Part shown: positions 1 through 64,000 of the stretch, one piece after another | How positions within the stretch are numbered: position 1 is the first letter of the stretch | Layout: each line of letters opens with the position of its first letter | Assembly (NCBI RefSeq): GCF_000708675.1 | Contig: NZ_JELR01000005.1 | Span: 62,001 to 126,000 of the forward strand | Origin: Microbulbifer sp. HZ11 | Lineage (GTDB): Bacteria > Pseudomonadota > Gammaproteobacteria > Pseudomonadales > Cellvibrionaceae | Direction: 5' to 3' | Length of the DNA: 64,000 bases | Made by a program: the position numbers and the translations under genes | The notes under the pieces: model-generated | Databases searched by the model: none | Seen by the model: only the letters and a program-made list of their open reading frames with translations | What the model was told of the DNA's origin: nothing

Positions 1-1
1 C

Positions 2-433
2 CCGTCCCGCGGAGTTGTTCAGGCGGATGTCGATGAATATAACCAGCTGATTCGCGAAGAGACGGAAAATGTGCGCGACTTTGTGGTTCTCCATTACAAG
101 CTCACAGATCGAACGGATTCCGAATTCTGGCGTCACTGTCGTGGAATGGACGTTCCAGAATCACTCGCTCGGCGTATGCAGGTCTTTGAGGAGAGCGGTC
201 GAGTTTATCAGAACGGTACCGAGCTGTTTGGAGAAAGCTCCTGGTTGCAGGTGATGCTTGGTCAGGGGTTGATGCCGCAGACCTACCACCCAATCGTCGA
301 CATGATGAGTGAGCGCGAACTTACCAACTTTCTTGACGGTATCCGTCGCCAGGTCCGCGACACCGTGGAAAGCTGGCCCCATCATATGGAATTTATTGAG
401 CACTACTGCAGGTCAAAACAGGGCGCAATGTGA
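2..433 (+). CDS. Tryptophan halogenase-like flavoprotein, C-terminal part (truncated by window edge)
   Basis: An open frame enters at base 2 and ends with TGA at 431-433, giving about 143 residues. It aligns in order and motif with the C-terminus of the complete halogenase-like protein at 14068-15561. Both share an R-D-F-V/I-x-L-H-Y-K stretch, an F-W-x-x-C block, V-P-E-S-L, a W-x-Q-V-x-L-G-Q block and a D/Q-Y-H-P motif near the end. The family (tryptophan_halogenase fold, FAD-dependent) commonly sits next to TonB-dependent receptors in glycan loci of marine gammaproteobacteria, where the substrate is unknown. The FAD-binding N-terminus lies outside the window, so activity cannot be judged. 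GTG at 71 is internal and not the real start. Confidence 0.85.
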   Translation, partial: PSRGVVQADVDEYNQLIREETENVRDFVVLHYKLTDRTDSEFWRHCRGMDVPESLARRMQVFEESGRVYQNGTELFGESSWLQVMLGQGLMPQTYHPIVDMMSERELTNFLDGIRRQVRDTVESWPHHMEFIEHYCRSKQGAM

Positions 434-465
434 TGAGGTAGACGCTTTGCATGACTCGCTTTGCA

Positions 466-497
466 CCATGTTCGGAGATCCCCCAAAGTGGGACGAC
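466..497 (+). promoter_or_regulatory. Candidate regulon operator, copy 1
   Basis: This 32-nt element begins with CCATGTTCGG and ends with AAAGTGGGACGAC. Its two conserved halves recur at 3532-3563, 5269-5301 and 9561-9592. It lies 105 nt upstream of the oxidoreductase start at 602. Function as an operator is inferred from recurrence and position only. Confidence 0.55.
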
Positions 498-601
498 ACT
501 ACGCACCCGAGAAACTAGTTTCACTCTCGAGGTGAACCGATACGGGCGTCTCGATGCTCGTGCTCCAAATACTAAAAACTATGCTGAAGCGAGGCTCAAC
601 C

Positions 602-3442
602 ATGCGTCTATTTTCCAAAAGGCGTGGCACTACTTCTGTGCCCGCCTTTCCCGTAATCACCGGCAGTGCGATTGTTTTTGCACTGACATTCCCGCTCACT
701 GTGTTGGCACAACAGTCCAACTTGGCTACCGGTGCAAGTGTTTCTGCCAGCACCGCCGACCTCCCCGCAAGTAATGCCATTGATGGCGATACAGGCACCC
801 GCTGGGCGTCTGCGGGGCAGACAGATCCTTCCTGGATCGCGCTGGATCTCGGCCAGCCCTATGACCTGGATCAGGTGGAAATATTCTGGGAGGCCGCGAA
901 CCCTGAAACCTACGAAATCTGGGGCTCCAACAATGGTGTGGACTGGAACACGCTGAGTGTGCAGACCGGCGGCGAGTTTGGGCACCGCACCGACACCGTC
1001 GATGTGAGTGGTATTTATCAGCATGTGAGAATTCAGGGAATCAGCCGCAGTGCTGGGAATTACTGGGGTTACTCTATTTGGGAAATGGGCGTGTTCGGTA
1101 GTCCGGCAAATTGCGATTCAGGCTGTGTGGTGGAACTGAATGGCAGCACTTTTCAGGCGCGGGTGACCGGTGGTGATATTGTCGATATTCACTATTCAAT
1201 CAATGGTGGCGGCCAGATGAATGTGCGCATGGTCGAGACCTCCGGTCTCTGGACATACGATATTCCCGGTTTGACTGCCGGTGACGTGCTCAATGTTTCC
1301 TACACGAAAATAACCGGTGGTGTTGGCGAAAATATTCCGGCAAGCCAATATGTGTTTTCCGGTCAGGGCGGCTCTTCGTCGTCCTCCTCGTCATCTTCTT
1401 CTTCGTCCTCTTCTTCTTCGTCCTCTTCCGGCGGTAGCTCAGGTGGGTCCGGTGGCAGTAGCTCCGGCAGCTCCAGCAGTTCCAGCAGCTCATCGGGAGG
1501 TGCTTCTTCCGGAAGCTCGTCATCTGGCGGCTCGTCGTCTGGTGCAGACCTGGGATCGATCGTTCCGCTGTATGACAGCAGCACACAGTTGGAGCCGGCG
1601 ATCACATTCGAGACACCAACGGCGCTGGTTACCCGTTTTTCAGATCGGGCGCGCGACCGTCATGCCAAAGAGGATATGTTTCAGGCGTACGATCACTACC
1701 TGAGTTTTTATTGGGAGGATCGCACCGCTTCTATCGAAATTATTGATGAAGTGGCCAAGGGTGGAGACTCGGTGCGAATGAATGTACGCACCCAGTTCAA
1801 GCTGAGTGATACCGAAGCAGAGAATCGCTGGTTTTATCGCGGCGTTGGCACCGTGGCGGAATACTGTGACAACGGAGTGATGGTGGTTGTCGATCAGTAC
1901 AACTACTACAAGGAGCGCACCTATAACTGCCGGGAAGGCCGCAACATTCAGGTGGGTGACAAGCTGGAGTTTGAAATCAGCCAGTTTCTGGACCCCAGCG
2001 TGCCGAACGGTCGTGCAAATTATTACGGAACTACGTTCCTGTATATCGTGGGTGAGGGACTGGTTCCCTGGGATGTTGGCGGCGCGACACCGTTTGGTGG
2101 AATAAAAGACTCGGTCAAAATTCCCGAGACGGCATGGCTTGGAGGCGATACCACCATACACGCGCTGACTTCCGGAGAGACAGACAACCACTATATGCAG
2201 ATGGCCACCAATCTCGGCTATGACAATGCGCAGCCATTTATGCTCGGGCGTCGTGTATTACACAGCTCTGCCATCGATGGAGTGCATGACGAGAATCCCG
2301 TGGATAACCCGCCCTTCGCACCAATGATCGGTCTTGCCGGCCCTCACTATATCAACGACAGTTGCGCCAGCTGCCACCAGCGCAATGGACGTGCGGTGCC
2401 AGCAGCGGTGGGCGAACCCCTGGATAAGTGGACATTCAAGGTGGCCGCGGCCAATGGTGATCCAGATCCATATCTTGGCTCTGCTCTGCAGCCCAAGGCG
2501 CGTAACGGGGCCGTCAGCGAAGGCCAGGTATCGATCGCGAGCTGGACGGAGCAGAATGGACTGCGCTCTCCCAACTATGCCTTTACCGGTGTTGTGCCCG
2601 AGCGGTTTTCCGCACGTATCGCCCCGAGTATTGTCGGCATGGGTTTGTTGGAAGCCATCGACGAAAGCTCGGTCATTGCACTGGCGGACCCAGATGACAG
2701 CAATGGCGATGGTATTTCCGGTCGAGTGAATCGCGTGATTGACCCTGAAACCGGAGAGACTCGGCTGGGGCGTTTTGGCTGGAAGGCCGGTATGGCCAGT
2801 ATCCGTCACCAGCTGGCCCGGGCGTTCAATACCGATATGGGGGTCATGACGTCGGTCTTCCCACAACCAGATTGCGGCAGTAGCCAGAGCGATTGCGGTG
2901 CGACTGGAGCGGAACTTGCCGATAACCATCTGCAGGATCTGACTAAATATGTGGCGCTGCTCGGCGTGCGCCCGCAGCGGAACTATGATGATCCTGCTGT
3001 GGTAAATGGCAAGCAACTGTTCACGGATATTGGCTGTGCCAGTTGCCATACCCCAACCCATCAGACCAGTTCACAGCATCCGTTCGCGGAGCTGCGCAAT
3101 CAGACCATTCACCCTTACACCGACTTGCTGTTGCACGATATGGGACCGGGGCTTGCGGACAACCTGGGTGAAGCCGAAGCCAGCGGTGCCGAATGGCGTA
3201 CCCCGGCACTTTGGGGACTGGGGCTTTCCGCTTGTGTTACTGGTGGGGTGATAAACCCTCAGGGTGGTCAAGGCAACGAAATCTGTACACCTCAGCACGG
3301 CTATCTCCATGACGGGCGGGCGCGCAGCATTGAAGAGGCTATTCTCTGGCACGGTGGGGAAGGTCAGGCGGCCAACAATGCTTACCAGAGCCTGAGTGGT
3401 GCACAACAACAGGATTTGTTGAGCTTCCTGAATTCACTCTGA
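602..3442 (+). CDS. Secreted discoidin-CBM56-like-diheme oxidoreductase (COG3488-type) fusion
   Basis: The protein has 946 residues from ATG 602, preceded by a GAGG-type ribosome site; upstream ATGs at 554 and 581 would spoil the signal peptide. A Sec signal (residues 1-36, ending V-L-A-Q-Q) leads to an F5/8-type discoidin domain (about 40-165). Next comes a small beta domain (about 171-258) with V-D-I-H-Y-S-I-N-G-G resembling the beta-1,3-glucan-binding CBM56. A serine/glycine linker (about 255-315) follows, typical of Cellvibrionales secreted enzymes. The rest matches the di-haem oxidoreductase / putative thiol oxidoreductase family, with haem sites C588-A-S-C-H and C812-A-S-C-H. Neighbours are GH16 and GH3 beta-glucanases, so I infer a redox enzyme docked on laminarin-like glucan. 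The reaction is unknown. The linker is a low-complexity run of TCC/TCG/TCT codons. Confidence 0.85.
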   Translation: MRLFSKRRGTTSVPAFPVITGSAIVFALTFPLTVLAQQSNLATGASVSASTADLPASNAIDGDTGTRWASAGQTDPSWIALDLGQPYDLDQVEIFWEAANPETYEIWGSNNGVDWNTLSVQTGGEFGHRTDTVDVSGIYQHVRIQGISRSAGNYWGYSIWEMGVFGSPANCDSGCVVELNGSTFQARVTGGDIVDIHYSINGGGQMNVRMVETSGLWTYDIPGLTAGDVLNVSYTKITGGVGENIPASQYVFSGQGGSSSSSSSSSSSSSSSSSSSGGSSGGSGGSSSGSSSSSSSSSGGASSGSSSSGGSSSGADLGSIVPLYDSSTQLEPAITFETPTALVTRFSDRARDRHAKEDMFQAYDHYLSFYWEDRTASIEIIDEVAKGGDSVRMNVRTQFKLSDTEAENRWFYRGVGTVAEYCDNGVMVVVDQYNYYKERTYNCREGRNIQVGDKLEFEISQFLDPSVPNGRANYYGTTFLYIVGEGLVPWDVGGATPFGGIKDSVKIPETAWLGGDTTIHALTSGETDNHYMQMATNLGYDNAQPFMLGRRVLHSSAIDGVHDENPVDNPPFAPMIGLAGPHYINDSCASCHQRNGRAVPAAVGEPLDKWTFKVAAANGDPDPYLGSALQPKARNGAVSEGQVSIASWTEQNGLRSPNYAFTGVVPERFSARIAPSIVGMGLLEAIDESSVIALADPDDSNGDGISGRVNRVIDPETGETRLGRFGWKAGMASIRHQLARAFNTDMGVMTSVFPQPDCGSSQSDCGATGAELADNHLQDLTKYVALLGVRPQRNYDDPAVVNGKQLFTDIGCASCHTPTHQTSSQHPFAELRNQTIHPYTDLLLHDMGPGLADNLGEAEASGAEWRTPALWGLGLSACVTGGVINPQGGQGNEICTPQHGYLHDGRARSIEEAILWHGGEGQAANNAYQSLSGAQQQDLLSFLNSL

Positions 3443-3477
3443 TTTTTCAAACAATAATTGGCAAGGACTGATAGAAA

Positions 3478-3506
3478 GGCGCGGAAACTTTTCCGCGCCT
3501 TTTTTA
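3478..3506 (+). terminator. Rho-independent terminator after the oxidoreductase gene
   Basis: A nearly perfect GC-rich hairpin (GGCGCGGAAA pairing with TTTCCGCGCC, minimal loop) is followed by seven T residues, 35 nt after the stop codon. Confidence 0.9.
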
Positions 3507-3531
3507 TTGGCGGGGCAGAAAGTCACAGGGC

Positions 3532-3563
3532 CCAGGTTGTGTACCAACGGAATGTGGGGCGAC
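3532..3563 (+). promoter_or_regulatory. Candidate regulon operator, copy 2
   Basis: CCAGGTTGTG, nine spacer bases, then AATGTGGGGCGAC, 100 nt upstream of the GH16 start. The spacing is the same as in the copies at 466 and 9561. Its function is inferred. Confidence 0.55.
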
Positions 3564-3662
3564 GGATATTCATTTCCTGCGCTAAAAAGGTGGCGTTCCC
3601 TGTGGGGACCTAAGTGAAAAAATAAACAGTGATAAGAATAAACACAGTAAAAGGAGACAGCG

Positions 3663-5204
3663 ATGTCGAGATTCCTGATCCGCAACACCACACTGGCAGT
3701 TGCCGTGGCCGCAGTCGGATGTGGCGGTGGCAGTTCCAATAACGTAGATCCGGGTGAGACTATTGTTGATCCGCCGGTGGTCGATACCCGCCCCGAACAA
3801 TGCCTGGAGGACCCGGAAAACTCCGGTTACTGTCTGGTGTGGTCCGATGAGTTTTCCGGCAGTGCGATCGATGCTGAAAAATGGGTTCACGAAAAAAATT
3901 GCACCGGTGGCGGCAATAACGAAGCCCAGTGTTATACGGATTCCCCGGATAACTCCTGGGTAGCGGACGACATGCTGCATATTCGGGCCATTCGCGAAGA
4001 TGCCACAGGACCTTCCGTGGTGGACGATGATCCGAACTACGACGCCAACGATACCTCCGGCAGTGGCTCTTTTACCTCCGCCCGGTTGCGCACCAAGAAC
4101 ATGGGCGACTGGAAATACGGTCGTTTTGAAATGCGCGCGAAATTGCCGTTCGGACAGGGGAGCTGGCCCGCGTTCTGGATGCTGCCCACGGACTGGGCCT
4201 ATGGTGGTTGGCCCCTTTCTGGCGAAATCGACATTCTGGAGGCGGTCAACCTGAAAGTCGGCGGCGAAGATCGGGTGTACGGCACGCTGCACTACGGCGG
4301 TACCTGGCCCGGCAACAAACACACCGGTGAGGCCTACCAGATTCCCGGTGACCTCAATCCTGCCGATGGTTTTCACACCTACGCCGTGGAGTGGGAAGAG
4401 GGGGAGATACGCTGGTATGTGGACGGGGACCACTATGCGACCCAGACCAGCGACGGCTGGTATACCACCGCGGAACTGGAAAATCCGCTGGCGCCTTTCG
4501 ACCAGCCCTTTCACCTGATACTGAACCTGGCTGTGGGGGGCGACTGGCCCGCGAACGTGAATGATACCGGTATCGATGAAGAAGCTTTTCCACAGGACTT
4601 TGTCATCGACTACGTGCGGGTATATCAGTGCACGGAAAATTTTGATACCGGTAAAGGCTGTGCCAGCAGCGACGGTGATTTTGTCCACAACCCGGGGCTG
4701 GAGCCTCCGCAGGCTCCGGACAGTACCGACGGCGAGCTGGTGATTTTTGACGGTGAGGCCAAGGCCCCATACGCCTGGTATACCTGGACCGCCCATGGGG
4801 ATATTGGCTACACCATCGAGAACATTGGTGGTGAGTATGGCGAGGTGGCGCAGATCACCTACAACACCAATCAGGGGATCGGTTTCTATCAATCCGACAG
4901 CGCTTACGACCTGAGCGATTACACCTATGTGGAGTTTGACCTGCGGGTTCTCAACGAGCCGGCGGATGCCGGTGCTGCGGGTTTAACATTCCGCGCGGAT
5001 TGCGGCCATCCGTGTTCCTCTGGTGATTACCCGCTGGATATGCCCGCGCCGGACCAGTGGGCACATTATCAAATTCCGGTGATGGCACTGGTCGAAGGTG
5101 GTCTCAACGCCAGTAGCGTCAATACGCCGTTTGTCATATCGCCCACCTGGGATAATCAGATGGGGGCAATATTGCAGATCGATAATATTATCTGGACCCG
5201 CTAG
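3663..5204 (+). CDS. GH16 endo-beta-1,3-glucanase (laminarinase-like) lipoprotein
   Basis: The 513-residue product starts at ATG 3663 after a strong AAGGAG site. The N-terminus is a lipoprotein signal with lipobox A-V-G-C (Cys20), so the enzyme should be tethered to the outer membrane. The GH16 catalytic signature E188-I-D190-I-L-E193 is intact: nucleophile E188 and acid/base E193 by family convention. The jelly-roll core covers about residues 50-325. A separate C-terminal domain (about 360-513), with paired cysteines in a C-G-H-P-C block, resembles the C-terminal domain of the GH3 protein encoded next. Laminarin or a related beta-1,3-glucan is the likely substrate, because of the neighbouring GH3 and the CBM56-like module. 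Agarase or carrageenase-like GH16 members are less likely in this context. Confidence 0.9.
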   Translation: MSRFLIRNTTLAVAVAAVGCGGGSSNNVDPGETIVDPPVVDTRPEQCLEDPENSGYCLVWSDEFSGSAIDAEKWVHEKNCTGGGNNEAQCYTDSPDNSWVADDMLHIRAIREDATGPSVVDDDPNYDANDTSGSGSFTSARLRTKNMGDWKYGRFEMRAKLPFGQGSWPAFWMLPTDWAYGGWPLSGEIDILEAVNLKVGGEDRVYGTLHYGGTWPGNKHTGEAYQIPGDLNPADGFHTYAVEWEEGEIRWYVDGDHYATQTSDGWYTTAELENPLAPFDQPFHLILNLAVGGDWPANVNDTGIDEEAFPQDFVIDYVRVYQCTENFDTGKGCASSDGDFVHNPGLEPPQAPDSTDGELVIFDGEAKAPYAWYTWTAHGDIGYTIENIGGEYGEVAQITYNTNQGIGFYQSDSAYDLSDYTYVEFDLRVLNEPADAGAAGLTFRADCGHPCSSGDYPLDMPAPDQWAHYQIPVMALVEGGLNASSVNTPFVISPTWDNQMGAILQIDNIIWTR

Positions 5205-5268
5205 CGGTTCATGCCCCCACATACCGTCCCATTTTCCCGAACCGTACAGAGTGGAAAGGTGGTCAGCT

Positions 5269-5301
5269 CCATTTTGTGATGGTTTGGGGAAGTGGGACGA
5301 T
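5269..5301 (+). promoter_or_regulatory. Candidate regulon operator, copy 3
   Basis: CCATTTTGTG, a ten-base spacer (one longer than the other copies), then GAAGTGGGACGAT, 136 nt upstream of the GH3 start at 5437. Its function is inferred from recurrence. Confidence 0.5.
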
Positions 5302-5436
5302 CCCTTTCCCGGGATTCCGTACAAAGAAGCCTGGAATAACCGGGTGCTCCTGCCTGTAAGTAAGGCTGCCCGGTGCATACGTCAAAGATGGCACAACAAA
5401 AACAAGTGGGAACCTGGGAATAGGAGTAGCACGGTG

Positions 5437-7986
5437 ATGAAAAAGCGAATTTTGCTGGGGGTCATCTCCGCACTGGTGGCCGGGGCAGTGCTCTCGGGCT
5501 GCGGTGAGCAGAAATTGACCGAGGCAGGGGCGGCAAAAACCGGGGAGAAATATGGGGATGCACAGGCCGCCGTCTGGCCGTCACTCACCTCGGGTATTCC
5601 CAAAGACCCGGCTATCGAAGCGAGAATCGACAACCTTCTGAGCCGGATGTCGGTGGAGGAGAAAGTCGGGCAGATGATCCAGGCGGAGATCAAAAATGTA
5701 ACCCCGGAAGAGGCCCGAGCTTACCACCTGGGCTCTATTCTCAATGGCGGCGGCGCCTTCCCGAATAATGACAAACACGCGAGCGTGGCCGATTGGGTGG
5801 CACTGGCGGATGCCTTTTACGCGGCCTCCATGGATACCAGTGACGGCGGTGTCGCCATCCCGATTATCTGGGGCACCGATGCGGTACACGGCCACAACAA
5901 TGTCATTGGTGCGACGCTGTTTCCTCACAACATCGGTCTGGGCGCCACGCAAAACCCCGAGTTGATGCGCCAGGTTGGAGCGGTTACCGCAGCGGAAGTC
6001 TCGGCTACCGGAATAGACTGGGTCTTTGCGCCCACACTGGCGGTCACCCGGGATGACCGCTGGGGGCGTAGCTATGAGTCCTATTCAGAAGACCCGCAGA
6101 TCGTGCGCAGCTACAGTGGGCGGCTGGTGGAGGGCCTGCAGGGCAGGCCCGGTAGCGATGAGCTGTTTGCGCCCAAGCGGGTAGTGAGTACGGCGAAACA
6201 CTTTATCGCCGACGGTGGTACGGAAAATGGCATCGACCGTGGTGATGCCATCATGTCCGAAGCGGAGCTTATCGAAATCCACGCCCAGGGCTACTTTTCC
6301 GCCATCGAATCCGGTGTGCAGACCGTGATGGCATCCTTCAGCAGCTGGAATGGGGAAAAGCTACACGGCCATAAATACCTGCTCACTGATGTGCTGAAAG
6401 AACGCCTGGGTTTCGACGGCTTTGTGGTGGGTGACTGGGCCGGGCACCAGTTTGTAAATGGGTGTTCCAATGTAAGTTGTCCACAGGCGGTGAATGCCGG
6501 TCTGGACATGTTTATGGCGCCGGACCCCAGCTGGAAAACGCTGTATGCCAACACCGTGGCACAGGCCAAGAGTGGGGAAATCTCGGCTCAACGCCTGAAC
6601 GATGCGGTACGGCGGATTTTGCGGGTAAAGCTGCGAGCCGGCCTGTTTGATGCCGGTGCTCCATCCACCCGGGCCTACGCCGCGGATGAATCCCTGATCG
6701 GTGCGCCGGCGCACCGGGCCATTGCCCGCCAGACAGTGCGCGAGTCTCTGGTACTGCTGAAGAACAACGACGGGCTGCTGCCCCTGCAGAGAAGCCAGCG
6801 GATTCTGGTTGCCGGTGACGGAGCCGATAATATCGGTAAACAGGCTGGTGGCTGGAGTATCACCTGGCAGGGGACCGGCAACGAGAACAGCGATTTTCCC
6901 GGCGCTACCTCTATTTTTGGAGGCATTGCCGAGGCGGTAGCGAGTGCCGGTGGTGTCGCGGAGCTCGCCGTCGATGGCCACTATACGGAAAAGCCGGACG
7001 TCGCTATCGTGGTCTTCGGTGAAGACCCCTATGCGGAGATGCAGGGCGACGTGTCGAACCTGGATTACCCCGGGGACGCGGATCTGGCGTTGATACAGCG
7101 GTTGAAGGCACAGGGTATTCCGGTCGTGTCGCTGTTTATTACCGGTCGTCCACTGTGGGTAAACCCCGAGATCAATGCGTCCGATGCGTTTGTTGTGATC
7201 TGGCAGCCGGGCACGGAAGGTGCCGGTGTTGCCGACGTCATTCTTCGGGATGGCAAGGGCGAAGTGAATCACGATTTTAAAGGCCAGCTGACCTTCTCCT
7301 GGCCCGATAGTGCGCTGCCTACGGTGCGCAACCGCGGGGAAAACGAAGCACTGGCGCAATTTAAATACGGTTACGGCCTCGACTACGGCCAATCCGTGCA
7401 GCTTGCCGCGCTATCGGAGGAGAGCGGACTGGAGCTTTCCCATGGCAATGAGGCTCTGGCGGTATTCAATGGCCGCGCACTGGATCCCTGGAGCCTGCAG
7501 GTAACCGATGCCGGAAATAATCAGACGGTGATCGCCAGCAGTGTGTCGAAATTACAGGGAATCAGCGTGCAGTCCGTCGATCGCAACGTGCAGGAAGACA
7601 GTCGCCGTCTGCAGTGGACCGGTGAGGGCAATGCGGTAGCCGGGTTCTTTGCTAACAGCCGTACCGATCTCACGGGCTATCTGGAGAATCAGGGCGCGCT
7701 GGTGTTTGATGTGAAAGTCGACGGCGCACCCAGCAGTGCGGTCAATCTCGGCGTATTCTGTGGTCAGGACTGCGGCGCGGAACAGTCGATTACGGATGTC
7801 CTGAACAGTGCGACACCGGGTGAATGGCGCACCATCAGCGTTGACCTTCAGTGCCTCGCCAACGGCGGTGCGAAAATGGACATGGTGCTTTCGCCATTTT
7901 ATGTGCGCACCGCAGGCGCGCTGGATATGACCGTGCACAATGTGCGTGTCGCATCCCAGGCCAGTGCGGATATCCACTGCGGGTAA
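5437..7986 (+). CDS. GH3 exo-beta-glucosidase (ExoP-like) lipoprotein
   Basis: The open frame extends back to 5098, but that would overlap the GH16 gene. ATG 5437, eleven bases after a GGAG site, gives a clean lipoprotein signal with lipobox L-S-G-C. The mature protein (849 codons in total) has the GH3 N-terminal barrel with nucleophile D333 in G-F-V-V-G-D-W. The alpha/beta sandwich carries the G-E-D-P-Y-A-E motif (E529/E534), where ExoI/ExoP-type enzymes place the acid/base. A C-terminal jelly-roll-like domain (about 690-849) with a C-G-Q-D-C block matches the GH16 C-terminal domain. It should release glucose from oligosaccharides made by the GH16 enzyme, at the outer membrane or in the periplasm. 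Exo-1,3/1,4-beta-glucanase is the best guess. Confidence 0.92.
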   Translation: MKKRILLGVISALVAGAVLSGCGEQKLTEAGAAKTGEKYGDAQAAVWPSLTSGIPKDPAIEARIDNLLSRMSVEEKVGQMIQAEIKNVTPEEARAYHLGSILNGGGAFPNNDKHASVADWVALADAFYAASMDTSDGGVAIPIIWGTDAVHGHNNVIGATLFPHNIGLGATQNPELMRQVGAVTAAEVSATGIDWVFAPTLAVTRDDRWGRSYESYSEDPQIVRSYSGRLVEGLQGRPGSDELFAPKRVVSTAKHFIADGGTENGIDRGDAIMSEAELIEIHAQGYFSAIESGVQTVMASFSSWNGEKLHGHKYLLTDVLKERLGFDGFVVGDWAGHQFVNGCSNVSCPQAVNAGLDMFMAPDPSWKTLYANTVAQAKSGEISAQRLNDAVRRILRVKLRAGLFDAGAPSTRAYAADESLIGAPAHRAIARQTVRESLVLLKNNDGLLPLQRSQRILVAGDGADNIGKQAGGWSITWQGTGNENSDFPGATSIFGGIAEAVASAGGVAELAVDGHYTEKPDVAIVVFGEDPYAEMQGDVSNLDYPGDADLALIQRLKAQGIPVVSLFITGRPLWVNPEINASDAFVVIWQPGTEGAGVADVILRDGKGEVNHDFKGQLTFSWPDSALPTVRNRGENEALAQFKYGYGLDYGQSVQLAALSEESGLELSHGNEALAVFNGRALDPWSLQVTDAGNNQTVIASSVSKLQGISVQSVDRNVQEDSRRLQWTGEGNAVAGFFANSRTDLTGYLENQGALVFDVKVDGAPSSAVNLGVFCGQDCGAEQSITDVLNSATPGEWRTISVDLQCLANGGAKMDMVLSPFYVRTAGALDMTVHNVRVASQASADIHCG

Positions 7987-8005
7987 TCGCACCCTGCCAC
8001 TTACC

Positions 8006-8070
8006 CCGGTCGCCATTTTTCCCATTCCGGCGACCGGATTGGGGCGGTGCGCAAGCAATCGCCGCCCCTT
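8006..8070 (+). terminator. Tandem hairpins after the GH3 gene
   Basis: Two GC-rich inverted repeats follow the stop. CCGGTCGCC (8006-8014) pairs with GGCGACCGG (8029-8037). GGGGCGG (8041-8047) pairs with CCGCCCC (8062-8068). There is no long T-run, so this is either a weak intrinsic terminator or an mRNA-stabilising structure. The rest of 7987-8249 shows no gene. Confidence 0.5.
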
Positions 8071-8249
8071 CCTTCACGGTCTCCCTCCCCGATAACTTCT
8101 ATTGATCACTCTGCGGATCCCGTTAGCCTTGTGTGGGAATATAGAGGCGGGCCGATCTCAATGTTCACGGAAAATGGCAAAGGCGGCGGGCAGGGATACG
8201 GAGATACCGCCCCGAGGGGCGGCACCGCAGGCAGTCAGGTAGCAGAAGG

Positions 8250-9404
8250 TCAGGAGGGGGTGCGGGCGGCAAGCGCCTGCTTCCGAAACTCGGTGGGGGA
8301 CATGCCCACAAGGCGACTGAAAAAGCGGTGGAAAGCCGACTTGCTGTTAAAGCCAGACTCCAGCAGTACATCCAGCACCGTCATATCGGCCTTTTCCGGG
8401 TTTGCCAGCAGGGCCTTGGCCGCTTCTACCCGGTAGCTGTTTACGAACTCAAAAAAATTGGTTCCAAAATGTTTATTGATCACCGCTGATACATCTTTAG
8501 CCGGCAGATCAATACGCTCGGAAAACTGTTCCAGGTTCAGGTTTTTCTTGAGAAATATTTTGTCGATTTCCATCGCGTTGCGGACCTTCTCGATGGCGGG
8601 CTCAGAGGGTTCCTCCTCTGCATTTGCCTCTGGCGTTTCCTCCTTGGGTTGCGTGACCAGCAGCTGGTGCGCGTAGGTCAGGCTATAGGCGAAAAACGCA
8701 TTGATCAGGATGAACGACAGATAGTTGTCTGCAATACCCATATAGTCCGCGACAATTTCGCTGGAAAATTTCGCCACCACGTGTACCGCCATGGTCCAGG
8801 CCCAGGCGATACACACTCCCCATACCAGTGCGGACAGCCAGTGCAATTCCACTTCGGAAATATGTGAGTACTCGTCTTTCAGTGCGTGGCGGTAGCGGCG
8901 CAGTTGCAGCAGCGCCGCTACCGCATAGACGAACGGGATTAGAGATGCCAGATCCCAGATCAGCTCGATAAACGTACCGGGTAGTGCCTGTTCCAGATTG
9001 TGCGCATTGCGCAGATCACTGCTGGATATGCCGAACAGCGCGATGCACAGCAGTACCACTACTGTTGGTGCAAGGTGTATCGCCATTTTCGGCGTGAAGC
9101 TCAGCTTCTGTCGCGTCAGCGAGCAGACATACAGGTAAATCGCCGGACCTTTCAGCAATAGTGTTGCAAATAACAGGTACGGTAGTGCCGTTTGCTCAAG
9201 CCACGGCGTTACGGTGAACTGATCGTTCCACAGCAGCAGGGTACAGCCGGACGCGATGGCGATGATCAGCAGGAAAGCGGTCAGCAGTCGGCCGTCGTGG
9301 CGGGCACGGGTGGGCAGAATAGACTGGAATACCGCAAGAAGCAGGCACTCGGCTGCGGTCATCAACAGGACCACGTCGTGGATATTGAAGATGTATTGTT
9401 TCAT
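8250..9404 (-). CDS. Membrane-bound AraC-family transcriptional regulator
   Basis: The 384-residue product has six or seven hydrophobic segments in residues 1-240 and a C-terminal double helix-turn-helix (about 285-384). The latter carries the AraC signature: a G-F-N-S-K-S-A-F-H-R-F-F block followed by G-M-S-P-T-E-F-R. This architecture (7TM-like sensor plus HTH_18) is frequent beside glycan genes in Cellvibrionales. It sits divergently from glk, in the middle of the beta-glucan cluster. It is the obvious candidate to read the repeated 32-nt motif, one copy of which (9561-9592) lies 157 nt upstream of its own start. The ligand is unknown. Confidence 0.88.
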   Translation of the reverse strand: MKQYIFNIHDVVLLMTAAECLLLAVFQSILPTRARHDGRLLTAFLLIIAIASGCTLLLWNDQFTVTPWLEQTALPYLLFATLLLKGPAIYLYVCSLTRQKLSFTPKMAIHLAPTVVVLLCIALFGISSSDLRNAHNLEQALPGTFIELIWDLASLIPFVYAVAALLQLRRYRHALKDEYSHISEVELHWLSALVWGVCIAWAWTMAVHVVAKFSSEIVADYMGIADNYLSFILINAFFAYSLTYAHQLLVTQPKEETPEANAEEEPSEPAIEKVRNAMEIDKIFLKKNLNLEQFSERIDLPAKDVSAVINKHFGTNFFEFVNSYRVEAAKALLANPEKADMTVLDVLLESGFNSKSAFHRFFSRLVGMSPTEFRKQALAARTPS

Positions 9405-9560
9405 TGAGTCATCGCCGGAGAGTTCTAGTCGTTGTTGTTATATTTTTATGGGTTTTATCGGGAGCAGTATATGAGAATTCCCCACAGGGGAGGAGCGCAG
9501 ACCGCGGTGATCACCGGTTGCGACCATCCCGGTTTGCGGTTTTGTGCAAAGTGACACAGT

Positions 9561-9592
9561 CCAGTTTGCGGATCTGTTCAAAGTGGGGCGAC
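9561..9592 (+). promoter_or_regulatory. Candidate regulon operator, copy 4
   Basis: CCAGTTTGCG, nine spacer bases, then AAAGTGGGGCGAC, in the divergent region between the AraC-type regulator and glk. It may serve either gene. Function is inferred from similarity to the copies before the three glucan genes. Confidence 0.5.
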
Positions 9593-9722
9593 GTGGCGGC
9601 GGTGGTTAGAGAGACTGCCGATATCGGGTTCCCGGTGGCGGCCAAAGGCCGGACTGGTGCCCGACTCATCTCTCTTCTCCCCATGAAGGGCAATTCTCGT
9701 CGACCTACCGATTTTGGCAGGA

Positions 9723-9748
9723 CCGGCAGGGACACCTGCCGGACTTTT
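9723..9748 (+). terminator. Hairpin with T-tract in the glk leader region
   Basis: CCGGCAGG and CCTGCCGG form a perfect eight-pair stem with a GACA loop, followed by ACTTTTT. It lies 237 nt before the glk start with no gene before it on this strand. It could end a short leader transcript or act as an attenuator. The remainder of 9405-9984 holds no convincing reading frame. Confidence 0.5.
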
Positions 9749-9935
9749 TCCAGCTTAATGGATACCTGTCTCGCGCTGACAGCCGCAATCGGTTGTTGCA
9801 GGCGCCTCATCCCCCCATATTTCCCTCTCCCACGCTCGCGAGGGGTGGAGTTTTTGTTGGCAAATCATTACCTTATAGCGCCTTTTTTGCGGCGGTAAGC
9901 CCTGTCCAGGGAACCTATCCAGCCTGGGAAACTAC

Positions 9936-9973
9936 TCGGAATCTATTTCGGAACCTATTTTCGGAACCTATTA
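9936..9973 (+). repeat. Three tandem 12-13 nt repeats just upstream of glk
   Basis: Units of the form CGGAAYCTATT occur three times in succession and end 11 nt before the glk start, overlapping the ribosome-binding region. They could be an operator or a translational control element. There is no direct evidence of function. Confidence 0.6.
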
Positions 9974-9984
9974 AGGAAAGCGTC

Positions 9985-10947
9985 ATGACCAGAATCGTTG
10001 CGGACATCGGCGGCACCAATGCCCGCTTCGCCATCGCCCATCCCTATCAGGGCGGCTATCGGCTGGAAGCCATTCACGTGGTGAACTGCGCCAAATTTGA
10101 CGATTTCTACACCGCCATGAACCAGTGGCTCGAAAGCCTGGAGCAGGCGCGGCCCACCGAGGCCTGCGTCGCGGTAGCTGGCCCGGTGGAAAAGACTCCC
10201 GAGGGTGGCCGAGTCACCATGACCAACCTGGGCTGGGACATTCGCGCCGAAGAGCTGTGCCGACGCTTCTCCCTCGACCGTGCACTGGTGGTGAACGACT
10301 TTGCGGCACTGGCCCTGTCCCTGCCGCGTCTGCAGGAAGAAGACAAATGGGCCCTGCGCGACGTACCGGCGCAAACCGGTGGCCCCATGGTGGTTCTCGG
10401 CCCCGGCACCGGTCTCGGTGTGGCCGCGCTGGTCAGTGAAGCGGGCAAGTACCGGGTTGTGCCCGGAGAGGGCGGTCACGCGAACCTGTCGGCGGGTAGT
10501 GAGCGCGAACTGGAGCTGCTGCGCATCCTGGCCCGCGAGCAGATGCCTGTGTACAACGAGTATGTGCTCAGCGGTGGCGGCCTGGTGAATCTGTACCGAG
10601 CGGTTGCGGCCCTGCACGGCCGCCAGGCCGAAGAGTTGACCCCCCCGGATGTGAGTGGACGCGGCCTGGATGGCTCCGACCCCCTGTGCCGGGAAACCCT
10701 GATCGATTTCCTCAATTTCCTTGGCAGTGCCGCAGGAGATGCCGCCCTCTATTATGTGGCTCGTGGGGGAGTGTTCCTCGGCGGCGGCGTGCTGCCGCGG
10801 ATCGAGTCCCTACTGCCGGAAAGTGAGTTTGAACAGCGCTTTACCACCAAGGGGCGTCTCGGTGACTGGCTGCAGGGGGTGCGGGTTGAGGTTCTCAAGG
10901 CCGGCTATCCGGCGCTGGTCGGGGCCGCTGCCTGGCTGGAGCGCTGA
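9985..10947 (+). CDS. glk: Glucokinase (Glk, PF02685 type)
   Basis: ATG 9985 follows a TAAGGA site. The open frame back to 9793 is non-coding leader. The 320-residue cytoplasmic product begins M-T-R-I-V-A-D-I-G-G-T-N-A-R-F, the phosphate-1 motif of the non-ROK glucokinase family. It also has V-N-D-F-A-A, G-P-G-T-G-L-G-V and E-G-G-H motifs in the expected order. It phosphorylates glucose to glucose 6-phosphate with ATP. Placement between the beta-glucan hydrolases and the TonB receptor fits use of glucose released by the GH3 enzyme. Confidence 0.95.
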   Translation: MTRIVADIGGTNARFAIAHPYQGGYRLEAIHVVNCAKFDDFYTAMNQWLESLEQARPTEACVAVAGPVEKTPEGGRVTMTNLGWDIRAEELCRRFSLDRALVVNDFAALALSLPRLQEEDKWALRDVPAQTGGPMVVLGPGTGLGVAALVSEAGKYRVVPGEGGHANLSAGSERELELLRILAREQMPVYNEYVLSGGGLVNLYRAVAALHGRQAEELTPPDVSGRGLDGSDPLCRETLIDFLNFLGSAAGDAALYYVARGGVFLGGGVLPRIESLLPESEFEQRFTTKGRLGDWLQGVRVEVLKAGYPALVGAAAWLER

Positions 10948-10983
10948 CCGCCGGGTTCTCCTCCGCTCCCCTATCGATTGCTG

Positions 10984-11012
10984 CTGAACAAATTTTATTC
11001 AGTCTGTATAAT
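10984..11012 (+). promoter_or_regulatory. Sigma70-type promoter for the TonB receptor gene
   Basis: A consensus -10 TATAAT (11007-11012) lies 17 nt after CTGAAC (10984-10989), a weak -35. It is followed by a 160-nt leader containing an inverted CCCCCC-AT-GGGGG repeat near 11087-11102. Confidence 0.55.
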
Positions 11013-11173
11013 CTTGCACCTGATGGTGACCTGGGTCGGCCCTCCCATCCCTCTACTCCTCCGCCGCCCCCAGCTTCTCCCCTCTCCTCCCCCCATGGGG
11101 GTGGAGGATAAGGACTTCGGGTAAGCCTAGGATGGCATTACTCACCATAACGATAAGTCCAAGGGAGAAGATG

Positions 11174-13960
11174 ATGAGTCTGACGAACAAACGATTCCGG
11201 CCGGCACTGCTGTCTGCAGCCATTGCCGCGTCCGTGACCTCCGTAGGCGTATTCGCCCAGGAAGAAGCCAGCACCAGCCTGGAAGAAATCACCGTTACCG
11301 GTTTCCGCAAAAGTCTGCAGGATTCCATCGGCACCAAACGCGATGCCAAGGGCGTAGTCGAGGCAATCTCTGCGGAAGACATCGGCAAACTGCCGGATTC
11401 CTCTATTGCCGAATCTCTTTCCCGCCTGCCGGGCCTGGCGGCCCAGCGCCTGGATGGCCGCGCCAGCAAGGTATCCATCCGTGGATTTGGTGAAAACGAA
11501 AGCGCGACCACCTTCAATGGCCGCGAGCAGGTATCCATCGGCGACAACCGCGGTGTGGAGTTTGACCTGTATCCCTCTGAAATCATGGCCGGTGTGACCG
11601 TCTACAAGACCCCGCAAGCAAGCCTCGAAGCGGAAGGCATTGCCGGTGTCATCGACATGCAGACCGTCAAACCTCTGGAGCGCGGTGAGCGTACCATCCA
11701 GTTCAATGCGCAAATGGAGCAGACCAGCTTTGGGAAGCTGAACCCGGACGGTGAAGACCAGGGTCAGCGCGCAACCTTCTCCTATATCGATCAGTTCGCC
11801 GATGACACCGTTGGTGTGGCTTTCGCCTATAACACCATGAGCTCTCCCAGTCAGGAAGAGCGCTGGAATTCCTGGGGTTACCCGGAGTTCGAAGTCGATG
11901 GTGAGAACTACTCCATCCTCGGCGGAGCCAAGCCTTTTGTGCGCTCCTCGGTTCTCGATCGCGACAGCGCCATGCTGGTTGTTGAGCTGCAGCCGAATGA
12001 AAAACTGCACACTACTTTCGACGCACTTTACGTTGACTTCGAAGATGAGCGCATTCTGCGCGGTATTGAAATTCCGTTTGCCTGGGGGCAGGGCAGCCTG
12101 TCTGCCGATTTCGCCGATGCGGACCCGGCTTCCGGCTTCCTGACCAGCGCTAATACGGATGGCCAGCGGGTTGTGGTGCGTAACGACCTGGAATCCCGCA
12201 AGGCAGAAATGAACTCTTTTGGTGTTAACACCAAGTACGATTTCACCGACACCATCCAGCTTGAATTTGATGCGAGCCACTCCAAGGTTGAACGCGAGAT
12301 CTGGAGCTTTGAAAGCTATTCCGGTACCGGCCGTGGCGACAGCGAAGGTGTTGCGGATAACCTGGGCTATACCTTCCGCCCCGGTAACACCGGCGCCCAG
12401 TTTACCCACGAGCTGGATTACAGCGACTTTAATCTGATTCAGCTCGGTGGTCCGCTGACCTGGGGCTGGAGCGCGGCGCTGAACGACAAGTACAACCTGG
12501 CGGGCACTGATTACGAAAACGCTGCTCAGGATGGCTTCCTCAACGCCCCGGAAATCGACGATGAGCTGACTCAGTTGAAACTGGCTGCCACCCAGCTGGT
12601 GGAGCTGGGACCGGTCAATGAAATCTCCTACGGTGTATCTTACCGCGACCGTGAGAAGGTGAAGCGCTCCGAGGGTTACTACATGACCCTGGCAAACTTC
12701 GATGGCACCACTGAAAACAGTACTCTGATTGTGCCGGAAGAGTATCGTCTGGGCAGCGCTTCCCTCGACTTCATCGGTATGGGTGACATGATTGCCTATG
12801 ATGCGGCGGCTATGCTGCGTGACGGTTACTACGACCTGACCGACGAATCCCTCACTGGCATTCAGCATCTGACCAAGTCCTACAGTGTTGCCGAAACCGT
12901 AACTTCCGCGTTTGCCCAGGCGAACTTTGAAAGCGAAGTGGCTGGCCTCGCGCTGACCGGTAATCTGGGAGCCCGCTACGTTTACACCGAACAGCAGTCC
13001 GAAGGATTCGGTGGCCAGGTGATCGACGGCCGGGTTGTTGCAGAAGCCACGGACCTCAGCCACGACTACGGACACTTTCTGCCTAGCCTGAACCTGGCTC
13101 TGGAACTGACCGATTCCCAGACTCTGCGCTTCGGTGCAGCGAAAACCATCTCCCGCGCACGCATGGATCAGATGAATGCGTCTGTGGAAGTAAGTTACAA
13201 CCAGACCCCGGATGCCAATGGCAACAACTGGAGCATCAGTGGTGGTAACCCGCTCCTGGAGCCGAAGGAAGCGGTGGGTGTAGACCTGTCCTACGAAAAC
13301 TACTTCAGCGAAGAGGGCTACTTCTCTGTTGCGGTGTTCTGGAAAGATCTGAAGCAATGGCACTTCGACGGTAACTACGAAGTCGATTTCTCAGGCGTTG
13401 CCGACCCAGCTACCGGCGAGATTCCTGAGAACTCCACCGCGACTGCCTACGGCATGATCAATGGCGGTGGCGGTACTCTGCAGGGCTACGAGCTGGCAGC
13501 GACTCTGCCGTTCAATATGTTCCACGAGAGCCTGGACGGTTTTGGTTTGCTGGCGAGCCACACCGGCCTGTCGTCCGATGTGAAAGATCCCAACGGAAAC
13601 GAATACGAACTGCCCGGCCTGTCTGAAAGTATTCAGACCATGACCGCTTACTACGACAATCGCGGATTGTCTGCGCGTGTCAGCATGCGTAAGCGTGATG
13701 ACTTTAAAGGCGAAGTTTACGGTGTTGGCTTCGACAGCGTGCAGGTAGATGTGGTGGGCGAAACCATTGTCGACGCACAGATCGGCTATGATTTCTCCGA
13801 GTCCAACATCAGCGGCCTCGACGGTCTGTCCGTATTCCTGCAGGGTCAGAACCTGACGGATGAGCCGTTCACCACGCTGAGCGGTGACAACGCCCTCCAG
13901 GTACGTGACTACCAGAGCTATGGTAAGACCTACCTGCTGGGCTTCAGCTACGAGCTGTAA
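11174..13960 (+). CDS. TonB-dependent receptor (TIGR01782-type)
   Basis: I chose ATG 11174 because GGGAG at 11163-11167 is six bases upstream; ATG 11171 is possible and 11132 unlikely. The 928-residue product has a signal peptide ending V-F-A-Q-E, then a TonB-box-like segment (E-E-I-T-V-T-G-F). A plug domain (about 50-165) has D-I-G-K-L-P-D-S-S-I-A-E-S-L and R-G-F motifs, followed by a long beta-barrel ending in an aromatic-rich strand. The I-x-G-V-I-D-M-Q-T segment is typical of the Caulobacter-type receptors used for sugar uptake. Together with the GH16/GH3 genes it probably imports beta-gluco-oligosaccharides across the outer membrane. Confidence 0.92.
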   Translation: MSLTNKRFRPALLSAAIAASVTSVGVFAQEEASTSLEEITVTGFRKSLQDSIGTKRDAKGVVEAISAEDIGKLPDSSIAESLSRLPGLAAQRLDGRASKVSIRGFGENESATTFNGREQVSIGDNRGVEFDLYPSEIMAGVTVYKTPQASLEAEGIAGVIDMQTVKPLERGERTIQFNAQMEQTSFGKLNPDGEDQGQRATFSYIDQFADDTVGVAFAYNTMSSPSQEERWNSWGYPEFEVDGENYSILGGAKPFVRSSVLDRDSAMLVVELQPNEKLHTTFDALYVDFEDERILRGIEIPFAWGQGSLSADFADADPASGFLTSANTDGQRVVVRNDLESRKAEMNSFGVNTKYDFTDTIQLEFDASHSKVEREIWSFESYSGTGRGDSEGVADNLGYTFRPGNTGAQFTHELDYSDFNLIQLGGPLTWGWSAALNDKYNLAGTDYENAAQDGFLNAPEIDDELTQLKLAATQLVELGPVNEISYGVSYRDREKVKRSEGYYMTLANFDGTTENSTLIVPEEYRLGSASLDFIGMGDMIAYDAAAMLRDGYYDLTDESLTGIQHLTKSYSVAETVTSAFAQANFESEVAGLALTGNLGARYVYTEQQSEGFGGQVIDGRVVAEATDLSHDYGHFLPSLNLALELTDSQTLRFGAAKTISRARMDQMNASVEVSYNQTPDANGNNWSISGGNPLLEPKEAVGVDLSYENYFSEEGYFSVAVFWKDLKQWHFDGNYEVDFSGVADPATGEIPENSTATAYGMINGGGGTLQGYELAATLPFNMFHESLDGFGLLASHTGLSSDVKDPNGNEYELPGLSESIQTMTAYYDNRGLSARVSMRKRDDFKGEVYGVGFDSVQVDVVGETIVDAQIGYDFSESNISGLDGLSVFLQGQNLTDEPFTTLSGDNALQVRDYQSYGKTYLLGFSYEL

Positions 13961-13982
13961 GCGTCATTGAGTTGTCTCGAAA

Positions 13983-14014
13983 GCCCCTGTAATTTTGATT
14001 GCAGGGGCTTTTTT
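13983..14014 (+). terminator. Rho-independent terminator after the TonB receptor
   Basis: GCCCCTG (13983-13989) pairs with CAGGGGC (14002-14008), followed immediately by six T residues. Confidence 0.92.
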
Positions 14015-14067
14015 ATTTGTAGCAGGGAAGGCGGTCATTCAATCAAGCAAAGCTTTCGGAATAAGCC

Positions 14068-15561
14068 GTGAATCAGAAAATAATAAAAAGACTCGTTATT
14101 CTCGGCGGCGGTACCGCCGGTTGGATGACGGCAGCGTTACTGGCGCGCAGCATGCGCAATACGCTGGATATTGTACTGGTGGAGTCGGACCAGATCGGCA
14201 CAGTTGGGGTTGGAGAAGCGACCATCCCACCTATTCAGAGTTTCAATCGCGCTCTGGGCCTAGACGAGCGGGAGTTTCTTCGGGCAACCAAAGGGACAGT
14301 CAAGCTTGGAATTCAGTTCGAAAACTGGTCCCGGCGAGGCGCGAGCTATATGCACGCCTTTGGGAGTATTGGAAAGGATTTTCCTTTTTGCGACTTCTAT
14401 AATTACTGGCTTCGCGCGCGCTCCCAGGGCGATACCTCTTCTCTGTGGGATTACTCCCTGAACTATCAGGCGGCATTACAGAACCGGTTTGCCCCGCTGG
14501 CGAAAATACCTAACACAAACCTTCCAGGGGTTTCCTACGCGTATCACTTCGATGCGGGGCTCTATGCGAAATTCCTGCGTCGGTATTGTGAGACGAATGG
14601 GGTAGAGCGCATTGAAGGAAAGGTCAGTGATGTTCTGAGAAATAGTGAAAGCGGCTTTATTGAGGCCTTGCAGCTGGAAAATGGTGCTCAGGTTAACGGC
14701 GATCTATTTGTTGACTGCTCAGGGTTCGCGGCTCTGCTGATCGAAAAGGTTATGGGGGTCGAGTATGAGCCTTGGAGCAAATGGTTGCCCTGCAACCGCG
14801 CCATGGCGGTACCGAGTCAATCGGCGCAACGCATCGTGCCCTACACTCGTTCCATTGCCCATGCCTGCGGCTGGCAGTGGCAGATACCGCTGCAGCACCG
14901 TACCGGAAATGGGCTTGTCTTTTCCGGTGATCATTGGAGTGATGAGCAAGCGCGGGAGGTACTGCTGGCAAATTTGCCAGGGGAACCACTGGCGGAGCCG
15001 CGGACCATTCCGTTCAAAACCGGGCACCGCCGGGAGCAGTGGTGTAAAAATGTGGTGAGCCTGGGACTCGCAAGCGGTTTTCTCGAGCCACTTGAGAGTA
15101 CATCAATACACCTGGTGCAGTCGGCGGCGACACGACTGATCAAATGCTTTCCCCATCGCGGTATTCGCGATGAAGAGATCGCCGAGTTCAATCGCCAGTC
15201 GCGGGTAGAAATGGAGCGCATTCGCGATTTCATAATTCTGCACTACAAGGCAAATCAGCGTCGTGATAGCGATTTCTGGAAAAGTTGCGAGGAAATGGCC
15301 GTTCCGGAGAGCCTACAGGAAAAAATAGAGCTATTTCGTGCGACCGGTAAGTTGTTTCGCGACTTCGATGACTTGTTTACGGAGGTTGCCTGGCAGCAGG
15401 TATTGCTTGGGCAGGAAGTGTGGCCACAGGATTATCACCCCAATGCTGATGGCTTATCGGAAGTACAGCTAGCGGAATTTATGCAGAGCCTCAAGACAAT
15501 TTTTCAGGGAGCGGTGGGTAATATGCCGGAACATGAACGTTATCTGGCTCAGCAAGCGTAA
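14068..15561 (+). CDS. Tryptophan halogenase-like FAD-dependent protein
   Basis: The product has 497 residues with a GTG start at 14068; no ATG alternative keeps the Rossmann strand. The N-terminus shows the FAD motif L-G-G-G-T-A-G-W. A G-T-V-K-L-G segment supplies the conserved lysine region, and G-W-Q-W-Q-I-P matches the W-x-W-x-I-P hallmark of flavin-dependent halogenases. It sits directly behind the receptor terminator. Pairing of such halogenase-like genes with TonB receptors is common in marine glycan loci. A true halogenation substrate has not been established there, so tryptophan should not be assumed. A paralogue tail lies at 2-433. Confidence 0.9.
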   Translation: MNQKIIKRLVILGGGTAGWMTAALLARSMRNTLDIVLVESDQIGTVGVGEATIPPIQSFNRALGLDEREFLRATKGTVKLGIQFENWSRRGASYMHAFGSIGKDFPFCDFYNYWLRARSQGDTSSLWDYSLNYQAALQNRFAPLAKIPNTNLPGVSYAYHFDAGLYAKFLRRYCETNGVERIEGKVSDVLRNSESGFIEALQLENGAQVNGDLFVDCSGFAALLIEKVMGVEYEPWSKWLPCNRAMAVPSQSAQRIVPYTRSIAHACGWQWQIPLQHRTGNGLVFSGDHWSDEQAREVLLANLPGEPLAEPRTIPFKTGHRREQWCKNVVSLGLASGFLEPLESTSIHLVQSAATRLIKCFPHRGIRDEEIAEFNRQSRVEMERIRDFIILHYKANQRRDSDFWKSCEEMAVPESLQEKIELFRATGKLFRDFDDLFTEVAWQQVLLGQEVWPQDYHPNADGLSEVQLAEFMQSLKTIFQGAVGNMPEHERYLAQQA

Positions 15562-15590
15562 GCCTGCAAATATAAAAAGATCTGAGGGAA

Positions 15591-15614
15591 GCCCCGCGAA
15601 CTCGCGCGGGGCTG
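15591..15614. terminator. Hairpin between convergent halogenase-like and Usp genes
   Basis: AGCCCCGCG and CGCGGGGCT form a nine-pair stem. The flanks lack a clean T-run, so bidirectional termination is plausible but weak. Confidence 0.45.
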
Positions 15615-15620
15615 GGTATG

Positions 15621-16466
15621 TCAGTGTGCCGTAGTGGTAAACGCGTTACACACCATCACATCGGTTTCCACCGAGCCGATCACCCGCTCCGCGGTATTGC
15701 CGCGCAGCAGTGAGCCGGTTTCGCCGTACTGGTTCAGGGTGCCCATCACCACCACGTCTGCGTCGATCTCCTTGGCGATCTCGGCGACCACTTCGTTGGT
15801 GTAGCCCTGTTTTACGTGGATGCGGTCGGTGGGGACGCCGGTTTTCTCTGCCAGCTTGGCCAGCGCGCCGCGATCCGGGTAAAGCATGGAATCCAGGTAG
15901 GCATTTACTAGGTGCAGCTCCGCACCGTACACCTCGGCGATATAGTTGGCGCGCTCGGTAATCTGGCGGTTGAGCTGGCGCTGCTGGTTGGTTTGAGCCT
16001 GGTAGTTGACCGTGGCCAGTACCACTTTGCGGCGGTCCTTCGCGCCCGGGCGAATCAGTACCACCGGGCACTTGGCGTGCTTGAGCACCTGCCACTTGGA
16101 TTCGGCGAAGGTAAAGCGCCGGCTGCTGGTGCGGGCGTGCACCGGCAGGTAGATCATTTCCGCGTTATAGCGCTTGGATTCCTGAATGATCGCCCCCTGC
16201 CAGTCACTGGACCAGCAGACGTTGATCTCGAACTCCACACCGGCGTCCTCAATGGGCTTGCGGATCTGGTCGCGGAACCAGAATTCGTCGCGGAACAGGT
16301 GGTCATTCACTGCACGGGTATCCACCGCTTCGCCGTCCACGGCCACGAACACCGCCAGCTTCGGCTGCGGATTGCGCTCACGGGCGGTGGCTAGGGCTCG
16401 CTCCAGGGCGACATGGCGGTCATCGTTGGGGTCCACGACTACGAATACAACAGGTTTTTCCTGCAT
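15621..16466 (-). CDS. Universal stress protein, tandem UspA domains (UspE-like)
   Basis: ATG 16466, five bases after an AAGGAG site, is preferred to GTG 16472. The 281-residue cytoplasmic protein holds two Usp alpha/beta domains, about 1-140 and 145-281. The second ends with the G-T-x-x-x-x-G-x(n)-G-N-T-A-E-R-V-I ATP-binding pattern. The length matches UspE. It stands alone between two glycan clusters, and a role in stress survival is known only from the family. Confidence 0.9.
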   Translation of the reverse strand: MQEKPVVFVVVDPNDDRHVALERALATARERNPQPKLAVFVAVDGEAVDTRAVNDHLFRDEFWFRDQIRKPIEDAGVEFEINVCWSSDWQGAIIQESKRYNAEMIYLPVHARTSSRRFTFAESKWQVLKHAKCPVVLIRPGAKDRRKVVLATVNYQAQTNQQRQLNRQITERANYIAEVYGAELHLVNAYLDSMLYPDRGALAKLAEKTGVPTDRIHVKQGYTNEVVAEIAKEIDADVVVMGTLNQYGETGSLLRGNTAERVIGSVETDVMVCNAFTTTAH

Positions 16467-16640
16467 GATCACTCCTTCAAATTAGAAATCTGTTTCCCTA
16501 AGTTCTCTCTCTGCGCAATCTTCTCCGACGCAGACGCTCCGCCCTTTGTTATTGGCGCCCTGACATGGGCTTGTGAGGGCATATGGGCGGCCCCGCGAAC
16601 GGGTAGTCAAGCCTATCACCGGCCGCTGTTCTTTTCATCT

Positions 16641-16680
16641 ACGCCCCACCCCGGGAGGATGAAACCCGGGGTGAGGCGGG
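16641..16680 (+). repeat. GC-rich inverted repeat upstream of the first GH13 gene
   Basis: CCCCGGG and CCCGGGG flank a nine-base loop, embedded in an ACGCCCCACC...GGGTGAGGCG context 50-90 nt before the amylase start. Similar ACGCCCC...GGGAGGA sequences occur at 18709-18727 and 33998-34019, also upstream of starch genes. It may be an operator or a dispersed intergenic repeat. Confidence 0.45.
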
Positions 16681-16728
16681 TACATTAGGCTGCAGTGATG
16701 ACCGTTCGATAACGACGCAGAGAAGATA

Positions 16729-18483
16729 ATGAGAAAAATGAACGCACTGGCCGCGCTGATTTCCACCGCGGCGTTGACCATGAGCGCCTGTTCCGACGAG
16801 GGCGCCAGTTCAACCGCGGCAACCGCAGCGGAAGCCGCGGTATCTTCCGCTCCACAGACCGCCCCTGTCTTGACCGAGGTCAAGCAGGGTACCGTGGACC
16901 CCTTCTGGAACAACGCCACCATCTACTTCATGCTTCCGGACCGTTTCCACAACGGCAACCCGGACAATGACCTGTCTTACGGTCGCAAAGATGACGCGGC
17001 CCATCTGCGCGGTTTCCATGGCGGCGATCTGCGCGGTGTGATCCAGAAACTGGAAGAGGGTTATTTTACCGATCTGGGTGTTGACGCCATCTGGATGTCA
17101 CCGGTGATCGAAAACGTGCACGGTTACGATGAAGGGGACAAGCGCACCTACGCTTTCCATGGCTACTGGCCCAAAGATTGGACCAACGTGGATGCGAATT
17201 TTGGCACCGAGGAAGAGCTGGCGGAACTGATCCGGGTTGCTCGCAGCAAGGGTGTACGCATTCTGCTGGATGTCATCATCAATCACACCGGCCCGGTCAC
17301 AAGCGTTGACCCCCTGTGGCCGTCGGATTGGGTACGCACCAATCCCCAGTGTGACTGGAGCAGCTTTGCCCAGAACGTACAGTGCGCACTCACTGATAAC
17401 CTGCCGGATATTCTCACCGAGAGCGAAACTCCGGTAGCACTGCCGCCGCAGCTCACCGAAAAGTGGCAGCGGGAAGGGCGTCTCGAACAGGAAGTGGCCG
17501 AGCTGGACGCCTTCTTCGAGCGTACCGGATATCCGCGCGCGCCCAAGTACTACATCGTCAAATGGCTGACCGACTGGGTGCGTGAATATGGGGTGGACGG
17601 CTTCCGTGTCGATACCGTAAAACACGTCGAGCCGGAAATCTGGGCGATTCTGAAAAAGGAAGCCAGCCTCGCGCTGGACGAGTGGAAAGCGAACAACCCT
17701 GACGAAAAGCTGGATGATCGCGACTTCTTTATGGTGGGTGAGGTGTACCACTACGGCGTGAAGGATTTCGCCAGCAGCGATGGCCGCTTCTATGACTTTG
17801 GTGACCGCAAGGTAGATTTTTTCAACTACGGTTTCGATAGCCTGATCAATATGGGCTTTGCTGCGCACGCCGCGCAGGATATGGAAAGTATCTTCAGCGA
17901 ATACTCCAGTATTCTGCATGGTGGCGAGCTGTCAGGTGTATCGGTATTGAACTACCTCGGTTCTCACGATGACCACCACTCCTTCGACCGCGAGCGCAAA
18001 CAGGTGAAGAGTGCCGCGCTGAAACTGATGCTTGCGCCTGGCGCTGCACAGATTTACTACGGCGATGAAATTGCCCGCCCGATGATTGATGAACAGGCGT
18101 ACGGTGATGCTTCCATGCGCGTGCCCATGGACTGGAGCAGTATCCAACAGGCCAAAACCAGCGAAATTCTCCGTCACTGGCAGAAACTCGGCCAGTTCCG
18201 CCAGTCCCATCTGGCGGTAGGTGCCGGGGTGCATCAGCAGCTGAGTGAAGCACCCTATATTTTCTCCCGGACCCTGGATGACGACAGTGTCATGGTGGCA
18301 CTGGAGATGCCGGCCGGTGAAAAAACGGTGGACGCAGGCAAGGTCTTTGCAGAGGGAACCCTGGTAAAAGACTACTATTCCGGTGCCGAGGCTCGCGTGA
18401 AAAACGGTTCCCTCAGGTTTGATACCGAGTTCGACACCTTGCTTCTGGGCGCGGCGGAATCCACCGAGATTAGTGCGCGCTAA
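16729..18483 (+). CDS. GH13 alpha-amylase family lipoprotein
   Basis: The 584-residue product has a lipoprotein signal with lipobox M-S-A-C (Cys21). The GH13 barrel begins at W-N-N-A-T-I-Y-F-M-L-P-D-R-F. The catalytic set is complete: nucleophile D295 in G-F-R-V-D-T, acid/base E338 in V-G-E-V-Y, and the transition-state aspartate in S-H-D-D (D414/D415). An N-H motif (I-I-N-H-T) is also present. The length and the alpha-amylase C-terminal sheet fit a surface or periplasmic alpha-amylase acting on starch or maltodextrins. It is followed by a strong terminator. Confidence 0.92.
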   Translation: MRKMNALAALISTAALTMSACSDEGASSTAATAAEAAVSSAPQTAPVLTEVKQGTVDPFWNNATIYFMLPDRFHNGNPDNDLSYGRKDDAAHLRGFHGGDLRGVIQKLEEGYFTDLGVDAIWMSPVIENVHGYDEGDKRTYAFHGYWPKDWTNVDANFGTEEELAELIRVARSKGVRILLDVIINHTGPVTSVDPLWPSDWVRTNPQCDWSSFAQNVQCALTDNLPDILTESETPVALPPQLTEKWQREGRLEQEVAELDAFFERTGYPRAPKYYIVKWLTDWVREYGVDGFRVDTVKHVEPEIWAILKKEASLALDEWKANNPDEKLDDRDFFMVGEVYHYGVKDFASSDGRFYDFGDRKVDFFNYGFDSLINMGFAAHAAQDMESIFSEYSSILHGGELSGVSVLNYLGSHDDHHSFDRERKQVKSAALKLMLAPGAAQIYYGDEIARPMIDEQAYGDASMRVPMDWSSIQQAKTSEILRHWQKLGQFRQSHLAVGAGVHQQLSEAPYIFSRTLDDDSVMVALEMPAGEKTVDAGKVFAEGTLVKDYYSGAEARVKNGSLRFDTEFDTLLLGAAESTEISAR

Positions 18484-18512
18484 CAGCGCCATACGGTTTC
18501 GATTGAATCGGG

Positions 18513-18537
18513 CACCTTGTCATTCCCGCGTATGCGG
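18513..18537. repeat. Short REP-like palindrome
   Basis: CATTCCCGCGTATGCGGGA contains CCCGC/GCGGG arms. This type of CATTCCCGC element is a common dispersed intergenic repeat in proteobacteria. It precedes the terminator of the GH13 gene. Confidence 0.5.
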
Positions 18538-18598
18538 GATCCCTTGCGTTTTTGGGGTCAGCTAAGACCCGCAACTTCTCTTTCTCGTCGAAAGGCTT

Positions 18599-18633
18599 GC
18601 CGATATCAGGAATTCTGATATCGGCTTTTTTTT
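18599..18633 (+). terminator. Rho-independent terminator after the GH13 gene
   Basis: A perfect 11-base inverted repeat (GCCGATATCAG / CTGATATCGGC, loop GAATT) runs straight into eight T residues. The rest of the 418-nt gap (18484-18901) contains the REP-like element and the leader of the large redox gene but no reading frame I would call. Confidence 0.95.
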
Positions 18634-18901
18634 GTCTGTCGGATTTTGAGATCACAGCTTGCTTAGAAAAATGTGGAAGGCATCAACATTTTGGCATCCG
18701 GAAGTACTACGCCCCGGGGGAGGAGGAGGTAATCCCCCTGTAAGGGAGTAATTTGATCCTGTGCAAATGCGGTTTCAGCACAAGCCCGCTGAGTAGCCTT
18801 CTGCCGATAAATATAAGAGCGCACCTGCGGATAAATAATAAAAGCCGCCCGCAAAAAAGCGGGACGGACTTCCGGATAAAAATAACGCCCGGAGCATAGC
18901 G

Positions 18902-21900
18902 ATGATTTCTGCCCCTGTGAAAGCCGGAGTGCCACACTCCGTTGCTGCCGTTTGCCTGCGCGCTTGTGTCGCGTTGGCGTGTCTGCTCGCCCTGCCGCTC
19001 GGCGCCGGTGCGCAAACCTGGTCCGAGGCCTGGTTCCGCGGTACTCCCAACGACTGGGGTACAACGGCGATGACCTACGATGCCGCTGCCGGTGTCTGGG
19101 TGACGGAACAGACTTTTGCCGGCGACAACCCCCGCTTCAAAATCAGCCACTATCAGAACTGGAATGAGGCCTATCCCGGGGCGGACTACCAGGTGGTCAG
19201 TGGCCGCTACCGAATCACGTTTGATGATGTCAGTAAGGCAATCACCGTTTCAGAAGTCGTCGAACCTCCGCCCGCCGGGACATCAACCAGTCTCTGCTTT
19301 GATAACGCGCAGAACTATACCAGTCCTCAAATCTATTTCTGGAATCCGGCACCCGGCGGCAGCGTGAATAACCTGCCCGGTTGGCCCGGCGCAGCGATGA
19401 GCGAATCCGGTGCGCATTACTGCTACGACTTCTCTGCGCATTTGAACAACGGTGAAATGCCGGACTCGCTCAATGTCATTTTCAATGACAATGGCGGAGC
19501 GCAATCCGCTGACCTGCAGTACAGCGGAGACCCCTGTTATATCGGCAACCAATGGCAGCCGGCGGCGGCCTGCGGACTGGATGAGGAGCCTGGTGATGAC
19601 CTGCCGCCGAGCACCCGCCCGTTGCTGGTGCAGCCACTGAACTTTCCGATTACCGGCAATGTCTCTGGCGGCAATTACCGATTTGAGATCGCCTATCCGA
19701 ATCTGCAGGGGCAGTTTATGTCTCCGGTGATGGTGATTCCGGACGGCATCAATGACCTGCTGTATGTGGTGGACAAAACCGGCACCATTTTCGTATTCCC
19801 CAATCGCGAAGATGTGGCGCCCGGTGAAATTCGCGAGCTGCTGAATATCAACGGCGAGGTGCGCAACTACCACGAGCAGGGACTGCTGAGCATGGCCTTT
19901 GACCCTGGCTATGCCAGCAACGGTCATATCTACATCTATTACATTCACGGCACCGATGATAATGAGCGCGCACCGGATGGCAGTTACGGTGATGCGATTC
20001 TCGAACGCTGGACCCTAGACAACCCAAACGATCCGTCTCAGGCGCTGGCTTCTTCGCGCACGGAAATTCTGCGAGTTCCCCAGCGCGGGCCGGATCACAA
20101 GGGCGGAATGATGCAGTTCCACCCGGAAGACAATTATCTGTACCTGAGTATCGGTGACGGCGCCTACGGTCACAGCGCTACCATGAGTTATCCGGAAGAT
20201 CCGCGCACCAACAACGGTGCTCAGGAAACCGACAACCTGCTGGGTACCTTTATCCGTATCAAACCGCTGGAGCAGGCGGTTAATGGAAAATACTACGAAA
20301 TTCCCGCGGACAACCCGTTTGTAGGTGTCCCCGGCTTCCGCGAAGAAATCTGGTCTTACGGCCACCGCAACCCGTGGCGCTGGAGCTTCGATACCGAAGC
20401 GCCCTACACCCTGTGGGAAACGGAAGTCGGCCAGGCGGGATTTGAAGAAGTAAACCTGATCGAAAAAGGCAAAAACTACGGCTGGCCGGTGTGTGAAGGC
20501 ACCAACAACCGTGGTGATCTCGGTGGCGACCCCGGTAAAAACTGCAGTACCGATTTCGAGCCGCCGCGGGATGGCTACGCGCACCCGACCGGCTATTCGA
20601 TCATCGGGGGTGTGGTCTATCGCGGGAATGCTCTGCCGGGCCTGAGCGGAAACTTTGTGTTTGGCGATTACGTCACCAAGCGCATCTGGTCCATCGTGGA
20701 TGGCGAAGCCAAAGAACTGATCAGCGATGCCTTCCCGGAAAATATCGCCTCCTTCGGTACCGACCTGAGTGGCGATACGCTGCTGGTTTCCACTTACGGT
20801 GTGGAGTACGGCGGTCAGTCCACCATTTACAAGATCGTGGACGACGATGCGGAAGCGGCGGTCATCCCCGCGAAGCTCTCCGAGACCGGCCTGTTTGCAG
20901 ATCTTGAAACCCTGGAGCCGGTAAGCGGCGTTATTGAATATGCCTTGAATAGTGAAGGGTGGTTCGACGGGGCGGCACTGCGGCATTTTATTGCGGTACC
21001 GAACGACCAGCAGATCAACTTTGCTGAGACCGGAAAATGGGATTTGCCGGTCGGCACCGTACTGGTAAAACACCAGAGTATTTCCACCGCGGAGAATCCG
21101 CACAAACCGTTTACCACGTCCGTTCTGTTCCGGCAGGATACGGGCAAGTGGCAGGCGGCCAACTATTACTGGAACAGCGCTGGCACCGACGCTGACCTTG
21201 TAACCGAAACCCTCACAGTGATGGACGGCGGCATTGAAAACCGCCAGCGGGCCGTGCAGTCAGCCGCCGACTGCGGATCCTGCCATATCGGAAGTGGCAG
21301 TCGCGAGCCCCTGGCGGTGCACACCCGTCAATTCAATCGGGAATTCCAGTATGGTGAGACCGAAACCTCGGTGGCCAATCAGCTGGATGTGTTCAACACC
21401 ATCGCGCTGCTGTCGGAAGATATCGGTAGCGCCGACAGCCACGCCGCCTTCGTGAATGCAGCGGATACCAGTGCCGATCTCGATGAGCGCGCGCGCACTT
21501 ACCTTGAAACCAACTGCGCCCACTGTCATGCCAGTGGCTTTATGGATCTGCGCTACGACACCCCGCTCGCGGACATGCGTATCGTGAACGTGGAAACCAC
21601 CGGCGGCGCCGCCCGCTTGCGCCCCTTCGACCATGCCAACAGCCTGGTGTACATCTACCAGACTACCGATAACAACCGTATGCCCAAAGGCACCCGCTAT
21701 ACAAACCCGGTGGCGGAAGCGCTGTTTCGCGATTGGATCGACGGTGCCGGCCTGCAGCAGGTGGGGATTCAGCTGGATGCGGACAGCGATCGCCTGAATG
21801 GCGGCGATGCGCTGACGGTGCAGGTTTACTCTCTCTACGACAACGGTTTTACCGCGCCGGTACCCAATGCGCCGAGCGTAAGCTCCAGTAACAGCGATGT

Positions 21901-24559
21901 GCTCGCAGTGGAATCGGTGGGTGATGATCACTTTGTACTGCGCGCCGGCAATACCGGATCTACCAGTGTCACGGTGCAGCAGGGCGGTTTCAGCAGCCAG
22001 CTGACCATTGCCGTAACCTCTATTGATACCGCCATTACCGGACTGGAAATTGCGCCCCAGGGACAGTCTCTGGAAAGCAGTCGCCAGCTGGTTGCGGTGG
22101 GCATTCGTGCCGATGGCACCCGGGAAAATATTTTCGGGCAGGTCGGCTGGTCGGTGGCCAGTGGACCCGCCACCATCGACCAGAGCGGCCTGGTAACCCG
22201 TACCGGAGCCGGTGCCGTTACCGTGGAGGCGAACCTCGGAGAATTTACCGCGTCGCTGAATCTCGCCGAGGGTTTTGACGGCATCCGCCTGCGCTACGAC
22301 AACCCCGACAACTGGGCACAGGTCTACGTGCATCTGTGGGTAACTGTGGATGGTCAGGATCAGGGGTTGACGCAGTGGCCGGGGCTGCTGATGAGTGGAC
22401 CGGATACCGAGGGCTGGTGGACCCACTCGGTGGATCAGCAGGACCTGCACAATGGCCAGGTCAATCTGGTGTTCAACAGTGGCAACGGTCAGCAGACCGG
22501 TGACCAGCGGAACATCGGCGAGTCTTCCAGTTTTGTCGGCGGCGCCTGGGAACCCTGGACGCCGGAAGGGCCTGTTGGCGGCGACACATCGCGGGTTTCC
22601 GTGATCGGCGGCATCACGGCGGACGGCGGGCGCGATTACGCCATCGGCAGCGTGATCAGCGTCAACGCCGACGATGCGCCACTGGGCACTGTATTTGGCG
22701 GTTGGAGCGGCGATGCTGCGCCCTATATCGTCAGCGACCCGTCGCTGCCCCAGGTGCAGCTGCTGATTCCACAGCACGACCTTTCCCTGGTGGCACTCTT
22801 CCCCAGCGCAACCAACGAGTACGAGGCGGGGCAGAATTTTTACGCGGCCCAGTGTGCAAACTGTCACGGTGACCAGGGCCAGGGCGCGGTTGCCCAGACG
22901 CTGGCCGGCAGTGGCGCCAACTGGCAGTTGGGCGAGCTGACGCAATATATCGAAGACTTTATGCCAATGGACGCCGCCGCCAGTTGTACCGGCGACGAGG
23001 CCGGTGCCTGTGCCTTTGAAGTGGCGAGGCTGATTGTGGACGAAGCCTGGGACAGCGGCAGCTGCAGTGGCAGCGACTGCGATGGCAGCAATCTGGATCA
23101 GCGCAACCTGCGCCTGCTCACCCGTGAGGAATACCTCAACAGCGTGCGGGATATTTTCGCAATCGACTTCGACAGTTCACTGATGAGCTCGGTACCCGCC
23201 GACGGTCGCTACCGCAATTTCGACACCGCTTCCTACCTCTCCGCGGACAACGACCGCACCCTGGGGTATGAAATGGTGGCCGAGCAGGTCGCGGACCTCG
23301 CCATCGCGCAGGCCGGTTTCATGAATCTGGTGAGTGGTTGTGGCGATGTGCCGTGTGTGGTGGATACCCTCGGCTTCCGCCTGTTCCGTCGACCGCTGCA
23401 GAGTGCGGAAATCACCCGCTACGCAGGACTTTACCAAAGCGACGATGACGGCCGCCTGGCGCTGCAGGCGATGCTGATGTCACCGCACTTTATGTATCGT
23501 TCCGAGCTCGGTGTGCTGGACAGCGAGAGCGGCCTCTACCGGCTCGATAATTACGAAGTGGCAACACTGCTGTCCTACACCTTCTGGGCCACGACACCGG
23601 ATGACACGCTACTGCTGGCCGCCACCGAAGCGGGCTTCGATATTGCCGTACAGGTGGATCGCCTGCTGGCGGACCCCCGTGCAGAACGCGGTCTGCGCCG
23701 CTTTATCAGCGGCTGGCTGATCAACAACCAGTATCCCTTCCCGGCAATCACCGATACCGATCTGGTGGCGGCGTTTAAGGAAGAAACCGTCGGCTTTGTG
23801 CTGGAGAACATTCGCTCGAATTCTGCCTTCGGCGAATTGCTCTCCGCCAACTACACCTGGGCCAACGGCGATCTCGCCGCGCATTACGGCCTGGATGCGA
23901 GCGGCGGCGACTGGGCCATGCGCACCTTCCCCGCGGGCGATCCCCGCAGTGGCAGCGGTCTGCTCGGCCACGGCAGCTTCCTCGCCTCCCGTACCAGCAC
24001 CGTTAACCCGGCGCCGATCAAGCGGGGCGTGTACGTGCGCGAAGTGCTGATGTGCCAGGAGTTCCCGCCTCCTGCTGCTGCGGACTTCAATGTGGTATTT
24101 GAAGATACCGACAGCAACCGCGAAGCCACTGCCCGTCACACGTCCGATCCGGCCTGTGCCGCCTGCCACCAGTTTATCGACGGTGTCGGCTTCGGTTTTG
24201 AGCGCTTCGGCAGCGATGCCCTGTATCGCACCATCGAAACCATCGGTACCGGTGAACAGCGCGAGATTGACGACAGCGGCAGTATCAAGAGTCTGTACAC
24301 CCCCGCGACGGTGATGGATCCGACCAGCCCCAGTTACGACTTCTACTCGGTGCCGGAACTGGCGGGCCTGATTGCCGGTAGTGACCAGGGCGAGGCGTGT
24401 TTTGCCCGTCAGTTCTACCGCTATGTGGTTGGGCGTGAAGAGGGTGCCAGTGACGATGTGATCATTCACTCCACCAGTGAAGACCTGCGCAATGGCGGTG
24501 GCATGCGCGATATGTTGCGGGCACTGGTTCTGTCCGACGCTTTCACCTTGCGCCGTTAA
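18902..24559 (+). CDS. Giant secreted starch-binding-like / glucose dehydrogenase-like / multihaem / DUF1592 protein
   Basis: The product has 1885 residues from ATG 18902 with GGAG eight bases upstream. A Sec signal (cleavage near A-G-A-Q) leads to a W-F-R-G-T-x-N-D-W starch-binding-like module (37-115) and a CBM26-like module (125-225). A glucose/sorbosone-dehydrogenase-like propeller follows (about 246-648; E-Q-G-L-L-S-M-A-F and G-x-R-N-P-W-R-W). Then come haem sites C791-G-S-C-H and C872-A-H-C-H, a BIG2-like domain (1045-1120) and a second CBM26-like module (1120-1215). A cytochrome c (C1318-A-N-C-H) precedes DUF1587/1592/1588/1585 modules (1390-1885), which contain C1752-A-A-C-H. The next gene, DUF1552, is the usual partner of DUF1592 proteins. 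I infer an oxidase or dehydrogenase bound to starch; the reaction and electron acceptor are unknown. The length and fusion are unusual. Confidence 0.88.
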   Translation: MISAPVKAGVPHSVAAVCLRACVALACLLALPLGAGAQTWSEAWFRGTPNDWGTTAMTYDAAAGVWVTEQTFAGDNPRFKISHYQNWNEAYPGADYQVVSGRYRITFDDVSKAITVSEVVEPPPAGTSTSLCFDNAQNYTSPQIYFWNPAPGGSVNNLPGWPGAAMSESGAHYCYDFSAHLNNGEMPDSLNVIFNDNGGAQSADLQYSGDPCYIGNQWQPAAACGLDEEPGDDLPPSTRPLLVQPLNFPITGNVSGGNYRFEIAYPNLQGQFMSPVMVIPDGINDLLYVVDKTGTIFVFPNREDVAPGEIRELLNINGEVRNYHEQGLLSMAFDPGYASNGHIYIYYIHGTDDNERAPDGSYGDAILERWTLDNPNDPSQALASSRTEILRVPQRGPDHKGGMMQFHPEDNYLYLSIGDGAYGHSATMSYPEDPRTNNGAQETDNLLGTFIRIKPLEQAVNGKYYEIPADNPFVGVPGFREEIWSYGHRNPWRWSFDTEAPYTLWETEVGQAGFEEVNLIEKGKNYGWPVCEGTNNRGDLGGDPGKNCSTDFEPPRDGYAHPTGYSIIGGVVYRGNALPGLSGNFVFGDYVTKRIWSIVDGEAKELISDAFPENIASFGTDLSGDTLLVSTYGVEYGGQSTIYKIVDDDAEAAVIPAKLSETGLFADLETLEPVSGVIEYALNSEGWFDGAALRHFIAVPNDQQINFAETGKWDLPVGTVLVKHQSISTAENPHKPFTTSVLFRQDTGKWQAANYYWNSAGTDADLVTETLTVMDGGIENRQRAVQSAADCGSCHIGSGSREPLAVHTRQFNREFQYGETETSVANQLDVFNTIALLSEDIGSADSHAAFVNAADTSADLDERARTYLETNCAHCHASGFMDLRYDTPLADMRIVNVETTGGAARLRPFDHANSLVYIYQTTDNNRMPKGTRYTNPVAEALFRDWIDGAGLQQVGIQLDADSDRLNGGDALTVQVYSLYDNGFTAPVPNAPSVSSSNSDVLAVESVGDDHFVLRAGNTGSTSVTVQQGGFSSQLTIAVTSIDTAITGLEIAPQGQSLESSRQLVAVGIRADGTRENIFGQVGWSVASGPATIDQSGLVTRTGAGAVTVEANLGEFTASLNLAEGFDGIRLRYDNPDNWAQVYVHLWVTVDGQDQGLTQWPGLLMSGPDTEGWWTHSVDQQDLHNGQVNLVFNSGNGQQTGDQRNIGESSSFVGGAWEPWTPEGPVGGDTSRVSVIGGITADGGRDYAIGSVISVNADDAPLGTVFGGWSGDAAPYIVSDPSLPQVQLLIPQHDLSLVALFPSATNEYEAGQNFYAAQCANCHGDQGQGAVAQTLAGSGANWQLGELTQYIEDFMPMDAAASCTGDEAGACAFEVARLIVDEAWDSGSCSGSDCDGSNLDQRNLRLLTREEYLNSVRDIFAIDFDSSLMSSVPADGRYRNFDTASYLSADNDRTLGYEMVAEQVADLAIAQAGFMNLVSGCGDVPCVVDTLGFRLFRRPLQSAEITRYAGLYQSDDDGRLALQAMLMSPHFMYRSELGVLDSESGLYRLDNYEVATLLSYTFWATTPDDTLLLAATEAGFDIAVQVDRLLADPRAERGLRRFISGWLINNQYPFPAITDTDLVAAFKEETVGFVLENIRSNSAFGELLSANYTWANGDLAAHYGLDASGGDWAMRTFPAGDPRSGSGLLGHGSFLASRTSTVNPAPIKRGVYVREVLMCQEFPPPAAADFNVVFEDTDSNREATARHTSDPACAACHQFIDGVGFGFERFGSDALYRTIETIGTGEQREIDDSGSIKSLYTPATVMDPTSPSYDFYSVPELAGLIAGSDQGEACFARQFYRYVVGREEGASDDVIIHSTSEDLRNGGGMRDMLRALVLSDAFTLRR

Positions 24560-24576
24560 AGCTACTGCGCGTGCGC

Positions 24577-24656
24577 CTGGCAGCCACCGGCGGTGCTCGG
24601 AATGCTCATGTATAAAACATACATTCCGCCACCTCCGCTCCGGCGGTGACTGCCAG
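24577..24656. repeat. Long imperfect palindrome between the redox gene and its DUF1552 partner
   Basis: Outer arms CTGGCAG.CACCG and CGGTG.CTGCCAG enclose an inner GGAATG...CATTCC repeat, giving a potential 80-nt stem. It lies in the 148-nt spacer of what looks like an operon. It may be a dispersed repeat or an element that tunes relative expression. Confidence 0.65.
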
Positions 24657-24707
24657 CCACCCGCTCGCTACGCTTTAATAGCCTCTTAATAATGAGGGAT
24701 AACAATA

Positions 24708-26141
24708 ATGAAATTCTTCAATAAATTCGGATTTACCTCGGTCAATGAATCCAGCAGCCGCTCGCGCCGTAAATTTCTGCGCAATCTGGCGCAGGCGGGC
24801 GTGCTGCTGCCGCTGGCGGGGAGTATGCTCGGCCAGCGTGTATTCGCGCAAACCGGTGGCGCGCAGCGGGTACTGTTTCTCTACTACCCCAACGGCGTAG
24901 TGCCCTACAACTGGGTACCCCAGCAGGGGCCGGGTAGTATCGGTGGCAGCCAGGAACTGAGTTTTGGCCTGGGGCCTTTGTCGTCCTGGCACAACCGCCT
25001 GATCATCTTACAGAACCTGACCCTGGATATCGGCGATGGTGCCGGTGCCCACTACAACGACATGCGCGGAATTCTTACCGGCAATAATCAGATCGGGTAT
25101 GGCAGTGCCAGTATCGACCACTTGATCGCGGAGCAGTTGGGCAATGAGGGTGTGTTGAGTCTGGGGGTGCGCACCGGCAATCGATCCGACATCATGATTT
25201 CCAAACCGCGCAACGTGGAATCCACAGCGCGCCCCATCCCGAATAATGATCCGGCGGACGCTGCACAGAAACTGGCGGTGGGCATATCCGGTGGAGGGGT
25301 CGGCGGTGGCACAGGCGGCAATGACCCCGACAAGCAGGCCTATTACGATGCGATTCTGGATGACTTCGACAGTCTCGCCGACGTCACTTTGGAAAATGCA
25401 CAGAGGGATAAGCTCACTCTGCACGAAAATGCGCTGAAGCGGTTGCGGGACCTGGCCGGAAACCAGGTAGGCGAATGCAGTTTTAATACCAACGTAATGA
25501 GTGACCCTTATTACGCATCCTCCAGCCCGTTATCGCCCACCGAGTGGCAGATGTTCCCGCATCTGGCCCGCGCCCAGGTGGACAACATCGTCGGCGCTTT
25601 TTCCTGTGGCCTGCACCGCGTCGCCACCCTGCAGCTTTCCAAAGGCGATGAAAACGGCAATCTGGTGAACTACTCCTATGATGAATGCTGGCAGATGGCT
25701 CAGGACGCCATCAGCCAGGGTGTTCAGCACAGCAACGGCAGCGGCCCCGTTGGCCCCATGACCCGTTGGTATAACGAATTTGCCAGCCACAGCGCCTCCC
25801 ACCGTCCCGGCGATGTACCCCACACCGCCCAGGTGCGCTGGTATCACTCACTCCTCGCCTACACCCTGCAGCAACTGGAAAATAAAGGTCTGCTGGATGA
25901 CACCCTTGTGGTGATGTTCAGCGAAGTCGGCGACGGCTCCAAACACGGCGGCGCTGCCGGCGCCGTCACCCTGGCCGGAGGCGCCGGCGGCGCCCTGCAG
26001 ATGGGGCGTATCATCAACTGTGGGGATGGCATCAACAACGGCCAGCGGATCTACGGCACCCACCAGCTGTTCGGGGATATCGCACGCTATATGGGGGTGA
26101 ATTCTTTGCCGGAAAATCACTGGTCGGGTGGGGTGGTTTAA
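24708..26141 (+). CDS. Tat-exported DUF1552 protein
   Basis: The 477-residue product starts at ATG 24708, eight to nine bases after GAGGG. The twin-arginine motif S-R-R-K-F-L-R at about residues 20-26, with a hydrophobic stretch ending V-F-A-Q, predicts Tat export, so the protein probably folds before export. The body matches DUF1552, found almost always beside DUF1592/DUF1588 proteins; Y-P-N-G-V-V-P, an H-N-R-L-I-I-L segment and a C-terminal G-T-H-Q-L-F are visible. The family relates distantly to sulfatase or alkaline-phosphatase-like folds. Catalysis has not been shown that I know of. Pairing with the giant redox protein suggests a joint extracytoplasmic complex acting on alpha-glucan. Confidence 0.88.
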   Translation: MKFFNKFGFTSVNESSSRSRRKFLRNLAQAGVLLPLAGSMLGQRVFAQTGGAQRVLFLYYPNGVVPYNWVPQQGPGSIGGSQELSFGLGPLSSWHNRLIILQNLTLDIGDGAGAHYNDMRGILTGNNQIGYGSASIDHLIAEQLGNEGVLSLGVRTGNRSDIMISKPRNVESTARPIPNNDPADAAQKLAVGISGGGVGGGTGGNDPDKQAYYDAILDDFDSLADVTLENAQRDKLTLHENALKRLRDLAGNQVGECSFNTNVMSDPYYASSSPLSPTEWQMFPHLARAQVDNIVGAFSCGLHRVATLQLSKGDENGNLVNYSYDECWQMAQDAISQGVQHSNGSGPVGPMTRWYNEFASHSASHRPGDVPHTAQVRWYHSLLAYTLQQLENKGLLDDTLVVMFSEVGDGSKHGGAAGAVTLAGGAGGALQMGRIINCGDGINNGQRIYGTHQLFGDIARYMGVNSLPENHWSGGVV

Positions 26142-26170
26142 ACTGGGGATTTACATTCGCGGAAAAAATA

Positions 26171-26199
26171 AAGCCCCGATTTCGGGGCTTTGTTTATTT
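26171..26199. terminator. Bidirectional terminator between convergent genes
   Basis: AAGCCCCGA and TCGGGGCTT pair with a short loop. TTGTTTATTT follows on the plus strand, and an A/T-rich flank on the other side serves the minus-strand gene. Confidence 0.85.
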
Positions 26200-26206
26200 A
26201 ATGAGC

Positions 26207-27049
26207 TTATTGCTCTGATGGCATATTCTGCAGCGCGGTTTTCAGTTCGCGCAGCTTCTCTTTCACTCTTGCGGCATTGTCCGGGCCGATGCGTATCATC
26301 AGTTTGTGCAGGCCGGGCATTTTTTCCAGTTGCTCGTCTTCAAACTTGTAGTACACCGTGGGGCGGACCAGTTTGATCGGGCCTTCGATTTCCGGGGCGG
26401 CGAGGGCCTGGTCGATGGCGGCGAGAAGGGCGGCGTGGAAGTTTTTGTTCTTCAGGCCCAGCTCACCGTAGGCCTGTTTCAGGCGCGGATACCAGAACTG
26501 GTAGAGGTTCACTGCGGTATCGGTATCCACCATGGCGAACAGACGCACCGGCTGGTCGTAGCGCTGGTAGTTCTCCTGGGACAGCACATACACCTTCTGC
26601 CCGTCGTCTTTGATTTCCAGTTCCTTGACTGCGAGCTTGCCGTCCACGTTATTGAACGGGCGGTTCTTGTGCATCAAATCGCCCTTGGTGGCGGTGTTCA
26701 CCGCCGCGACCCATTTGCGCACCACTTCATCGGGCACTATCCATTTGGCCAGGGCGCCGTCGGCGGAGAGGCTGATGATGTCCTTGCGGGCTTCTTCATC
26801 GCTGTCGTTCAGGGTGGGCAGCTGGCGCGGTGGATCTTCCGGCTCGGCGGGTTCCGGCGTTGGGGGAATGACCGGCTCGTCTTCCGGCTCATCAAGGTCG
26901 ACCTTGGGTTGGGTTTCGGGGGCGGCCTCGGGCACCGGCTCGGGAACGTCCTGTTTGATGTCTTCGCGTACCGCAAACCAGTAGATACCAAAGGCAACCG
27001 CCGCTGTCACCAGCAGGGCGATCAGCCACTCTTTGATCGTGCCACCCAT
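26207..27049 (-). CDS. DUF3014 membrane-anchored protein
   Basis: I start at the ATG at 27049 because GGGAG precedes it by nine bases; the longer frame to 27109 adds an unsupported segment. The 280-residue product has one N-terminal transmembrane helix (about 8-26), then a proline/glutamate-rich spacer (30-75). A periplasmic DUF3014 domain (85-270) follows, with W-V-A-A-V-N-T-A-T-K-G and F-W-Y-P-R-L-K segments. The function of the family is unknown. It stands alone between the redox pair and the minus-strand starch operon. Confidence 0.85.
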   Translation of the reverse strand: MGGTIKEWLIALLVTAAVAFGIYWFAVREDIKQDVPEPVPEAAPETQPKVDLDEPEDEPVIPPTPEPAEPEDPPRQLPTLNDSDEEARKDIISLSADGALAKWIVPDEVVRKWVAAVNTATKGDLMHKNRPFNNVDGKLAVKELEIKDDGQKVYVLSQENYQRYDQPVRLFAMVDTDTAVNLYQFWYPRLKQAYGELGLKNKNFHAALLAAIDQALAAPEIEGPIKLVRPTVYYKFEDEQLEKMPGLHKLMIRIGPDNAARVKEKLRELKTALQNMPSEQ

Positions 27050-27245
27050 CTCGACATTCTCCCGTTGATTCCCGTGTGCCCGATTGTAAAACCAAGCTTG
27101 GCGCCTCAAAAGTCAGTGTAAACCACTGACTGCGAAGTCTAGGACAGTAGCAGGTCGGGAAGGTTTCGCCTATAGGGTCGGACCAATAGTGTGGGGCGGG
27201 ATCGAGAGGAAAGAGTAGAGGGAGAGAGTAGACGGAGAGAGTGAA

Positions 27246-27270
27246 GAGGGGGCGCAAGTGCGCCCCCTAA
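27246..27270. terminator. Hairpin downstream of the minus-strand GH13 gene
   Basis: GGGGGCGC and GCGCCCCC around AAGT form a perfect eight-pair stem just beyond the stop at 27288. Purine-rich GAGAGAG tracts at 27205-27247 follow on the minus side as a pyrimidine-rich tract rather than pure T. The remaining gap (27050-27245) shows no gene. Confidence 0.6.
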
Positions 27271-27287
27271 TGAATTGAGGGGGAGCG

Positions 27288-29180
27288 TTATCGGGAGAGC
27301 TTCAGAATTTGCCCGGAGAGCGATGGCGCGGTTAGCGACACCTGCGCGGACAAATCATCGGCAACCACCAGTTCTGTCCCGCCGTCGCGGAGCGCATTGG
27401 TAAGGGTGTACTTACCGGCCGCTAGCTGCCACTCCTCAACCAGTGCTTTTGGTAGCTGCAGGGTAGTGGTGGCGTCGCTGTCGGCGAAGTTGGCAATCAC
27501 CAGCAGCTGATCGTCCCCTGCCCACCGGGCGAAGCTGTAGAGCTTGTCTGTATAGGTGTCGCTCTGTTCCCTGTTGTAGCGGTGCAGGTCGAGGTATTCC
27601 CCGGTGAGCGCCGGACTCTGGCGGGAGAAGGTCAGCAACTTGCCGTAGAAGTCGCGCAGGGATTGTTCCGATTCACTGAGTTTTTCGCTGTTGAACTGGC
27701 CTTCGTTATTCCAGCGGCGAATGGTAGGGACTGACCAGTAGTCGAAGATAGTGGTGCGGCTGGCCTTGCCGAAGCCCGCGTCGCCGGCGCCCGGTTCACC
27801 CAGCTCTTGGCCGAAGTAGAGCAATGTCGGTGCGCCGCTGATGGTGGCGGAGACCACCATGGCGGGAATGCCGGCTTTGGCGTTGCCGGCGAATTCCGGA
27901 CTGGCGATACGCTGTTCGTCGTGGTTTTCCATAAAGCGCAGCATATTGTCCTCAATACCGCTCAGGCTCTCCTGAATGTCCACCAGAGGATCAGTGCCGG
28001 ACTTGCCTTCCATTACCGCGCGGATGGCGTCGTAGGTACCCACCTTGTCGTACAGGTAATCCATTTTCCCCAGTTGGATATAGTCGCGGTAAAGATCCGG
28101 CTGATAAATTTCCGCCAATAACAGCGCGTCCGGGTTCTGCATTTTGATGGAGGAATTCAGGTAGCTCCAGAATTCCACCGGCACCATGCCAGACATGTCG
28201 TAGCGGAAGCCGTCCACGCCGAAGGCGAGCCAGTAGTCGGTGATCTCACGGAATTTTTCCCAGCTGTTGGGAACGTCTTTGTCTGCCCAGAAAGCCGCGT
28301 GTGCGCGGTAGTCTTTCTGCGCAAAATCTGCCGGGAGTTCGGGGAAATCGTGGCTGCCATCCGGGCGCACACCGAAATTGATTTTAACTGTTTCGTACCA
28401 GTCCCCCTGAGCCGGTTGCGGCGCGCGGCTGCCATTGCCGGTCCATTTTGCCGGCACTTCCTCAAAGGTGCCGTCAATCAGAGGGTGAGCTTCGCCGTTC
28501 AGTGGAAGGTAACCGTCTTCCGCCACCGGCACTTGGAAGGGTTCGCCGGGAACATAGTAAAAGTTGTTGTCGCGGGCGTAGGCAACACTGGTGTTGTCGT
28601 CCACCCCGAAATCGCGTACGCCCTCGGGCTTGGCGAGAGACTGATAATTGCGTGCAACATGGTTGGGAACTATGTCGATCAGAACCTTGAGGCCCGCTTC
28701 GTGTGAGCGTTCGATCAGCGCCTTGAATTCCTCCAGCCGCTTGGATGGGTCATTGGCAAGGTCCGGGTTCACACTGTAGTAGTCCTTCACCGCATAGGGA
28801 GATCCCGCGCGCCCCTTGATCACATCCGGATCGTCATTACTGATGCCGAACGCAGTGTAATCACGCACCACTGCATGGTGCAGGGAACCGGTGTACCAGA
28901 TGTAGTCGGCTCCCAGTGCGCGAATTTCTTCCAGTGCTTTGGGTGTGAAGTCACTGAATTTTCCAACACCGTTTTCCTCAATGGTACCCCAGGGCTTGTT
29001 GGTGGGGTTGGTGTTGCCGAACAGACGCGGGAGCACCTGGTAGATTACCGGTTTGCCGTTACTTTTAATTTCTGCGGCTGCTGCGGGCTGTGCATCGGAA
29101 TCTTCCGATTTCTGAGTGCAGGCGCTGAGTGTGCCGGCGGCAATGGAAGTGGCCAAAAACAGGTGGATAAATTTTTTCAT
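27288..29180 (-). CDS. GH13 alpha-amylase family lipoprotein
   Basis: The 630-residue product has a lipoprotein signal with lipobox L-S-A-C (Cys21). The GH13 core starts with K-P-V-I-Y-Q-V-L-P-R-L-F. It contains the invariant set: nucleophile aspartate in D-G-F-R-Y-D-M, acid/base glutamate in L-L-A-E-I-Y, and the third aspartate in M-E-N-H-D-E-Q-R. V-P-N-H is present too. The I-W-Y-T-G-S-L-H segment marks it as a subtype different from the other three GH13 proteins here. It is the last gene of a minus-strand run after GH31 and the SusA-like GH13. It probably hydrolyses maltodextrins at the membrane surface. Confidence 0.9.
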   Translation of the reverse strand: MKKFIHLFLATSIAAGTLSACTQKSEDSDAQPAAAAEIKSNGKPVIYQVLPRLFGNTNPTNKPWGTIEENGVGKFSDFTPKALEEIRALGADYIWYTGSLHHAVVRDYTAFGISNDDPDVIKGRAGSPYAVKDYYSVNPDLANDPSKRLEEFKALIERSHEAGLKVLIDIVPNHVARNYQSLAKPEGVRDFGVDDNTSVAYARDNNFYYVPGEPFQVPVAEDGYLPLNGEAHPLIDGTFEEVPAKWTGNGSRAPQPAQGDWYETVKINFGVRPDGSHDFPELPADFAQKDYRAHAAFWADKDVPNSWEKFREITDYWLAFGVDGFRYDMSGMVPVEFWSYLNSSIKMQNPDALLLAEIYQPDLYRDYIQLGKMDYLYDKVGTYDAIRAVMEGKSGTDPLVDIQESLSGIEDNMLRFMENHDEQRIASPEFAGNAKAGIPAMVVSATISGAPTLLYFGQELGEPGAGDAGFGKASRTTIFDYWSVPTIRRWNNEGQFNSEKLSESEQSLRDFYGKLLTFSRQSPALTGEYLDLHRYNREQSDTYTDKLYSFARWAGDDQLLVIANFADSDATTTLQLPKALVEEWQLAAGKYTLTNALRDGGTELVVADDLSAQVSLTAPSLSGQILKLSR

Positions 29181-29205
29181 AAGCTCGGTATTTGTTTTCT
29201 AGTGT

Positions 29206-29340
29206 AGGAGCCTGCTTGCAGGCGAATTTTCGGGCTGCAAATCAAGCAGCCCTCCATGGAGCAAACGCCGGCCCGGCCATCCATGGCCGGTCGCAAATAT
29301 GAGCAGCGAGCAGTGCTCGCTATGCGCTCAGATTTGCCCT
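29206..29340. repeat. Cluster of small palindromes between GH31 and GH13
   Basis: The 184-nt gap holds a TGTAGGAG-CCTGCTTGCAGG unit, a CCGGCCATCCATGGCCGG palindrome and a GCGAGCAGTGCTCGC palindrome. These resemble dispersed REP-type repeats. No gene or clear terminator is present, so read-through from GH31 is possible. Confidence 0.5.
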
Positions 29341-29364
29341 GCAAGCTGTGCTTTGTAGTTTGAG

Positions 29365-31824
29365 TTATTGGGTAACGGTCAGGCTCTGGGATGGGCCGGA
29401 CCAGTCGAATTTCACATGCAGGGTCTTGGCGCGCTTGTTGTACCAGGCCGTATTTTCGGCCAGCGCACTTTCCTTGCGCACCAGCGCCAGCGCCTGTTCA
29501 CCCTGCCGTACCGCAGAGGGTTGCGCTACGTTATGTAATATCAGCTCGATACTGCGAGTTTCGGGTGCGCCGGTATAGCCGTTGCCTTCACGATCAAAGC
29601 GGAATGCGATACCGGATTCACTACGTTCACTGGAAAACATCAGCTTTTCGTACTGGCCCTTGGCGTAGGCATCCGCGGTAACGCCATCGTCCTCGTAGAT
29701 ATAGCCGCTGGAGCGAGGTGCGGATTCGTGAGCGTAGTAATCCAGACGCAGGTTCGCGCTGGAGTAATCGCGGGTATTGTTCAGACCGGACACCGTTGGG
29801 ATAAAGGCGCCGGCACGGACCAGAACCGGAATGGTTTCGAGGTCCACATCAATTTTCGCCAGGTCCCCACCGTACTGGTTATCGTTCCAGTAATCGAACC
29901 AGATACCACCGGGCAGCTGAACCGCTACTTCATCGACATCTTCGGAAGTGACCGGTGCTATCAGAAAATCATTGCCCCACAGGTAGGCGTCCTTGTTATC
30001 CATCAGCGCCAGGTCGTTTTCGTTTTCGAAAAACAGCGGGCGCATCAGCGGCATGCCGGTCTGGCTGTTTTCAAACGCCAGGGTGTAGTTGTAGGGCAGC
30101 AGCTGATAGCGGAGCTTGACGAACTCGCGGGTGATATTGCGGGTTTTGCGGTCGTGGAACACGGGCTCCGGGGCGATGTGTTCCTGAGCGTGGGGGCGAT
30201 ATACCGGCTGGAAAGCACCGTATTGCAGCCAGCGGATATACAGTTCCCGGTCGAACTTTTCACCACCGGCAAAGCCGCCCAGATCCGAGTGGGTGTAGCC
30301 GAATCCGAGCAGACCCATTTGCAGAGAGAGCTCTACCTGCGGCTGCAATCCACCCCATTCCCGGGCCACATCGCCGGTCCATGGAATCATGCCGTAGCGT
30401 TGCGAGCCCGGGAAGCCGGCACGCATCATGATAAATGGACGCTGTTCCGGGCTGTCTGCCTTTTCGTTTTCGAACAGCATCTGGGCCCAGCGGTGTCCGT
30501 AGGCGTTGTGAATCTCATCCGCCATACCGATAGCGTGCACTGTGTCTGCGGGGTGGACCTCGGGTTCGCCGAGATCGCCCCACCAGCCGGAAACGCCCTG
30601 TTCTTTCAGGTCTTTGTAGATTCCCCAGAACCAGTCGCGACCGTCCTCGGAGAAAACGTCAATCAGGCCGGTATTGCCGAAATAGAATTCAAACTGCTTG
30701 GCGTTGCCGACGAGATTTTTTGCCAGCGCATTACTTGCCACCGCGTCGCTCCAGCGCTCGGAGGTGGAGAGCACAAACGGTTCGGTAACGAGGATGGTTT
30801 CAATTCCCTGCGCGCGCAGGTCGGCCATCATGTCCACCGGTGTCGGGAATGCGTTTTTATCCCACGCCAGGTTGCCCATATGGCCCTTGATATCCGGCCC
30901 GAACCAGTAAAGATCCAGTACCAATGCATCCAGCGGGAAATCTTCCTCGCGGAATTTTTCCACCACATCGCGCACTTCCTGCTCTGTGCGGTATCCGAAG
31001 CGGGAAGCAAAGTTGCCCAGCGCCCAACGCGGAGGCATCGGCTGCCGGCCGGTGACATCCACATAATTCTCGATCAGCTGCGGGTAGGTTTCTCCGGCCA
31101 CCACGATATAACTGGTGCGGCCCGCCTGAGCTTCAAACTGCAGTACGTTTGCCTCGCTGGCCCCCAGGTCCATAGCACCGGTGGCACTGTTGTCGAACAG
31201 CAGGATGTACTTGTTGCTGCTCATAACCGCCGGCAGCCCGAAGTACATCTGGTCCGACTCGGTGGTATACCCGTAATGGGCTTTGTTGTAGAGCGGCAGG
31301 CGGTGGCCGCGACGGTCCATGCCCAGTACTCGCTGGCCGCCGCCAATCAGTTTTTCATTTTCACTCAGAGTAAAGCGAAAACCGCGCATGGTCTGGTTGG
31401 CAAAGAAGCCGTGTTCTTCACTCAGTAGTGGCTTGCCGTCGTGCAGGTATTCGATGGTAAATGGCGACTTGTGGATAACTGCTGTGAGATCGCCGAGGGC
31501 ATACTGTAGTGCGTCCTGGGAAACGCTCAGTTGCGCCGCAACATCACGCTTGAGTTGATCGGCGCGGGCAAACGACGGCAGTTGCTTGATGCCGTCACGC
31601 TGGTAATGCACTTCCAGTGCGCTGGGGTTGACCGGGGTCAGGGTTACCTGACTGTCGCTGGTTTCGATCACCAGTTGGTTATCGACAAGCTGGTGGCTGC
31701 GATATTCCCGCACAGGTTCTGCGAGCGCTGTTTGCGCGGCGGTGGCGAGGAGGCTGGGTAGCAGGGTAGCCAGCCCGAGTTTTTTCAGCAGCCTCGTGGG
31801 CTTCTTGGAATTTACTACTTTCAT
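29365..31824 (-). CDS. GH31 alpha-glucosidase
   Basis: The frame is open to 31998, but that part translates a dispersed palindromic repeat. ATG 31824 gives a good Sec signal ending A-Q-T-A-L-A-E. The 819-residue product has the GH31 N-terminal beta-sandwich and a barrel with nucleophile aspartate in W-W-G-D-L-G-E-P-E. A second aspartate in H-S-D-L-G-G-F is the acid/base position. R-P-L-F-F-E-N and the C-terminal beta domains are also present. It should act in the periplasm or outside the cell, releasing glucose from maltooligosaccharides. A transglucosidase role cannot be excluded. It lies between two GH13 genes on the same strand. Confidence 0.9.
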   Translation of the reverse strand: MKVVNSKKPTRLLKKLGLATLLPSLLATAAQTALAEPVREYRSHQLVDNQLVIETSDSQVTLTPVNPSALEVHYQRDGIKQLPSFARADQLKRDVAAQLSVSQDALQYALGDLTAVIHKSPFTIEYLHDGKPLLSEEHGFFANQTMRGFRFTLSENEKLIGGGQRVLGMDRRGHRLPLYNKAHYGYTTESDQMYFGLPAVMSSNKYILLFDNSATGAMDLGASEANVLQFEAQAGRTSYIVVAGETYPQLIENYVDVTGRQPMPPRWALGNFASRFGYRTEQEVRDVVEKFREEDFPLDALVLDLYWFGPDIKGHMGNLAWDKNAFPTPVDMMADLRAQGIETILVTEPFVLSTSERWSDAVASNALAKNLVGNAKQFEFYFGNTGLIDVFSEDGRDWFWGIYKDLKEQGVSGWWGDLGEPEVHPADTVHAIGMADEIHNAYGHRWAQMLFENEKADSPEQRPFIMMRAGFPGSQRYGMIPWTGDVAREWGGLQPQVELSLQMGLLGFGYTHSDLGGFAGGEKFDRELYIRWLQYGAFQPVYRPHAQEHIAPEPVFHDRKTRNITREFVKLRYQLLPYNYTLAFENSQTGMPLMRPLFFENENDLALMDNKDAYLWGNDFLIAPVTSEDVDEVAVQLPGGIWFDYWNDNQYGGDLAKIDVDLETIPVLVRAGAFIPTVSGLNNTRDYSSANLRLDYYAHESAPRSSGYIYEDDGVTADAYAKGQYEKLMFSSERSESGIAFRFDREGNGYTGAPETRSIELILHNVAQPSAVRQGEQALALVRKESALAENTAWYNKRAKTLHVKFDWSGPSQSLTVTQ

Positions 31825-31884
31825 CGTCTTCGCTTTTTGTATCTGTAATTTTAATTCGGGTTTACGGTGCTCGCTCCGCAACTC

Positions 31885-31953
31885 CGTCATGCCGGACTTG
31901 ATCCGGCATCCAGCTGTGCTGGATCTGGATACCGGATCAAGTCCGGTATGACG
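31885..31953. repeat. 69-nt inverted repeat (CGTCATGCCGGACTTGATCC type)
   Basis: The arms CGTCATRCCGGACTTGATCC are nearly perfect inverses around a short centre. This is a well-known dispersed intergenic repeat type in proteobacteria. It separates the SusA-like GH13 gene from GH31 and inflates the GH31 reading frame. Confidence 0.75.
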
Positions 31954-31969
31954 AAGTGAGAGGGTTTCG

Positions 31970-33844
31970 CTAGTGGACCTCAACAACCGCCACATCACCT
32001 GCAGGGATCACCATCTCTCTCAGCGGAGTGGACCTGCCGGAGGTAATGTCGGTTGCTTTGGACTTTGTTCCCAGCATTTCTGCCAGATGCGCCAGCGGCA
32101 CCTCACGGGCTGTATCGCTCTTGTTGATCGCTACCATGACCGTGTCGTTGTCGTCATAGCGGAAATACACATAGAGGCCATCGATGGGGGCAAAGTGCTT
32201 GAGCTTGCCGCTGTGGATAACGTCTTTGTCTTTGCGCCAGTTGAACAGCGTGCGCACAAATTGCTGGGCGTCTTTCTGTTCCGCACTCAGTTTTTTACCG
32301 GTAAAGGCATTGACCTTGTCATCTGCCCAGCCGCCGGGGAAATCGCTGCGCACGATGCCGTCGTCCCGCTGCTTGGGGCTTTTTGCCAGAATCTCGTCGC
32401 CGTAATAGAACTGCGGAATACCGCGCATGGTGGCGATGTAGGCGATCGCCATACGGAATTTGCCCAGGTCTTCATCCAGCTGACTGTAAATCCGGCTCAT
32501 ATCGTGGTTGCCGGCTAGGATCACCAGATTGTTCGGATCGGGATAGAGCACATCATTGGCCAGTGACTCGTACAGGGAAATCAGGCCGGTGCTCCAGGTC
32601 TCCGTTTTTTCCAGTCCTTCGCGCAGGCCGTAAAGTAGCGGGAAGTCCATCATGCTGGGTATGTGGGAGACGTAGCCATTGCGGTTTGTATTGCCTGCCT
32701 GCCAGTAGGCCACCAGCGCCGGTTGCCGCGTCCACTCCTCGCCGACGATATTGAAGTTAGGGTATTCCCGCATCAGGCGCGCGGACCAGCGGGTAAGAAA
32801 ATCCGCATCGGAATAGGCATAGGTGTCCACGCGAATACCGGAAAGATCCGCGTACTCCACCCACCAGATGGCGTTCTGGATCAGGTAGTTGGCCACGCGC
32901 GGATTGCGCTGGTTGGGATCCGGCATGGAATCTACAAACCAGCCGTCGGTAAACAGCTGGTGGTCCTTGTGACTGGCGTAGGGGTCCATGTGCACGGTGC
33001 GCGCGTGATTGGTGTATTCGAACTCGCCTTTCTCGACCCCCTCGCCATTCAGCCAGTCATCCCCCGGCAGATCCTTGAGCCACCAGTGCCCGTCACCGAT
33101 ATGGTTCGGCACCATATCCTGAATCACCCCGATCCCTTTCTGTTTTGCCGCGGCGACAAACGCGCGGAAGCTTTCATTGCTGCCGTAGCGCGGGTCGATG
33201 CGGTACAGATCCGTGGCGGAGTAGCCATGGTAGGAGTAGGCCGGCTGATTGTTTTCCACCAGCGGGTTGGGCCAGATCTGGGTGAAGCCCATATCGGCGA
33301 TGTAATTCAGGTGCGCCTGCATACCGGCGATATCACCGCCGTGGCGGCCGCCGGGATTGCTGCGGTCCGGGCCTTCTATGGTGTCCCCGGTGCGGTCGTT
33401 GGTGGTGTCGCCATTGGCGAAACGGTCGGGGGTGATCAGGTAGATGGTGTCGCTGCTGTCGAACCCCTGGCGCTCGGCGGAGCCGGCGCGGCGCTGTTTG
33501 AGGGTGTACTCCACAGTGATTTGCGTGTCGTCACTGCGCAGTGCTATGGGCAGGGTACCGGGCCTGGCGTCCTCGCTGATGGCGAGATTGATAAACAGGT
33601 AGTTCGGGCTCTGCTCCCGCTCGGTACCGGTCAGGGTTACACCGGGGTAATCGATGGTGACTGCAGCGTCTGCAATATCGTCCCCGTGCAGCATCAGCTG
33701 CAGATTGGGCTCCGCCATCTGAGTCCACCAGAAGGGCGGCTCGACGCGCTCGACGGCAGGCTGGTCAGCGGCGCTGCAGCCCATGGCCAGCGTCATCAGC
33801 GCTGCACCAAGTAGCGCTCGTGGGCGGGGTGTATCCATCATCAT
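31970..33844 (-). CDS. GH13 neopullulanase/cyclomaltodextrinase (SusA-like) lipoprotein
   Basis: ATG 33844 has AGGTG six bases upstream; GTG 33853 is an alternative. The signal ends at lipobox A-M-G-C. Residues 25-125 form the N-terminal beta domain (cyclomaltodextrinase_N type). The barrel carries the nucleophile aspartate in G-I-R-V-D-T-Y, the glutamate in I-V-G-E-E-W and the aspartate in G-N-H-D-M-S-R. M-V-P-N-H-I-G and the Y-H-G-Y-S-A-T-D-L-Y-R-I-D block are typical of neopullulanases. A C-terminal beta domain completes the length of 624 residues. It leads a minus-strand group with GH31 and another GH13 and is divergent from a large amylase. Substrates would be cyclodextrins, pullulan or short maltodextrins. 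Confidence 0.9.
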   Translation of the reverse strand: MMMDTPRPRALLGAALMTLAMGCSAADQPAVERVEPPFWWTQMAEPNLQLMLHGDDIADAAVTIDYPGVTLTGTEREQSPNYLFINLAISEDARPGTLPIALRSDDTQITVEYTLKQRRAGSAERQGFDSSDTIYLITPDRFANGDTTNDRTGDTIEGPDRSNPGGRHGGDIAGMQAHLNYIADMGFTQIWPNPLVENNQPAYSYHGYSATDLYRIDPRYGSNESFRAFVAAAKQKGIGVIQDMVPNHIGDGHWWLKDLPGDDWLNGEGVEKGEFEYTNHARTVHMDPYASHKDHQLFTDGWFVDSMPDPNQRNPRVANYLIQNAIWWVEYADLSGIRVDTYAYSDADFLTRWSARLMREYPNFNIVGEEWTRQPALVAYWQAGNTNRNGYVSHIPSMMDFPLLYGLREGLEKTETWSTGLISLYESLANDVLYPDPNNLVILAGNHDMSRIYSQLDEDLGKFRMAIAYIATMRGIPQFYYGDEILAKSPKQRDDGIVRSDFPGGWADDKVNAFTGKKLSAEQKDAQQFVRTLFNWRKDKDVIHSGKLKHFAPIDGLYVYFRYDDNDTVMVAINKSDTAREVPLAHLAEMLGTKSKATDITSGRSTPLREMVIPAGDVAVVEVH

Positions 33845-33997
33845 CGCGGTCACCTGTTTTTGACTTGGGCGCTTAAGTCGGTCGGACTATTCGCACTTTT
33901 TTTCACCATTGTGCCCGCACAGCCCACCCTTGTTATCCCCCTCCCTGCAGGGGGAGTCCCGGGTCCCCGTCACTCCGGCCTGGCGCGCATTTTTACC

Positions 33998-34033
33998 ACG
34001 CCCCACCAGAGGGGGAGGAATTACTCCGGCAGA
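33998..34033 (+). promoter_or_regulatory. GC-rich element in the divergent starch promoter region
   Basis: CCACGCCCCACC followed by GAGGGGGAGGA lies about 100 nt before the amylase at 34130. It resembles the elements at 16641 and 18709. A second CCCCCTCCCTGCAGGGGGAG palindrome sits at 33938-33957. The region 33845-34129 has no gene. Confidence 0.35.
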
Positions 34034-34129
34034 TCGCCAGTATGTACAGGAGCCCGTATTAGTGCGGATTTTCAGTGAAAAATTCGCCGCGGGTGCGCTC
34101 AAGAAAAATAATCAACCGAGATGATGAAA

Positions 34130-36397
34130 ATGAACAAGAGCTACCTGGCCCTGGCGGCACTGCTGCTGGGTGCGAGTTCCATGGCGCAGGCAGAATGGTT
34201 TCTGCGCGGCACCCACAACAACTGGCAAGCGGATCAAATGCAGGACATCGGCAACAACACGATGTTGGCCGACGATGTCGTATTTAACGCTGCCGGTGAA
34301 ATCAAGTTCGATCGCTGGGGGGACTGGAGCGAAAATTACGGAGCCAATGGGCAGTTGAACGGCAATAACATCCCTGTTTCTGCCGGCACCTGGGATATCA
34401 AGTTTTATACCGACACCCACGATTACCACATTATTCCTGCAGAAGACCCGGTCACCCCCGCAGCCACGTTGCACCTGCGCGGCACCCACAACGGCTGGGC
34501 CGCGGGGGATCTCCTGGCCCGCATTGGTGAAACCGATGAATATGAAGCCTGCCGCAACTTTGCCAGCGGCGACGGCAATGGCGGCCCGCGCTTTAAAATT
34601 GACCCCAGTGGCAGTTGGGCCGGCAGCCAGTTCCCGGCGCAGGATGTAGCTGCCAGCGGCTGGACGTATATCGTTGCCAATGGTGACAGCAATACCCTGG
34701 TGAGCGTGACCACCGACCTGGCGGTGAACTGTGGTGCGGCGGAGCCGGACACAGACGGTGATGGTGTACCCGACGGCAGCGACCTTTGCCCCAACACCCC
34801 CGCTGGTACCACCGTGGATGCCGATGGCTGTGAAGTAGTGCAGCCTGAACTGAGCGATTTCCGCAACCGCAGCATGTACTTCGTATTTGTGGACCGCTTC
34901 GCCAACGGCGATACCAGCAACGACAACGGCAACAACCCGGCGGCCACCTCCAGCACCAAATCCGCCGGCGGCCTGTCCGAGTGGAAAAAATACTGGGGCG
35001 GCGATATACAGGGCCTGATCGACAAGCTCGATTACCTGGAAGCCCTGGGTGTTACCGCCATCTGGGTTACCCCGCTGAACGACAATATCGACAATTCAGG
35101 ATCGGATGGGGCCTACCACGGCTATTGGGGGCGCGACTTCTACGAAGTGGACGAGCACCTGGGGGACTGGGCGCTGGTGGATCAGCTGGACGCGGAAATG
35201 GAAGCGCGTGGTATGAAGCTGGTGCTGGATATCGCCCTCAACCACTCCAACCAGGACGATCAATACGAGTTTGGCGCACTCTATAAAGAGCGCACTTTTA
35301 TCACCGATGTGAATCAGGACAACGGTACCTGGTATCACCACAACGGCGCTATCGCCGACTGCGGTGACAGTGATCCATCCACCACCTGTGGTGGCGAGTG
35401 GGACGACCCCTGGTCTTTCACCAACAAGACCCTGTTCAACCTCACCGACTTCAACCACGGGTTTAACAGCAACAGTGCGGCGGATCAGTACCTGATTGAT
35501 GCCGCGATCAAGTGGATGAGTCACGGCGTGGATGCCTTCCGCATCGATGCCATCAAGCATATCGAACCCAACTTCATCAATCGCTTCAGCCAGGCCGTGC
35601 GCGCGGTGGATCCGGATGTGTATATCTTCGGTGAGTGGTACGGCGCCGGTGCCGGTGAAAGCCTGTCGATGACCTTCCTCAATGAGAACCGCGGCTCCGA
35701 GCTGTTGGACTTCCAGCTGCGCAATAACATCGAAGCGGCCATTGCCGGCGATATTTCCATGACCCAGCTGAACGCCCACATCGAATCCCGCGCGGGTGCG
35801 ATGGGCAACCGCGAAAGCTGGCAGCCTATCTTCCTCGACAACCACGACGCCACCCGCACCAGTGTATTCCTGCAAACCACAGGGCCTGTGGACAACGGCC
35901 GTACCGGCAAAGGTTTCAGCAAGGCGCTCGCCGACGCGCGCCAGAACCTGGGTATGGCCCTGGTCATGACCCTGCCGGGCATTCCCACCATCTATTACGG
36001 CAGCGAGCAGAACAGCACCTGGTTCACCGCCAACGGTGACGGTCAGATCGGTCACGATCCCTACAACCGCGAGGGTATGCCCTCCTTCAGCGAAACCACG
36101 CAGGCGTTTCAGCTGATCAGCGCCCTGGCCAACCTGCGCGCCCAGAGCCCGGCACTGGCTTCCGGCAGTTATAACGAGCGCTGGGTGAATCAGGACATTC
36201 TGGTGTTCGAGCGGGTTCAGGGGAATGACGTGGTCATGGTCGCGGTAAACCGCGGTAGCAATACCTCGATCAACGTCAGTAATCTGGCTCTGGCGGACGG
36301 GCAGTACAGTAGCCTCGTGGGTAATGACTCGGTGAGTGTGAGTGGTGGCTCCGCGGTTCTGAATCTGGATGCGAATGAGGTGATCGTTTTGCACTAA
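34130..36397 (+). CDS. Secreted multi-domain GH13 alpha-amylase / glucanotransferase-like enzyme
   Basis: I prefer ATG 34130 (spacing from CCGAG); ATGs at 34121 and 34124 are equivalent in frame. After a Sec signal ending A-Q-A-E come two starch-binding-like repeats (about 20-105 and 110-205), each with W-F-L/H-L-R-G-T-H-N-x-W. A thrombospondin-type-3 calcium-like repeat (D-T-D-G-D-G-V-P-D-G-S-D) follows. The GH13 barrel then carries the catalytic aspartate in D-A-F-R-I-D-A, glutamate in F-G-E-W-Y and aspartate in D-N-H-D-A-T. Loop structure resembles CGTase-type alpha-amylases. It is extracellular and likely the main raw-starch enzyme. The first module resembles the N-terminal module of the giant redox protein. 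Confidence 0.9.
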   Translation: MNKSYLALAALLLGASSMAQAEWFLRGTHNNWQADQMQDIGNNTMLADDVVFNAAGEIKFDRWGDWSENYGANGQLNGNNIPVSAGTWDIKFYTDTHDYHIIPAEDPVTPAATLHLRGTHNGWAAGDLLARIGETDEYEACRNFASGDGNGGPRFKIDPSGSWAGSQFPAQDVAASGWTYIVANGDSNTLVSVTTDLAVNCGAAEPDTDGDGVPDGSDLCPNTPAGTTVDADGCEVVQPELSDFRNRSMYFVFVDRFANGDTSNDNGNNPAATSSTKSAGGLSEWKKYWGGDIQGLIDKLDYLEALGVTAIWVTPLNDNIDNSGSDGAYHGYWGRDFYEVDEHLGDWALVDQLDAEMEARGMKLVLDIALNHSNQDDQYEFGALYKERTFITDVNQDNGTWYHHNGAIADCGDSDPSTTCGGEWDDPWSFTNKTLFNLTDFNHGFNSNSAADQYLIDAAIKWMSHGVDAFRIDAIKHIEPNFINRFSQAVRAVDPDVYIFGEWYGAGAGESLSMTFLNENRGSELLDFQLRNNIEAAIAGDISMTQLNAHIESRAGAMGNRESWQPIFLDNHDATRTSVFLQTTGPVDNGRTGKGFSKALADARQNLGMALVMTLPGIPTIYYGSEQNSTWFTANGDGQIGHDPYNREGMPSFSETTQAFQLISALANLRAQSPALASGSYNERWVNQDILVFERVQGNDVVMVAVNRGSNTSINVSNLALADGQYSSLVGNDSVSVSGGSAVLNLDANEVIVLH

Positions 36398-36446
36398 TCC
36401 GTATCGCCCACCACCAACGTGGCGACGACGGGGGAAAATCCACTGG

Positions 36447-36917
36447 TTAAGTCGAAGCCCCGGGCCCAGGCCCGGGGCTTTCTATTTTGGTAATACTGCC
36501 ATTGTCGATTTGCACCAGAGAAATTCTCTGTACCTGTAGCATTTCCATTTGGCCGGGATGCAGGGAAAAGTTCTGCGCCTGCTGCTCCGGTGGTAGGGGT
36601 GGGGGTGGATTTCTGGCATCGGCAACCGACTTGAGGTATTCGCGGCGGCTGATCGCAAGAATGGAAAGTGATAGAGAAAACAATACGATCAATTTGAAGA
36701 AAGGTAGCAGTTCCTGAAAAAAAAGTTTTGCGTGTACCGGAGGAAGAGCGTCGCGCAGACCAAGCGTCACTTCGGCAGCATGCCAGGCGATGATCAGCAG
36801 TGGTTGCAGCAACCCGATCATCAGGGCCCACGCCAGAAAGGTGAGTACACCATCGCGAAAACGGCACCATCTGGGGACGCGTGCCCGGTCAATAATAGGT
36901 GGCCAGTCTGCTTTCAT
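36447..36917 (-). CDS. pgaD: PgaD-like poly-GlcNAc synthase subunit
   Basis: The 156-residue product has two transmembrane helices (about 24-50 and 70-92) and a cytoplasmic C-terminus, as in PgaD. Its start overlaps the end of pgaC by four bases, indicating translational coupling. In the family it supports the PgaC synthase in the inner membrane. The C-terminal codons overlap a strong inverted repeat (about 36459-36482), which probably terminates the convergent amylase transcript. Confidence 0.85.
   Translation of the reverse strand: MKADWPPIIDRARVPRWCRFRDGVLTFLAWALMIGLLQPLLIIAWHAAEVTLGLRDALPPVHAKLFFQELLPFFKLIVLFSLSLSILAISRREYLKSVADARNPPPPLPPEQQAQNFSLHPGQMEMLQVQRISLVQIDNGSITKIESPGPGPGAST
36457..36486 (+). 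terminator. Terminator inside the pgaD 3' end
   Basis: AAGCCCCGGGCC and GGCCCGGGGCTT are perfect arms followed by TCTATTTT on the plus strand. It fits termination of the amylase gene at 36397, although it also encodes the last residues of PgaD. Confidence 0.75.
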
Positions 36918-38170
36918 CGGAACCCCCGGTCAGGGCTCGTCCAGGTACCGGTTTGACGTCGCAAGTAGAGAATACTGCGAGGTAGACCGACGATCGCAGT
37001 CAGCGCCTGTACTACCCAGAAAATCAGTGGATACCAGATAATCCAGTAAAGGCTGCGGAAAATATCCGGTTCAACTCTCCGGTCGAGCAATGCGGCGACC
37101 AGCGCCTGCAAGAGGTAGGTCAGTGCAAGGGTCATTCCCCACTTGTCAGGCAGGAACCCCAAGCTGCTAAAACCCAGCCCAAACGAAATTCCCAGCTGAT
37201 GCAGTAGCCCGACACCCATAAACAGAAGTATGGTGTAGGACCACAGAATCGAAACCACATAGTTGGCCCAGATGGGCCACATGCGTAGGCCTTTGCGAGT
37301 AAACAGCTGCGGAAAATAGCGCAGGATGACCGTCGTGCCTCCTTCGCTCCAGCGCACCCGCTGTCGCCACAGACCGCGGAAGGTTTCCGGGGTCAGTATC
37401 CAGGCCAGCGCTTTGGGGGCAAACTCTACATTCCAGCCCGCCATCTGCAAACGCCATGTCACATCCACATCATCCGTCAGCGCCTGCGTATTCCACCAGC
37501 CGGCTTCCTGCAGGGCGCGTTTGCGAAACGCGCAGACCGCACCCGACACCGTAAAGAAACTACCGTAAATATTCTGTGCGCGGCGGATCAGCCCCACCAT
37601 GCCGGAGAACTCCCCCACCTGCAGTAGCCCCACAATACTGCTGCGGTTGCGAATGCGCGGATTGCCCGCGATACCGCCGATCCGCGGGCTGACCTGAAAC
37701 TGCCGCACGATCCAGTGCAGGGCATTGCGATCCAGTAGTGCATCGCCGTCGATACACACCAGGATCTGGTAGCGCGCCGCCAGAGCGCCGGTGTTCAGTG
37801 CACAGGATTTGCCCTGGTTGCTGATGAGGTGAATTACCGACAGGCGCGGATTGGTTTCGCACAGGGCGTCGAGGGTGGCAGCGGTTTCGTCTCTTGAGCC
37901 GTCGTTTATCGCGATCACCTCAAAATTCGGATAGGTGATGCGGCTCAGGTTCTCAATGGTTTCCCTGACCTGTGGGCCCTCGTTAAAACAGGGCACCAGT
38001 ATGGACACCCCCGGGTAGGTGGTCAGTGTCGGGGGCCGGTCAAAACGCGGCATATGCCGTTCGCGTACGATGAAAAAGAGCAGGGCTCCGGTCATCCAGT
38101 AGTAGGCCATGACAAACGGATAACCGAAACAGAAGATGGCCAGGGCCTGTTCGACATACGCCCAGTTCAC
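36914..38170 (-). CDS. pgaC: PgaC poly-beta-1,6-N-acetylglucosamine synthase (GT2)
   Basis: The 418-residue product has an N-terminal membrane segment, a GT2 domain and C-terminal transmembrane helices (about 295-395). Catalytic motifs are in order: A-I-N-D-G-S-R-D, the D-G-D aspartates, T-D-D-V-D and W-R-Q-R-V-R-W, the Q-x-x-R-W signature. It polymerises UDP-GlcNAc and exports the chain together with PgaD. It overlaps both neighbours by four bases within pgaABCD. Confidence 0.95.
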   Translation of the reverse strand: MNWAYVEQALAIFCFGYPFVMAYYWMTGALLFFIVRERHMPRFDRPPTLTTYPGVSILVPCFNEGPQVRETIENLSRITYPNFEVIAINDGSRDETAATLDALCETNPRLSVIHLISNQGKSCALNTGALAARYQILVCIDGDALLDRNALHWIVRQFQVSPRIGGIAGNPRIRNRSSIVGLLQVGEFSGMVGLIRRAQNIYGSFFTVSGAVCAFRKRALQEAGWWNTQALTDDVDVTWRLQMAGWNVEFAPKALAWILTPETFRGLWRQRVRWSEGGTTVILRYFPQLFTRKGLRMWPIWANYVVSILWSYTILLFMGVGLLHQLGISFGLGFSSLGFLPDKWGMTLALTYLLQALVAALLDRRVEPDIFRSLYWIIWYPLIFWVVQALTAIVGLPRSILYLRRQTGTWTSPDRGFR

Positions 38171-39996
38171 GGTGCCTTCTCCCCGGGCTGATCGGCGGGG
38201 GGCGTGGTGTCTTTTTTAAAGGTGCCCCGAGGCGGGAAAGCGCGGGCAGAATTGGTGGGCGCCAGTATGTCTGCCGGGGGGCGGTTGTCGATCAGATCCT
38301 GAGGCTCCCAGCCAAAGGTGGTACCGCCATAACTCTGGTAGTGCAGAATCGCATTGCGGATTTCCGCCACATTCGCCTTGCCGCCGGTATAGCCCCACAG
38401 GCCAGTGCGGTGTGCAATGTGCTGATAGGGCGAAAGTCCATCGGGCGGGGCCGGGTCGCGCGCATCCCGCGCCAATGGAATGGGGTTACTGGTGGGGCCG
38501 GGCACCAGAGTGACATCCGCAAGCGCTGCGCCGCGCATCAGCGGATAGTATTGCGGGGCGCGCCAGAAAAGCTGCAGCCCGGATCGCTCCTCCTCAATTA
38601 TGGCGAAACAGCGCATCGCCAGTCGGTCGGCCAGCGGCCAGTGGCTGAAGTCTGTGCGCTGGCGCCTGGCACGCATTTGCCAGGGAGTATCCTGTGGATC
38701 GGCGGGTTGCCGGGCGAGGCTGGCAACATCTTCCAGCAGCAGTCCGTCAAATGGCACATAGCGTCCCAGATCGCGGCACAGTTGTTCCACCGCTGCTGTG
38801 GAACCGAGGGTGTGCAGCGCCTGCCGATGGGGAAAGCGGATAATCACCCGGGTGCCTGCGCGCGCGCTCATCTGTGCAGCCAGCCGCGACAGCAGGTCCT
38901 GGCGCAGTGGCAAGGTCTCCGTGGGGAACCAGCTGGCCTCGATACGGCCGTGTTCGTCCGCCGCGAGGGCATCAATCAGAACATTGGTGGTACCCAGCGT
39001 CAGCAGGTTCTCCAGTGCGGTCCCCAGTCGCAGATTCGTCACCTGTGCACTGCCACTGGCGAAGGCCGCCGGGTTCAGGGGCACGATGCGTCGGGTATTG
39101 GTCCATGGATCGATAAATTGCATCGCCGATACCCACTCACCGAGCGACGGGTTCTCGGTGGGCAGGTAGCGGGCGATCTCCATGGGGACCGCAGAAGAGG
39201 GTGCCGCCAGCTGCGCGGGTTCGGGATCCAGGGTAAATGAAAACTCGAAACCCATGGCGCGGGCGATTTCCAGTGTCGTCTGGTTATAGCGTCCGTAAGG
39301 CCACACCAGTGCACGGGGCGCGCGACCCAGGTGTTTCTGCATCCCGTCGCGGGCGCGTTGCAGGTCGCGGCGGATACGGGCGCGGTATGCCGCTTCGTTT
39401 TCATATCCCCGCGCCGGGTCATACCGGCGGGTGACGGCTGCGGGCAAACCATTGCCCTGGGGGTTGCCGATTTCTTCCCGGTGCAGGTTAAACGTGTGTG
39501 AGGCAAATTCGATAAAGCCGGAGGCCTGCATCTGGCGCGCCTCATCCCAGGTGATAAACGCACTGCGCGGCAATTGCTGGCGCCCGTAAGTCACCGTCTC
39601 CCCCGCAGGCGTATCCATCCACCGCCCCACAACGGCCGCCACCACCGGGAAGCGATAGGTCAAAGCGAGTGGGTAGACCCGGGTAAAGGTGCTGCTGCGG
39701 CCGTCGTCTACGGTCAGCAGAATGGCCTTCTCCGGTAACCGGATTTCACCGCGCTGTGCGCGGGCAATATCGTCGAGGCGGATGGGCGTCCAGTCGTTAC
39801 CGGCAAGCCATTCAAAAAAAGCGACCAGCCGATCACTGGTGATGCCGGAGTCGTCCAGCTGGTCTTCCGAGTCCGCAATATCGTGCAGCGCCACACTGTA
39901 AAACACACCGGGCGCGGCAGTCTGGATTTGCGCGGCAGCGCAGGCGCTTATCAGCCAAAGCAGGATTCCCACTAGCAGGTTCGGCCAGCAGCGCAT
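38167..39996 (-). CDS. pgaB: PgaB poly-GlcNAc N-deacetylase / glycoside hydrolase
   Basis: The 609-residue product starts with a signal peptide (cleavage near A-A-A-Q). The N-terminal CE4 deacetylase domain (about 35-280) shows the metal and catalytic aspartates in L-T-V-D-D-G and the S-H-T-F-N-L-H histidine motif. The C-terminal barrel (about 300-590) corresponds to the PgaB glycoside-hydrolase region. It partially deacetylates PNAG in the periplasm before export through PgaA. It lies two bases from pgaA and overlaps pgaC. Confidence 0.93.
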   Translation of the reverse strand: MRCWPNLLVGILLWLISACAAAQIQTAAPGVFYSVALHDIADSEDQLDDSGITSDRLVAFFEWLAGNDWTPIRLDDIARAQRGEIRLPEKAILLTVDDGRSSTFTRVYPLALTYRFPVVAAVVGRWMDTPAGETVTYGRQQLPRSAFITWDEARQMQASGFIEFASHTFNLHREEIGNPQGNGLPAAVTRRYDPARGYENEAAYRARIRRDLQRARDGMQKHLGRAPRALVWPYGRYNQTTLEIARAMGFEFSFTLDPEPAQLAAPSSAVPMEIARYLPTENPSLGEWVSAMQFIDPWTNTRRIVPLNPAAFASGSAQVTNLRLGTALENLLTLGTTNVLIDALAADEHGRIEASWFPTETLPLRQDLLSRLAAQMSARAGTRVIIRFPHRQALHTLGSTAAVEQLCRDLGRYVPFDGLLLEDVASLARQPADPQDTPWQMRARRQRTDFSHWPLADRLAMRCFAIIEEERSGLQLFWRAPQYYPLMRGAALADVTLVPGPTSNPIPLARDARDPAPPDGLSPYQHIAHRTGLWGYTGGKANVAEIRNAILHYQSYGGTTFGWEPQDLIDNRPPADILAPTNSARAFPPRGTFKKDTTPPADQPGEKAP

Positions 39997-39998
39997 GG

Positions 39999-42014
39999 TC
40001 AGAACCTCTGGCTGTAATCGAGAAACAGCCCCCAGGAATATTCATTCTCACCATCGTAGCGGCGCATCGAACGCTCGATACCATAGTGCAGCCAGGTGCG
40101 TGGGGAGGGTTGCCAATACTGGCTGTAGCGCAGGGAGCCGATGGGGCCGGATGGATAGTTCTGCTGCCAGTAATTGCCCAGCTCGATAAAAAACTGCTGC
40201 ACCAGATCCGCGTCGTACCAGCGCCATAAACGGTGTTGCACCGCGGCGGACAGCGTCGCTGAGTAATCCTCCTCTGGATTGAAGTAGGGCGCTCCCCGCA
40301 GACTGTTGTTGGAGGTATACAGGGTCGGGCGCATATAGACATCCACGGAATGGCCGTCGAGCACCTTCGACATACCGCTGATAATCCACTGGGTACGGTG
40401 ATTGCCATCGGTAAAATCCGCCACTGCGGTATTTACCGACACACTGCCGGCATCACTGAACGTGTACGAGGCGGACACACTGGCGGAGTCCGCGCGAATC
40501 CCCGCCTCCAGAGCACGCAGCGGTGTCATCTCCGAGAAGCGCTGCAGGTCGGCCGAGAACCCCCAGTGGTCGCTCGGTTGCCATTCCGCCAACAGGCTGG
40601 CGCCGCCGCCGTCCAGTTCCCCGCGGTGGTTCCAGCCCGCCAGAGTCAGTGTGAGATCCGGCCAGCGCCCCTCAATACCGGCACCGATCGCATTGTGTTG
40701 GAGCGAGCGTCCCTCGGGGGTAGAGCTGGTGCGGATATCTGCGGCGAACAGCCGGTAGCGCTCTTGCAGCGGTGGCGTGAATACCTTGAGAGTGCCATCG
40801 AGTCCGCCGCCCTCCGCATCGGGGCCGCCTCCCCGGGTCTTCGAGGGGCGCAGTTCCAGCTGTAACTCCGCTTCCTGGTGAATGGCCAGGTCCCGTTGCA
40901 GTCGGCGCACCTGACCGTTGCCCGGAGCGACTTCAGCGAGCGCATCAATCTCCTGTTCAGCGATGTGCCAATGGCGCCTTCGCAGCAGCGACTCCGCAGT
41001 GGAAATACGGATAGCCAGCGCATCCGGCGACAGGCTGCGAGCAATCAGCAATTCCTGATGTGCGCGCCTTGGCCATTCGCGGGCGGCGGCGGTCTCGCCC
41101 CGTTCAGCCCGCAGCCAGGCATTCGCCGGTGCCGCCTTTACCAGTGGCTGCAGGCGCTGCCAGCCGGCTTTTGGCATGGCGACGAGGCGACGCGCCTGTG
41201 CCGCAAGCGTCTGATTACTCAACCACTCCTCATTGGGAGCGGGGCGCCCATCGATGCCGATACGTCGCCAGGCACTGCCTTCCGCCGCCAGGGCATCCGC
41301 TGTTACCAGCGCGGCATCCAGCTGCTCTGCTTCCAGTTGGGCATAGAAGAGCCCGATGCGGGCATCGCGGTTGTAATCGCCCTCGGCAATCACCTTTTGA
41401 TAGAGCGGAATCGCGCGCAGCGGAAGGCGCACCGCCAGCAATGCATCCGCTTTGGCCTGAAGGACATAGAGTGGGAGCGCATTGCCGTGCTGTTCAAGCC
41501 TGGCGATTTCATCCAGCGCCTGCTGCCAGAAACCCCTGTCGCGCAGGGCAATCACCAGATCTCTCCGCAGCCGGGTAACCAGTCCCTCATCCACAGGCTG
41601 GCTGTTTTCGGCGCGCTGTAATTGTGAACGCAGCGCTAAGATGGCGCGGTCGGTGCCATCGTACTGGTGGGCCGGCCCGCCCGTATTGACCTGTTCCCCC
41701 CAGCGCACCAGCAGCGCCGCCTGGCGCGCATCGATACCGGGATCGCTGGACCCCCGAGCACGCTCTGCAGCAAATGGGGCATTCAGTTCCATCACAATAT
41801 CGGCCTGGGCGCGGCGAATATGCGGATTATCAGGCGCAATCAACCGCGCCTCACCAATCAGGCGAAGCGCGGTGTAACGGTCGCCCTCTCGAAAGGCAGC
41901 ACGACCCTCTTCGAGTAACACCGCCGCCTCCGCTGGCAGTGGCGCTTCATTGTTCGCAAATGCACTAAGCGGCGCCATTGCCGCCAAATAGAGCGCGCCC
42001 AGAAAAGCTCGCAT
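39999..42014 (-). CDS. pgaA: PgaA outer-membrane poly-GlcNAc export porin
   Basis: ATG 42014 follows GGAG by seven bases; the frame to 42050 would add residues ahead of the signal peptide. The 671-residue product has a signal ending A-F-A-N-N, a TPR-rich periplasmic half (about 30-390) and a C-terminal beta-barrel ending in an aromatic residue (Q-R-F). It is shorter than the E. coli protein. It is the first gene of the pgaABCD operon, which supports a biofilm matrix role. Confidence 0.9.
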   Translation of the reverse strand: MRAFLGALYLAAMAPLSAFANNEAPLPAEAAVLLEEGRAAFREGDRYTALRLIGEARLIAPDNPHIRRAQADIVMELNAPFAAERARGSSDPGIDARQAALLVRWGEQVNTGGPAHQYDGTDRAILALRSQLQRAENSQPVDEGLVTRLRRDLVIALRDRGFWQQALDEIARLEQHGNALPLYVLQAKADALLAVRLPLRAIPLYQKVIAEGDYNRDARIGLFYAQLEAEQLDAALVTADALAAEGSAWRRIGIDGRPAPNEEWLSNQTLAAQARRLVAMPKAGWQRLQPLVKAAPANAWLRAERGETAAAREWPRRAHQELLIARSLSPDALAIRISTAESLLRRRHWHIAEQEIDALAEVAPGNGQVRRLQRDLAIHQEAELQLELRPSKTRGGGPDAEGGGLDGTLKVFTPPLQERYRLFAADIRTSSTPEGRSLQHNAIGAGIEGRWPDLTLTLAGWNHRGELDGGGASLLAEWQPSDHWGFSADLQRFSEMTPLRALEAGIRADSASVSASYTFSDAGSVSVNTAVADFTDGNHRTQWIISGMSKVLDGHSVDVYMRPTLYTSNNSLRGAPYFNPEEDYSATLSAAVQHRLWRWYDADLVQQFFIELGNYWQQNYPSGPIGSLRYSQYWQPSPRTWLHYGIERSMRRYDGENEYSWGLFLDYSQRF

Positions 42015-42193
42015 TCCTTCGCTCCGGACCAGGAGCCCCTCAGGCTCCAAATCCCGTTTTTCGTTTTTTTAGATCACAGCTTTAAAACTTAGCAGCTTCG
42101 GTGCGAGGCATTGAAAAGAATGAGAGCGCGGAATCGCGATGAGCACTGGGAAAGTGGTATCGTGGCAGGATGGATTTGAGAGGAGCCAGATAA

Positions 42194-43093
42194 GTGAAGC
42201 GCATATGCTGGGCAGTTGCGGCAGTGGCCATGAGCGTGTTGCTGTCGGCTTGTGATGTTTTTAAGGATGAAGAGTCAAAAATGACAGGTGCAAAGCCAGC
42301 CCCCTTGGACTTTCTCCCGGCCTTATCCGGTGACTACTTCCGGCTCGACTCGGAACAGGTTGGCCGCCCATATCATATCTACATTCGCCTGCCAGAAGAT
42401 TATGCAGCTTCTTCGCAGAAGCAGTATCCGATAATTTACCTTCTGGATGGTGATTCTCTATTCCCAATCCTGGCTGCCAACCACATGTTTCTGCACTACG
42501 ACGACGATATTCCGGAAGCTATCGTAGTAGGGATTGCTTATGGCGGCTTCGACCCCGAAACCAATTGGCGAGATTTCGACTTCTCCACCTACGCTGCTGA
42601 CTGGAAGCGCAGTGGCGGAGCGGAGGCTTTTCATAACTTTCTGGAGCACGAGTTGTTGCCAGAGGTTGAGAATCGCTACCGTGCGGACTCAGAAAGACGC
42701 GTACTATTCGGCCAAAGTCGCGGTGGGTTTATGGCGCTGTACTCTGCTTTCAATCATCCGGATCTCTTCTGGGCGCGCATTGCCAGTAACCCCAGTTTTC
42801 TACCAGATGGAGAGCAGTTCTTTGTGGATACGGTAGCAGCCACGCGGAATGACTTGCAGGTAATTGTGGCAAGCTCATCAAATGATCGGTATCGAACGAA
42901 TCGCGTACGTACCATAGAGTGGCATGAGCATTGGTCAGTGCGCGAGGACTCCCCTTGGAGTACCCATTTTGTGAACATCGAGGGAGGCACCCACGCGGCG
43001 AACAGTACTGACAGCTACCGGGCTGGGTTGCGGAAGATATTCCTGCCTGAAGTCGCGGAAGCTGGTGCGCAAGATACGGTAGGTCAACATTGA
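42194..43093 (+). CDS. Alpha/beta-hydrolase, putative esterase lipoprotein (PF00756-like)
   Basis: A GTG start at 42194 follows AGGAG by eight bases. The lipoprotein signal ends in L-L-S-A-C. The 299-residue product has the esterase fold with I-I-Y-L-L-D-G-D, the nucleophile elbow G-Q-S-R-G-G and a late histidine in E-G-G-T-H-A. This matches the Fes/IroE-like esterase group, which hydrolyses siderophore esters or other acyl esters. There is no siderophore gene nearby, so the substrate is open. Confidence 0.82.
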   Translation: MKRICWAVAAVAMSVLLSACDVFKDEESKMTGAKPAPLDFLPALSGDYFRLDSEQVGRPYHIYIRLPEDYAASSQKQYPIIYLLDGDSLFPILAANHMFLHYDDDIPEAIVVGIAYGGFDPETNWRDFDFSTYAADWKRSGGAEAFHNFLEHELLPEVENRYRADSERRVLFGQSRGGFMALYSAFNHPDLFWARIASNPSFLPDGEQFFVDTVAATRNDLQVIVASSSNDRYRTNRVRTIEWHEHWSVREDSPWSTHFVNIEGGTHAANSTDSYRAGLRKIFLPEVAEAGAQDTVGQH

Positions 43094-43771
43094 TTACTTA
43101 CAGGGGATTGAGAAGTCGACATGATAGTGCTCATCATGTCTTACCCAAGATCTTTTTCGGGAAAACGTGATGTTTTCTTTTAGGTAGTCTGCATATTTAG
43201 TTTTAAATAAGTTGACTTGTAGTTTGGGGTCGAAGATAACCCGCCAAAGTTCGTGTCCCCGCACCTTTGCCTGCTTGTGTAGTGAGACGATATGTGCAGC
43301 CATGGCTTCATAGTCGATTTTCAATTCACCAAATTGATCGTGTTCATCAAACTCAATATCGTAGCCTAGCTTGTTGAGTGGATTTGTTGGTAAGTGCACT
43401 GATTTCCCTGATGGGTCTATTACCGGTGTCATAAAATCTACTGAAAGTCCATTTCTATGGGTTTTATGTGGCTTGAACTTTCCACCTTCTTTAAAGCCCG
43501 TCTCCGCGTACTTGAATACCTTGTTTGGTTGTTCCGTCTCCAGGTCTTTATATGCGGAGACAATGATGCCTTTAACTTCGGAGTGGACGTATGTCCTGCC
43601 GGCGAGGCGCCCGAGCGAACTGTAGCTTACGTAATTTTCACCGCTTGCAGGAAGGTTTACGCCGTTCTCCAGTCTGCCATTTGCCGTTGTTCCAAAGCAG
43701 GTGCTGGTCTCTGCCAAGGTAGTTATTGGAGCGAATAGGGGTAGTACAAGTAAGATTCTTCTTATATCCAA
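43094..43771 (-). CDS. MepA-like penicillin-insensitive murein endopeptidase (M74)
   Basis: The 225-residue product has a signal peptide (cleavage near L-A-E-T). It shows the family pattern: G-T-T-A-N-G-R-L-E-N-G, Y-V-H-S, H-K-T-H-R-N-G-L-S-V-D-F-M with zinc-ligand histidine and aspartate, and the C-terminal R-H-D-E-H-Y-H-V-D-F. It should cleave D-Ala-meso-DAP cross-links in periplasmic peptidoglycan. Its stop abuts the end of the convergent esterase gene. Base composition is more AT-rich than the preceding region. Confidence 0.85.
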   Translation of the reverse strand: MDIRRILLVLPLFAPITTLAETSTCFGTTANGRLENGVNLPASGENYVSYSSLGRLAGRTYVHSEVKGIIVSAYKDLETEQPNKVFKYAETGFKEGGKFKPHKTHRNGLSVDFMTPVIDPSGKSVHLPTNPLNKLGYDIEFDEHDQFGELKIDYEAMAAHIVSLHKQAKVRGHELWRVIFDPKLQVNLFKTKYADYLKENITFSRKRSWVRHDEHYHVDFSIPCK

Positions 43772-43848
43772 GGTGAGATTTCCTTGACCGGAATGCCTTT
43801 AGCCTTTACTGGAGATGAGTATTGAAATATGACGGGAGTTACCTGAGG

Positions 43849-44220
43849 TTATCGGTGTTGGTCGATTAATATTGGGTTGCCATCAGGGTCTTCAATAACA
43901 ATACTGCCGGGGCCTGAGTCACCTTTCGCGTCATCGCGAATAACCTTGATTCCGCGCTTGATCAGTTCTTCACGTAGCTCGCGTACATCGGTAAACTCAC
44001 CGGTATTCTGAGCCGACTGATCCCAACCGGGGTTGAAGGTGAGCATGTTCTTGTCGAACATTCCCTGAAATAGGCCAATAACGTGCTCACCATTTTTCAG
44101 GATTGTCCAGCCTTGCCCGCAATCACCTCCCAGAGACTCGAAACCGAGGCTTTCGTAAAACTTCTTGGAGGCCTCGATATCCTTCACCGTAAGACTGATT
44201 GAAAACGCACCCAGATTCAT
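43849..44220 (-). CDS. VOC-superfamily (glyoxalase/bleomycin-resistance-like) protein
   Basis: The 123-residue product has two beta-alpha-beta-beta-beta units. It begins with F-S-I-S-L-T-V-K-D-I-E-A-S-K-K-F-Y and ends with I-E-D-P-D-G-N-P, typical of VOC metalloenzymes. Substrate unknown. Confidence 0.85.
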   Translation of the reverse strand: MNLGAFSISLTVKDIEASKKFYESLGFESLGGDCGQGWTILKNGEHVIGLFQGMFDKNMLTFNPGWDQSAQNTGEFTDVRELREELIKRGIKVIRDDAKGDSGPGSIVIEDPDGNPILIDQHR

Positions 44221-44253
44221 ACCGCCCTCCTTGCTTTGTCATTGGAAAAATGG

Positions 44254-44676
44254 CTACTCGATGATGCGACTATCACGATCCAGAATCCAGCACCTTTCAT
44301 TGTGCTCGAATCCAATATTTTGGTAGTAAGTGTTTGCGGCGGGTGCCGCAATAAGAATCAGCTTACATTTTGGGCCGAGTTGCTGCTGGGTAAGTTTTTG
44401 TAGCGCTTTGCCGATACCGCGTTGTTGGTGGCTGCTCGCTACCGCAAGGTCGGAAAGATAACAGGCGTAGTGGAAATCGGTCACGCTGCGAGCGATCCCT
44501 ACTAGTTCGTTGCCTGCCCAAGCGCTCACCGTCAGATTGCTGTTTTCAAGCATTCCTTCCAGGCACGCAAGATCGTCCACCGGCCTGCGGTCCGCGAGGG
44601 TCGACTGCTCAAGTAGTTGCAGAAACTGGGTGACCGAAATCTCGGTGTTGATTCTGTATTCGATATCCCTATTCAT
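44254..44676 (-). CDS. GNAT-family N-acetyltransferase
   Basis: Starting at ATG 44676 avoids overlap with the next minus gene, giving 140 residues. The acetyl-CoA motif Q-Q-R-G-I-G-K-A-L follows a D-L-A-V strand, and Y-x-x-x-G-F appears near the end. The acceptor substrate is unknown. Confidence 0.85.
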   Translation of the reverse strand: MNRDIEYRINTEISVTQFLQLLEQSTLADRRPVDDLACLEGMLENSNLTVSAWAGNELVGIARSVTDFHYACYLSDLAVASSHQQRGIGKALQKLTQQQLGPKCKLILIAAPAANTYYQNIGFEHNERCWILDRDSRIIE

Positions 44677-44704
44677 ATAGTCTACCGGGCCCCTGATATG
44701 TGGG

Positions 44705-44995
44705 TTATAGATCGATATCGAAATCCGGCCCGCTTTTGCCGGATACTGCACGTCCCAACCCGCGCAAAAGCGATGCGATTAAACGAAATGGCAGTTCGAC
44801 GATGACTTCGGCGACCTGTAACCAGGCGGACTCCTGCTCTTTATCGTGCTTTGGCCAGATATAGTAGGCGGCGAGATAGCTCAGAATAGACCCTGCCAGT
44901 ACAAATACGCTGAATCCGCGCGCGAACAGGTCGAAAATGAGGTAAATGCTGGCACAGAAAAAGAAAACAGCCAGAAGTTGCCGAAATACATACAT
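44705..44995 (-). CDS. Small inner-membrane protein
   Basis: The 96-residue product has two predicted transmembrane helices (about 5-24 and 29-47) and an amphipathic C-terminal segment. I recognise no named family. It lies directly upstream of the GNAT gene on the same strand and may be co-transcribed. Confidence 0.65.
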   Translation of the reverse strand: MYVFRQLLAVFFFCASIYLIFDLFARGFSVFVLAGSILSYLAAYYIWPKHDKEQESAWLQVAEVIVELPFRLIASLLRGLGRAVSGKSGPDFDIDL

Positions 44996-45101
44996 TGTTA
45001 TTCTTCCCTGGTACGTTCAAGCCATCATACCGTCAGCGGCGTCACTAACCAACGTGTGCTAGAGTGCGCGCCGCCACTTCCGTCCCACAGCGAGCTTCAC
45101 T

Positions 45102-45806
45102 ATGAAACCCTGGATTCAACTCGGTACTGCCGAAATTCCCAATGAAGGCGGTGCGCTGACCCTACGAAAGCGTGACCAAGAGTTCTCCATATCCCTGTCT
45201 GGCCCTCGTGGCGAGCTGATGAATAGTCGCAGGTTCCACAGTGAGCAGCAGCTATCTGTGTTGGGCTGCGCGCATCTGCAAAATCGTAAGGATGCCCGGG
45301 TGCTGGTCGGTGGTATGGGGATGGGCTATACGCTGGCTTCCGCATTGGAAGCCGTGCATGCGTCGGCACAAGTGATTGTCGCAGACCTGATTCCCGAAGT
45401 GGTGGAGTGGAACCGTGGCCCACTGGGCGAGTGTGCCGGGCGACCTCTGGATGATAGCCGGGTCGCCGTACACATCGGCGATGTGGGCGAGCTGCTGGTA
45501 GATCGAAGCGATGAATATGATGCCGTGCTGCTGGACGTGGATAACGGCCCGGAGGGGCTAACGCACAGCGACAACAACTGGCTGTATTCCATTGAAGGCA
45601 CTAGCAGTATCCATAAATGTCTGAAGCCGGGAGGTATGCTTGCCGTATGGTCGGCGTCACCGGACACGGTATACGCCAGTCGGTTGAAGAAGGCTGGGTT
45701 TCAGGTGGAGGTGAAGACTGTGCGCGAGCGACCGGGGAAGGGCGCCCGCCATGCGATATTTCTCGCCCAAAGACCGGGTACAGAAAACAAGAATCGAGGT
45801 CGCTAA
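45102..45806 (+). CDS. Spermidine-synthase-like SAM-fold protein
   Basis: The 234-residue product has a Rossmann SAM-binding segment (V-L-V-G-G-M-G-M-G-Y-T, then V-A-D-L-I-P-E-V-V-E-W) and D-A-V-L-L-D-V-D-N-G-P. These resemble the catalytic core of polyamine aminopropyltransferases but lack the N-terminal strand domain of classical SpeE. It may be a methyltransferase or aminopropyltransferase. The family is usually annotated spermidine synthase-like. Confidence 0.75.
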   Translation: MKPWIQLGTAEIPNEGGALTLRKRDQEFSISLSGPRGELMNSRRFHSEQQLSVLGCAHLQNRKDARVLVGGMGMGYTLASALEAVHASAQVIVADLIPEVVEWNRGPLGECAGRPLDDSRVAVHIGDVGELLVDRSDEYDAVLLDVDNGPEGLTHSDNNWLYSIEGTSSIHKCLKPGGMLAVWSASPDTVYASRLKKAGFQVEVKTVRERPGKGARHAIFLAQRPGTENKNRGR

Positions 45807-45844
45807 TCTGCACTCGGTAGTTTATGAGAGTGACCCGACCCGGC

Positions 45845-46249
45845 CTACTCGACGCGGCGCCAAACCTCATATTCAACGCGCTCGCCATCTTTCCAGCGCT
45901 CGTTATACCAGTATTCATCTTCAACTCTGGTGGTAAACACAAATTTTGCACCAGACTGCTCGCCAAAAGAATTGAAGTAGAGTGTTTCCGTATACTTCCC
46001 ATCGGCGACCTCATAAGTTCCGGTACCCGATGCCCAGAACTCGCCGCCTTTCATCGACGTAAAGCTAAAATGGCGATCGCTGATGATCTTCAACGCCTTA
46101 AAATCGAGATCCTGGTAATCGAGCAGAGTCCCCTTGTTGTCTACATAATTACCGGAAACCAACTCCCAGGCACCGGTAAGGCTATCGGCGCTTGCGAAGG
46201 AACTAATCAGGGAGAATATGAAAGCCCAGATGTATTGCCGTTTTCTCAT
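45845..46249 (-). CDS. Secreted lipocalin-like hypothetical protein
   Basis: The 134-residue product has a Sec signal (cleavage near S-F-A-S-A-D). It begins with a lipocalin-like L-T-G-A-W-E-L-V-S-G motif and continues as a beta-rich domain ending E-V-W-R-R-V-E. It resembles small lipocalin-like proteins of unknown role. The gene is convergent with the spermidine-synthase-like gene. Confidence 0.65.
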   Translation of the reverse strand: MRKRQYIWAFIFSLISSFASADSLTGAWELVSGNYVDNKGTLLDYQDLDFKALKIISDRHFSFTSMKGGEFWASGTGTYEVADGKYTETLYFNSFGEQSGAKFVFTTRVEDEYWYNERWKDGERVEYEVWRRVE

Positions 46250-46351
46250 AAAATTGTAATAACCACGAAGGATGATTGAATTACTTTCCGGGTAAGGATG
46301 TAAGATACAACAAAATCGGTGGCTCCAGTAGAGCTTTGCGATTAATTGGGA

Positions 46352-46798
46352 TCAAATCCAACGGCGAACTTTGCGACAGTAGGTTTCGTAATCTTTTCCA
46401 AATTTTCTCAGCATTACTCTTTCTTCGAACGCTATATACCAGCGGTCAATAATGAGAAAAAATAAAACGGTTAGCACCATAGATAGAATCGTTGCGCCCA
46501 TCAACAAAGAGAACCCGAGCATGGCTCCAACAAGGCCTAGATACATGGGGTTTCTTGTGTGCTTGAACGCCCCTTCTGTTACGAGCTTGTCAGGCTTGTC
46601 AAATGTCATGATGTTAGTGTCCAGTTTTCTAAACAGTGCTTTTCCAGAGGAGGAAAGTATCAGGCCGGAAGCAATAAAAAGTAAGCCTATCAGATTGTAT
46701 GGGAATGCAAGATGGTAGGAAGGCTCTATCTGCCACCATGCTGCTCCCATGATGATGATAAAAAGCACAAACAGAGTCGGTGGCAGTACTATCCGCAT
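46352..46798 (-). CDS. Isoprenylcysteine carboxyl methyltransferase (ICMT/PEMT)-like membrane protein
   Basis: ATG 46798 has a GGGGA site seven bases upstream; the frame to 46843 is open but less supported. The 148-residue product has four or so hydrophobic segments. The C-terminal signature H-T-R-N-P-M-Y-L-G and E-E-R-x-x-x-x-x-F-G-x-x-Y-x-x-Y match the SAM-binding region of bacterial ICMT-like methyltransferases. The substrate is unknown. It follows the Crp-like regulator on the same strand. Confidence 0.85.
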   Translation of the reverse strand: MRIVLPPTLFVLFIIIMGAAWWQIEPSYHLAFPYNLIGLLFIASGLILSSSGKALFRKLDTNIMTFDKPDKLVTEGAFKHTRNPMYLGLVGAMLGFSLLMGATILSMVLTVLFFLIIDRWYIAFEERVMLRKFGKDYETYCRKVRRWI

Positions 46799-46858
46799 GA
46801 CATATCCCCAGTAAAGTGTTGCATGACTATACCGAGCTATCACGGTAGCGGCCTTAAC

Positions 46859-47449
46859 CTATGTTAAGCCCATCTCTCTCCGTATGCGTGATAAAGTAAC
46901 ATCCGTTACACCGATGTACATCGCGACATGGCGGAGTGGTATACGTTTGCTTTCATCACCAAATTCGACCAGGAATCGCTCGTACCGCTCTTTTGCGTTA
47001 AGTAATAAGAAATCGGCCTCTCGCTTCTCCTTCTTTAAGATTAAACGTTCTAAACTTATTCGTAGAAAATCGCTCCAGTTTCTACTGTTTTTTGAAAGTT
47101 CGATTAAATCCGCGTACTGTATCGACCCGGTCATGCATTGTGTAATTGCTTGCGCAAAGAAAGGGCTGGGCTTTCCTTCGACCAGAGAGCTAACACTGGA
47201 AAATGCGCCTCCTACCCGAACCAGAGACTTGTTTCGCTCATTGCCTTCTTTGTCGGTGTAATAGTACCTTCCTATTCCGTCCATCATGAAATGGACGTCT
47301 TGGACGATGTCTCCACAAGAAAAAATGTAATCCTTTGTTGCGAAGGTATGGAATGTGAAATACGGATAGGCCTGCTCCAGGTCGACCTGATCAAAAGGCG
47401 TGAGATGCGAAAAGATCTGCTTCAGGCGCTCTTGGTGGGTGCGTTCCAT
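46859..47449 (-). CDS. Crp/Fnr-family transcriptional regulator
   Basis: The 196-residue product has an N-terminal cyclic-nucleotide-binding beta-roll (about 20-120). A C-terminal segment I-P-L-R-H-V-A-M-Y-I-G-V-T-D-V-T-L resembles a winged helix recognition region, as in many small Crp-like proteins. No Fnr-type cysteine cluster is seen. It probably controls the adjacent ICMT-like gene. The following 47450-47731 gap holds no clear gene. Confidence 0.82.
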   Translation of the reverse strand: MERTHQERLKQIFSHLTPFDQVDLEQAYPYFTFHTFATKDYIFSCGDIVQDVHFMMDGIGRYYYTDKEGNERNKSLVRVGGAFSSVSSLVEGKPSPFFAQAITQCMTGSIQYADLIELSKNSRNWSDFLRISLERLILKKEKREADFLLLNAKERYERFLVEFGDESKRIPLRHVAMYIGVTDVTLSRIRREMGLT

Positions 47450-47731
47450 GGCTTTCCCCAGTGTGAGTTCGAATACCGGATTGTCTTCTATCGCCGTCTA
47501 TTCTTGGTGAGCCTGTCAACACCTTCAATAAAAATCAGGTGGTAAAATCGTTCTCGCTCAATTTTCTACTTTTCAGGTTTATCGCCGCGCTGTCTTCGTG
47601 AGCGATTACGCCAGCAGCTATCCATTTTTTCAGCATCTGTTATATGGCCTGCGTAGGAGCGAATAGGTATAAGTGTTATCGAAGTGAGCGAAGAAAACTA
47701 CCAATGATTCAGATGGCATGTTTTTGCTTTG

Positions 47732-48148
47732 TCAGTGGCTGCATTCACCCAGCTCTTGTGCTAAGCCAATGAGAATTCCTTCTGGGCCCCGTATGTAGCA
47801 GAGTCGATAGATCCCCTGGTAATCGACAATTTCATCAACCACTGTGGCACCAAGTGGGCGAAGACTGGTCACGGTGTCCTCTATATCTCCAACGGTAAAC
47901 ATAACACGCATATACCCTAAAGAGTTTACCGGAGCTGTACGATGGTCAGACACGATAGCCGGGAAATCAAAACGTGTTAGTTCAATTCGACTGATATCGT
48001 CTGGGGTTTTCATCATAGCAACTTCAACTCGCTGACCTCGTACACCGGTTACTCGGCCAGACCAGTCGCCTTCTACAACCATACGGCCTTCCAGAGAAAG
48101 GCCAATGGCACTAAAAAACTCAATTTTCGCACGTCTCGCTTTGTTCAT
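47732..48148 (-). pseudogene. VOC-domain gene lacking its N-terminus
   Basis: From an ATG at 48148 the frame encodes I-E-F-F-S-A-I-G-L-S-L-E-G-R and continues through V-A-M-M-K-T-P-D and C-Y-I-R-G-P-E-G-I-L-I-G-L-A-Q-E-L-G, a near-complete VOC protein. The usual first strand (about 20 residues) is missing. Its place is taken by the fragment of an alpha/beta hydrolase in another frame. It is probably a recombinational remnant at the decayed end of the cassette array, although translation from 48148 is conceivable. Confidence 0.65.
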
Positions 48149-48263
48149 CGAGTCCCGAAAGGGTGAGTTGATGAACGGTGTGTCCTCTATCACGCAGCGA
48201 CTTGGCAACTTTATCCCATATCCAGCCTCCTGCCCATGCACCAGGTACAAGTACGAACTCCAT
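48120..48263 (-). pseudogene. Alpha/beta-hydrolase N-terminal fragment
   Basis: ATG 48263 opens M-E-F-V-L-V-P-G-A-W-A-G-G-W-I-W, the characteristic first strand and oxyanion region of EstC-like alpha/beta hydrolases. After 47 residues it runs into the VOC sequence and stops. A normal member is about 230 residues long. The junction with the VOC remnant is close to 48125-48150. Confidence 0.7.
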
Positions 48264-48409
48264 AGCTTCTCCTATCAGTCAGTGCAGCGGGGCGTGCGCT
48301 ACGTATAGCGCCGCGCTTGCTATTTCTCTCAAGGATTCAGCCTTGCCACTTAAGGCCAATTCCATAGGTCGAATCCGATCGGTATCTGTACTTGCAAGTT
48401 TCAGCTCGC

Positions 48410-49192
48410 TTATAGAATACCCAAAGCTTTGAGACTTTCTTTCCCCAGCTTCACACGCTGTTTCGCATCGGATGGGTTTTTGATGTCCATATTTAGGGCA
48501 AACGAATACACATGGTTACCCTTTGTGACCCATCCGACCCACCATCCTACGCCAGGATTCGGTACATTTTCCCAGCCTGTCTTTCCGTAAAGCTTCCAGC
48601 CTTCACCTTGTTCTAGCAGGACGATATCTCGAACAGCTTTTTGGATATCTTTTGATAGCGGAAGTTGATCTTGAGCGAGTCGTGATAGAAAGATAGCTTG
48701 CTCTTGAGCACTGATTTCCAGCGGCCCATCAAGCCAGAATGTATCTATAGAGGTACCAATATCTTCATTCCCAAAACCTAGCTTCGTGACATACGCCTGC
48801 ATTCGCTCTAAACCAGTACGACGAGCCAGCGCCTGGTAGATGGGAATGTTGGATATAGAAATAGCTTCACGTAGCCCCATATCCCTTTCCCAGATTTTAA
48901 ATAATTGCTTCTGCCCGCCGTAGGGGAGAATGTCGTCGACATCCTTTACTGCGCCCACAGAAAGGCCAATCAAACTATTTGCAATTTTGAATGTAGATGC
49001 CGGAATAAACCGCACTTCAGATCTTCGATGATTGTGTCCTATGAATTTTCCAGAGTCGGAATCGTATAGAACGAATGTTCCAGAGACGCCGGACCTAGTA
49101 AACAGATTGTTGATTTCAGAACTTTCTTCCCAATCTCCGGAAAAGCACGGAGTAGAAAGAACGGCAAAAAATATAGCTACAAACTTATTCAT
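48410..49192 (-). CDS. Class D (OXA-type) beta-lactamase
   Basis: The 260-residue product has a signal peptide (cleavage near C-F-S-G-D). It shows the class D motifs: S66-T-F-K69 active-site serine and carboxylatable lysine, S114-N-I (the S-x-V position, here S-x-I), F140-G-N (in place of Y-G-N), W153 in F-W-L, and K204-T-G. The length is normal, so the gene seems intact. It sits among decayed cassettes, without a recognisable attC of its own. It could be a progenitor-like environmental OXA. The substrate range cannot be read from sequence. Confidence 0.9.
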   Translation of the reverse strand: MNKFVAIFFAVLSTPCFSGDWEESSEINNLFTRSGVSGTFVLYDSDSGKFIGHNHRRSEVRFIPASTFKIANSLIGLSVGAVKDVDDILPYGGQKQLFKIWERDMGLREAISISNIPIYQALARRTGLERMQAYVTKLGFGNEDIGTSIDTFWLDGPLEISAQEQAIFLSRLAQDQLPLSKDIQKAVRDIVLLEQGEGWKLYGKTGWENVPNPGVGWWVGWVTKGNHVYSFALNMDIKNPSDAKQRVKLGKESLKALGIL

Positions 49193-49276
49193 TTTTTGAT
49201 GTCCGGTGAAGCCAAATATTCGATATAACAGAAAGCCAAAGCAGCGTGGGTCGACACGACTGTTTTCCGAGGGATC

Positions 49277-49407
49277 TCAAAAGCCAGCGTCTACCGCGCC
49301 ATGCCGTTCTATGGGCTCCCGTGTGAGTTCGATACCACGCTCACTCAAACGCTCATAAGCAGCACGATAGCTATCCACATATAACACCGCAGACTTTGAG
49401 AGGATTC
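49277..49407 (-). pseudogene. VOC-protein fragment
   Basis: The minus frame encodes V-L-Y-V-D-S-Y-R-A-A-Y-E-R-L followed by G-I-E-L-T-R-E-P-I-E-R-H-G and a stop. This is the middle of a VOC-type protein without beginning or end. It occupies most of the 250-nt gap between the OXA gene and the serine hydrolase remnant. Confidence 0.6.
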
Positions 49408-49443
49408 TCGCCTAAAGCCCTTTCCTTATACTCATATAAAATC

Positions 49444-50618
49444 TCAGTAACCGGCGCTCTTGACCGCGTCTAGGCTCATCGATTTTTTATGTGCAGTCTC
49501 TAACGGCCTGGCTAATCGCTTGACTATTTCCCAGGCGGAGCGCTCGGCAACTTTAAAGTTACCGTCATTAGAAGTTATGGCTATGGCGGCATTGATATCT
49601 GGTAAAATTACAAGCAATGCATACCACATAGTATTTGAGCCGTTATGCCAATGAACATCGCCAATGCCTAACTCTTCTGGTGGACCGATTACCCAGCCAT
49701 ACGCATAGCTATTCAGATTCGGATGATGCAGACGCTGAAACGATTCTCTTTTGAGGAATGAGCTACGCCCTTGTATGCCTTGAAGATGTTCGTCTGCATA
49801 CAATGCCAAATCATTCAGCGATAAATGTATTTGCCAGCAGGTCCAATTATTGGCGTGTTATCTTCTTTTCCACTCTTAGTAAAACCAAATAACTCCTTAT
49901 GCCCCCATGGCTGACTCAATTTTCCCTCTATATCTTCAGGTGCGCCAAAGCCGCCACTCTCAATCCCTAGGGGTGAAAAAACCTCTTTTCTAATTAAGTT
50001 TTCCCATGAAACTCCGGCGATTTTTTCAGCTATTACACCTGCAATCGTATATCCGACATTAGAGTACACAAAGGTGCCACCTGGAGTTACGTCAGGCCGC
50101 TGAGAGAGGATATGGCGCACTGCTGATTCTCTCGCAGCCATTCTCTCACTGCCGGCGTTTGGATGTTTTAAGCTAACAAAAAGTGAGAAGTTGGGCGTTG
50201 CCCCAGATGTATGTGAAAGCAGGTCGCCTAGAGTTACATCGTTCCATTCTGAATGGATGTCCTTGTCGTCGGGAAAAACATCTTTGATCGATGTATCCCA
50301 CTGCAAATCACCTCTGTCAACTAAGCGAGCAATCATCGTCGCGGTAAAAGATTTAGTAATAGAACCAATATGCCATAGGTCCTGGTGTGAGACGGGAACA
50401 CCTTCCCCTGTTTTACGCTCGCCGCTAACCGAAAGCCCAATGATCTTGCTGTTCTGGATGACTATCGCACCTAGGCCGACCAGATTTTCAGATTTTCTCT
50501 GTTCGTCCACGTGCCTTTCTAAAAGTTTATCGATCTGCGCAAAGGGATCTTCTTCCGAAGCGAAGCAGCTAATTGAAGAAAGTACCAAGGGGACGATTAA
50601 AAATGATATGGCTTTCAT
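49444..50618 (-). pseudogene. Serine beta-lactamase-like hydrolase (PF00144) with frameshift
   Basis: Two frames together make one protein of about 390 residues. The first (50618 down to 49815) has a signal peptide, S-I-T-K (the S-x-x-K motif), the Y-S-N tyrosine and G-P-A-G. The second (about 49830 to 49444) continues with L-N-D-L-A-L-Y-A-D and H-N-G-S. A one-base loss near 49825-49832 joins them. The family includes class C beta-lactamase relatives and esterases or peptidases. It is cassette-borne: a degenerate attC follows its start side at 50629-50689. Sequencing error is an alternative to true decay. Confidence 0.8.
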
Positions 50619-50628
50619 TGCGTTCTCT

Positions 50629-50689
50629 CACGCCGCGCTCTGCGGAAATTTAGGAGCGCTAGCGAGTAAATTTTCCGTAGCAGCGCCTT
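50629..50689 (-). other. attC site, interrupted by IS110-family element (left part)
   Basis: On the minus strand the site reads AAGGCGCTGCTACGGAAAATTTA...TAAATTTCCGCAGAGCGCGGCGTGA, with pairing arms, and belongs to the DUF4297/ATPase cassette. The core-site end is mutated (TCACGCC instead of TAACGCC on the plus strand). The rest of the site resumes at 51859 after the IS. Confidence 0.65.
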
Positions 50690-50714
50690 GTATGGCCTAA
50701 TCACCCAAATATTC

Positions 50715-51829
<1,115 letters not shown>

Positions 51830-51869
51830 ATTTGGGATGGTTGACACCACAGTCGCTTTTTATAAGCCC

Positions 51870-53510
51870 CTACGAAAATAGGCCTTTTTCGTAAAGTGGC
51901 ATTATTTCATCGTATGCTTCATCAAAGTATTCACTACTGAGCAAACTATATTTTTCAGTTAACTCAAGCTGATGATAGCCTTTCATATTACTTTCCAATG
52001 CAACTGCACCAATAATTACTTGATTGTTCTCTCCTAAACTCTCAGTACACAGTGCAATTAACTTCTCAGTACCTTCAGTATCAAGATCTTGTTGCTTGGG
52101 AGAATCAATAACTATCGGTAGCATTGCTACGGTAGAGTGCTTTTCCATGGTTTTTAACAACCCATAATGGTAAGCAAATATCGACCTTGGACTTCTACTA
52201 CCAGTCTTACTTTTTGTGATTTTCCCATATTGTATCAAAGGGGCTATAACTGGAGATCTAATGCCCAGTTTATCCTGTGCTATTGCCAAAAATGATTTAA
52301 AGTCGTCATTAATAGTTTGCGTACGTTTTCTATCCGTAAACTCATTTTGTTTTTTAAAAAGGTCTTCCAATGCTTTCGATCGTTCACCTATTTTTTCATG
52401 TAAGCTCTTTATTTGCTCTTCAAACGTGATTTCAACTTCCTTGCTTGCTTGTGACCTGATAACATCCTTCAGAGAGAGCTCTCCTTTCACTTCCCTCATC
52501 ATTGCGTTTAATTCAGAACTTAATTCTTTAGACTGGCGGAGCTGTTCCTTTACAGAATTAATTTGATCATCTAGAACTTGTTTCTCGTCATACATTTTTG
52601 GAAGTAATTCAAGAAGCTGCTCACGATTTTCAAATACGTGATATTTTACTGACATATCAGTCGAGAGATCTTCTTCAAAGTTTTCGAGAAGGCTTCTGCA
52701 TGTCTCGATTTCCTTTGCAATTGAATCTCTATTTGAAAGTAGATCAAGTAGCTTAAGTCTGAATTCAGACTCCTCTACATTTAGCTCTTGGCATTTTCCT
52801 AGGAATTTATTCAACAGATCTTGATAATAATCTACATCGATATCAAATAAGACTCTGCCAAATGATTCTTCAAATTTTTTCTTCGCTGCAATTACAGCCT
52901 CGAGCATTGCGCTTAGTTCTTCTAGCTCTAGTTGTATAGTCTTTATCTCACCAGCAAGCTCATAATACTCTTTAGGCTTAATTCCAGAATGGAATTGTAG
53001 TGAGTTTTTTTGCCAGTCATCATACATGGCCATACCAGAGAATGATGACAGCGCAGTATGCCATCCCTCATCTTGATCAATATAAAAAGGCAAGTACAAA
53101 CAAGCAGGGTTTGCTTGGGTTTGCTTTCCTGTTTTCTTATAAGAAAGCTGAAGGTTAAAGTTAAATATTTCCTTTATTTTCTCTGCAATAGCACTCATAT
53201 GGCTAGAAGAGACTAGCAAGGTGTAACTATCTGAATATATGAATATTGAAATTCGCTTCTTATGGCGAACAAACGTATATTCCCTGCCATTTACGTTGAT
53301 GCAGACTTTAGTGATTATGTCGTCATCTTTCCATTCCTTATCAAGCCTGCAGTCACCACCCAATGTGTAATACAGGGACTTAATAATACTGGACTTTCCA
53401 GTATCGTTATCTCCGTAAATAATGTTTATTTTTGGGGAGAAATTAAAAACCAGGCCTTTCTTATCACGCCTTGAAATAATAGAAACTTTTTTAAAGTATA
53501 TGAGGCTCAT
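51870..53510 (-). CDS. SMC/Rad50-like ATPase of a Lamassu-like two-gene system
   Basis: The 546-residue product has Walker A G33-D-N-D-T-G-K39-S in an N-terminal SMC-like head. A long coiled-coil follows (about 175-420), and a C-terminal head carries a Walker-B-like I-V-I-D-S-P segment near residues 466-471. Four bases overlap the upstream nuclease gene, so the pair is translationally coupled. SMC-like ATPases coupled to Cap4-type nucleases form Lamassu/Ddm-type systems, where the ATPase senses DNA structures and unleashes the nuclease. It is shorter than typical LmuB. The gene is AT-rich compared with the chromosome, consistent with cassette-borne acquisition. An uncharacterised DUF3732-like family is an alternative. 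Confidence 0.75.
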   Translation of the reverse strand: MSLIYFKKVSIISRRDKKGLVFNFSPKINIIYGDNDTGKSSIIKSLYYTLGGDCRLDKEWKDDDIITKVCINVNGREYTFVRHKKRISIFIYSDSYTLLVSSSHMSAIAEKIKEIFNFNLQLSYKKTGKQTQANPACLYLPFYIDQDEGWHTALSSFSGMAMYDDWQKNSLQFHSGIKPKEYYELAGEIKTIQLELEELSAMLEAVIAAKKKFEESFGRVLFDIDVDYYQDLLNKFLGKCQELNVEESEFRLKLLDLLSNRDSIAKEIETCRSLLENFEEDLSTDMSVKYHVFENREQLLELLPKMYDEKQVLDDQINSVKEQLRQSKELSSELNAMMREVKGELSLKDVIRSQASKEVEITFEEQIKSLHEKIGERSKALEDLFKKQNEFTDRKRTQTINDDFKSFLAIAQDKLGIRSPVIAPLIQYGKITKSKTGSRSPRSIFAYHYGLLKTMEKHSTVAMLPIVIDSPKQQDLDTEGTEKLIALCTESLGENNQVIIGAVALESNMKGYHQLELTEKYSLLSSEYFDEAYDEIMPLYEKGLFS

Positions 53511-54577
53511 GGTTCCTCGCCTCCGATAAGATTTTTAATTATGGAATAGACTATAATGGACTCCTTCTGCGGAGATGTAAGTGCCAGTGAGTAGTCGGGA
53601 ACACTTACTTCCAAATTACTTTTCAATTCCTCAATATATAAACTCAAGGACTTATGAAGCTTGTTCTTATCATACATAGACTCTGCATTTTCTAGATAGG
53701 ATTTTTCGACACTGTTATCTCTTTTTATGGATATGCTTACTCTTGAAAATGTGGCCTGCAAAGAGATTAGTTCAATCGAGCTTTTTCCTAAGTCTGCAAA
53801 TATTGCTCGAGCATTTTCCCAATTTGGCTCCAAGCGTTTGCTTTCGCATATTGATTGTAAAGAGCCCCTAATAAAGCTCGAAGACAAACCTTTCTTTTTA
53901 ACTAGTTCATCAAAGTCTTTGATATCAGAGGATCTTACTTTTGATCTATCTCGACATGCGCTTTCAAGTGTTTTGGCAAATGATGAGGGGTTTACATCTA
54001 TGTCATTTTCAAAATACTTGTCGAAAAAATCACATATTTTCCCTTTTAAATGTGAAGAGTGCCCCTCTAAGCTCAAATCTGATGTTAGGAAGGTAAGTGA
54101 TTTCAGTTCAACTGAATAACCTTTGCCTATTTGATCTGAGACTTTACTTTTAATATTTGTTTGTAGTGTATTATCAATTTCATGTGCGCCAAATATATTT
54201 CTACTTTCAAATGAGAAATAAGCATTGGTCACAAACATCAATTCTACGCCTTTATCACCAAACCTTTTTTTATGCTCAAAGAGCTTTCCAATAAATGAAA
54301 TGGGCTTTTTCTTTGTTGAATTAATCAGTTTGGGTAATGTCCATGATCCTTCATTCGTTTTAACTTGTGCGAATGTCACCCTTTTAGGGTCGCTTTCAGA
54401 GTCAAGTATTAACACATCATCATGAAACTCAAATACGAAAACATACTCTTTCCCTTCTAACTCATACTCAAGCATGTGTGACAGCGCCCAACAGGATTGA
54501 AAATCAAAACCTCTTTGGGCGATCTCTCCTCCTCGTTCTGTCTGAGGGGTGTTGATAAGAATTTCACTTAACTCCAT
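53507..54577 (-). CDS. DUF4297 (Cap4-type) nuclease of a Lamassu-like system
   Basis: The 356-residue product follows an AAGGA site by five bases. The N-terminus E-R-G-G-E-I-A-Q-R-G-F-D-F-Q is the DUF4297/Cap4 entry motif. The PD-(D/E)xK-type core is seen as D53/D54 in F-H-D-D-V and Q71-V-K73. The remaining about 200 residues are helical and unassigned, presumably the ATPase-interaction part. Cap4 nucleases occur in CBASS and, with SMC partners, in Lamassu. Here no cyclase is present, and the coupled ATPase favours Lamassu. The effector would degrade DNA on infection or plasmid entry. The two genes form one integron cassette. Confidence 0.78.
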   Translation of the reverse strand: MELSEILINTPQTERGGEIAQRGFDFQSCWALSHMLEYELEGKEYVFVFEFHDDVLILDSESDPKRVTFAQVKTNEGSWTLPKLINSTKKKPISFIGKLFEHKKRFGDKGVELMFVTNAYFSFESRNIFGAHEIDNTLQTNIKSKVSDQIGKGYSVELKSLTFLTSDLSLEGHSSHLKGKICDFFDKYFENDIDVNPSSFAKTLESACRDRSKVRSSDIKDFDELVKKKGLSSSFIRGSLQSICESKRLEPNWENARAIFADLGKSSIELISLQATFSRVSISIKRDNSVEKSYLENAESMYDKNKLHKSLSLYIEELKSNLEVSVPDYSLALTSPQKESIIVYSIIKNLIGGEEP

Positions 54578-54624
54578 GACAGTCCTTTATCCAATTCACA
54601 TTAATTCTCCAATCTGAAACTAGG

Positions 54625-54651
54625 GCTTATAACGCCCAGCGTTGGCTGTCG
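54625..54651 (-). other. attC site, interrupted by IS3-family element (left part)
   Basis: The plus strand reads CTTATAACGCCCAGCGTTGGCTGTCG up to the IS edge. The rest (CTCTGCCGCTGATTGTTATAC) follows at 56290-56310. The rejoined site matches the short attC at 59438. Confidence 0.8.
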
Positions 54652-54692
54652 GTATCTGTCAACGTAGTTGTCGCGTTTAAGGTATCAGCTCT

Positions 54693-55739
54693 TTAACAAT
54701 TTACCGCCTTGTCCGGGTTCAGCATTACTGACTCCGGCAAGCTGAGGTTTCTTGTTTCTCCTGACCAGCGTCGAGGGTTCTTGGCCTTCGCAGCCTCAAG
54801 CACAACTCTGCGCTGAATCAGTATCTCGTGAGCCTCTCCATTATGGCGTTGCTCAGGTGTTACGTAGTTCAAGCCACTGTGGCGATGCTCGGTGTTGTAC
54901 CATCGCACAAACGCCAGCACCCAGTTCCGAGCTTCATTGATCGTTTTGAAGCCACTTGCCGGGAAGCCCGGTCGGAACTTCAGCGTCTTGAACAATGACT
55001 CAGAGTAGGCATTGTCGTTGCTCACTCGGGGGCGGCTGTTCGAGGGGGTTATACCAAGGTCATACAGTTTCTCCAGGAATGTCGCCGCCTTCATGGGGCT
55101 ACCATTATCGGAGTGCAGTACAAGCGGCTTGCTCTTCGCCGTCAGGCGCTCACGCCAGCAGGCTTTCTCGATAAACTCACAAGCCAACTCTCCGGTCTCA
55201 CGCTCATACACCTCATGGCCGACAATTTTCCGGCTGTAAACATCCATAACCAAGTAAAGGTAATACCAGGTTCCGCATGCTGGTCCTGGTAGCCACGAGA
55301 TATCCCACGACCACAGACAGTTTGGTTCTGATGCTTTGTGTGTGGTCGCTGCTCGCTTCCGCTCCGGCGCCTTCTGGCGGCCTCTACGGTGGACTTGATT
55401 GTATTCATGTAAAACCCGGTAGAGCGTTGATTCAGAGGCGAGATAATGGCCCTGATCCAGCTGGTCAGCAACAATAAATGCTGGAGGGCAGCTTCGGTAT
55501 TCAGGTTGATTACACAGGGCTATTACGGCTTGACGCTCCTTAGCCGTCAGTTTGTTCGATGGCTCCGGCCTCGGCACCACGGGCCTCTGATCTTCCCTGA
55601 CAACCTCGTCAGTGACCCAGCGTTGATAGGTGCGTACGCTCAAGTTCAGCAAGGCACAGGCCTTGGCCAGCCGGGCTCCGCTGCGATTGGCTTCGGCAAT
55701 CAGAGCAACGATCTGCTGGCGATCTGGGAGGCTGGTCAT
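54693..55739 (-). CDS. IS3-family transposase OrfB (DDE integrase domain)
   Basis: The 348-residue product has an HTH_21-like N-terminus and an rve integrase core. The DDE triad is in W-D-I-S-W, H-S-D-N-G-S-P and N-A-Y-S-E-S-L-F-K. It overlaps orfA by four bases. A run of seven A residues at 55775-55781 (minus strand) in orfA is a classic slippery site. The -1 frame from there stays open into OrfB, so an OrfAB fusion transposase is expected. Confidence 0.93.
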   Translation of the reverse strand: MTSLPDRQQIVALIAEANRSGARLAKACALLNLSVRTYQRWVTDEVVREDQRPVVPRPEPSNKLTAKERQAVIALCNQPEYRSCPPAFIVADQLDQGHYLASESTLYRVLHEYNQVHRRGRQKAPERKRAATTHKASEPNCLWSWDISWLPGPACGTWYYLYLVMDVYSRKIVGHEVYERETGELACEFIEKACWRERLTAKSKPLVLHSDNGSPMKAATFLEKLYDLGITPSNSRPRVSNDNAYSESLFKTLKFRPGFPASGFKTINEARNWVLAFVRWYNTEHRHSGLNYVTPEQRHNGEAHEILIQRRVVLEAAKAKNPRRWSGETRNLSLPESVMLNPDKAVNC

Positions 55740-56236
55740 TCGTCCTCGTCTTTGTGGCCCCAGATCGCCTCGGCTTTTTTTGACAGTGTGAGGAGCGCAG
55801 CGGTTTCAGCGAGCGCCTTCTCCTTACGTCGCAGCTCTGCCTCAAGCTTTTTGATACGCTTTTTCTCGGCCTTACTGGCCTTTTGGTTGCGTTTAGACTG
55901 CTCGTCAGATACAGCATTGGCTGACATGCAGGCCGTTTTCCAGGCCTCAATCTGCTCGGGGTAAAGGCCTTTCTTGCGGCAGTATTCACTGAGCTCCGCC
56001 TCAGTCATTGGGGCAGTTTCAAGGACGACTTTGAATTTTTCTTCGCTACTCCAATTATCGGGAGTAGCAGAGTTGGAAGGCAAAACAGCACCTCGTTGTC
56101 TGGCGGCTTTACGCCAATTGTACAGGGTAGCGGTACTGATGCCTTCCTGGCTCGCCAGTTCGGCAACGGTCATGCTGTGAGGCGGCGCCATCTTCTTGAG
56201 GATGGCCTCTTTACGTTCAGGTGAATAGTGGGGCAT
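55736..56236 (-). CDS. IS3-family OrfA (helix-turn-helix)
   Basis: The 166-residue product begins M-P-H-Y-S-P-E-R-K-E-A-I-L and has an HTH with S-T-A-T-L-Y-N-W-R-K. A lysine-rich leucine-zipper-like C-terminal coiled-coil contains the frameshift heptamer region. It binds the IS ends and, as the OrfAB fusion, forms the active transposase in this family. Confidence 0.9.
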   Translation of the reverse strand: MPHYSPERKEAILKKMAPPHSMTVAELASQEGISTATLYNWRKAARQRGAVLPSNSATPDNWSSEEKFKVVLETAPMTEAELSEYCRKKGLYPEQIEAWKTACMSANAVSDEQSKRNQKASKAEKKRIKKLEAELRRKEKALAETAALLTLSKKAEAIWGHKDEDE

Positions 56237-56289
56237 GGTTGTCCTCTGAAAAGTTCAGGCGACAACTACCCTGACACATAGGGCTGTCG

Positions 56290-56310
56290 CTCTGCCGCTG
56301 ATTGTTATAC
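56290..56310 (-). other. attC site, right part (interrupted by IS3)
   Basis: CTCTGCCGCTGATTGTTATAC completes the attC site begun at 54625; the GTTATAC core site is intact. It follows the stop of the lipoprotein cassette. Confidence 0.75.
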
Positions 56311-56748
56311 GGGGCCACTGCACTCAGGCTCAACGATAGTTTCACAATAGATTTCCGTCGCTAGAGCTAGCAACTGCTGACTGAACAATTCAGTGATCTC
56401 TTTTGCATGCTGCTCTATTTCTGGAGTAGCTTTTCGCTCAGATCCAATGTATTTGAAGCCGACGGATATTTTAGTGGATGGCTCACCAGGAATTGCATCT
56501 GTTGTTTTCTTCACACGAAACTGTACACGCTCTCGCATAAAGTTATCTGCGTACATTGGATATTTTTCTTTTATCTCATCGATTAGACGCGGCTCAAAAA
56601 TCTCGCTCTTTATGCAGTCAATTTCTTCTTCGCCTACATTCTGCATTTTTACGGATGTAAGCGAGGAAATAGTACATGTATCGCAATCCATGGTACATCC
56701 AGCTGAAAGCAACATGAGCGGAAACAAATATGCAATTACTTTTTTCAT
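56305..56748 (-). CDS. Cassette-encoded hypothetical lipoprotein
   Basis: The 147-residue product has a lipoprotein signal with lipobox L-L-S-A-G-C and additional cysteines just after it (C-D-T-C). No known domain was recognised. It is flanked by attC sites at 56290-56310 (interrupted) and 56776-56819, so it is an integron cassette. Confidence 0.7.
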   Translation of the reverse strand: MKKVIAYLFPLMLLSAGCTMDCDTCTISSLTSVKMQNVGEEEIDCIKSEIFEPRLIDEIKEKYPMYADNFMRERVQFRVKKTTDAIPGEPSTKISVGFKYIGSERKATPEIEQHAKEITELFSQQLLALATEIYCETIVEPECSGPV

Positions 56749-56775
56749 TTTTATAGGTCTCAGTCTCGATTATTC

Positions 56776-56819
56776 GTATAACGCCGCAATAAGACGTCGG
56801 CTGCATTACTTTGTTAGGG
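56776..56819 (-). other. attC site (short)
   Basis: GTATAACGCC at the left and TTTGTTAGGG at the right bound a 44-nt imperfect palindrome (GCAATAAGACGTCGGCTGC centre) between two cassette genes. Confidence 0.7.
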
Positions 56820-57242
56820 CTTTGATAGTGCATGGCCTGCGCCACAAGCCACGAACACCAAACCAACCAGGCAAGCAACGACCGCAACTCCGCCAAGTAA
56901 CCAGCTTATACAATGCACCCATTTTGGCGAATCAAGTACTTCGACTCCTTGAATATTGTCGTTAAACCGTTTTTCCCAGCTCTTTAAAACGACTGCACCA
57001 GATATCACGAGTAAAAAATGTAACAGCAATGATGCGGCAAGACTTGACGCGAATAGGTACCAAGAAGCTCTTAAAAGTTGTTCTCCTTGCGCCGGCAAGT
57101 TCGGACGACTTCCATTTAGATAGGCACCAATAGTAATCGACATCACGCCTCCGCTTAGCACTATTACGACATTCAATAACTTTTCAATTCGATTTTTCCA
57201 ATCAGCCGTAAAATTATTAAAGGCTTCTGTATCGTTACTCAT
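56814..57242 (-). CDS. Cassette-encoded membrane protein, unknown function
   Basis: The 142-residue product has three hydrophobic helices (about 23-42, 62-85, 110-138) separated by charged loops. No family was recognised. The stop overlaps the attC core, as usual in cassettes. Confidence 0.65.
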   Translation of the reverse strand: MSNDTEAFNNFTADWKNRIEKLLNVVIVLSGGVMSITIGAYLNGSRPNLPAQGEQLLRASWYLFASSLAASLLLHFLLVISGAVVLKSWEKRFNDNIQGVEVLDSPKWVHCISWLLGGVAVVACLVGLVFVACGAGHALSKP

Positions 57243-57259
57243 GTTTTTTCAGGTACTGA

Positions 57260-57333
57260 GCCCTAACGCCCGCCACACGGGCAAAGTTGAAGCGCAGCGT
57301 AAACTTTGTCCCTGTGCTGTCGATTGCTATGCA
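57260..57333 (-). other. attC site
   Basis: GCCCTAACGCCCGCC at the left and GATTGCTATGC at the right enclose an imperfect palindrome. The right core is GCTATGC, a variant of GTTRRRY. It overlaps the DUF4917 stop codon. Confidence 0.75.
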
Positions 57334-58340
57334 TCTTCGTCTGGAACCTTCAAGTCCGCTGAAGCAAGGGGGTGGCTTTGCGAGTTGAAGAAAAATAGTT
57401 CCTTTCCTTTAAGGTCAACGGCTAGCCGGGATTTTAGGGCGACAATATCCTCGCCATCTTGATGTGGCCAAACACCGATTGCCACTTTACTAGAATCGCT
57501 CTGCAAGAGCGCATCAATAATGTGTTGGTCATAATCTTTATGCAAAGAATGCCCAATTACGACCACTCCATTCTCGCTCCTTGCGAGCTTTTCGTAACAA
57601 AAGCGGAGATAATCATTCCGTTTAATCCGCGACAGCTTCCATTTTGAACTGCCTTCAGTGATAAATAGGGGGAACTGTTCGGGATGGTCTAAATCAAAGA
57701 GCTCCGATAACCGGTTTAGACCATTGGCGGTTAGCTTTTTAGTCTTTCCATTTGGAAGCTCTACGAGGTGAATAGCGCCGTGCAGGTAATGGAGTTTTGT
57801 TCTGTCTGCGGGAACAGCTACATCAGATGAATCAAAGCAACCATCCGCCCCCCAGAAGTAATCTTTAAATCTCCATGTATCAGAATCCATAATGGCCCAA
57901 TAGGGGATTAAGTCATAGTTCGTGGTAAATACATTCTTGTAACCCCTAAGCCTTGCATTAATTTCAGTTACGTTAGCAAGTGCTGGTGGTATGTGAGCAA
58001 AGTTAACCGCTGAACCCAAGGCATTCTTGGCACTTTCATATAGAGCTGTAATCTCGGCTTCCTGAGGGTTACCAAGCTGCTCATCTACGAGCTTCGCGTG
58101 ATACAGGATTCTCAGAACGTCTTCAAAGTTGGCACTGCCAACGTGCTCAAAGAGAGCAAGACTTTGCGCGTTGAGTTGATGGTCTATATCTTTTCTCTGA
58201 GCAACCTCAAACAATGTACCGTACCCAAATCGATCCCAGATATTAATACTAAAACCATTTCCAAGAAGCAGGTTTCTCCACTCCAACTCGGATAGCTCGT
58301 CCCACTCAACTAAGTTTTCGTCAATTTTAAGCTCTGGCAT
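57327..58340 (-). CDS. DUF4917 (SIR2-like fold) protein
   Basis: The frame runs back to 58520, but that part is attC. ATG 58340 has GGAG five bases upstream and gives 337 residues. N-terminal L-L-L-G-N-G-F-S, then T-T-N-Y-D and Y-L-H-G are the NAD-binding and histidine motifs of SIR2-like proteins, as in DUF4917. V-I-G-H-S-L occurs near the C-terminus. SIR2-like NADases are frequent anti-phage effectors, and the cassette context fits a defence role, but NADase activity is not shown for this family that I know of. Flanking attC sites are at 57260-57333 and 58370-58465. Confidence 0.8.
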   Translation of the reverse strand: MPELKIDENLVEWDELSELEWRNLLLGNGFSINIWDRFGYGTLFEVAQRKDIDHQLNAQSLALFEHVGSANFEDVLRILYHAKLVDEQLGNPQEAEITALYESAKNALGSAVNFAHIPPALANVTEINARLRGYKNVFTTNYDLIPYWAIMDSDTWRFKDYFWGADGCFDSSDVAVPADRTKLHYLHGAIHLVELPNGKTKKLTANGLNRLSELFDLDHPEQFPLFITEGSSKWKLSRIKRNDYLRFCYEKLARSENGVVVIGHSLHKDYDQHIIDALLQSDSSKVAIGVWPHQDGEDIVALKSRLAVDLKGKELFFFNSQSHPLASADLKVPDEDA

Positions 58341-58369
58341 CGATACTCCGTTTCGAGAAATCATAAAAT

Positions 58370-58465
58370 GCATAACGCCCAGCACAGCGGCTGGCAAAGC
58401 TGGCACGTAATTGCGCAGCAATTTGAGTGACAGGTTTGACAGTCCGTTGCTGCTGCTTGTTAGCT
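58370..58465 (-). other. attC site
   Basis: A 96-nt imperfect palindrome has GCATAACGCCC at the left and TGCTTGTTAGCT at the right. Read on the minus strand it starts TAACAAGCAG and ends GGGCGTTATGC, the normal polarity for cassettes transcribed on that strand. Confidence 0.85.
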
Positions 58466-59424
58466 CATTCCGCCATGACTTTTTCCCAGCGATACTGACA
58501 ATAACCACACTTTCCTTCATTGTATTGATCTTCTAGGCCTAATCCTTCCCCACACATTTCACAGCTTGTGTATTCCAACTCATATTCACAAGCAACGCAC
58601 TTTCCTTCTTCATGTATAAACGTAGATTGATCACAACTCAAACATGTATCGTATGGAGACTCACCACCATTCATCGCATTATAGATTGCTTCTCCTGCCA
58701 GAGAATCATCAATACATTGCTCAACTACTTCATCAAAGGTGAAATCATTATCACATGACTTACAATGCAGATTAATCGAAGGATAAGAATCACTCGAATC
58801 CGGAGCCTCTATTAGCGAAGAATGACAACTCTCACATCTCAAATACTTTAAGGCATCTTTAACAGAATTATATTTCCAATCTATAGCATCAATTGTGGAT
58901 TGACAGGCTTTCTCTTCTGCGGTGTATACATCACTTACTTCGAGTAGAGTTGACCAAGCATCTTGCCCTAGCGTTTCTTGTGGGTCTAATTCAAGATTAT
59001 CAGATAGAAAATCTCGTATTAATAGGAAGGACTTAGCTACAATTTCTCTAACAGCATCTGGAGATTGGGAAGTATAGTAGTGCTCTAATTCATTTCTTAA
59101 TTTGTTTATCTCATCGAACCGAGTCCAATCTACGGTTACTTTTAGACTCTTAAAGCGCTCTTTTATCGATTGAACATCTACAGTTTTATGGCCTTTTCCT
59201 TCGAAAACGATTTCACCTTCATCATTCTGAATAGGCCGAATATTTTGTTTAATCAAAAGCTCTTTATTGTCTTCAGGAGAGAGCTGACACAATTTCTCTT
59301 TGTACAATAGAAGAATTCCCGCAGAAATATTTCTAATTGCGGAGACACTTCTTCTGTCATCTGTATCCTGATAGTCTTCAATTCCGATTTGAATCGAATC
59401 TATCGCATTCTTGATTATGCTCAC
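58465..59424 (-). CDS. HEPN-like and zinc-ribbon protein, unknown function
   Basis: The 319-residue product has an N-terminal helical domain with a HEPN-type R110-x4-H115 motif (R-N-E-L-E-H). It ends with at least three paired C-x-x-C zinc-ribbon-like knuckles between about 195 and 315 (C-E-S-C, C-K-S-C, C-L-S-C, C-V-A-C, C-E-M-C, C-G-Y-C). HEPN proteins are often RNases in defence and toxin systems. The ribbon array could bind nucleic acid. It is a cassette gene with attC at 58370-58465 after its stop. Confidence 0.65.
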   Translation of the reverse strand: MSIIKNAIDSIQIGIEDYQDTDDRRSVSAIRNISAGILLLYKEKLCQLSPEDNKELLIKQNIRPIQNDEGEIVFEGKGHKTVDVQSIKERFKSLKVTVDWTRFDEINKLRNELEHYYTSQSPDAVREIVAKSFLLIRDFLSDNLELDPQETLGQDAWSTLLEVSDVYTAEEKACQSTIDAIDWKYNSVKDALKYLRCESCHSSLIEAPDSSDSYPSINLHCKSCDNDFTFDEVVEQCIDDSLAGEAIYNAMNGGESPYDTCLSCDQSTFIHEEGKCVACEYELEYTSCEMCGEGLGLEDQYNEGKCGYCQYRWEKVMAE

Positions 59425-59437
59425 GACCTCTCCTTGG

Positions 59438-59487
59438 AGCTAACGCCCAGCGCAGGCGCAGCGTTGGCTGTCGCTCTGCCGCTGCTT
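59438..59487 (-). other. attC site, interrupted by IS110 copy 2 (left part)
   Basis: GAGCTAACGCCCAGCG...CTCTGCCGCTGCTT runs to the IS edge. GTTAACTG resumes at 60671. The restored site is a short member of the array's main attC family and belongs to the DUF2750 cassette. Confidence 0.85.
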
Positions 59488-59514
59488 GTATGGTCAAATT
59501 CCCCATATCTTCGA

Positions 59515-60656
<1,142 letters not shown>

Positions 60657-60671
60657 CATCACAGTCGCTTG

Positions 60672-61037
60672 TTAACTGTTGTGCTCAATGAGCCGCTGCG
60701 CCACCTCAATTGGCTCCACTTCCATGCCGAAAAAATGAGCATCCCAATTAGGACCGACTAGGTGTCCATCACCATGCATACCTTTTAGCCAGTTATCAAT
60801 AAAGCTATCCAGATTAATCATAGATGGAGCGGAATCACTCCAAATTTCCTTGCAATGTCTTTTTGCATAGGCTTTGTCTGACCAGAATACAAAAACGAGT
60901 GTTTCATCATACTCGTTTGACGGACTGGTAGCCCAAGTACCATCAGAGTGTTGTATCCCCCAGACTTCTCCCGACTCTTTAACTCTCTTAAGAAATCTTT
61001 CGAAATTTTCTTTTGTTGTAGCTGAATCTTGGAACAT
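60672..61037 (-). CDS. DUF2750-family protein
   Basis: The 121-residue product shows the DUF2750 pattern: F-E-R-F-L-K-R-V, E-V-W-G-I, W-S-D-K-A-Y-A, N-W-L-x-G-M and G-P-N-W-D. The function is unknown, and such genes are common integron cassettes or immunity-like genes. Its stop abuts the attC interrupted by IS110 copy 2. Confidence 0.85.
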   Translation of the reverse strand: MFQDSATTKENFERFLKRVKESGEVWGIQHSDGTWATSPSNEYDETLVFVFWSDKAYAKRHCKEIWSDSAPSMINLDSFIDNWLKGMHGDGHLVGPNWDAHFFGMEVEPIEVAQRLIEHNS

Positions 61038-61056
61038 AGATTAATTCGTGAATGAC

Positions 61057-61173
61057 AGTTAACGCCTTGCTCAGCGGCGGCTTACTTTATGCAACTTTTG
61101 CGCGAAACTGGGAGCGTAGCGACCGCGCAAAAGATGCATAAAGTAAGACGTCAGCTGCAGCAACTTGTTAGGC
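61057..61173 (-). other. attC site
   Basis: A 117-nt palindrome runs from AGTTAACGCC to GTTAGGC. The central arms TTTTGCGCGAAACTGGGAGCG and CGACCGCGCAAAA are shared in sequence with the sites at 62293, 62888 and 63332. Confidence 0.9.
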
Positions 61174-61584
61174 ATTTTTTGACCACCTTGCGTAGATTAG
61201 TGAGGAGGCAACCAAAAAAGGAATGCCTACTAATAAAACACTCAGTACTGAGGCAAAGTATTGTGGAAGGTTTACTCCACCCTGAAGTAAATAACATACA
61301 AAAAATGCCGTGACTACCATCGGCAGAATGCTAGATAGCAAACCCGAAATCAATACGTTGAGATAGTGATTAAGATGCGAGAAAAACTTTGTGGAAACCT
61401 TGAATATCGGAAATCCAATTAAGCAAACCCCAACAGCTGTAGGGAGTGCGAACAGTAGAATGACCATTGCTATAACATGGAAATCCGGCACAAAAATCAT
61501 ACCAATCATGAAAATTACAAACCAAGTTGCCATCGTCCCAACGATTGCAGATGCGATGTATTTAACGACTTGGTGCTCGATCAT
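61168..61584 (-). CDS. Cassette-encoded four-helix membrane protein
   Basis: The 138-residue product has four predicted transmembrane helices (about 9-30, 38-60, 75-100, 110-132). There is no recognised family. It is bounded by attC sites at 61057-61173 and 61592-61711. Confidence 0.65.
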   Translation of the reverse strand: MIEHQVVKYIASAIVGTMATWFVIFMIGMIFVPDFHVIAMVILLFALPTAVGVCLIGFPIFKVSTKFFSHLNHYLNVLISGLLSSILPMVVTAFFVCYLLQGGVNLPQYFASVLSVLLVGIPFLVASSLIYARWSKNA

Positions 61585-61591
61585 TCCTGAT

Positions 61592-61711
61592 GCCTAACGC
61601 CCAGCGCAGGCGCAGCCAGCGCGGAGCGCATTTTGTGTTAATGTTTGAGCGCCAGCGAGTAACACAAAAGGTGCGTAGCGTTGGCTGTCGCTCTGCCGCT
61701 GATTGTTATGC
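61592..61711 (-). other. attC site
   Basis: A 120-nt site begins GCCTAACGCCCAGCGCAGGCGCAGCC and ends GCTCTGCCGCTGATTGTTATGC. The same left arm recurs at 63948 and, shortened, at 59438. Confidence 0.9.
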
Positions 61712-61963
61712 ACTTCGGAGTATTTTGTTAGCGTAGAGATCCTCTACAGGGAAAATCATTGTGTAATCATCCCAATTTAGGTTCCCATCCACTATCTCAT
61801 ACTCAAGAAACTTTCTTTCAGACTTATACTGTTCATAGTCTGGATGACCCACAGAAAATATGAATGGTGCAAAATCTACGATCTGCTTGTGGCCATCATT
61901 GAAAGTTATTTCAAGAATGTGAGATTTTAGGTGACGGACAGACTCAACCAAAATTTCTGACAT
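61706..61963 (-). CDS. DUF2442-family protein
   Basis: The 85-residue product has the DUF2442 pattern (L-E-I-T-F-N-D-G-H, L-N-W-D-D, I-F-P-V-E-D-L-Y). It overlaps the upstream DUF4160 gene by 20 bases. DUF4160/DUF2442 pairs are common and are often suspected toxin-antitoxin modules; the assignment of roles is not established. Confidence 0.82.
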   Translation of the reverse strand: MSEILVESVRHLKSHILEITFNDGHKQIVDFAPFIFSVGHPDYEQYKSERKFLEYEIVDGNLNWDDYTMIFPVEDLYANKILRSA

Positions 61964-62261
61964 TTTTAACTCTCTGCGTGATTACTTTAGGAGCAATAGG
62001 CTGCTTTCTCACGAAGTATGAAACCCACTTCTCAACGATTTCATCAGCATATACGTTGACAAATTCTTCAAACTCTTTTCTCTTCTTAGGATCTAAACCC
62101 TGCCCCTTATCCTTGATGATAATCTTGCTGATTTTTCCGTGGAAGAAATGAATTTCCGCCTTACTTTCTTTTCCTTCATATTTTGCATGGACGTGAATAG
62201 GTTCATGCTCATTGCTATAGAAGAAAAGAGTAATTCCGAGGTATTGATATAGTTTTGGCAT
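61944..62261 (-). CDS. DUF4160-family protein
   Basis: ATG 62261 is chosen over the adjacent ATG 62264; the product is about 105 residues. It shows the DUF4160 pattern G-I-T-L-F-F-Y-S-N-E-H-E-P-I-H-V-H and A-K-Y-E-G. It is the first gene of a two-gene cassette with DUF2442, possibly a stabilising toxin-antitoxin pair. Confidence 0.82.
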   Translation of the reverse strand: MPKLYQYLGITLFFYSNEHEPIHVHAKYEGKESKAEIHFFHGKISKIIIKDKGQGLDPKKRKEFEEFVNVYADEIVEKWVSYFVRKQPIAPKVITQRVKNVRNFG

Positions 62262-62292
62262 CACATTCTCCTTGTGAAGTTTCTACTTGATT

Positions 62293-62436
62293 GCATAACG
62301 CCCGCAGCAGGGGCGACCAATGCTATGCACTTTTTGTGCGAAACTGGGAGCGCAGCGACCCGCACAAAATGTGCATAGCGTTGGGCGTCCCGCGGAGGCC
62401 CGAAGGGCTGGAGCAAACTGCCTGCGATTGTTATGA
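62293..62436 (-). other. attC site
   Basis: The 144-nt site runs from GCATAACGCCC to GATTGTTATGA, with central arms TTTTGTGCGAAACTGGGAGCG and CGACCCGCACAAAA. It overlaps the stop of the next cassette gene. Confidence 0.9.
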
Positions 62437-62877
62437 GATGGTGGCACGGCTTCGGAACTCGCCTATTCTTTTGCAAAGATCCACGTCTAGCTCATAGCCA
62501 TATTGATTTAAAGCAGCATAGTTTTCCGCGCAACGGCTAATCATTTCATGTGAATCATTAATGATACACCCGATATTTATTTTTGAATTATTGGGATCAG
62601 AGGCATCCATATGTTTGAGGTTGTTCCTAATGTGGTTTAATGATCCCTTAGCCTCTTTTCCAGAAATTTCGTTCCCGCTAATTTTCTTGTGGATAGAAAC
62701 AAGAAGATTTTTTCTCCATTCTATGGCGGGACTTCCTCCACTATGCAGAAGCGCATTTCCAAAAATTTCCTCTGCTGCACCAGCAAGAGTTAACGCACAC
62801 AAATATTCATCTGAAAAATGTAGATCAATAGCCTTAGAAAGATGAATTTCAGCGCATACAAATTTTTCTACGATCAT
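62431..62877 (-). CDS. HEPN-motif protein, unknown function
   Basis: The 148-residue, mainly helical product contains R84-x4-H89 (R-N-N-L-K-H), the catalytic spacing of HEPN RNases, in an N-H-I-R-N-N-L-K-H-M-D context. There is no clear antitoxin partner in the same cassette. It may be a toxin, a defence component or a HEPN relative without RNase activity. Confidence 0.6.
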   Translation of the reverse strand: MIVEKFVCAEIHLSKAIDLHFSDEYLCALTLAGAAEEIFGNALLHSGGSPAIEWRKNLLVSIHKKISGNEISGKEAKGSLNHIRNNLKHMDASDPNNSKINIGCIINDSHEMISRCAENYAALNQYGYELDVDLCKRIGEFRSRATIS

Positions 62878-62887
62878 CTTCGAATCT

Positions 62888-63004
62888 CATAACGCCGCGC
62901 TCAGCCGCAGCTTACTTTGGGCGCATTTTGCGCGAAAATGGGAGCGACAGCGACCGCGCAAAAGGTGCACAAAGTAAGCTGTCGGCTGCAGCGCCTTGTT
63001 AACG
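62888..63004 (-). other. attC site
   Basis: A 117-nt palindromic site runs from CATAACGCCGCGC to GCCTTGTTAACG. Its central TTTTGCGCGAAAATGGGAGCG arm is nearly identical to those at 61057 and 63332. Confidence 0.9.
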
Positions 63005-63331
63005 TGCGATGCCCTTTGAGGCACTACGGATTAAAATTTTCACTTGAGACTTGCCGCCCGCACCCCTTTAGCAAGGGTAAAAGTAACCACAGTTCGCTCA
63101 GAACTTTACGAAAATCCTGGCCTTTAAAACACCATCCGAATTGAGCCCAAAACTTGCAGCCCGCTGTTTTAAGTAGGCTCAGCGGCTCTCCATAACTTGG
63201 GAAGCCCGCGCCAAGCCTGACAAAACAACATTCCTTCTATGCGAGCGTGGATTAAACCACAATCCGCATTTTAAAATTTTAAATCTCGGCTTTTCACAGT
63301 AGACCAAGGAACTATGTTCTTGCCTCTACAC
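63005..63331 (-). other. Cassette without a conventional ORF
   Basis: About 327 nt between two attC sites have no ATG/GTG reading frame of useful length. On the minus strand, 63236 to 63024 is open for 70 codons and reads R-L-G-A-G-F-P-S-Y-G-E-P then K-F-W-A-Q-F-G-W-C-F-K-G. No start codon is available in it. It may encode an RNA, carry a promoter, or be the remains of a gene. Confidence 0.6.
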
Positions 63332-63473
63332 GTTAACGCCCACAGCAGGGGCGGCTTACCTTGTGCGCATTTTGCGCGAAAATGGGAGCGTAGCGACCTG
63401 CGCAAAAGGTGCACAAGGTAAGCCGTCCCGCGGAGGCCCAGCGGGCCTTAGCAATCTGCCTGTGTTTGTTAAC
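63332..63473 (-). other. attC site
   Basis: The 142-nt site runs from GTTAACGCCCACAGC to TTTGTTAAC. Its arms TTACCTTGTGCGCATTTTGC and GCAAAAGGTGCACAAGGTAA give a long stem. Confidence 0.9.
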
Positions 63474-63942
63474 GTGGTCTGGATATAAGGCCAACGAACC
63501 ACCAGAGAACTGGAAAAACAATGTACAACAATATGACCATTGGTACCATTTCAGAAGCGCTTTCCGGGTCAAGAATCGACGCTGAATGGTTACTCTTGTC
63601 GTAATATACTTTTACAAGATCACCAGGCTTTAAACTCCTGAAATTCGCCAGTGTGGACAAACATGAATCACTATTTTTGACTATGTTTGAACTATATGTT
63701 TTCCCAGAGACTGTATAGAAATAGAAAACTTTTAAATTCCTACAGCCTCTGCCACCACCTGAAATATCTACTAGGGAAACATTCCCTTGGGCAACACCTG
63801 AATATCGAAAATTCATCTCACGATATGCATCAGATAGTGGGCCATTAAACATTACGTCCCATCCAGTAATAAAAATGAGATACGTTAAAATTTGCAGAAA
63901 TACATTTTGCCAATGTAGCCGTAATACTTTCTTCGTAACCAT
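63469..63942 (-). CDS. DUF3592-like membrane protein
   Basis: The 157-residue product has an N-terminal and a C-terminal transmembrane helix around an extracytoplasmic beta domain. The domain has Y-F-Y-T-V-S-G-K-T-Y and G-D-L-V-K-V-Y-Y-D-K-S-N, the DUF3592 signature, and ends with a D-P-E segment. The function of the family is unknown. It is a cassette gene bounded by attC sites at 63332-63473 and 63948 onward. Confidence 0.8.
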   Translation of the reverse strand: MVTKKVLRLHWQNVFLQILTYLIFITGWDVMFNGPLSDAYREMNFRYSGVAQGNVSLVDISGGGRGCRNLKVFYFYTVSGKTYSSNIVKNSDSCLSTLANFRSLKPGDLVKVYYDKSNHSASILDPESASEMVPMVILLYIVFPVLWWFVGLISRPR

Positions 63943-63947
63943 GAAAC

Positions 63948-64000
63948 GTTAACGCCCAGCGCAGGCGCAGCCAGCGCGGAGCACATTTTGTGTTAATTTT
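63948..64000 (-). other. attC site, cut by window end
   Basis: GTTAACGCCCAGCGCAGGCG followed by CAGCCAGCGCGGAGCACATTTTGTG matches the left part of the site at 61592, so the cassette array continues past the window. Confidence 0.85.

Follow-up and report, generated by a model that had tools for sequence, protein, structure and literature searches.

In Microbulbifer sp. HZ11, a predicted secreted multi-haem protein of 1885 residues and the DUF1552 gene that follows it form a pair which, as we are slightly inclined to believe, is an alpha-glucan version of the Cbp2D/Cbp2E cellulose machine of Cellvibrio japonicus, in which a constant core would take exchangeable glycan heads and electron-entry modules. 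Both genes lie in a stretch of 64,000 nucleotides of contig NZ_JELR01000005.1, called the window here (Table 1). One part of the core would be a single chain that carries an X183 cytochrome and a PSD haem module (DUF1587/1595/1592/1588, joined in HZ11 by 1585), and the other a Tat-type DUF1552 protein with a sulfatase-like fold. The parts exchanged in HZ11 would be the CBM26 heads and an entry module made of a GSDH propeller and a di-haem relay. DUF1592/DUF1552 pairs are widespread and, to our knowledge, have no assigned function.

Table 1. Features of the pair and of its neighbourhood, in positions of the window (residue numbers refer to the protein concerned)
Feature	Position	Strand	Basis
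1885-aa secreted multi-haem protein (secretion predicted)	18902..24559	+	ORF and Pfam domains; homologue of apparent C. japonicus Cbp26A
Putative signal peptide, Sec type, residues ~1-37	18902..19012	+	Predicted by eye from sequence
X25/pullulanase-like module, weak, residues 51-108	19052..19225	+	15.2 bits against a cut-off of 27
CBM26 module 1, residues 132-206	19295..19519	+	Pfam and genome profile search
GSDH propeller domain, residues 278-598	19733..20695	+	Pfam, profile matches
TIGR03806/SO2930-like di-haem region, residues 656-947	20867..21742	+	Below cut-off; two CxxCH inside
Haem c motif 1 CGSCH, residues 791-795	21272..21286	+	Both Cys 107/107, His 106/107
Haem c motif 2 CAHCH, residues 872-876	21515..21529	+	Both Cys and last His 107/107
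CBM26 module 2	22295..22507	+	Genome search; profile match to Amy13K CBM26 (6b15, E 5.5e-7)
X183-type cytochrome c, residues 1306-1369, haem motif 3 CANCH at 1318	22817..23008	+	Pfam, profile matches
PSD module DUF1587-1595-1592-1588-1585, residues 1404-1881, haem motif 4 CAACH at 1752	23111..24544	+	Pfam
DUF1552/HXXSHH protein, 477 aa, predicted sulfatase/alkaline-phosphatase fold	24708..26141	+	Pfam, structure model
Twin arginine R20, R21 of Tat-type signal SRSRRKFLRN	24765..24770	+	46/47 aligned sequences, remaining one gapped
TonB-dependent receptor, same locus	11132..13960	+	
GH13 gene, directly upstream of the 1885-aa gene	16729..18483	+	
GH13 gene	27288..29180	-	
GH31 gene	29365..31998	-	
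GH13 cyclomaltodextrinase-like gene	31970..33853	-	
GH13 gene	34121..36397	+	

The open reading frame and the Pfam domains agree with the preliminary description of one polypeptide that joins starch-binding-like modules, a GSDH-like propeller and four CxxCH motifs, exactly four of which were found (residues 791, 872, 1318 and 1752). GSDH (PF07995) reached 142.2 bits against a gathering cut-off of 25 and CBM26 (PF16738) 105.9 bits against 28.1, so that both similarities held in the domain search. The two CBM26 stretches scored 69.8 and 53.2 bits singly in a whole-genome search, which returned no other CBM26 match. The PSD set already named was also recovered above the Pfam gathering scores, namely PSD3/DUF1587 (51.9 bits), PSD4/DUF1592 (84.5), PSCyt3/DUF1588 (78.5) and PSD2/DUF1585 (36.4), and PSD5/DUF1595 (47.5) was found in addition, together with Cytochrome_CBB3 (39.9). 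The di-haem region covered positions 2-312 of the 314 of TIGR03806 (SO2930 di-haem) at 155.9 bits, below the NCBI cut-off of 313.3. A weak similarity (E 0.037) links residues 51-108 with the N-terminal end of the GH13 protein encoded nearby at 34121 and hints faintly at an N-terminal module common to the 1885-residue protein and this amylase.

The X183 region matched the profiles of 8q1v (E 3.8e-11) and 7b21, which is the X183 domain of Cbp2D (E 6.6e-7), and its methionine is conserved in 27 of 33 sequences, four of the remaining six having a gap there. Haem motifs 3 and 4 are invariant in a 19-sequence alignment (A3). A conserved distal ligand of the PSD haem was not found in 33 sequences, of which 21 carry His at 1746 and the rest a mixture; the lack of one might point to an open haem site, but is no proof. 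Foldseek found nothing in the PDB for the model of the PSD core at E 0.001. In the search for a known fold, VIA rows were confined to model residues 11-92 and 113-284, and the later PSD residues are therefore barely covered.

As had been noted, a Tat-type DUF1552 gene comes next (PF07586, 132.4 bits against a gathering cut-off of 30), and its twin-arginine N-terminus predicts export by the Tat route. The model of the protein (pLDDT 80.8, pTM 0.80) has a predicted sulfatase/alkaline-phosphatase fold, and all 50 fold matches listed belong to that superfamily, judged by their titles. It differs from sulfatases and alkaline phosphatases at the catalytic positions. Placed by motif reading, the nucleophile position is His115, and all 99 rows (97 distinct) have a histidine there; the sulfatase motif SDHG aligns with SEVG in profile matches that are themselves weak (E 0.046 and 0.082). 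Neither the Cys/Ser/Thr nucleophile nor the Asp metal ligands of the superfamily were found in DUF1552, and the sulfatase residues are exchanged for four nearly invariant histidines (H115, H361, H365 and H413). An ordinary sulfatase was rejected on the His at the nucleophile position and on SEVG. That DUF1552 is a new metal-dependent redox enzyme, with a sulfatase-like fold and a four-His site, wired to a glycan-targeted PSD haem protein, is a speculation we consider unlikely. If it were true, the X183-PSD and DUF1552 core would be a second bacterial redox attack on polysaccharides besides LPMOs, with heads interchangeable between starch, cellulose and other glycans.

The two genes are a real pair in the genomes surveyed. 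In a first count, 37 of 40 DUF1552 matches were paired with DUF1592, the exceptions lying in G052, in G142 (C90) and, below the cut-off, in G004, and 37 of 55 DUF1592 matches were paired with DUF1552. The 18 unpaired DUF1592 matches, a count that speaks against the proposed machine, comprise nine in G118, one in G142 and eight weak partials (21.9-31.5 bits; six other genomes and G105). For G118 this count had scored 11 of 26 DUF1552 candidates; three of its unpaired neighbours are DUF1552 by Pfam, and all 20 PSD genes listed there have a DUF1552 partner by a purpose-built profile. A locus survey placed a DUF1552 frame downstream of 53 of 60 PSD frames, a total that holds one locus under two labels (L078 and L091) and counts L112 twice. 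Five of the other seven have a downstream tblastn match (L113, L114, L115, L116, L120) and two lie at the edge of their stretch (L072, first frame, and L107). The glycan heads of PSD proteins vary (CBM26, CBM2, CBM35, malectin), some chains containing a glycosidase domain too. Co-diversification would equally be expected if the pairs merely duplicate as units, which also weighs against the proposed machine.

Alpha-glucan targeting, proposed earlier from the attached modules, gains from the CBM26 scores and the Amy13K match, and the domain content of relatives is consistent with it. CBM26 is carried by 105 of the 120 homologues listed, and in four of these 120 the chain also includes a GH13 amylase domain. 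Identity to the HZ11 protein is 79-91% in named Microbulbifer; the C. japonicus homologue (P0008) is 63% identical across 87% of the query. The gene is indeed embedded among GH13 and GH31 genes, with four of the former and one of the latter among its neighbours, and tblastn matched the TonB-dependent receptor in four of five named Microbulbifer loci, once at just 32% identity.

Taken across its relatives, the pair is not bound to starch or to GH genes, and its linkage to glycan genes elsewhere is mixed. GH13 genes occur within the flanks of all five named Microbulbifer loci and all three of Gilvimarinus, which adds to the case for an alpha-glucan target and rejects the idea of a pair without any link to glycan genes. 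Of the 24 named loci, however, 16 showed no GH13 in their flanks, some flanks being much shorter than 10 kb (L092, L097, L099, L103, L104, L124). These 24 are the loci, out of 39, whose match spans from residue 127 or earlier to at least residue 1872; L106, L107, L110 and L112 (cut) and L113-L123 (relatives of the PSD part only) were left out. Marinagarivorans algicola has 20 PSD genes that, with neighbours read by eye, stand mostly beside housekeeping genes; no GH13 was found in any of its 19 stretches, and a glycan module is absent from four of ten PSD proteins scanned. These loci reject the idea that every PSD gene lies within a glycan locus. The GH13-free flanks and the M. algicola proteins devoid of a glycan module are observations against the proposed machine.

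The pair is not the stand-alone undescribed system that had been supposed, because the 1885-residue protein shares the Cbp2D module as its C-terminal half and P0008 of C. japonicus is apparently the named gene product Cbp26A. Cbp2D has, as here, an N-terminal CBM, an X183 cytochrome and DUF1587/1595/1592/1588, with DUF1552 directly downstream. It carries CBM2 and YceI (X158) where the HZ11 protein has CBM26, GSDH and the di-haem region, and it has two CxxCH motifs instead of four. The Cbp2E gene lies upstream of Cbp2D, whereas none was found at the HZ11 locus, nor was a YceI gene among the 20 neighbours scanned there. In Cbp2D-type genes (20 stretches picked from a longer list by a frame length of 1108-1198 aa, plus L138, L140 and L073), DUF1552 is directly downstream in all 27 examined and a Cbp2E-type gene upstream in 25, one of the two exceptions (L151) being at a contig end. 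When the available text of the Cbp2D paper was searched by term, DUF1552 did not come up as a third gene; the gene order points to an overlooked partner beside the cellulose machine. Loss of Cbp2D impairs growth of C. japonicus on insoluble cellulose (PMC8981238; PMC12542752, section 19). For this growth Cbp2D and Cbp2E matter more than the LPMO Lpmo10B, and the authors suspect a novel, so far uncharacterised cutting mechanism (PMC12542752, section 19). Engineered E. coli with C. japonicus cellulase genes and cbp2D/E did not grow on filter paper, and inclusion of the DUF1552 gene in that strain is not mentioned in the available portion of the paper (PMC12542752).

Apparent Cbp26A has the same Pfam domain set and a DUF1552 neighbour (P0135) that is 74% identical, with GH31 and TonB-receptor genes adjoining; it is longer (2277 aa) and has Ser-rich linkers. 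No functional study of cbp26A was found among the papers listed, and the gene does not occur in the main text of a starch RNA-seq paper (PMC10714805). It is upregulated on mannan and xyloglucan (PMC12542752, section 19), on cellulose (PMC12542752) and on fungal necromass (PMC11497827). Its induction is thus not starch-specific, an observation against the proposed machine.

Another reading is that of a PQQ-type sugar dehydrogenase. The propeller would then oxidise starch breakdown products at their reducing ends, and the haems would serve only to carry electrons off, to an LPMO or to a respiratory acceptor, in the manner of CcPDH, the fungal CBM1-AA12-cytochrome protein. His399, Arg489 and Asn490 are kept in 107 of 107 sequences and Asp398 in 103, and the first three align with the catalytic His144 of sGDH and its Arg-Asn pair, presumably Arg228/Asn229. 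Two haems directly follow the propeller, and AA10 LPMO matches exist in eight of eight family genomes (short and weak in G118). Against this, the position of sGDH Gln76 is Glu in 107 of 107 and that of Pro248 is Gln in 106 of 107, while that of Gln168 varies. The best sGDH-aligned stretch stops before the C-terminal PQQ ligands Lys377, Arg406 (which we take to be one) and Arg408, so their equivalents are unplaced. Hedgehog-interacting protein, which is not known to be an enzyme, scores as high as sGDH in the profile search. PqqE above cut-off was found in none of eight family genomes versus 40 of 194 across the order, although PQQ could be imported, so that this absence does not rule out its use. 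The two LPMOs of HZ11 have GbpA_2 or CBM2 attached and no starch module. The catalytic role of His144 is documented (PMC6881789), and in a similar protein the GSDH-like domain failed to bind PQQ and did not oxidise glucose (PMC10916295, section 10). PQQ use is doubtful because of this finding and of the PqqE count; the propeller need not be a functional PQQ dehydrogenase, and we regard the dehydrogenase reading as rather unlikely.

Electron export, in which the starch-docked protein would pass on electrons of the cell, or those released by sugar oxidation, to an acceptor outside with the glycan as anchor only, would suit four haem motifs on one putatively secreted chain, the M. algicola proteins that lack a glycan module and the long-distance electron delivery also weighed by the Teredinibacter authors (PMC10916295, section 13). 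The recurrence of differing glycan heads, the glycosidase domain of some chains and the growth defect on insoluble cellulose after Cbp2D loss argue against it, and we hold it to be improbable. More doubtful still is a protein that is mainly a binder, with CBM26 and an inactive propeller as starch scaffold and redox parts that are relics or stress defence. The loss of some PQQ-site residues and the likeness to hedgehog-interacting protein would fit, but none of the four haem motifs is lost (motif 4 is present in 33 of 33 sequences), the X183 methionine is mostly kept, and a DUF1552 frame or tblastn match lies downstream wherever the stretch had room.

Other systems share part of this architecture. 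TERTU_3803 of Teredinibacter turnerae, likened here by its published description, combines CBMs, a GSDH-like pf08450-X173 domain and X183 and X132 cytochromes (PMC10916295, sections 6, 10 and 13), and differs by CBM10/CBM2, X122 and a propeller that does not bind PQQ. T. turnerae X183 domains did not drive LPMO (PMC10916295); this, the absence of PqqE and the PQQ-negative comparable domain count against the proposed machine. Freshwater Verrucomicrobia PSCyt/PSD proteins have the same PSCyt3/PSD domains, some with CBMs of other types, and usually adjoin a family of unknown genes; a starch module and GSDH are unmentioned in the available text (PMC5615132). CcPDH, the CBM1-AA12-AA8 pyranose dehydrogenase of Coprinopsis cinerea, resembles the HZ11 protein by its glycan module, six-bladed propeller and cytochrome and is reported to power LPMOs; unlike it, it has a b-type haem and PQQ in the crystal (PMC6881789). 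It was not among the PDB sequence matches of the HZ11 propeller, and no solved AA12 domain was listed there (phmmer at E 0.01, profile search at E 0.001).

In the alpha-glucan version of the Cbp2D/Cbp2E machine, the secreted protein would dock on starch through CBM26, and the propeller would be the entry point for electrons, drawn from malto-oligosaccharide reducing ends if it is active. They would pass from haems 791 and 872 to the X183 haem and on to the PSD haem, which would exchange electrons with the His-rich, putatively metal-binding site of DUF1552. This exchange may underpin redox chemistry that attacks the bound glucan, alongside the GH13 and GH31 enzymes. The comparison unites two questions, the role of Cbp2D on cellulose and the function of DUF1592/DUF1552 pairs, because Cbp2D is itself a DUF1592 protein, a DUF1552 gene accompanies it in all 27 cases examined, and the same core recurs here with a starch head. 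It thereby makes DUF1552 a concrete candidate part for deletion, add-back or co-expression.

The gene pair formed by the CBM26-GSDH-haem-PSD protein (hereafter the large protein; PSD, DUF1587-1595-1592-1588-1585) and the DUF1552 protein is a real, well-formed system, and its core is common to Cbp2D, a Cellvibrio japonicus protein important, like Cbp2E, for growth on insoluble cellulose. The preliminary description put the pair forward as a candidate for an undescribed system; its core is already present in Cbp2D. Both reading frames are present as described. The proposed starch-binding-like modules and propeller exceeded the Pfam cut-off as CBM26 (two stretches) and GSDH, as did the DUF1587, DUF1592, DUF1588 and DUF1585 set, together with DUF1595 and Cytochrome_CBB3. 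There are exactly four CxxCH motifs, as had been counted, and the SO2930 di-haem family gave a nearly full-length match with a score below cut-off. The second gene indeed encodes a DUF1552 protein with a twin-arginine N-terminus, and the GH13/GH31 setting was recovered as four GH13 genes and one GH31 gene among the neighbours. A genome search found CBM26 matches solely in the large protein.

Elsewhere in the window, the DHOR fusion (see table) reads as if it were a second glycan-aimed cytochrome, the same idea applied to beta-1,3-glucan through a different cytochrome family. The low-GC end resembles a mobile or defence island.

Coordinates of the features (window numbering unless a locus is named)
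Feature	Position	Strand	Content
Large protein	18902-24559	+	1885 aa
PSD haem (residue 1752)	24155-24169	+
DUF1552 protein	24708-26141	+
DHOR fusion	554-3442	+	F5/8-C and CBM56 modules fused to di-haem oxidoreductase (DHOR); adjoins GH16 and GH3 genes
Poly-N-acetylglucosamine (pga) genes	36447-42050	-	PgaD-like, glycosyltransferase, deacetylase, PgaA barrel
Low-GC end	44000-64000		GC drops from 0.55-0.61 to 0.43-0.49; two IS110 transposases, integrase, Cap4-type nuclease gene next to AAA ATPase gene, DUF4917
Paralogous pair, own genome	L008 4437-8657 and 8679-10004		CBM2 modules, GSDH, cytochrome, PSD; then DUF1552, Lcl_C gene
Second, shorter DUF1552 copy, downstream of pair	L091 (Marinagarivorans algicola) 20283-20894		77% identical over 179 aa; precedes frames read as transposase parts

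DUF1592 lies just upstream on the same strand for 37 of the 40 DUF1552 matches listed from 194 genomes of the order, and DUF1552 follows the CBM26-type gene in all 24 loci with a nearly whole CBM26-type protein. Among 20 pairs of the Marinagarivorans algicola genome, the distance matrices of the partners correlate (r 0.77; the highest of 20000 permutations reached 0.45), and the two partners have matching nearest neighbours in 14/20. This shows that PSD and DUF1552 partners travel and diversify together, a pattern that simple duplication of whole pairs would also leave. These twenty pairs (L067-L085) are spread across the single genome; ten scanned PSD proteins carry malectin (four), CBM35 (one), CBM2 with YceI (one) or none of these (four). 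In Microbulbifer sp. HZ11, no recognisable GH gene adjoins the paralogous CBM2-GSDH pair, a neighbour of which was read as parC.

The cytochrome domain of the large protein matches solved X183 domains of Teredinibacter turnerae and Cbp2D. DUF1587 in Cbp2D is already named in the Fig. 1 legend of PMC8981238. In the genome that contains the C. japonicus proteins, one gene matches the Cbp2D X183 structure (202.7 bits); its 1122-aa product has the length stated for Cbp2D in a passage of PMC12542752 and combines CBM2 and YceI with cytochrome c and DUF1587/1595/1592/1588. We infer that the X132 domain of the Cbp2D authors is the DUF1592/1588 region. A CBM2-YceI gene (Cbp2E type) lies upstream and a DUF1552 gene downstream. 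The survey was extended to 20 stretches, chosen from a longer list, that surround Cellvibrio reading frames 1108-1198 aa long, plus three already known. In these 23 stretches all 27 strong PSD genes were of Cbp2D type, every one with DUF1552 downstream and 25 with a Cbp2E-type gene upstream. In one Cellvibrio genome (L149 and L152), four Cbp2D-type genes within about 31 kb, each with its own Cbp2E and DUF1552, form a repeated array. In section 19 of PMC12542752, Cbp2D and Cbp2E are discussed as perhaps forming a heterodimer, with no mention of a third component; a term search of its main text returned no DUF, twin-arginine, gene-neighbourhood or hypothetical-protein wording. None of the papers listed by our literature search links DUF1592/DUF1552 pairs to Cbp2D/Cbp2E. 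An excerpt of PMC6004670 lists a Cellvibrio CBM2-DUF1592 protein from a lignocellulose-degrading community, with no function given.

The predicted model of the PSD module, from 33 sequences, reached pLDDT 85.4 and pTM 0.79. It had no Foldseek match in the PDB at E 0.001, and the top-scoring VIA rows fall on its cytochrome portion. All 33 sequences share Cys 1480, 1485, 1718 and 1833 as well as the residue-1752 haem motif. Since no distal Met or His is conserved in these diverse sequences, this haem may be an open site.

The GSDH propeller was compared with the PQQ-dependent glucose dehydrogenase sGDH over 107 family members covering the region (14 remoter proteins were counted separately), in an alignment ending before the C-terminal ligands of sGDH. 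All 107 have His399, Arg489 and Asn490, and 103 have Asp398. The position of sGDH Gln76 is Glu in 107/107, that of Pro248 is Gln in 106/107 and that of Gln168 is variable. Roles of some of these sites are described in an excerpt of PMC6881789. PqqE was found in none of eight family genomes, and section 10 of PMC10916295 reports that a T. turnerae analogue of the domain bound no PQQ. A working dehydrogenase is thus possible, yet should not be taken for granted.

Alpha-glucan had been proposed as the target. By our own GH13 profile, with some flanks short, linkage of the pair to GH13 held in 5/5 Microbulbifer and 3/3 Gilvimarinus loci, which are two lineages rather than eight independent events; GH13 was found in the flanks of 0 of the 16 others among the 24 loci. 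Since the genomes behind these loci (seven of eight searched) have 4 to 13 GH13 matches per 3.7 to 4.7 Mb, chance would place GH13 in about 3 to 7 per 100 stretches of 26 kb. GH15 is also present at two Gilvimarinus loci, and GH31 lies upstream of the C. japonicus homologue. Searching the database yielded 145 relatives. Among the best 120, the first 105 all have CBM26, their source names including Microbulbifer, Cellvibrio, Gilvimarinus, Marinagarivorans, Catenovulum, Colwellia and Corallincola, and in four a GH13 amylase domain is part of the polypeptide itself. A second CBM26-type group (L096-L105, L108, L109, L111, L124; 41-54% identical) has its own, remoter DUF1552 type (about 25-28% identical) and, in those of its loci whose neighbours were listed, flanks of apparent housekeeping genes with no GH genes.

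The C. japonicus homologue, whose source name starts 'Carbohydrate binding protein, putative, cb', is apparently cbp26A, because a passage of PMC12542752 counts a single CBM26 protein among the Cbps. There, cbp26A is up versus glucose on mannans, xyloglucan or starch and among the genes raised on cellulose; in part of PMC11497827 it is among those raised on fungal necromass. Such induction fits polysaccharide growth but is not specific to starch.

What is new here is the third gene, DUF1552, of the Cbp2D unit, the predicted sulfatase-like fold of DUF1552 with its conserved histidine set, and a logic of swapping heads on a constant core.
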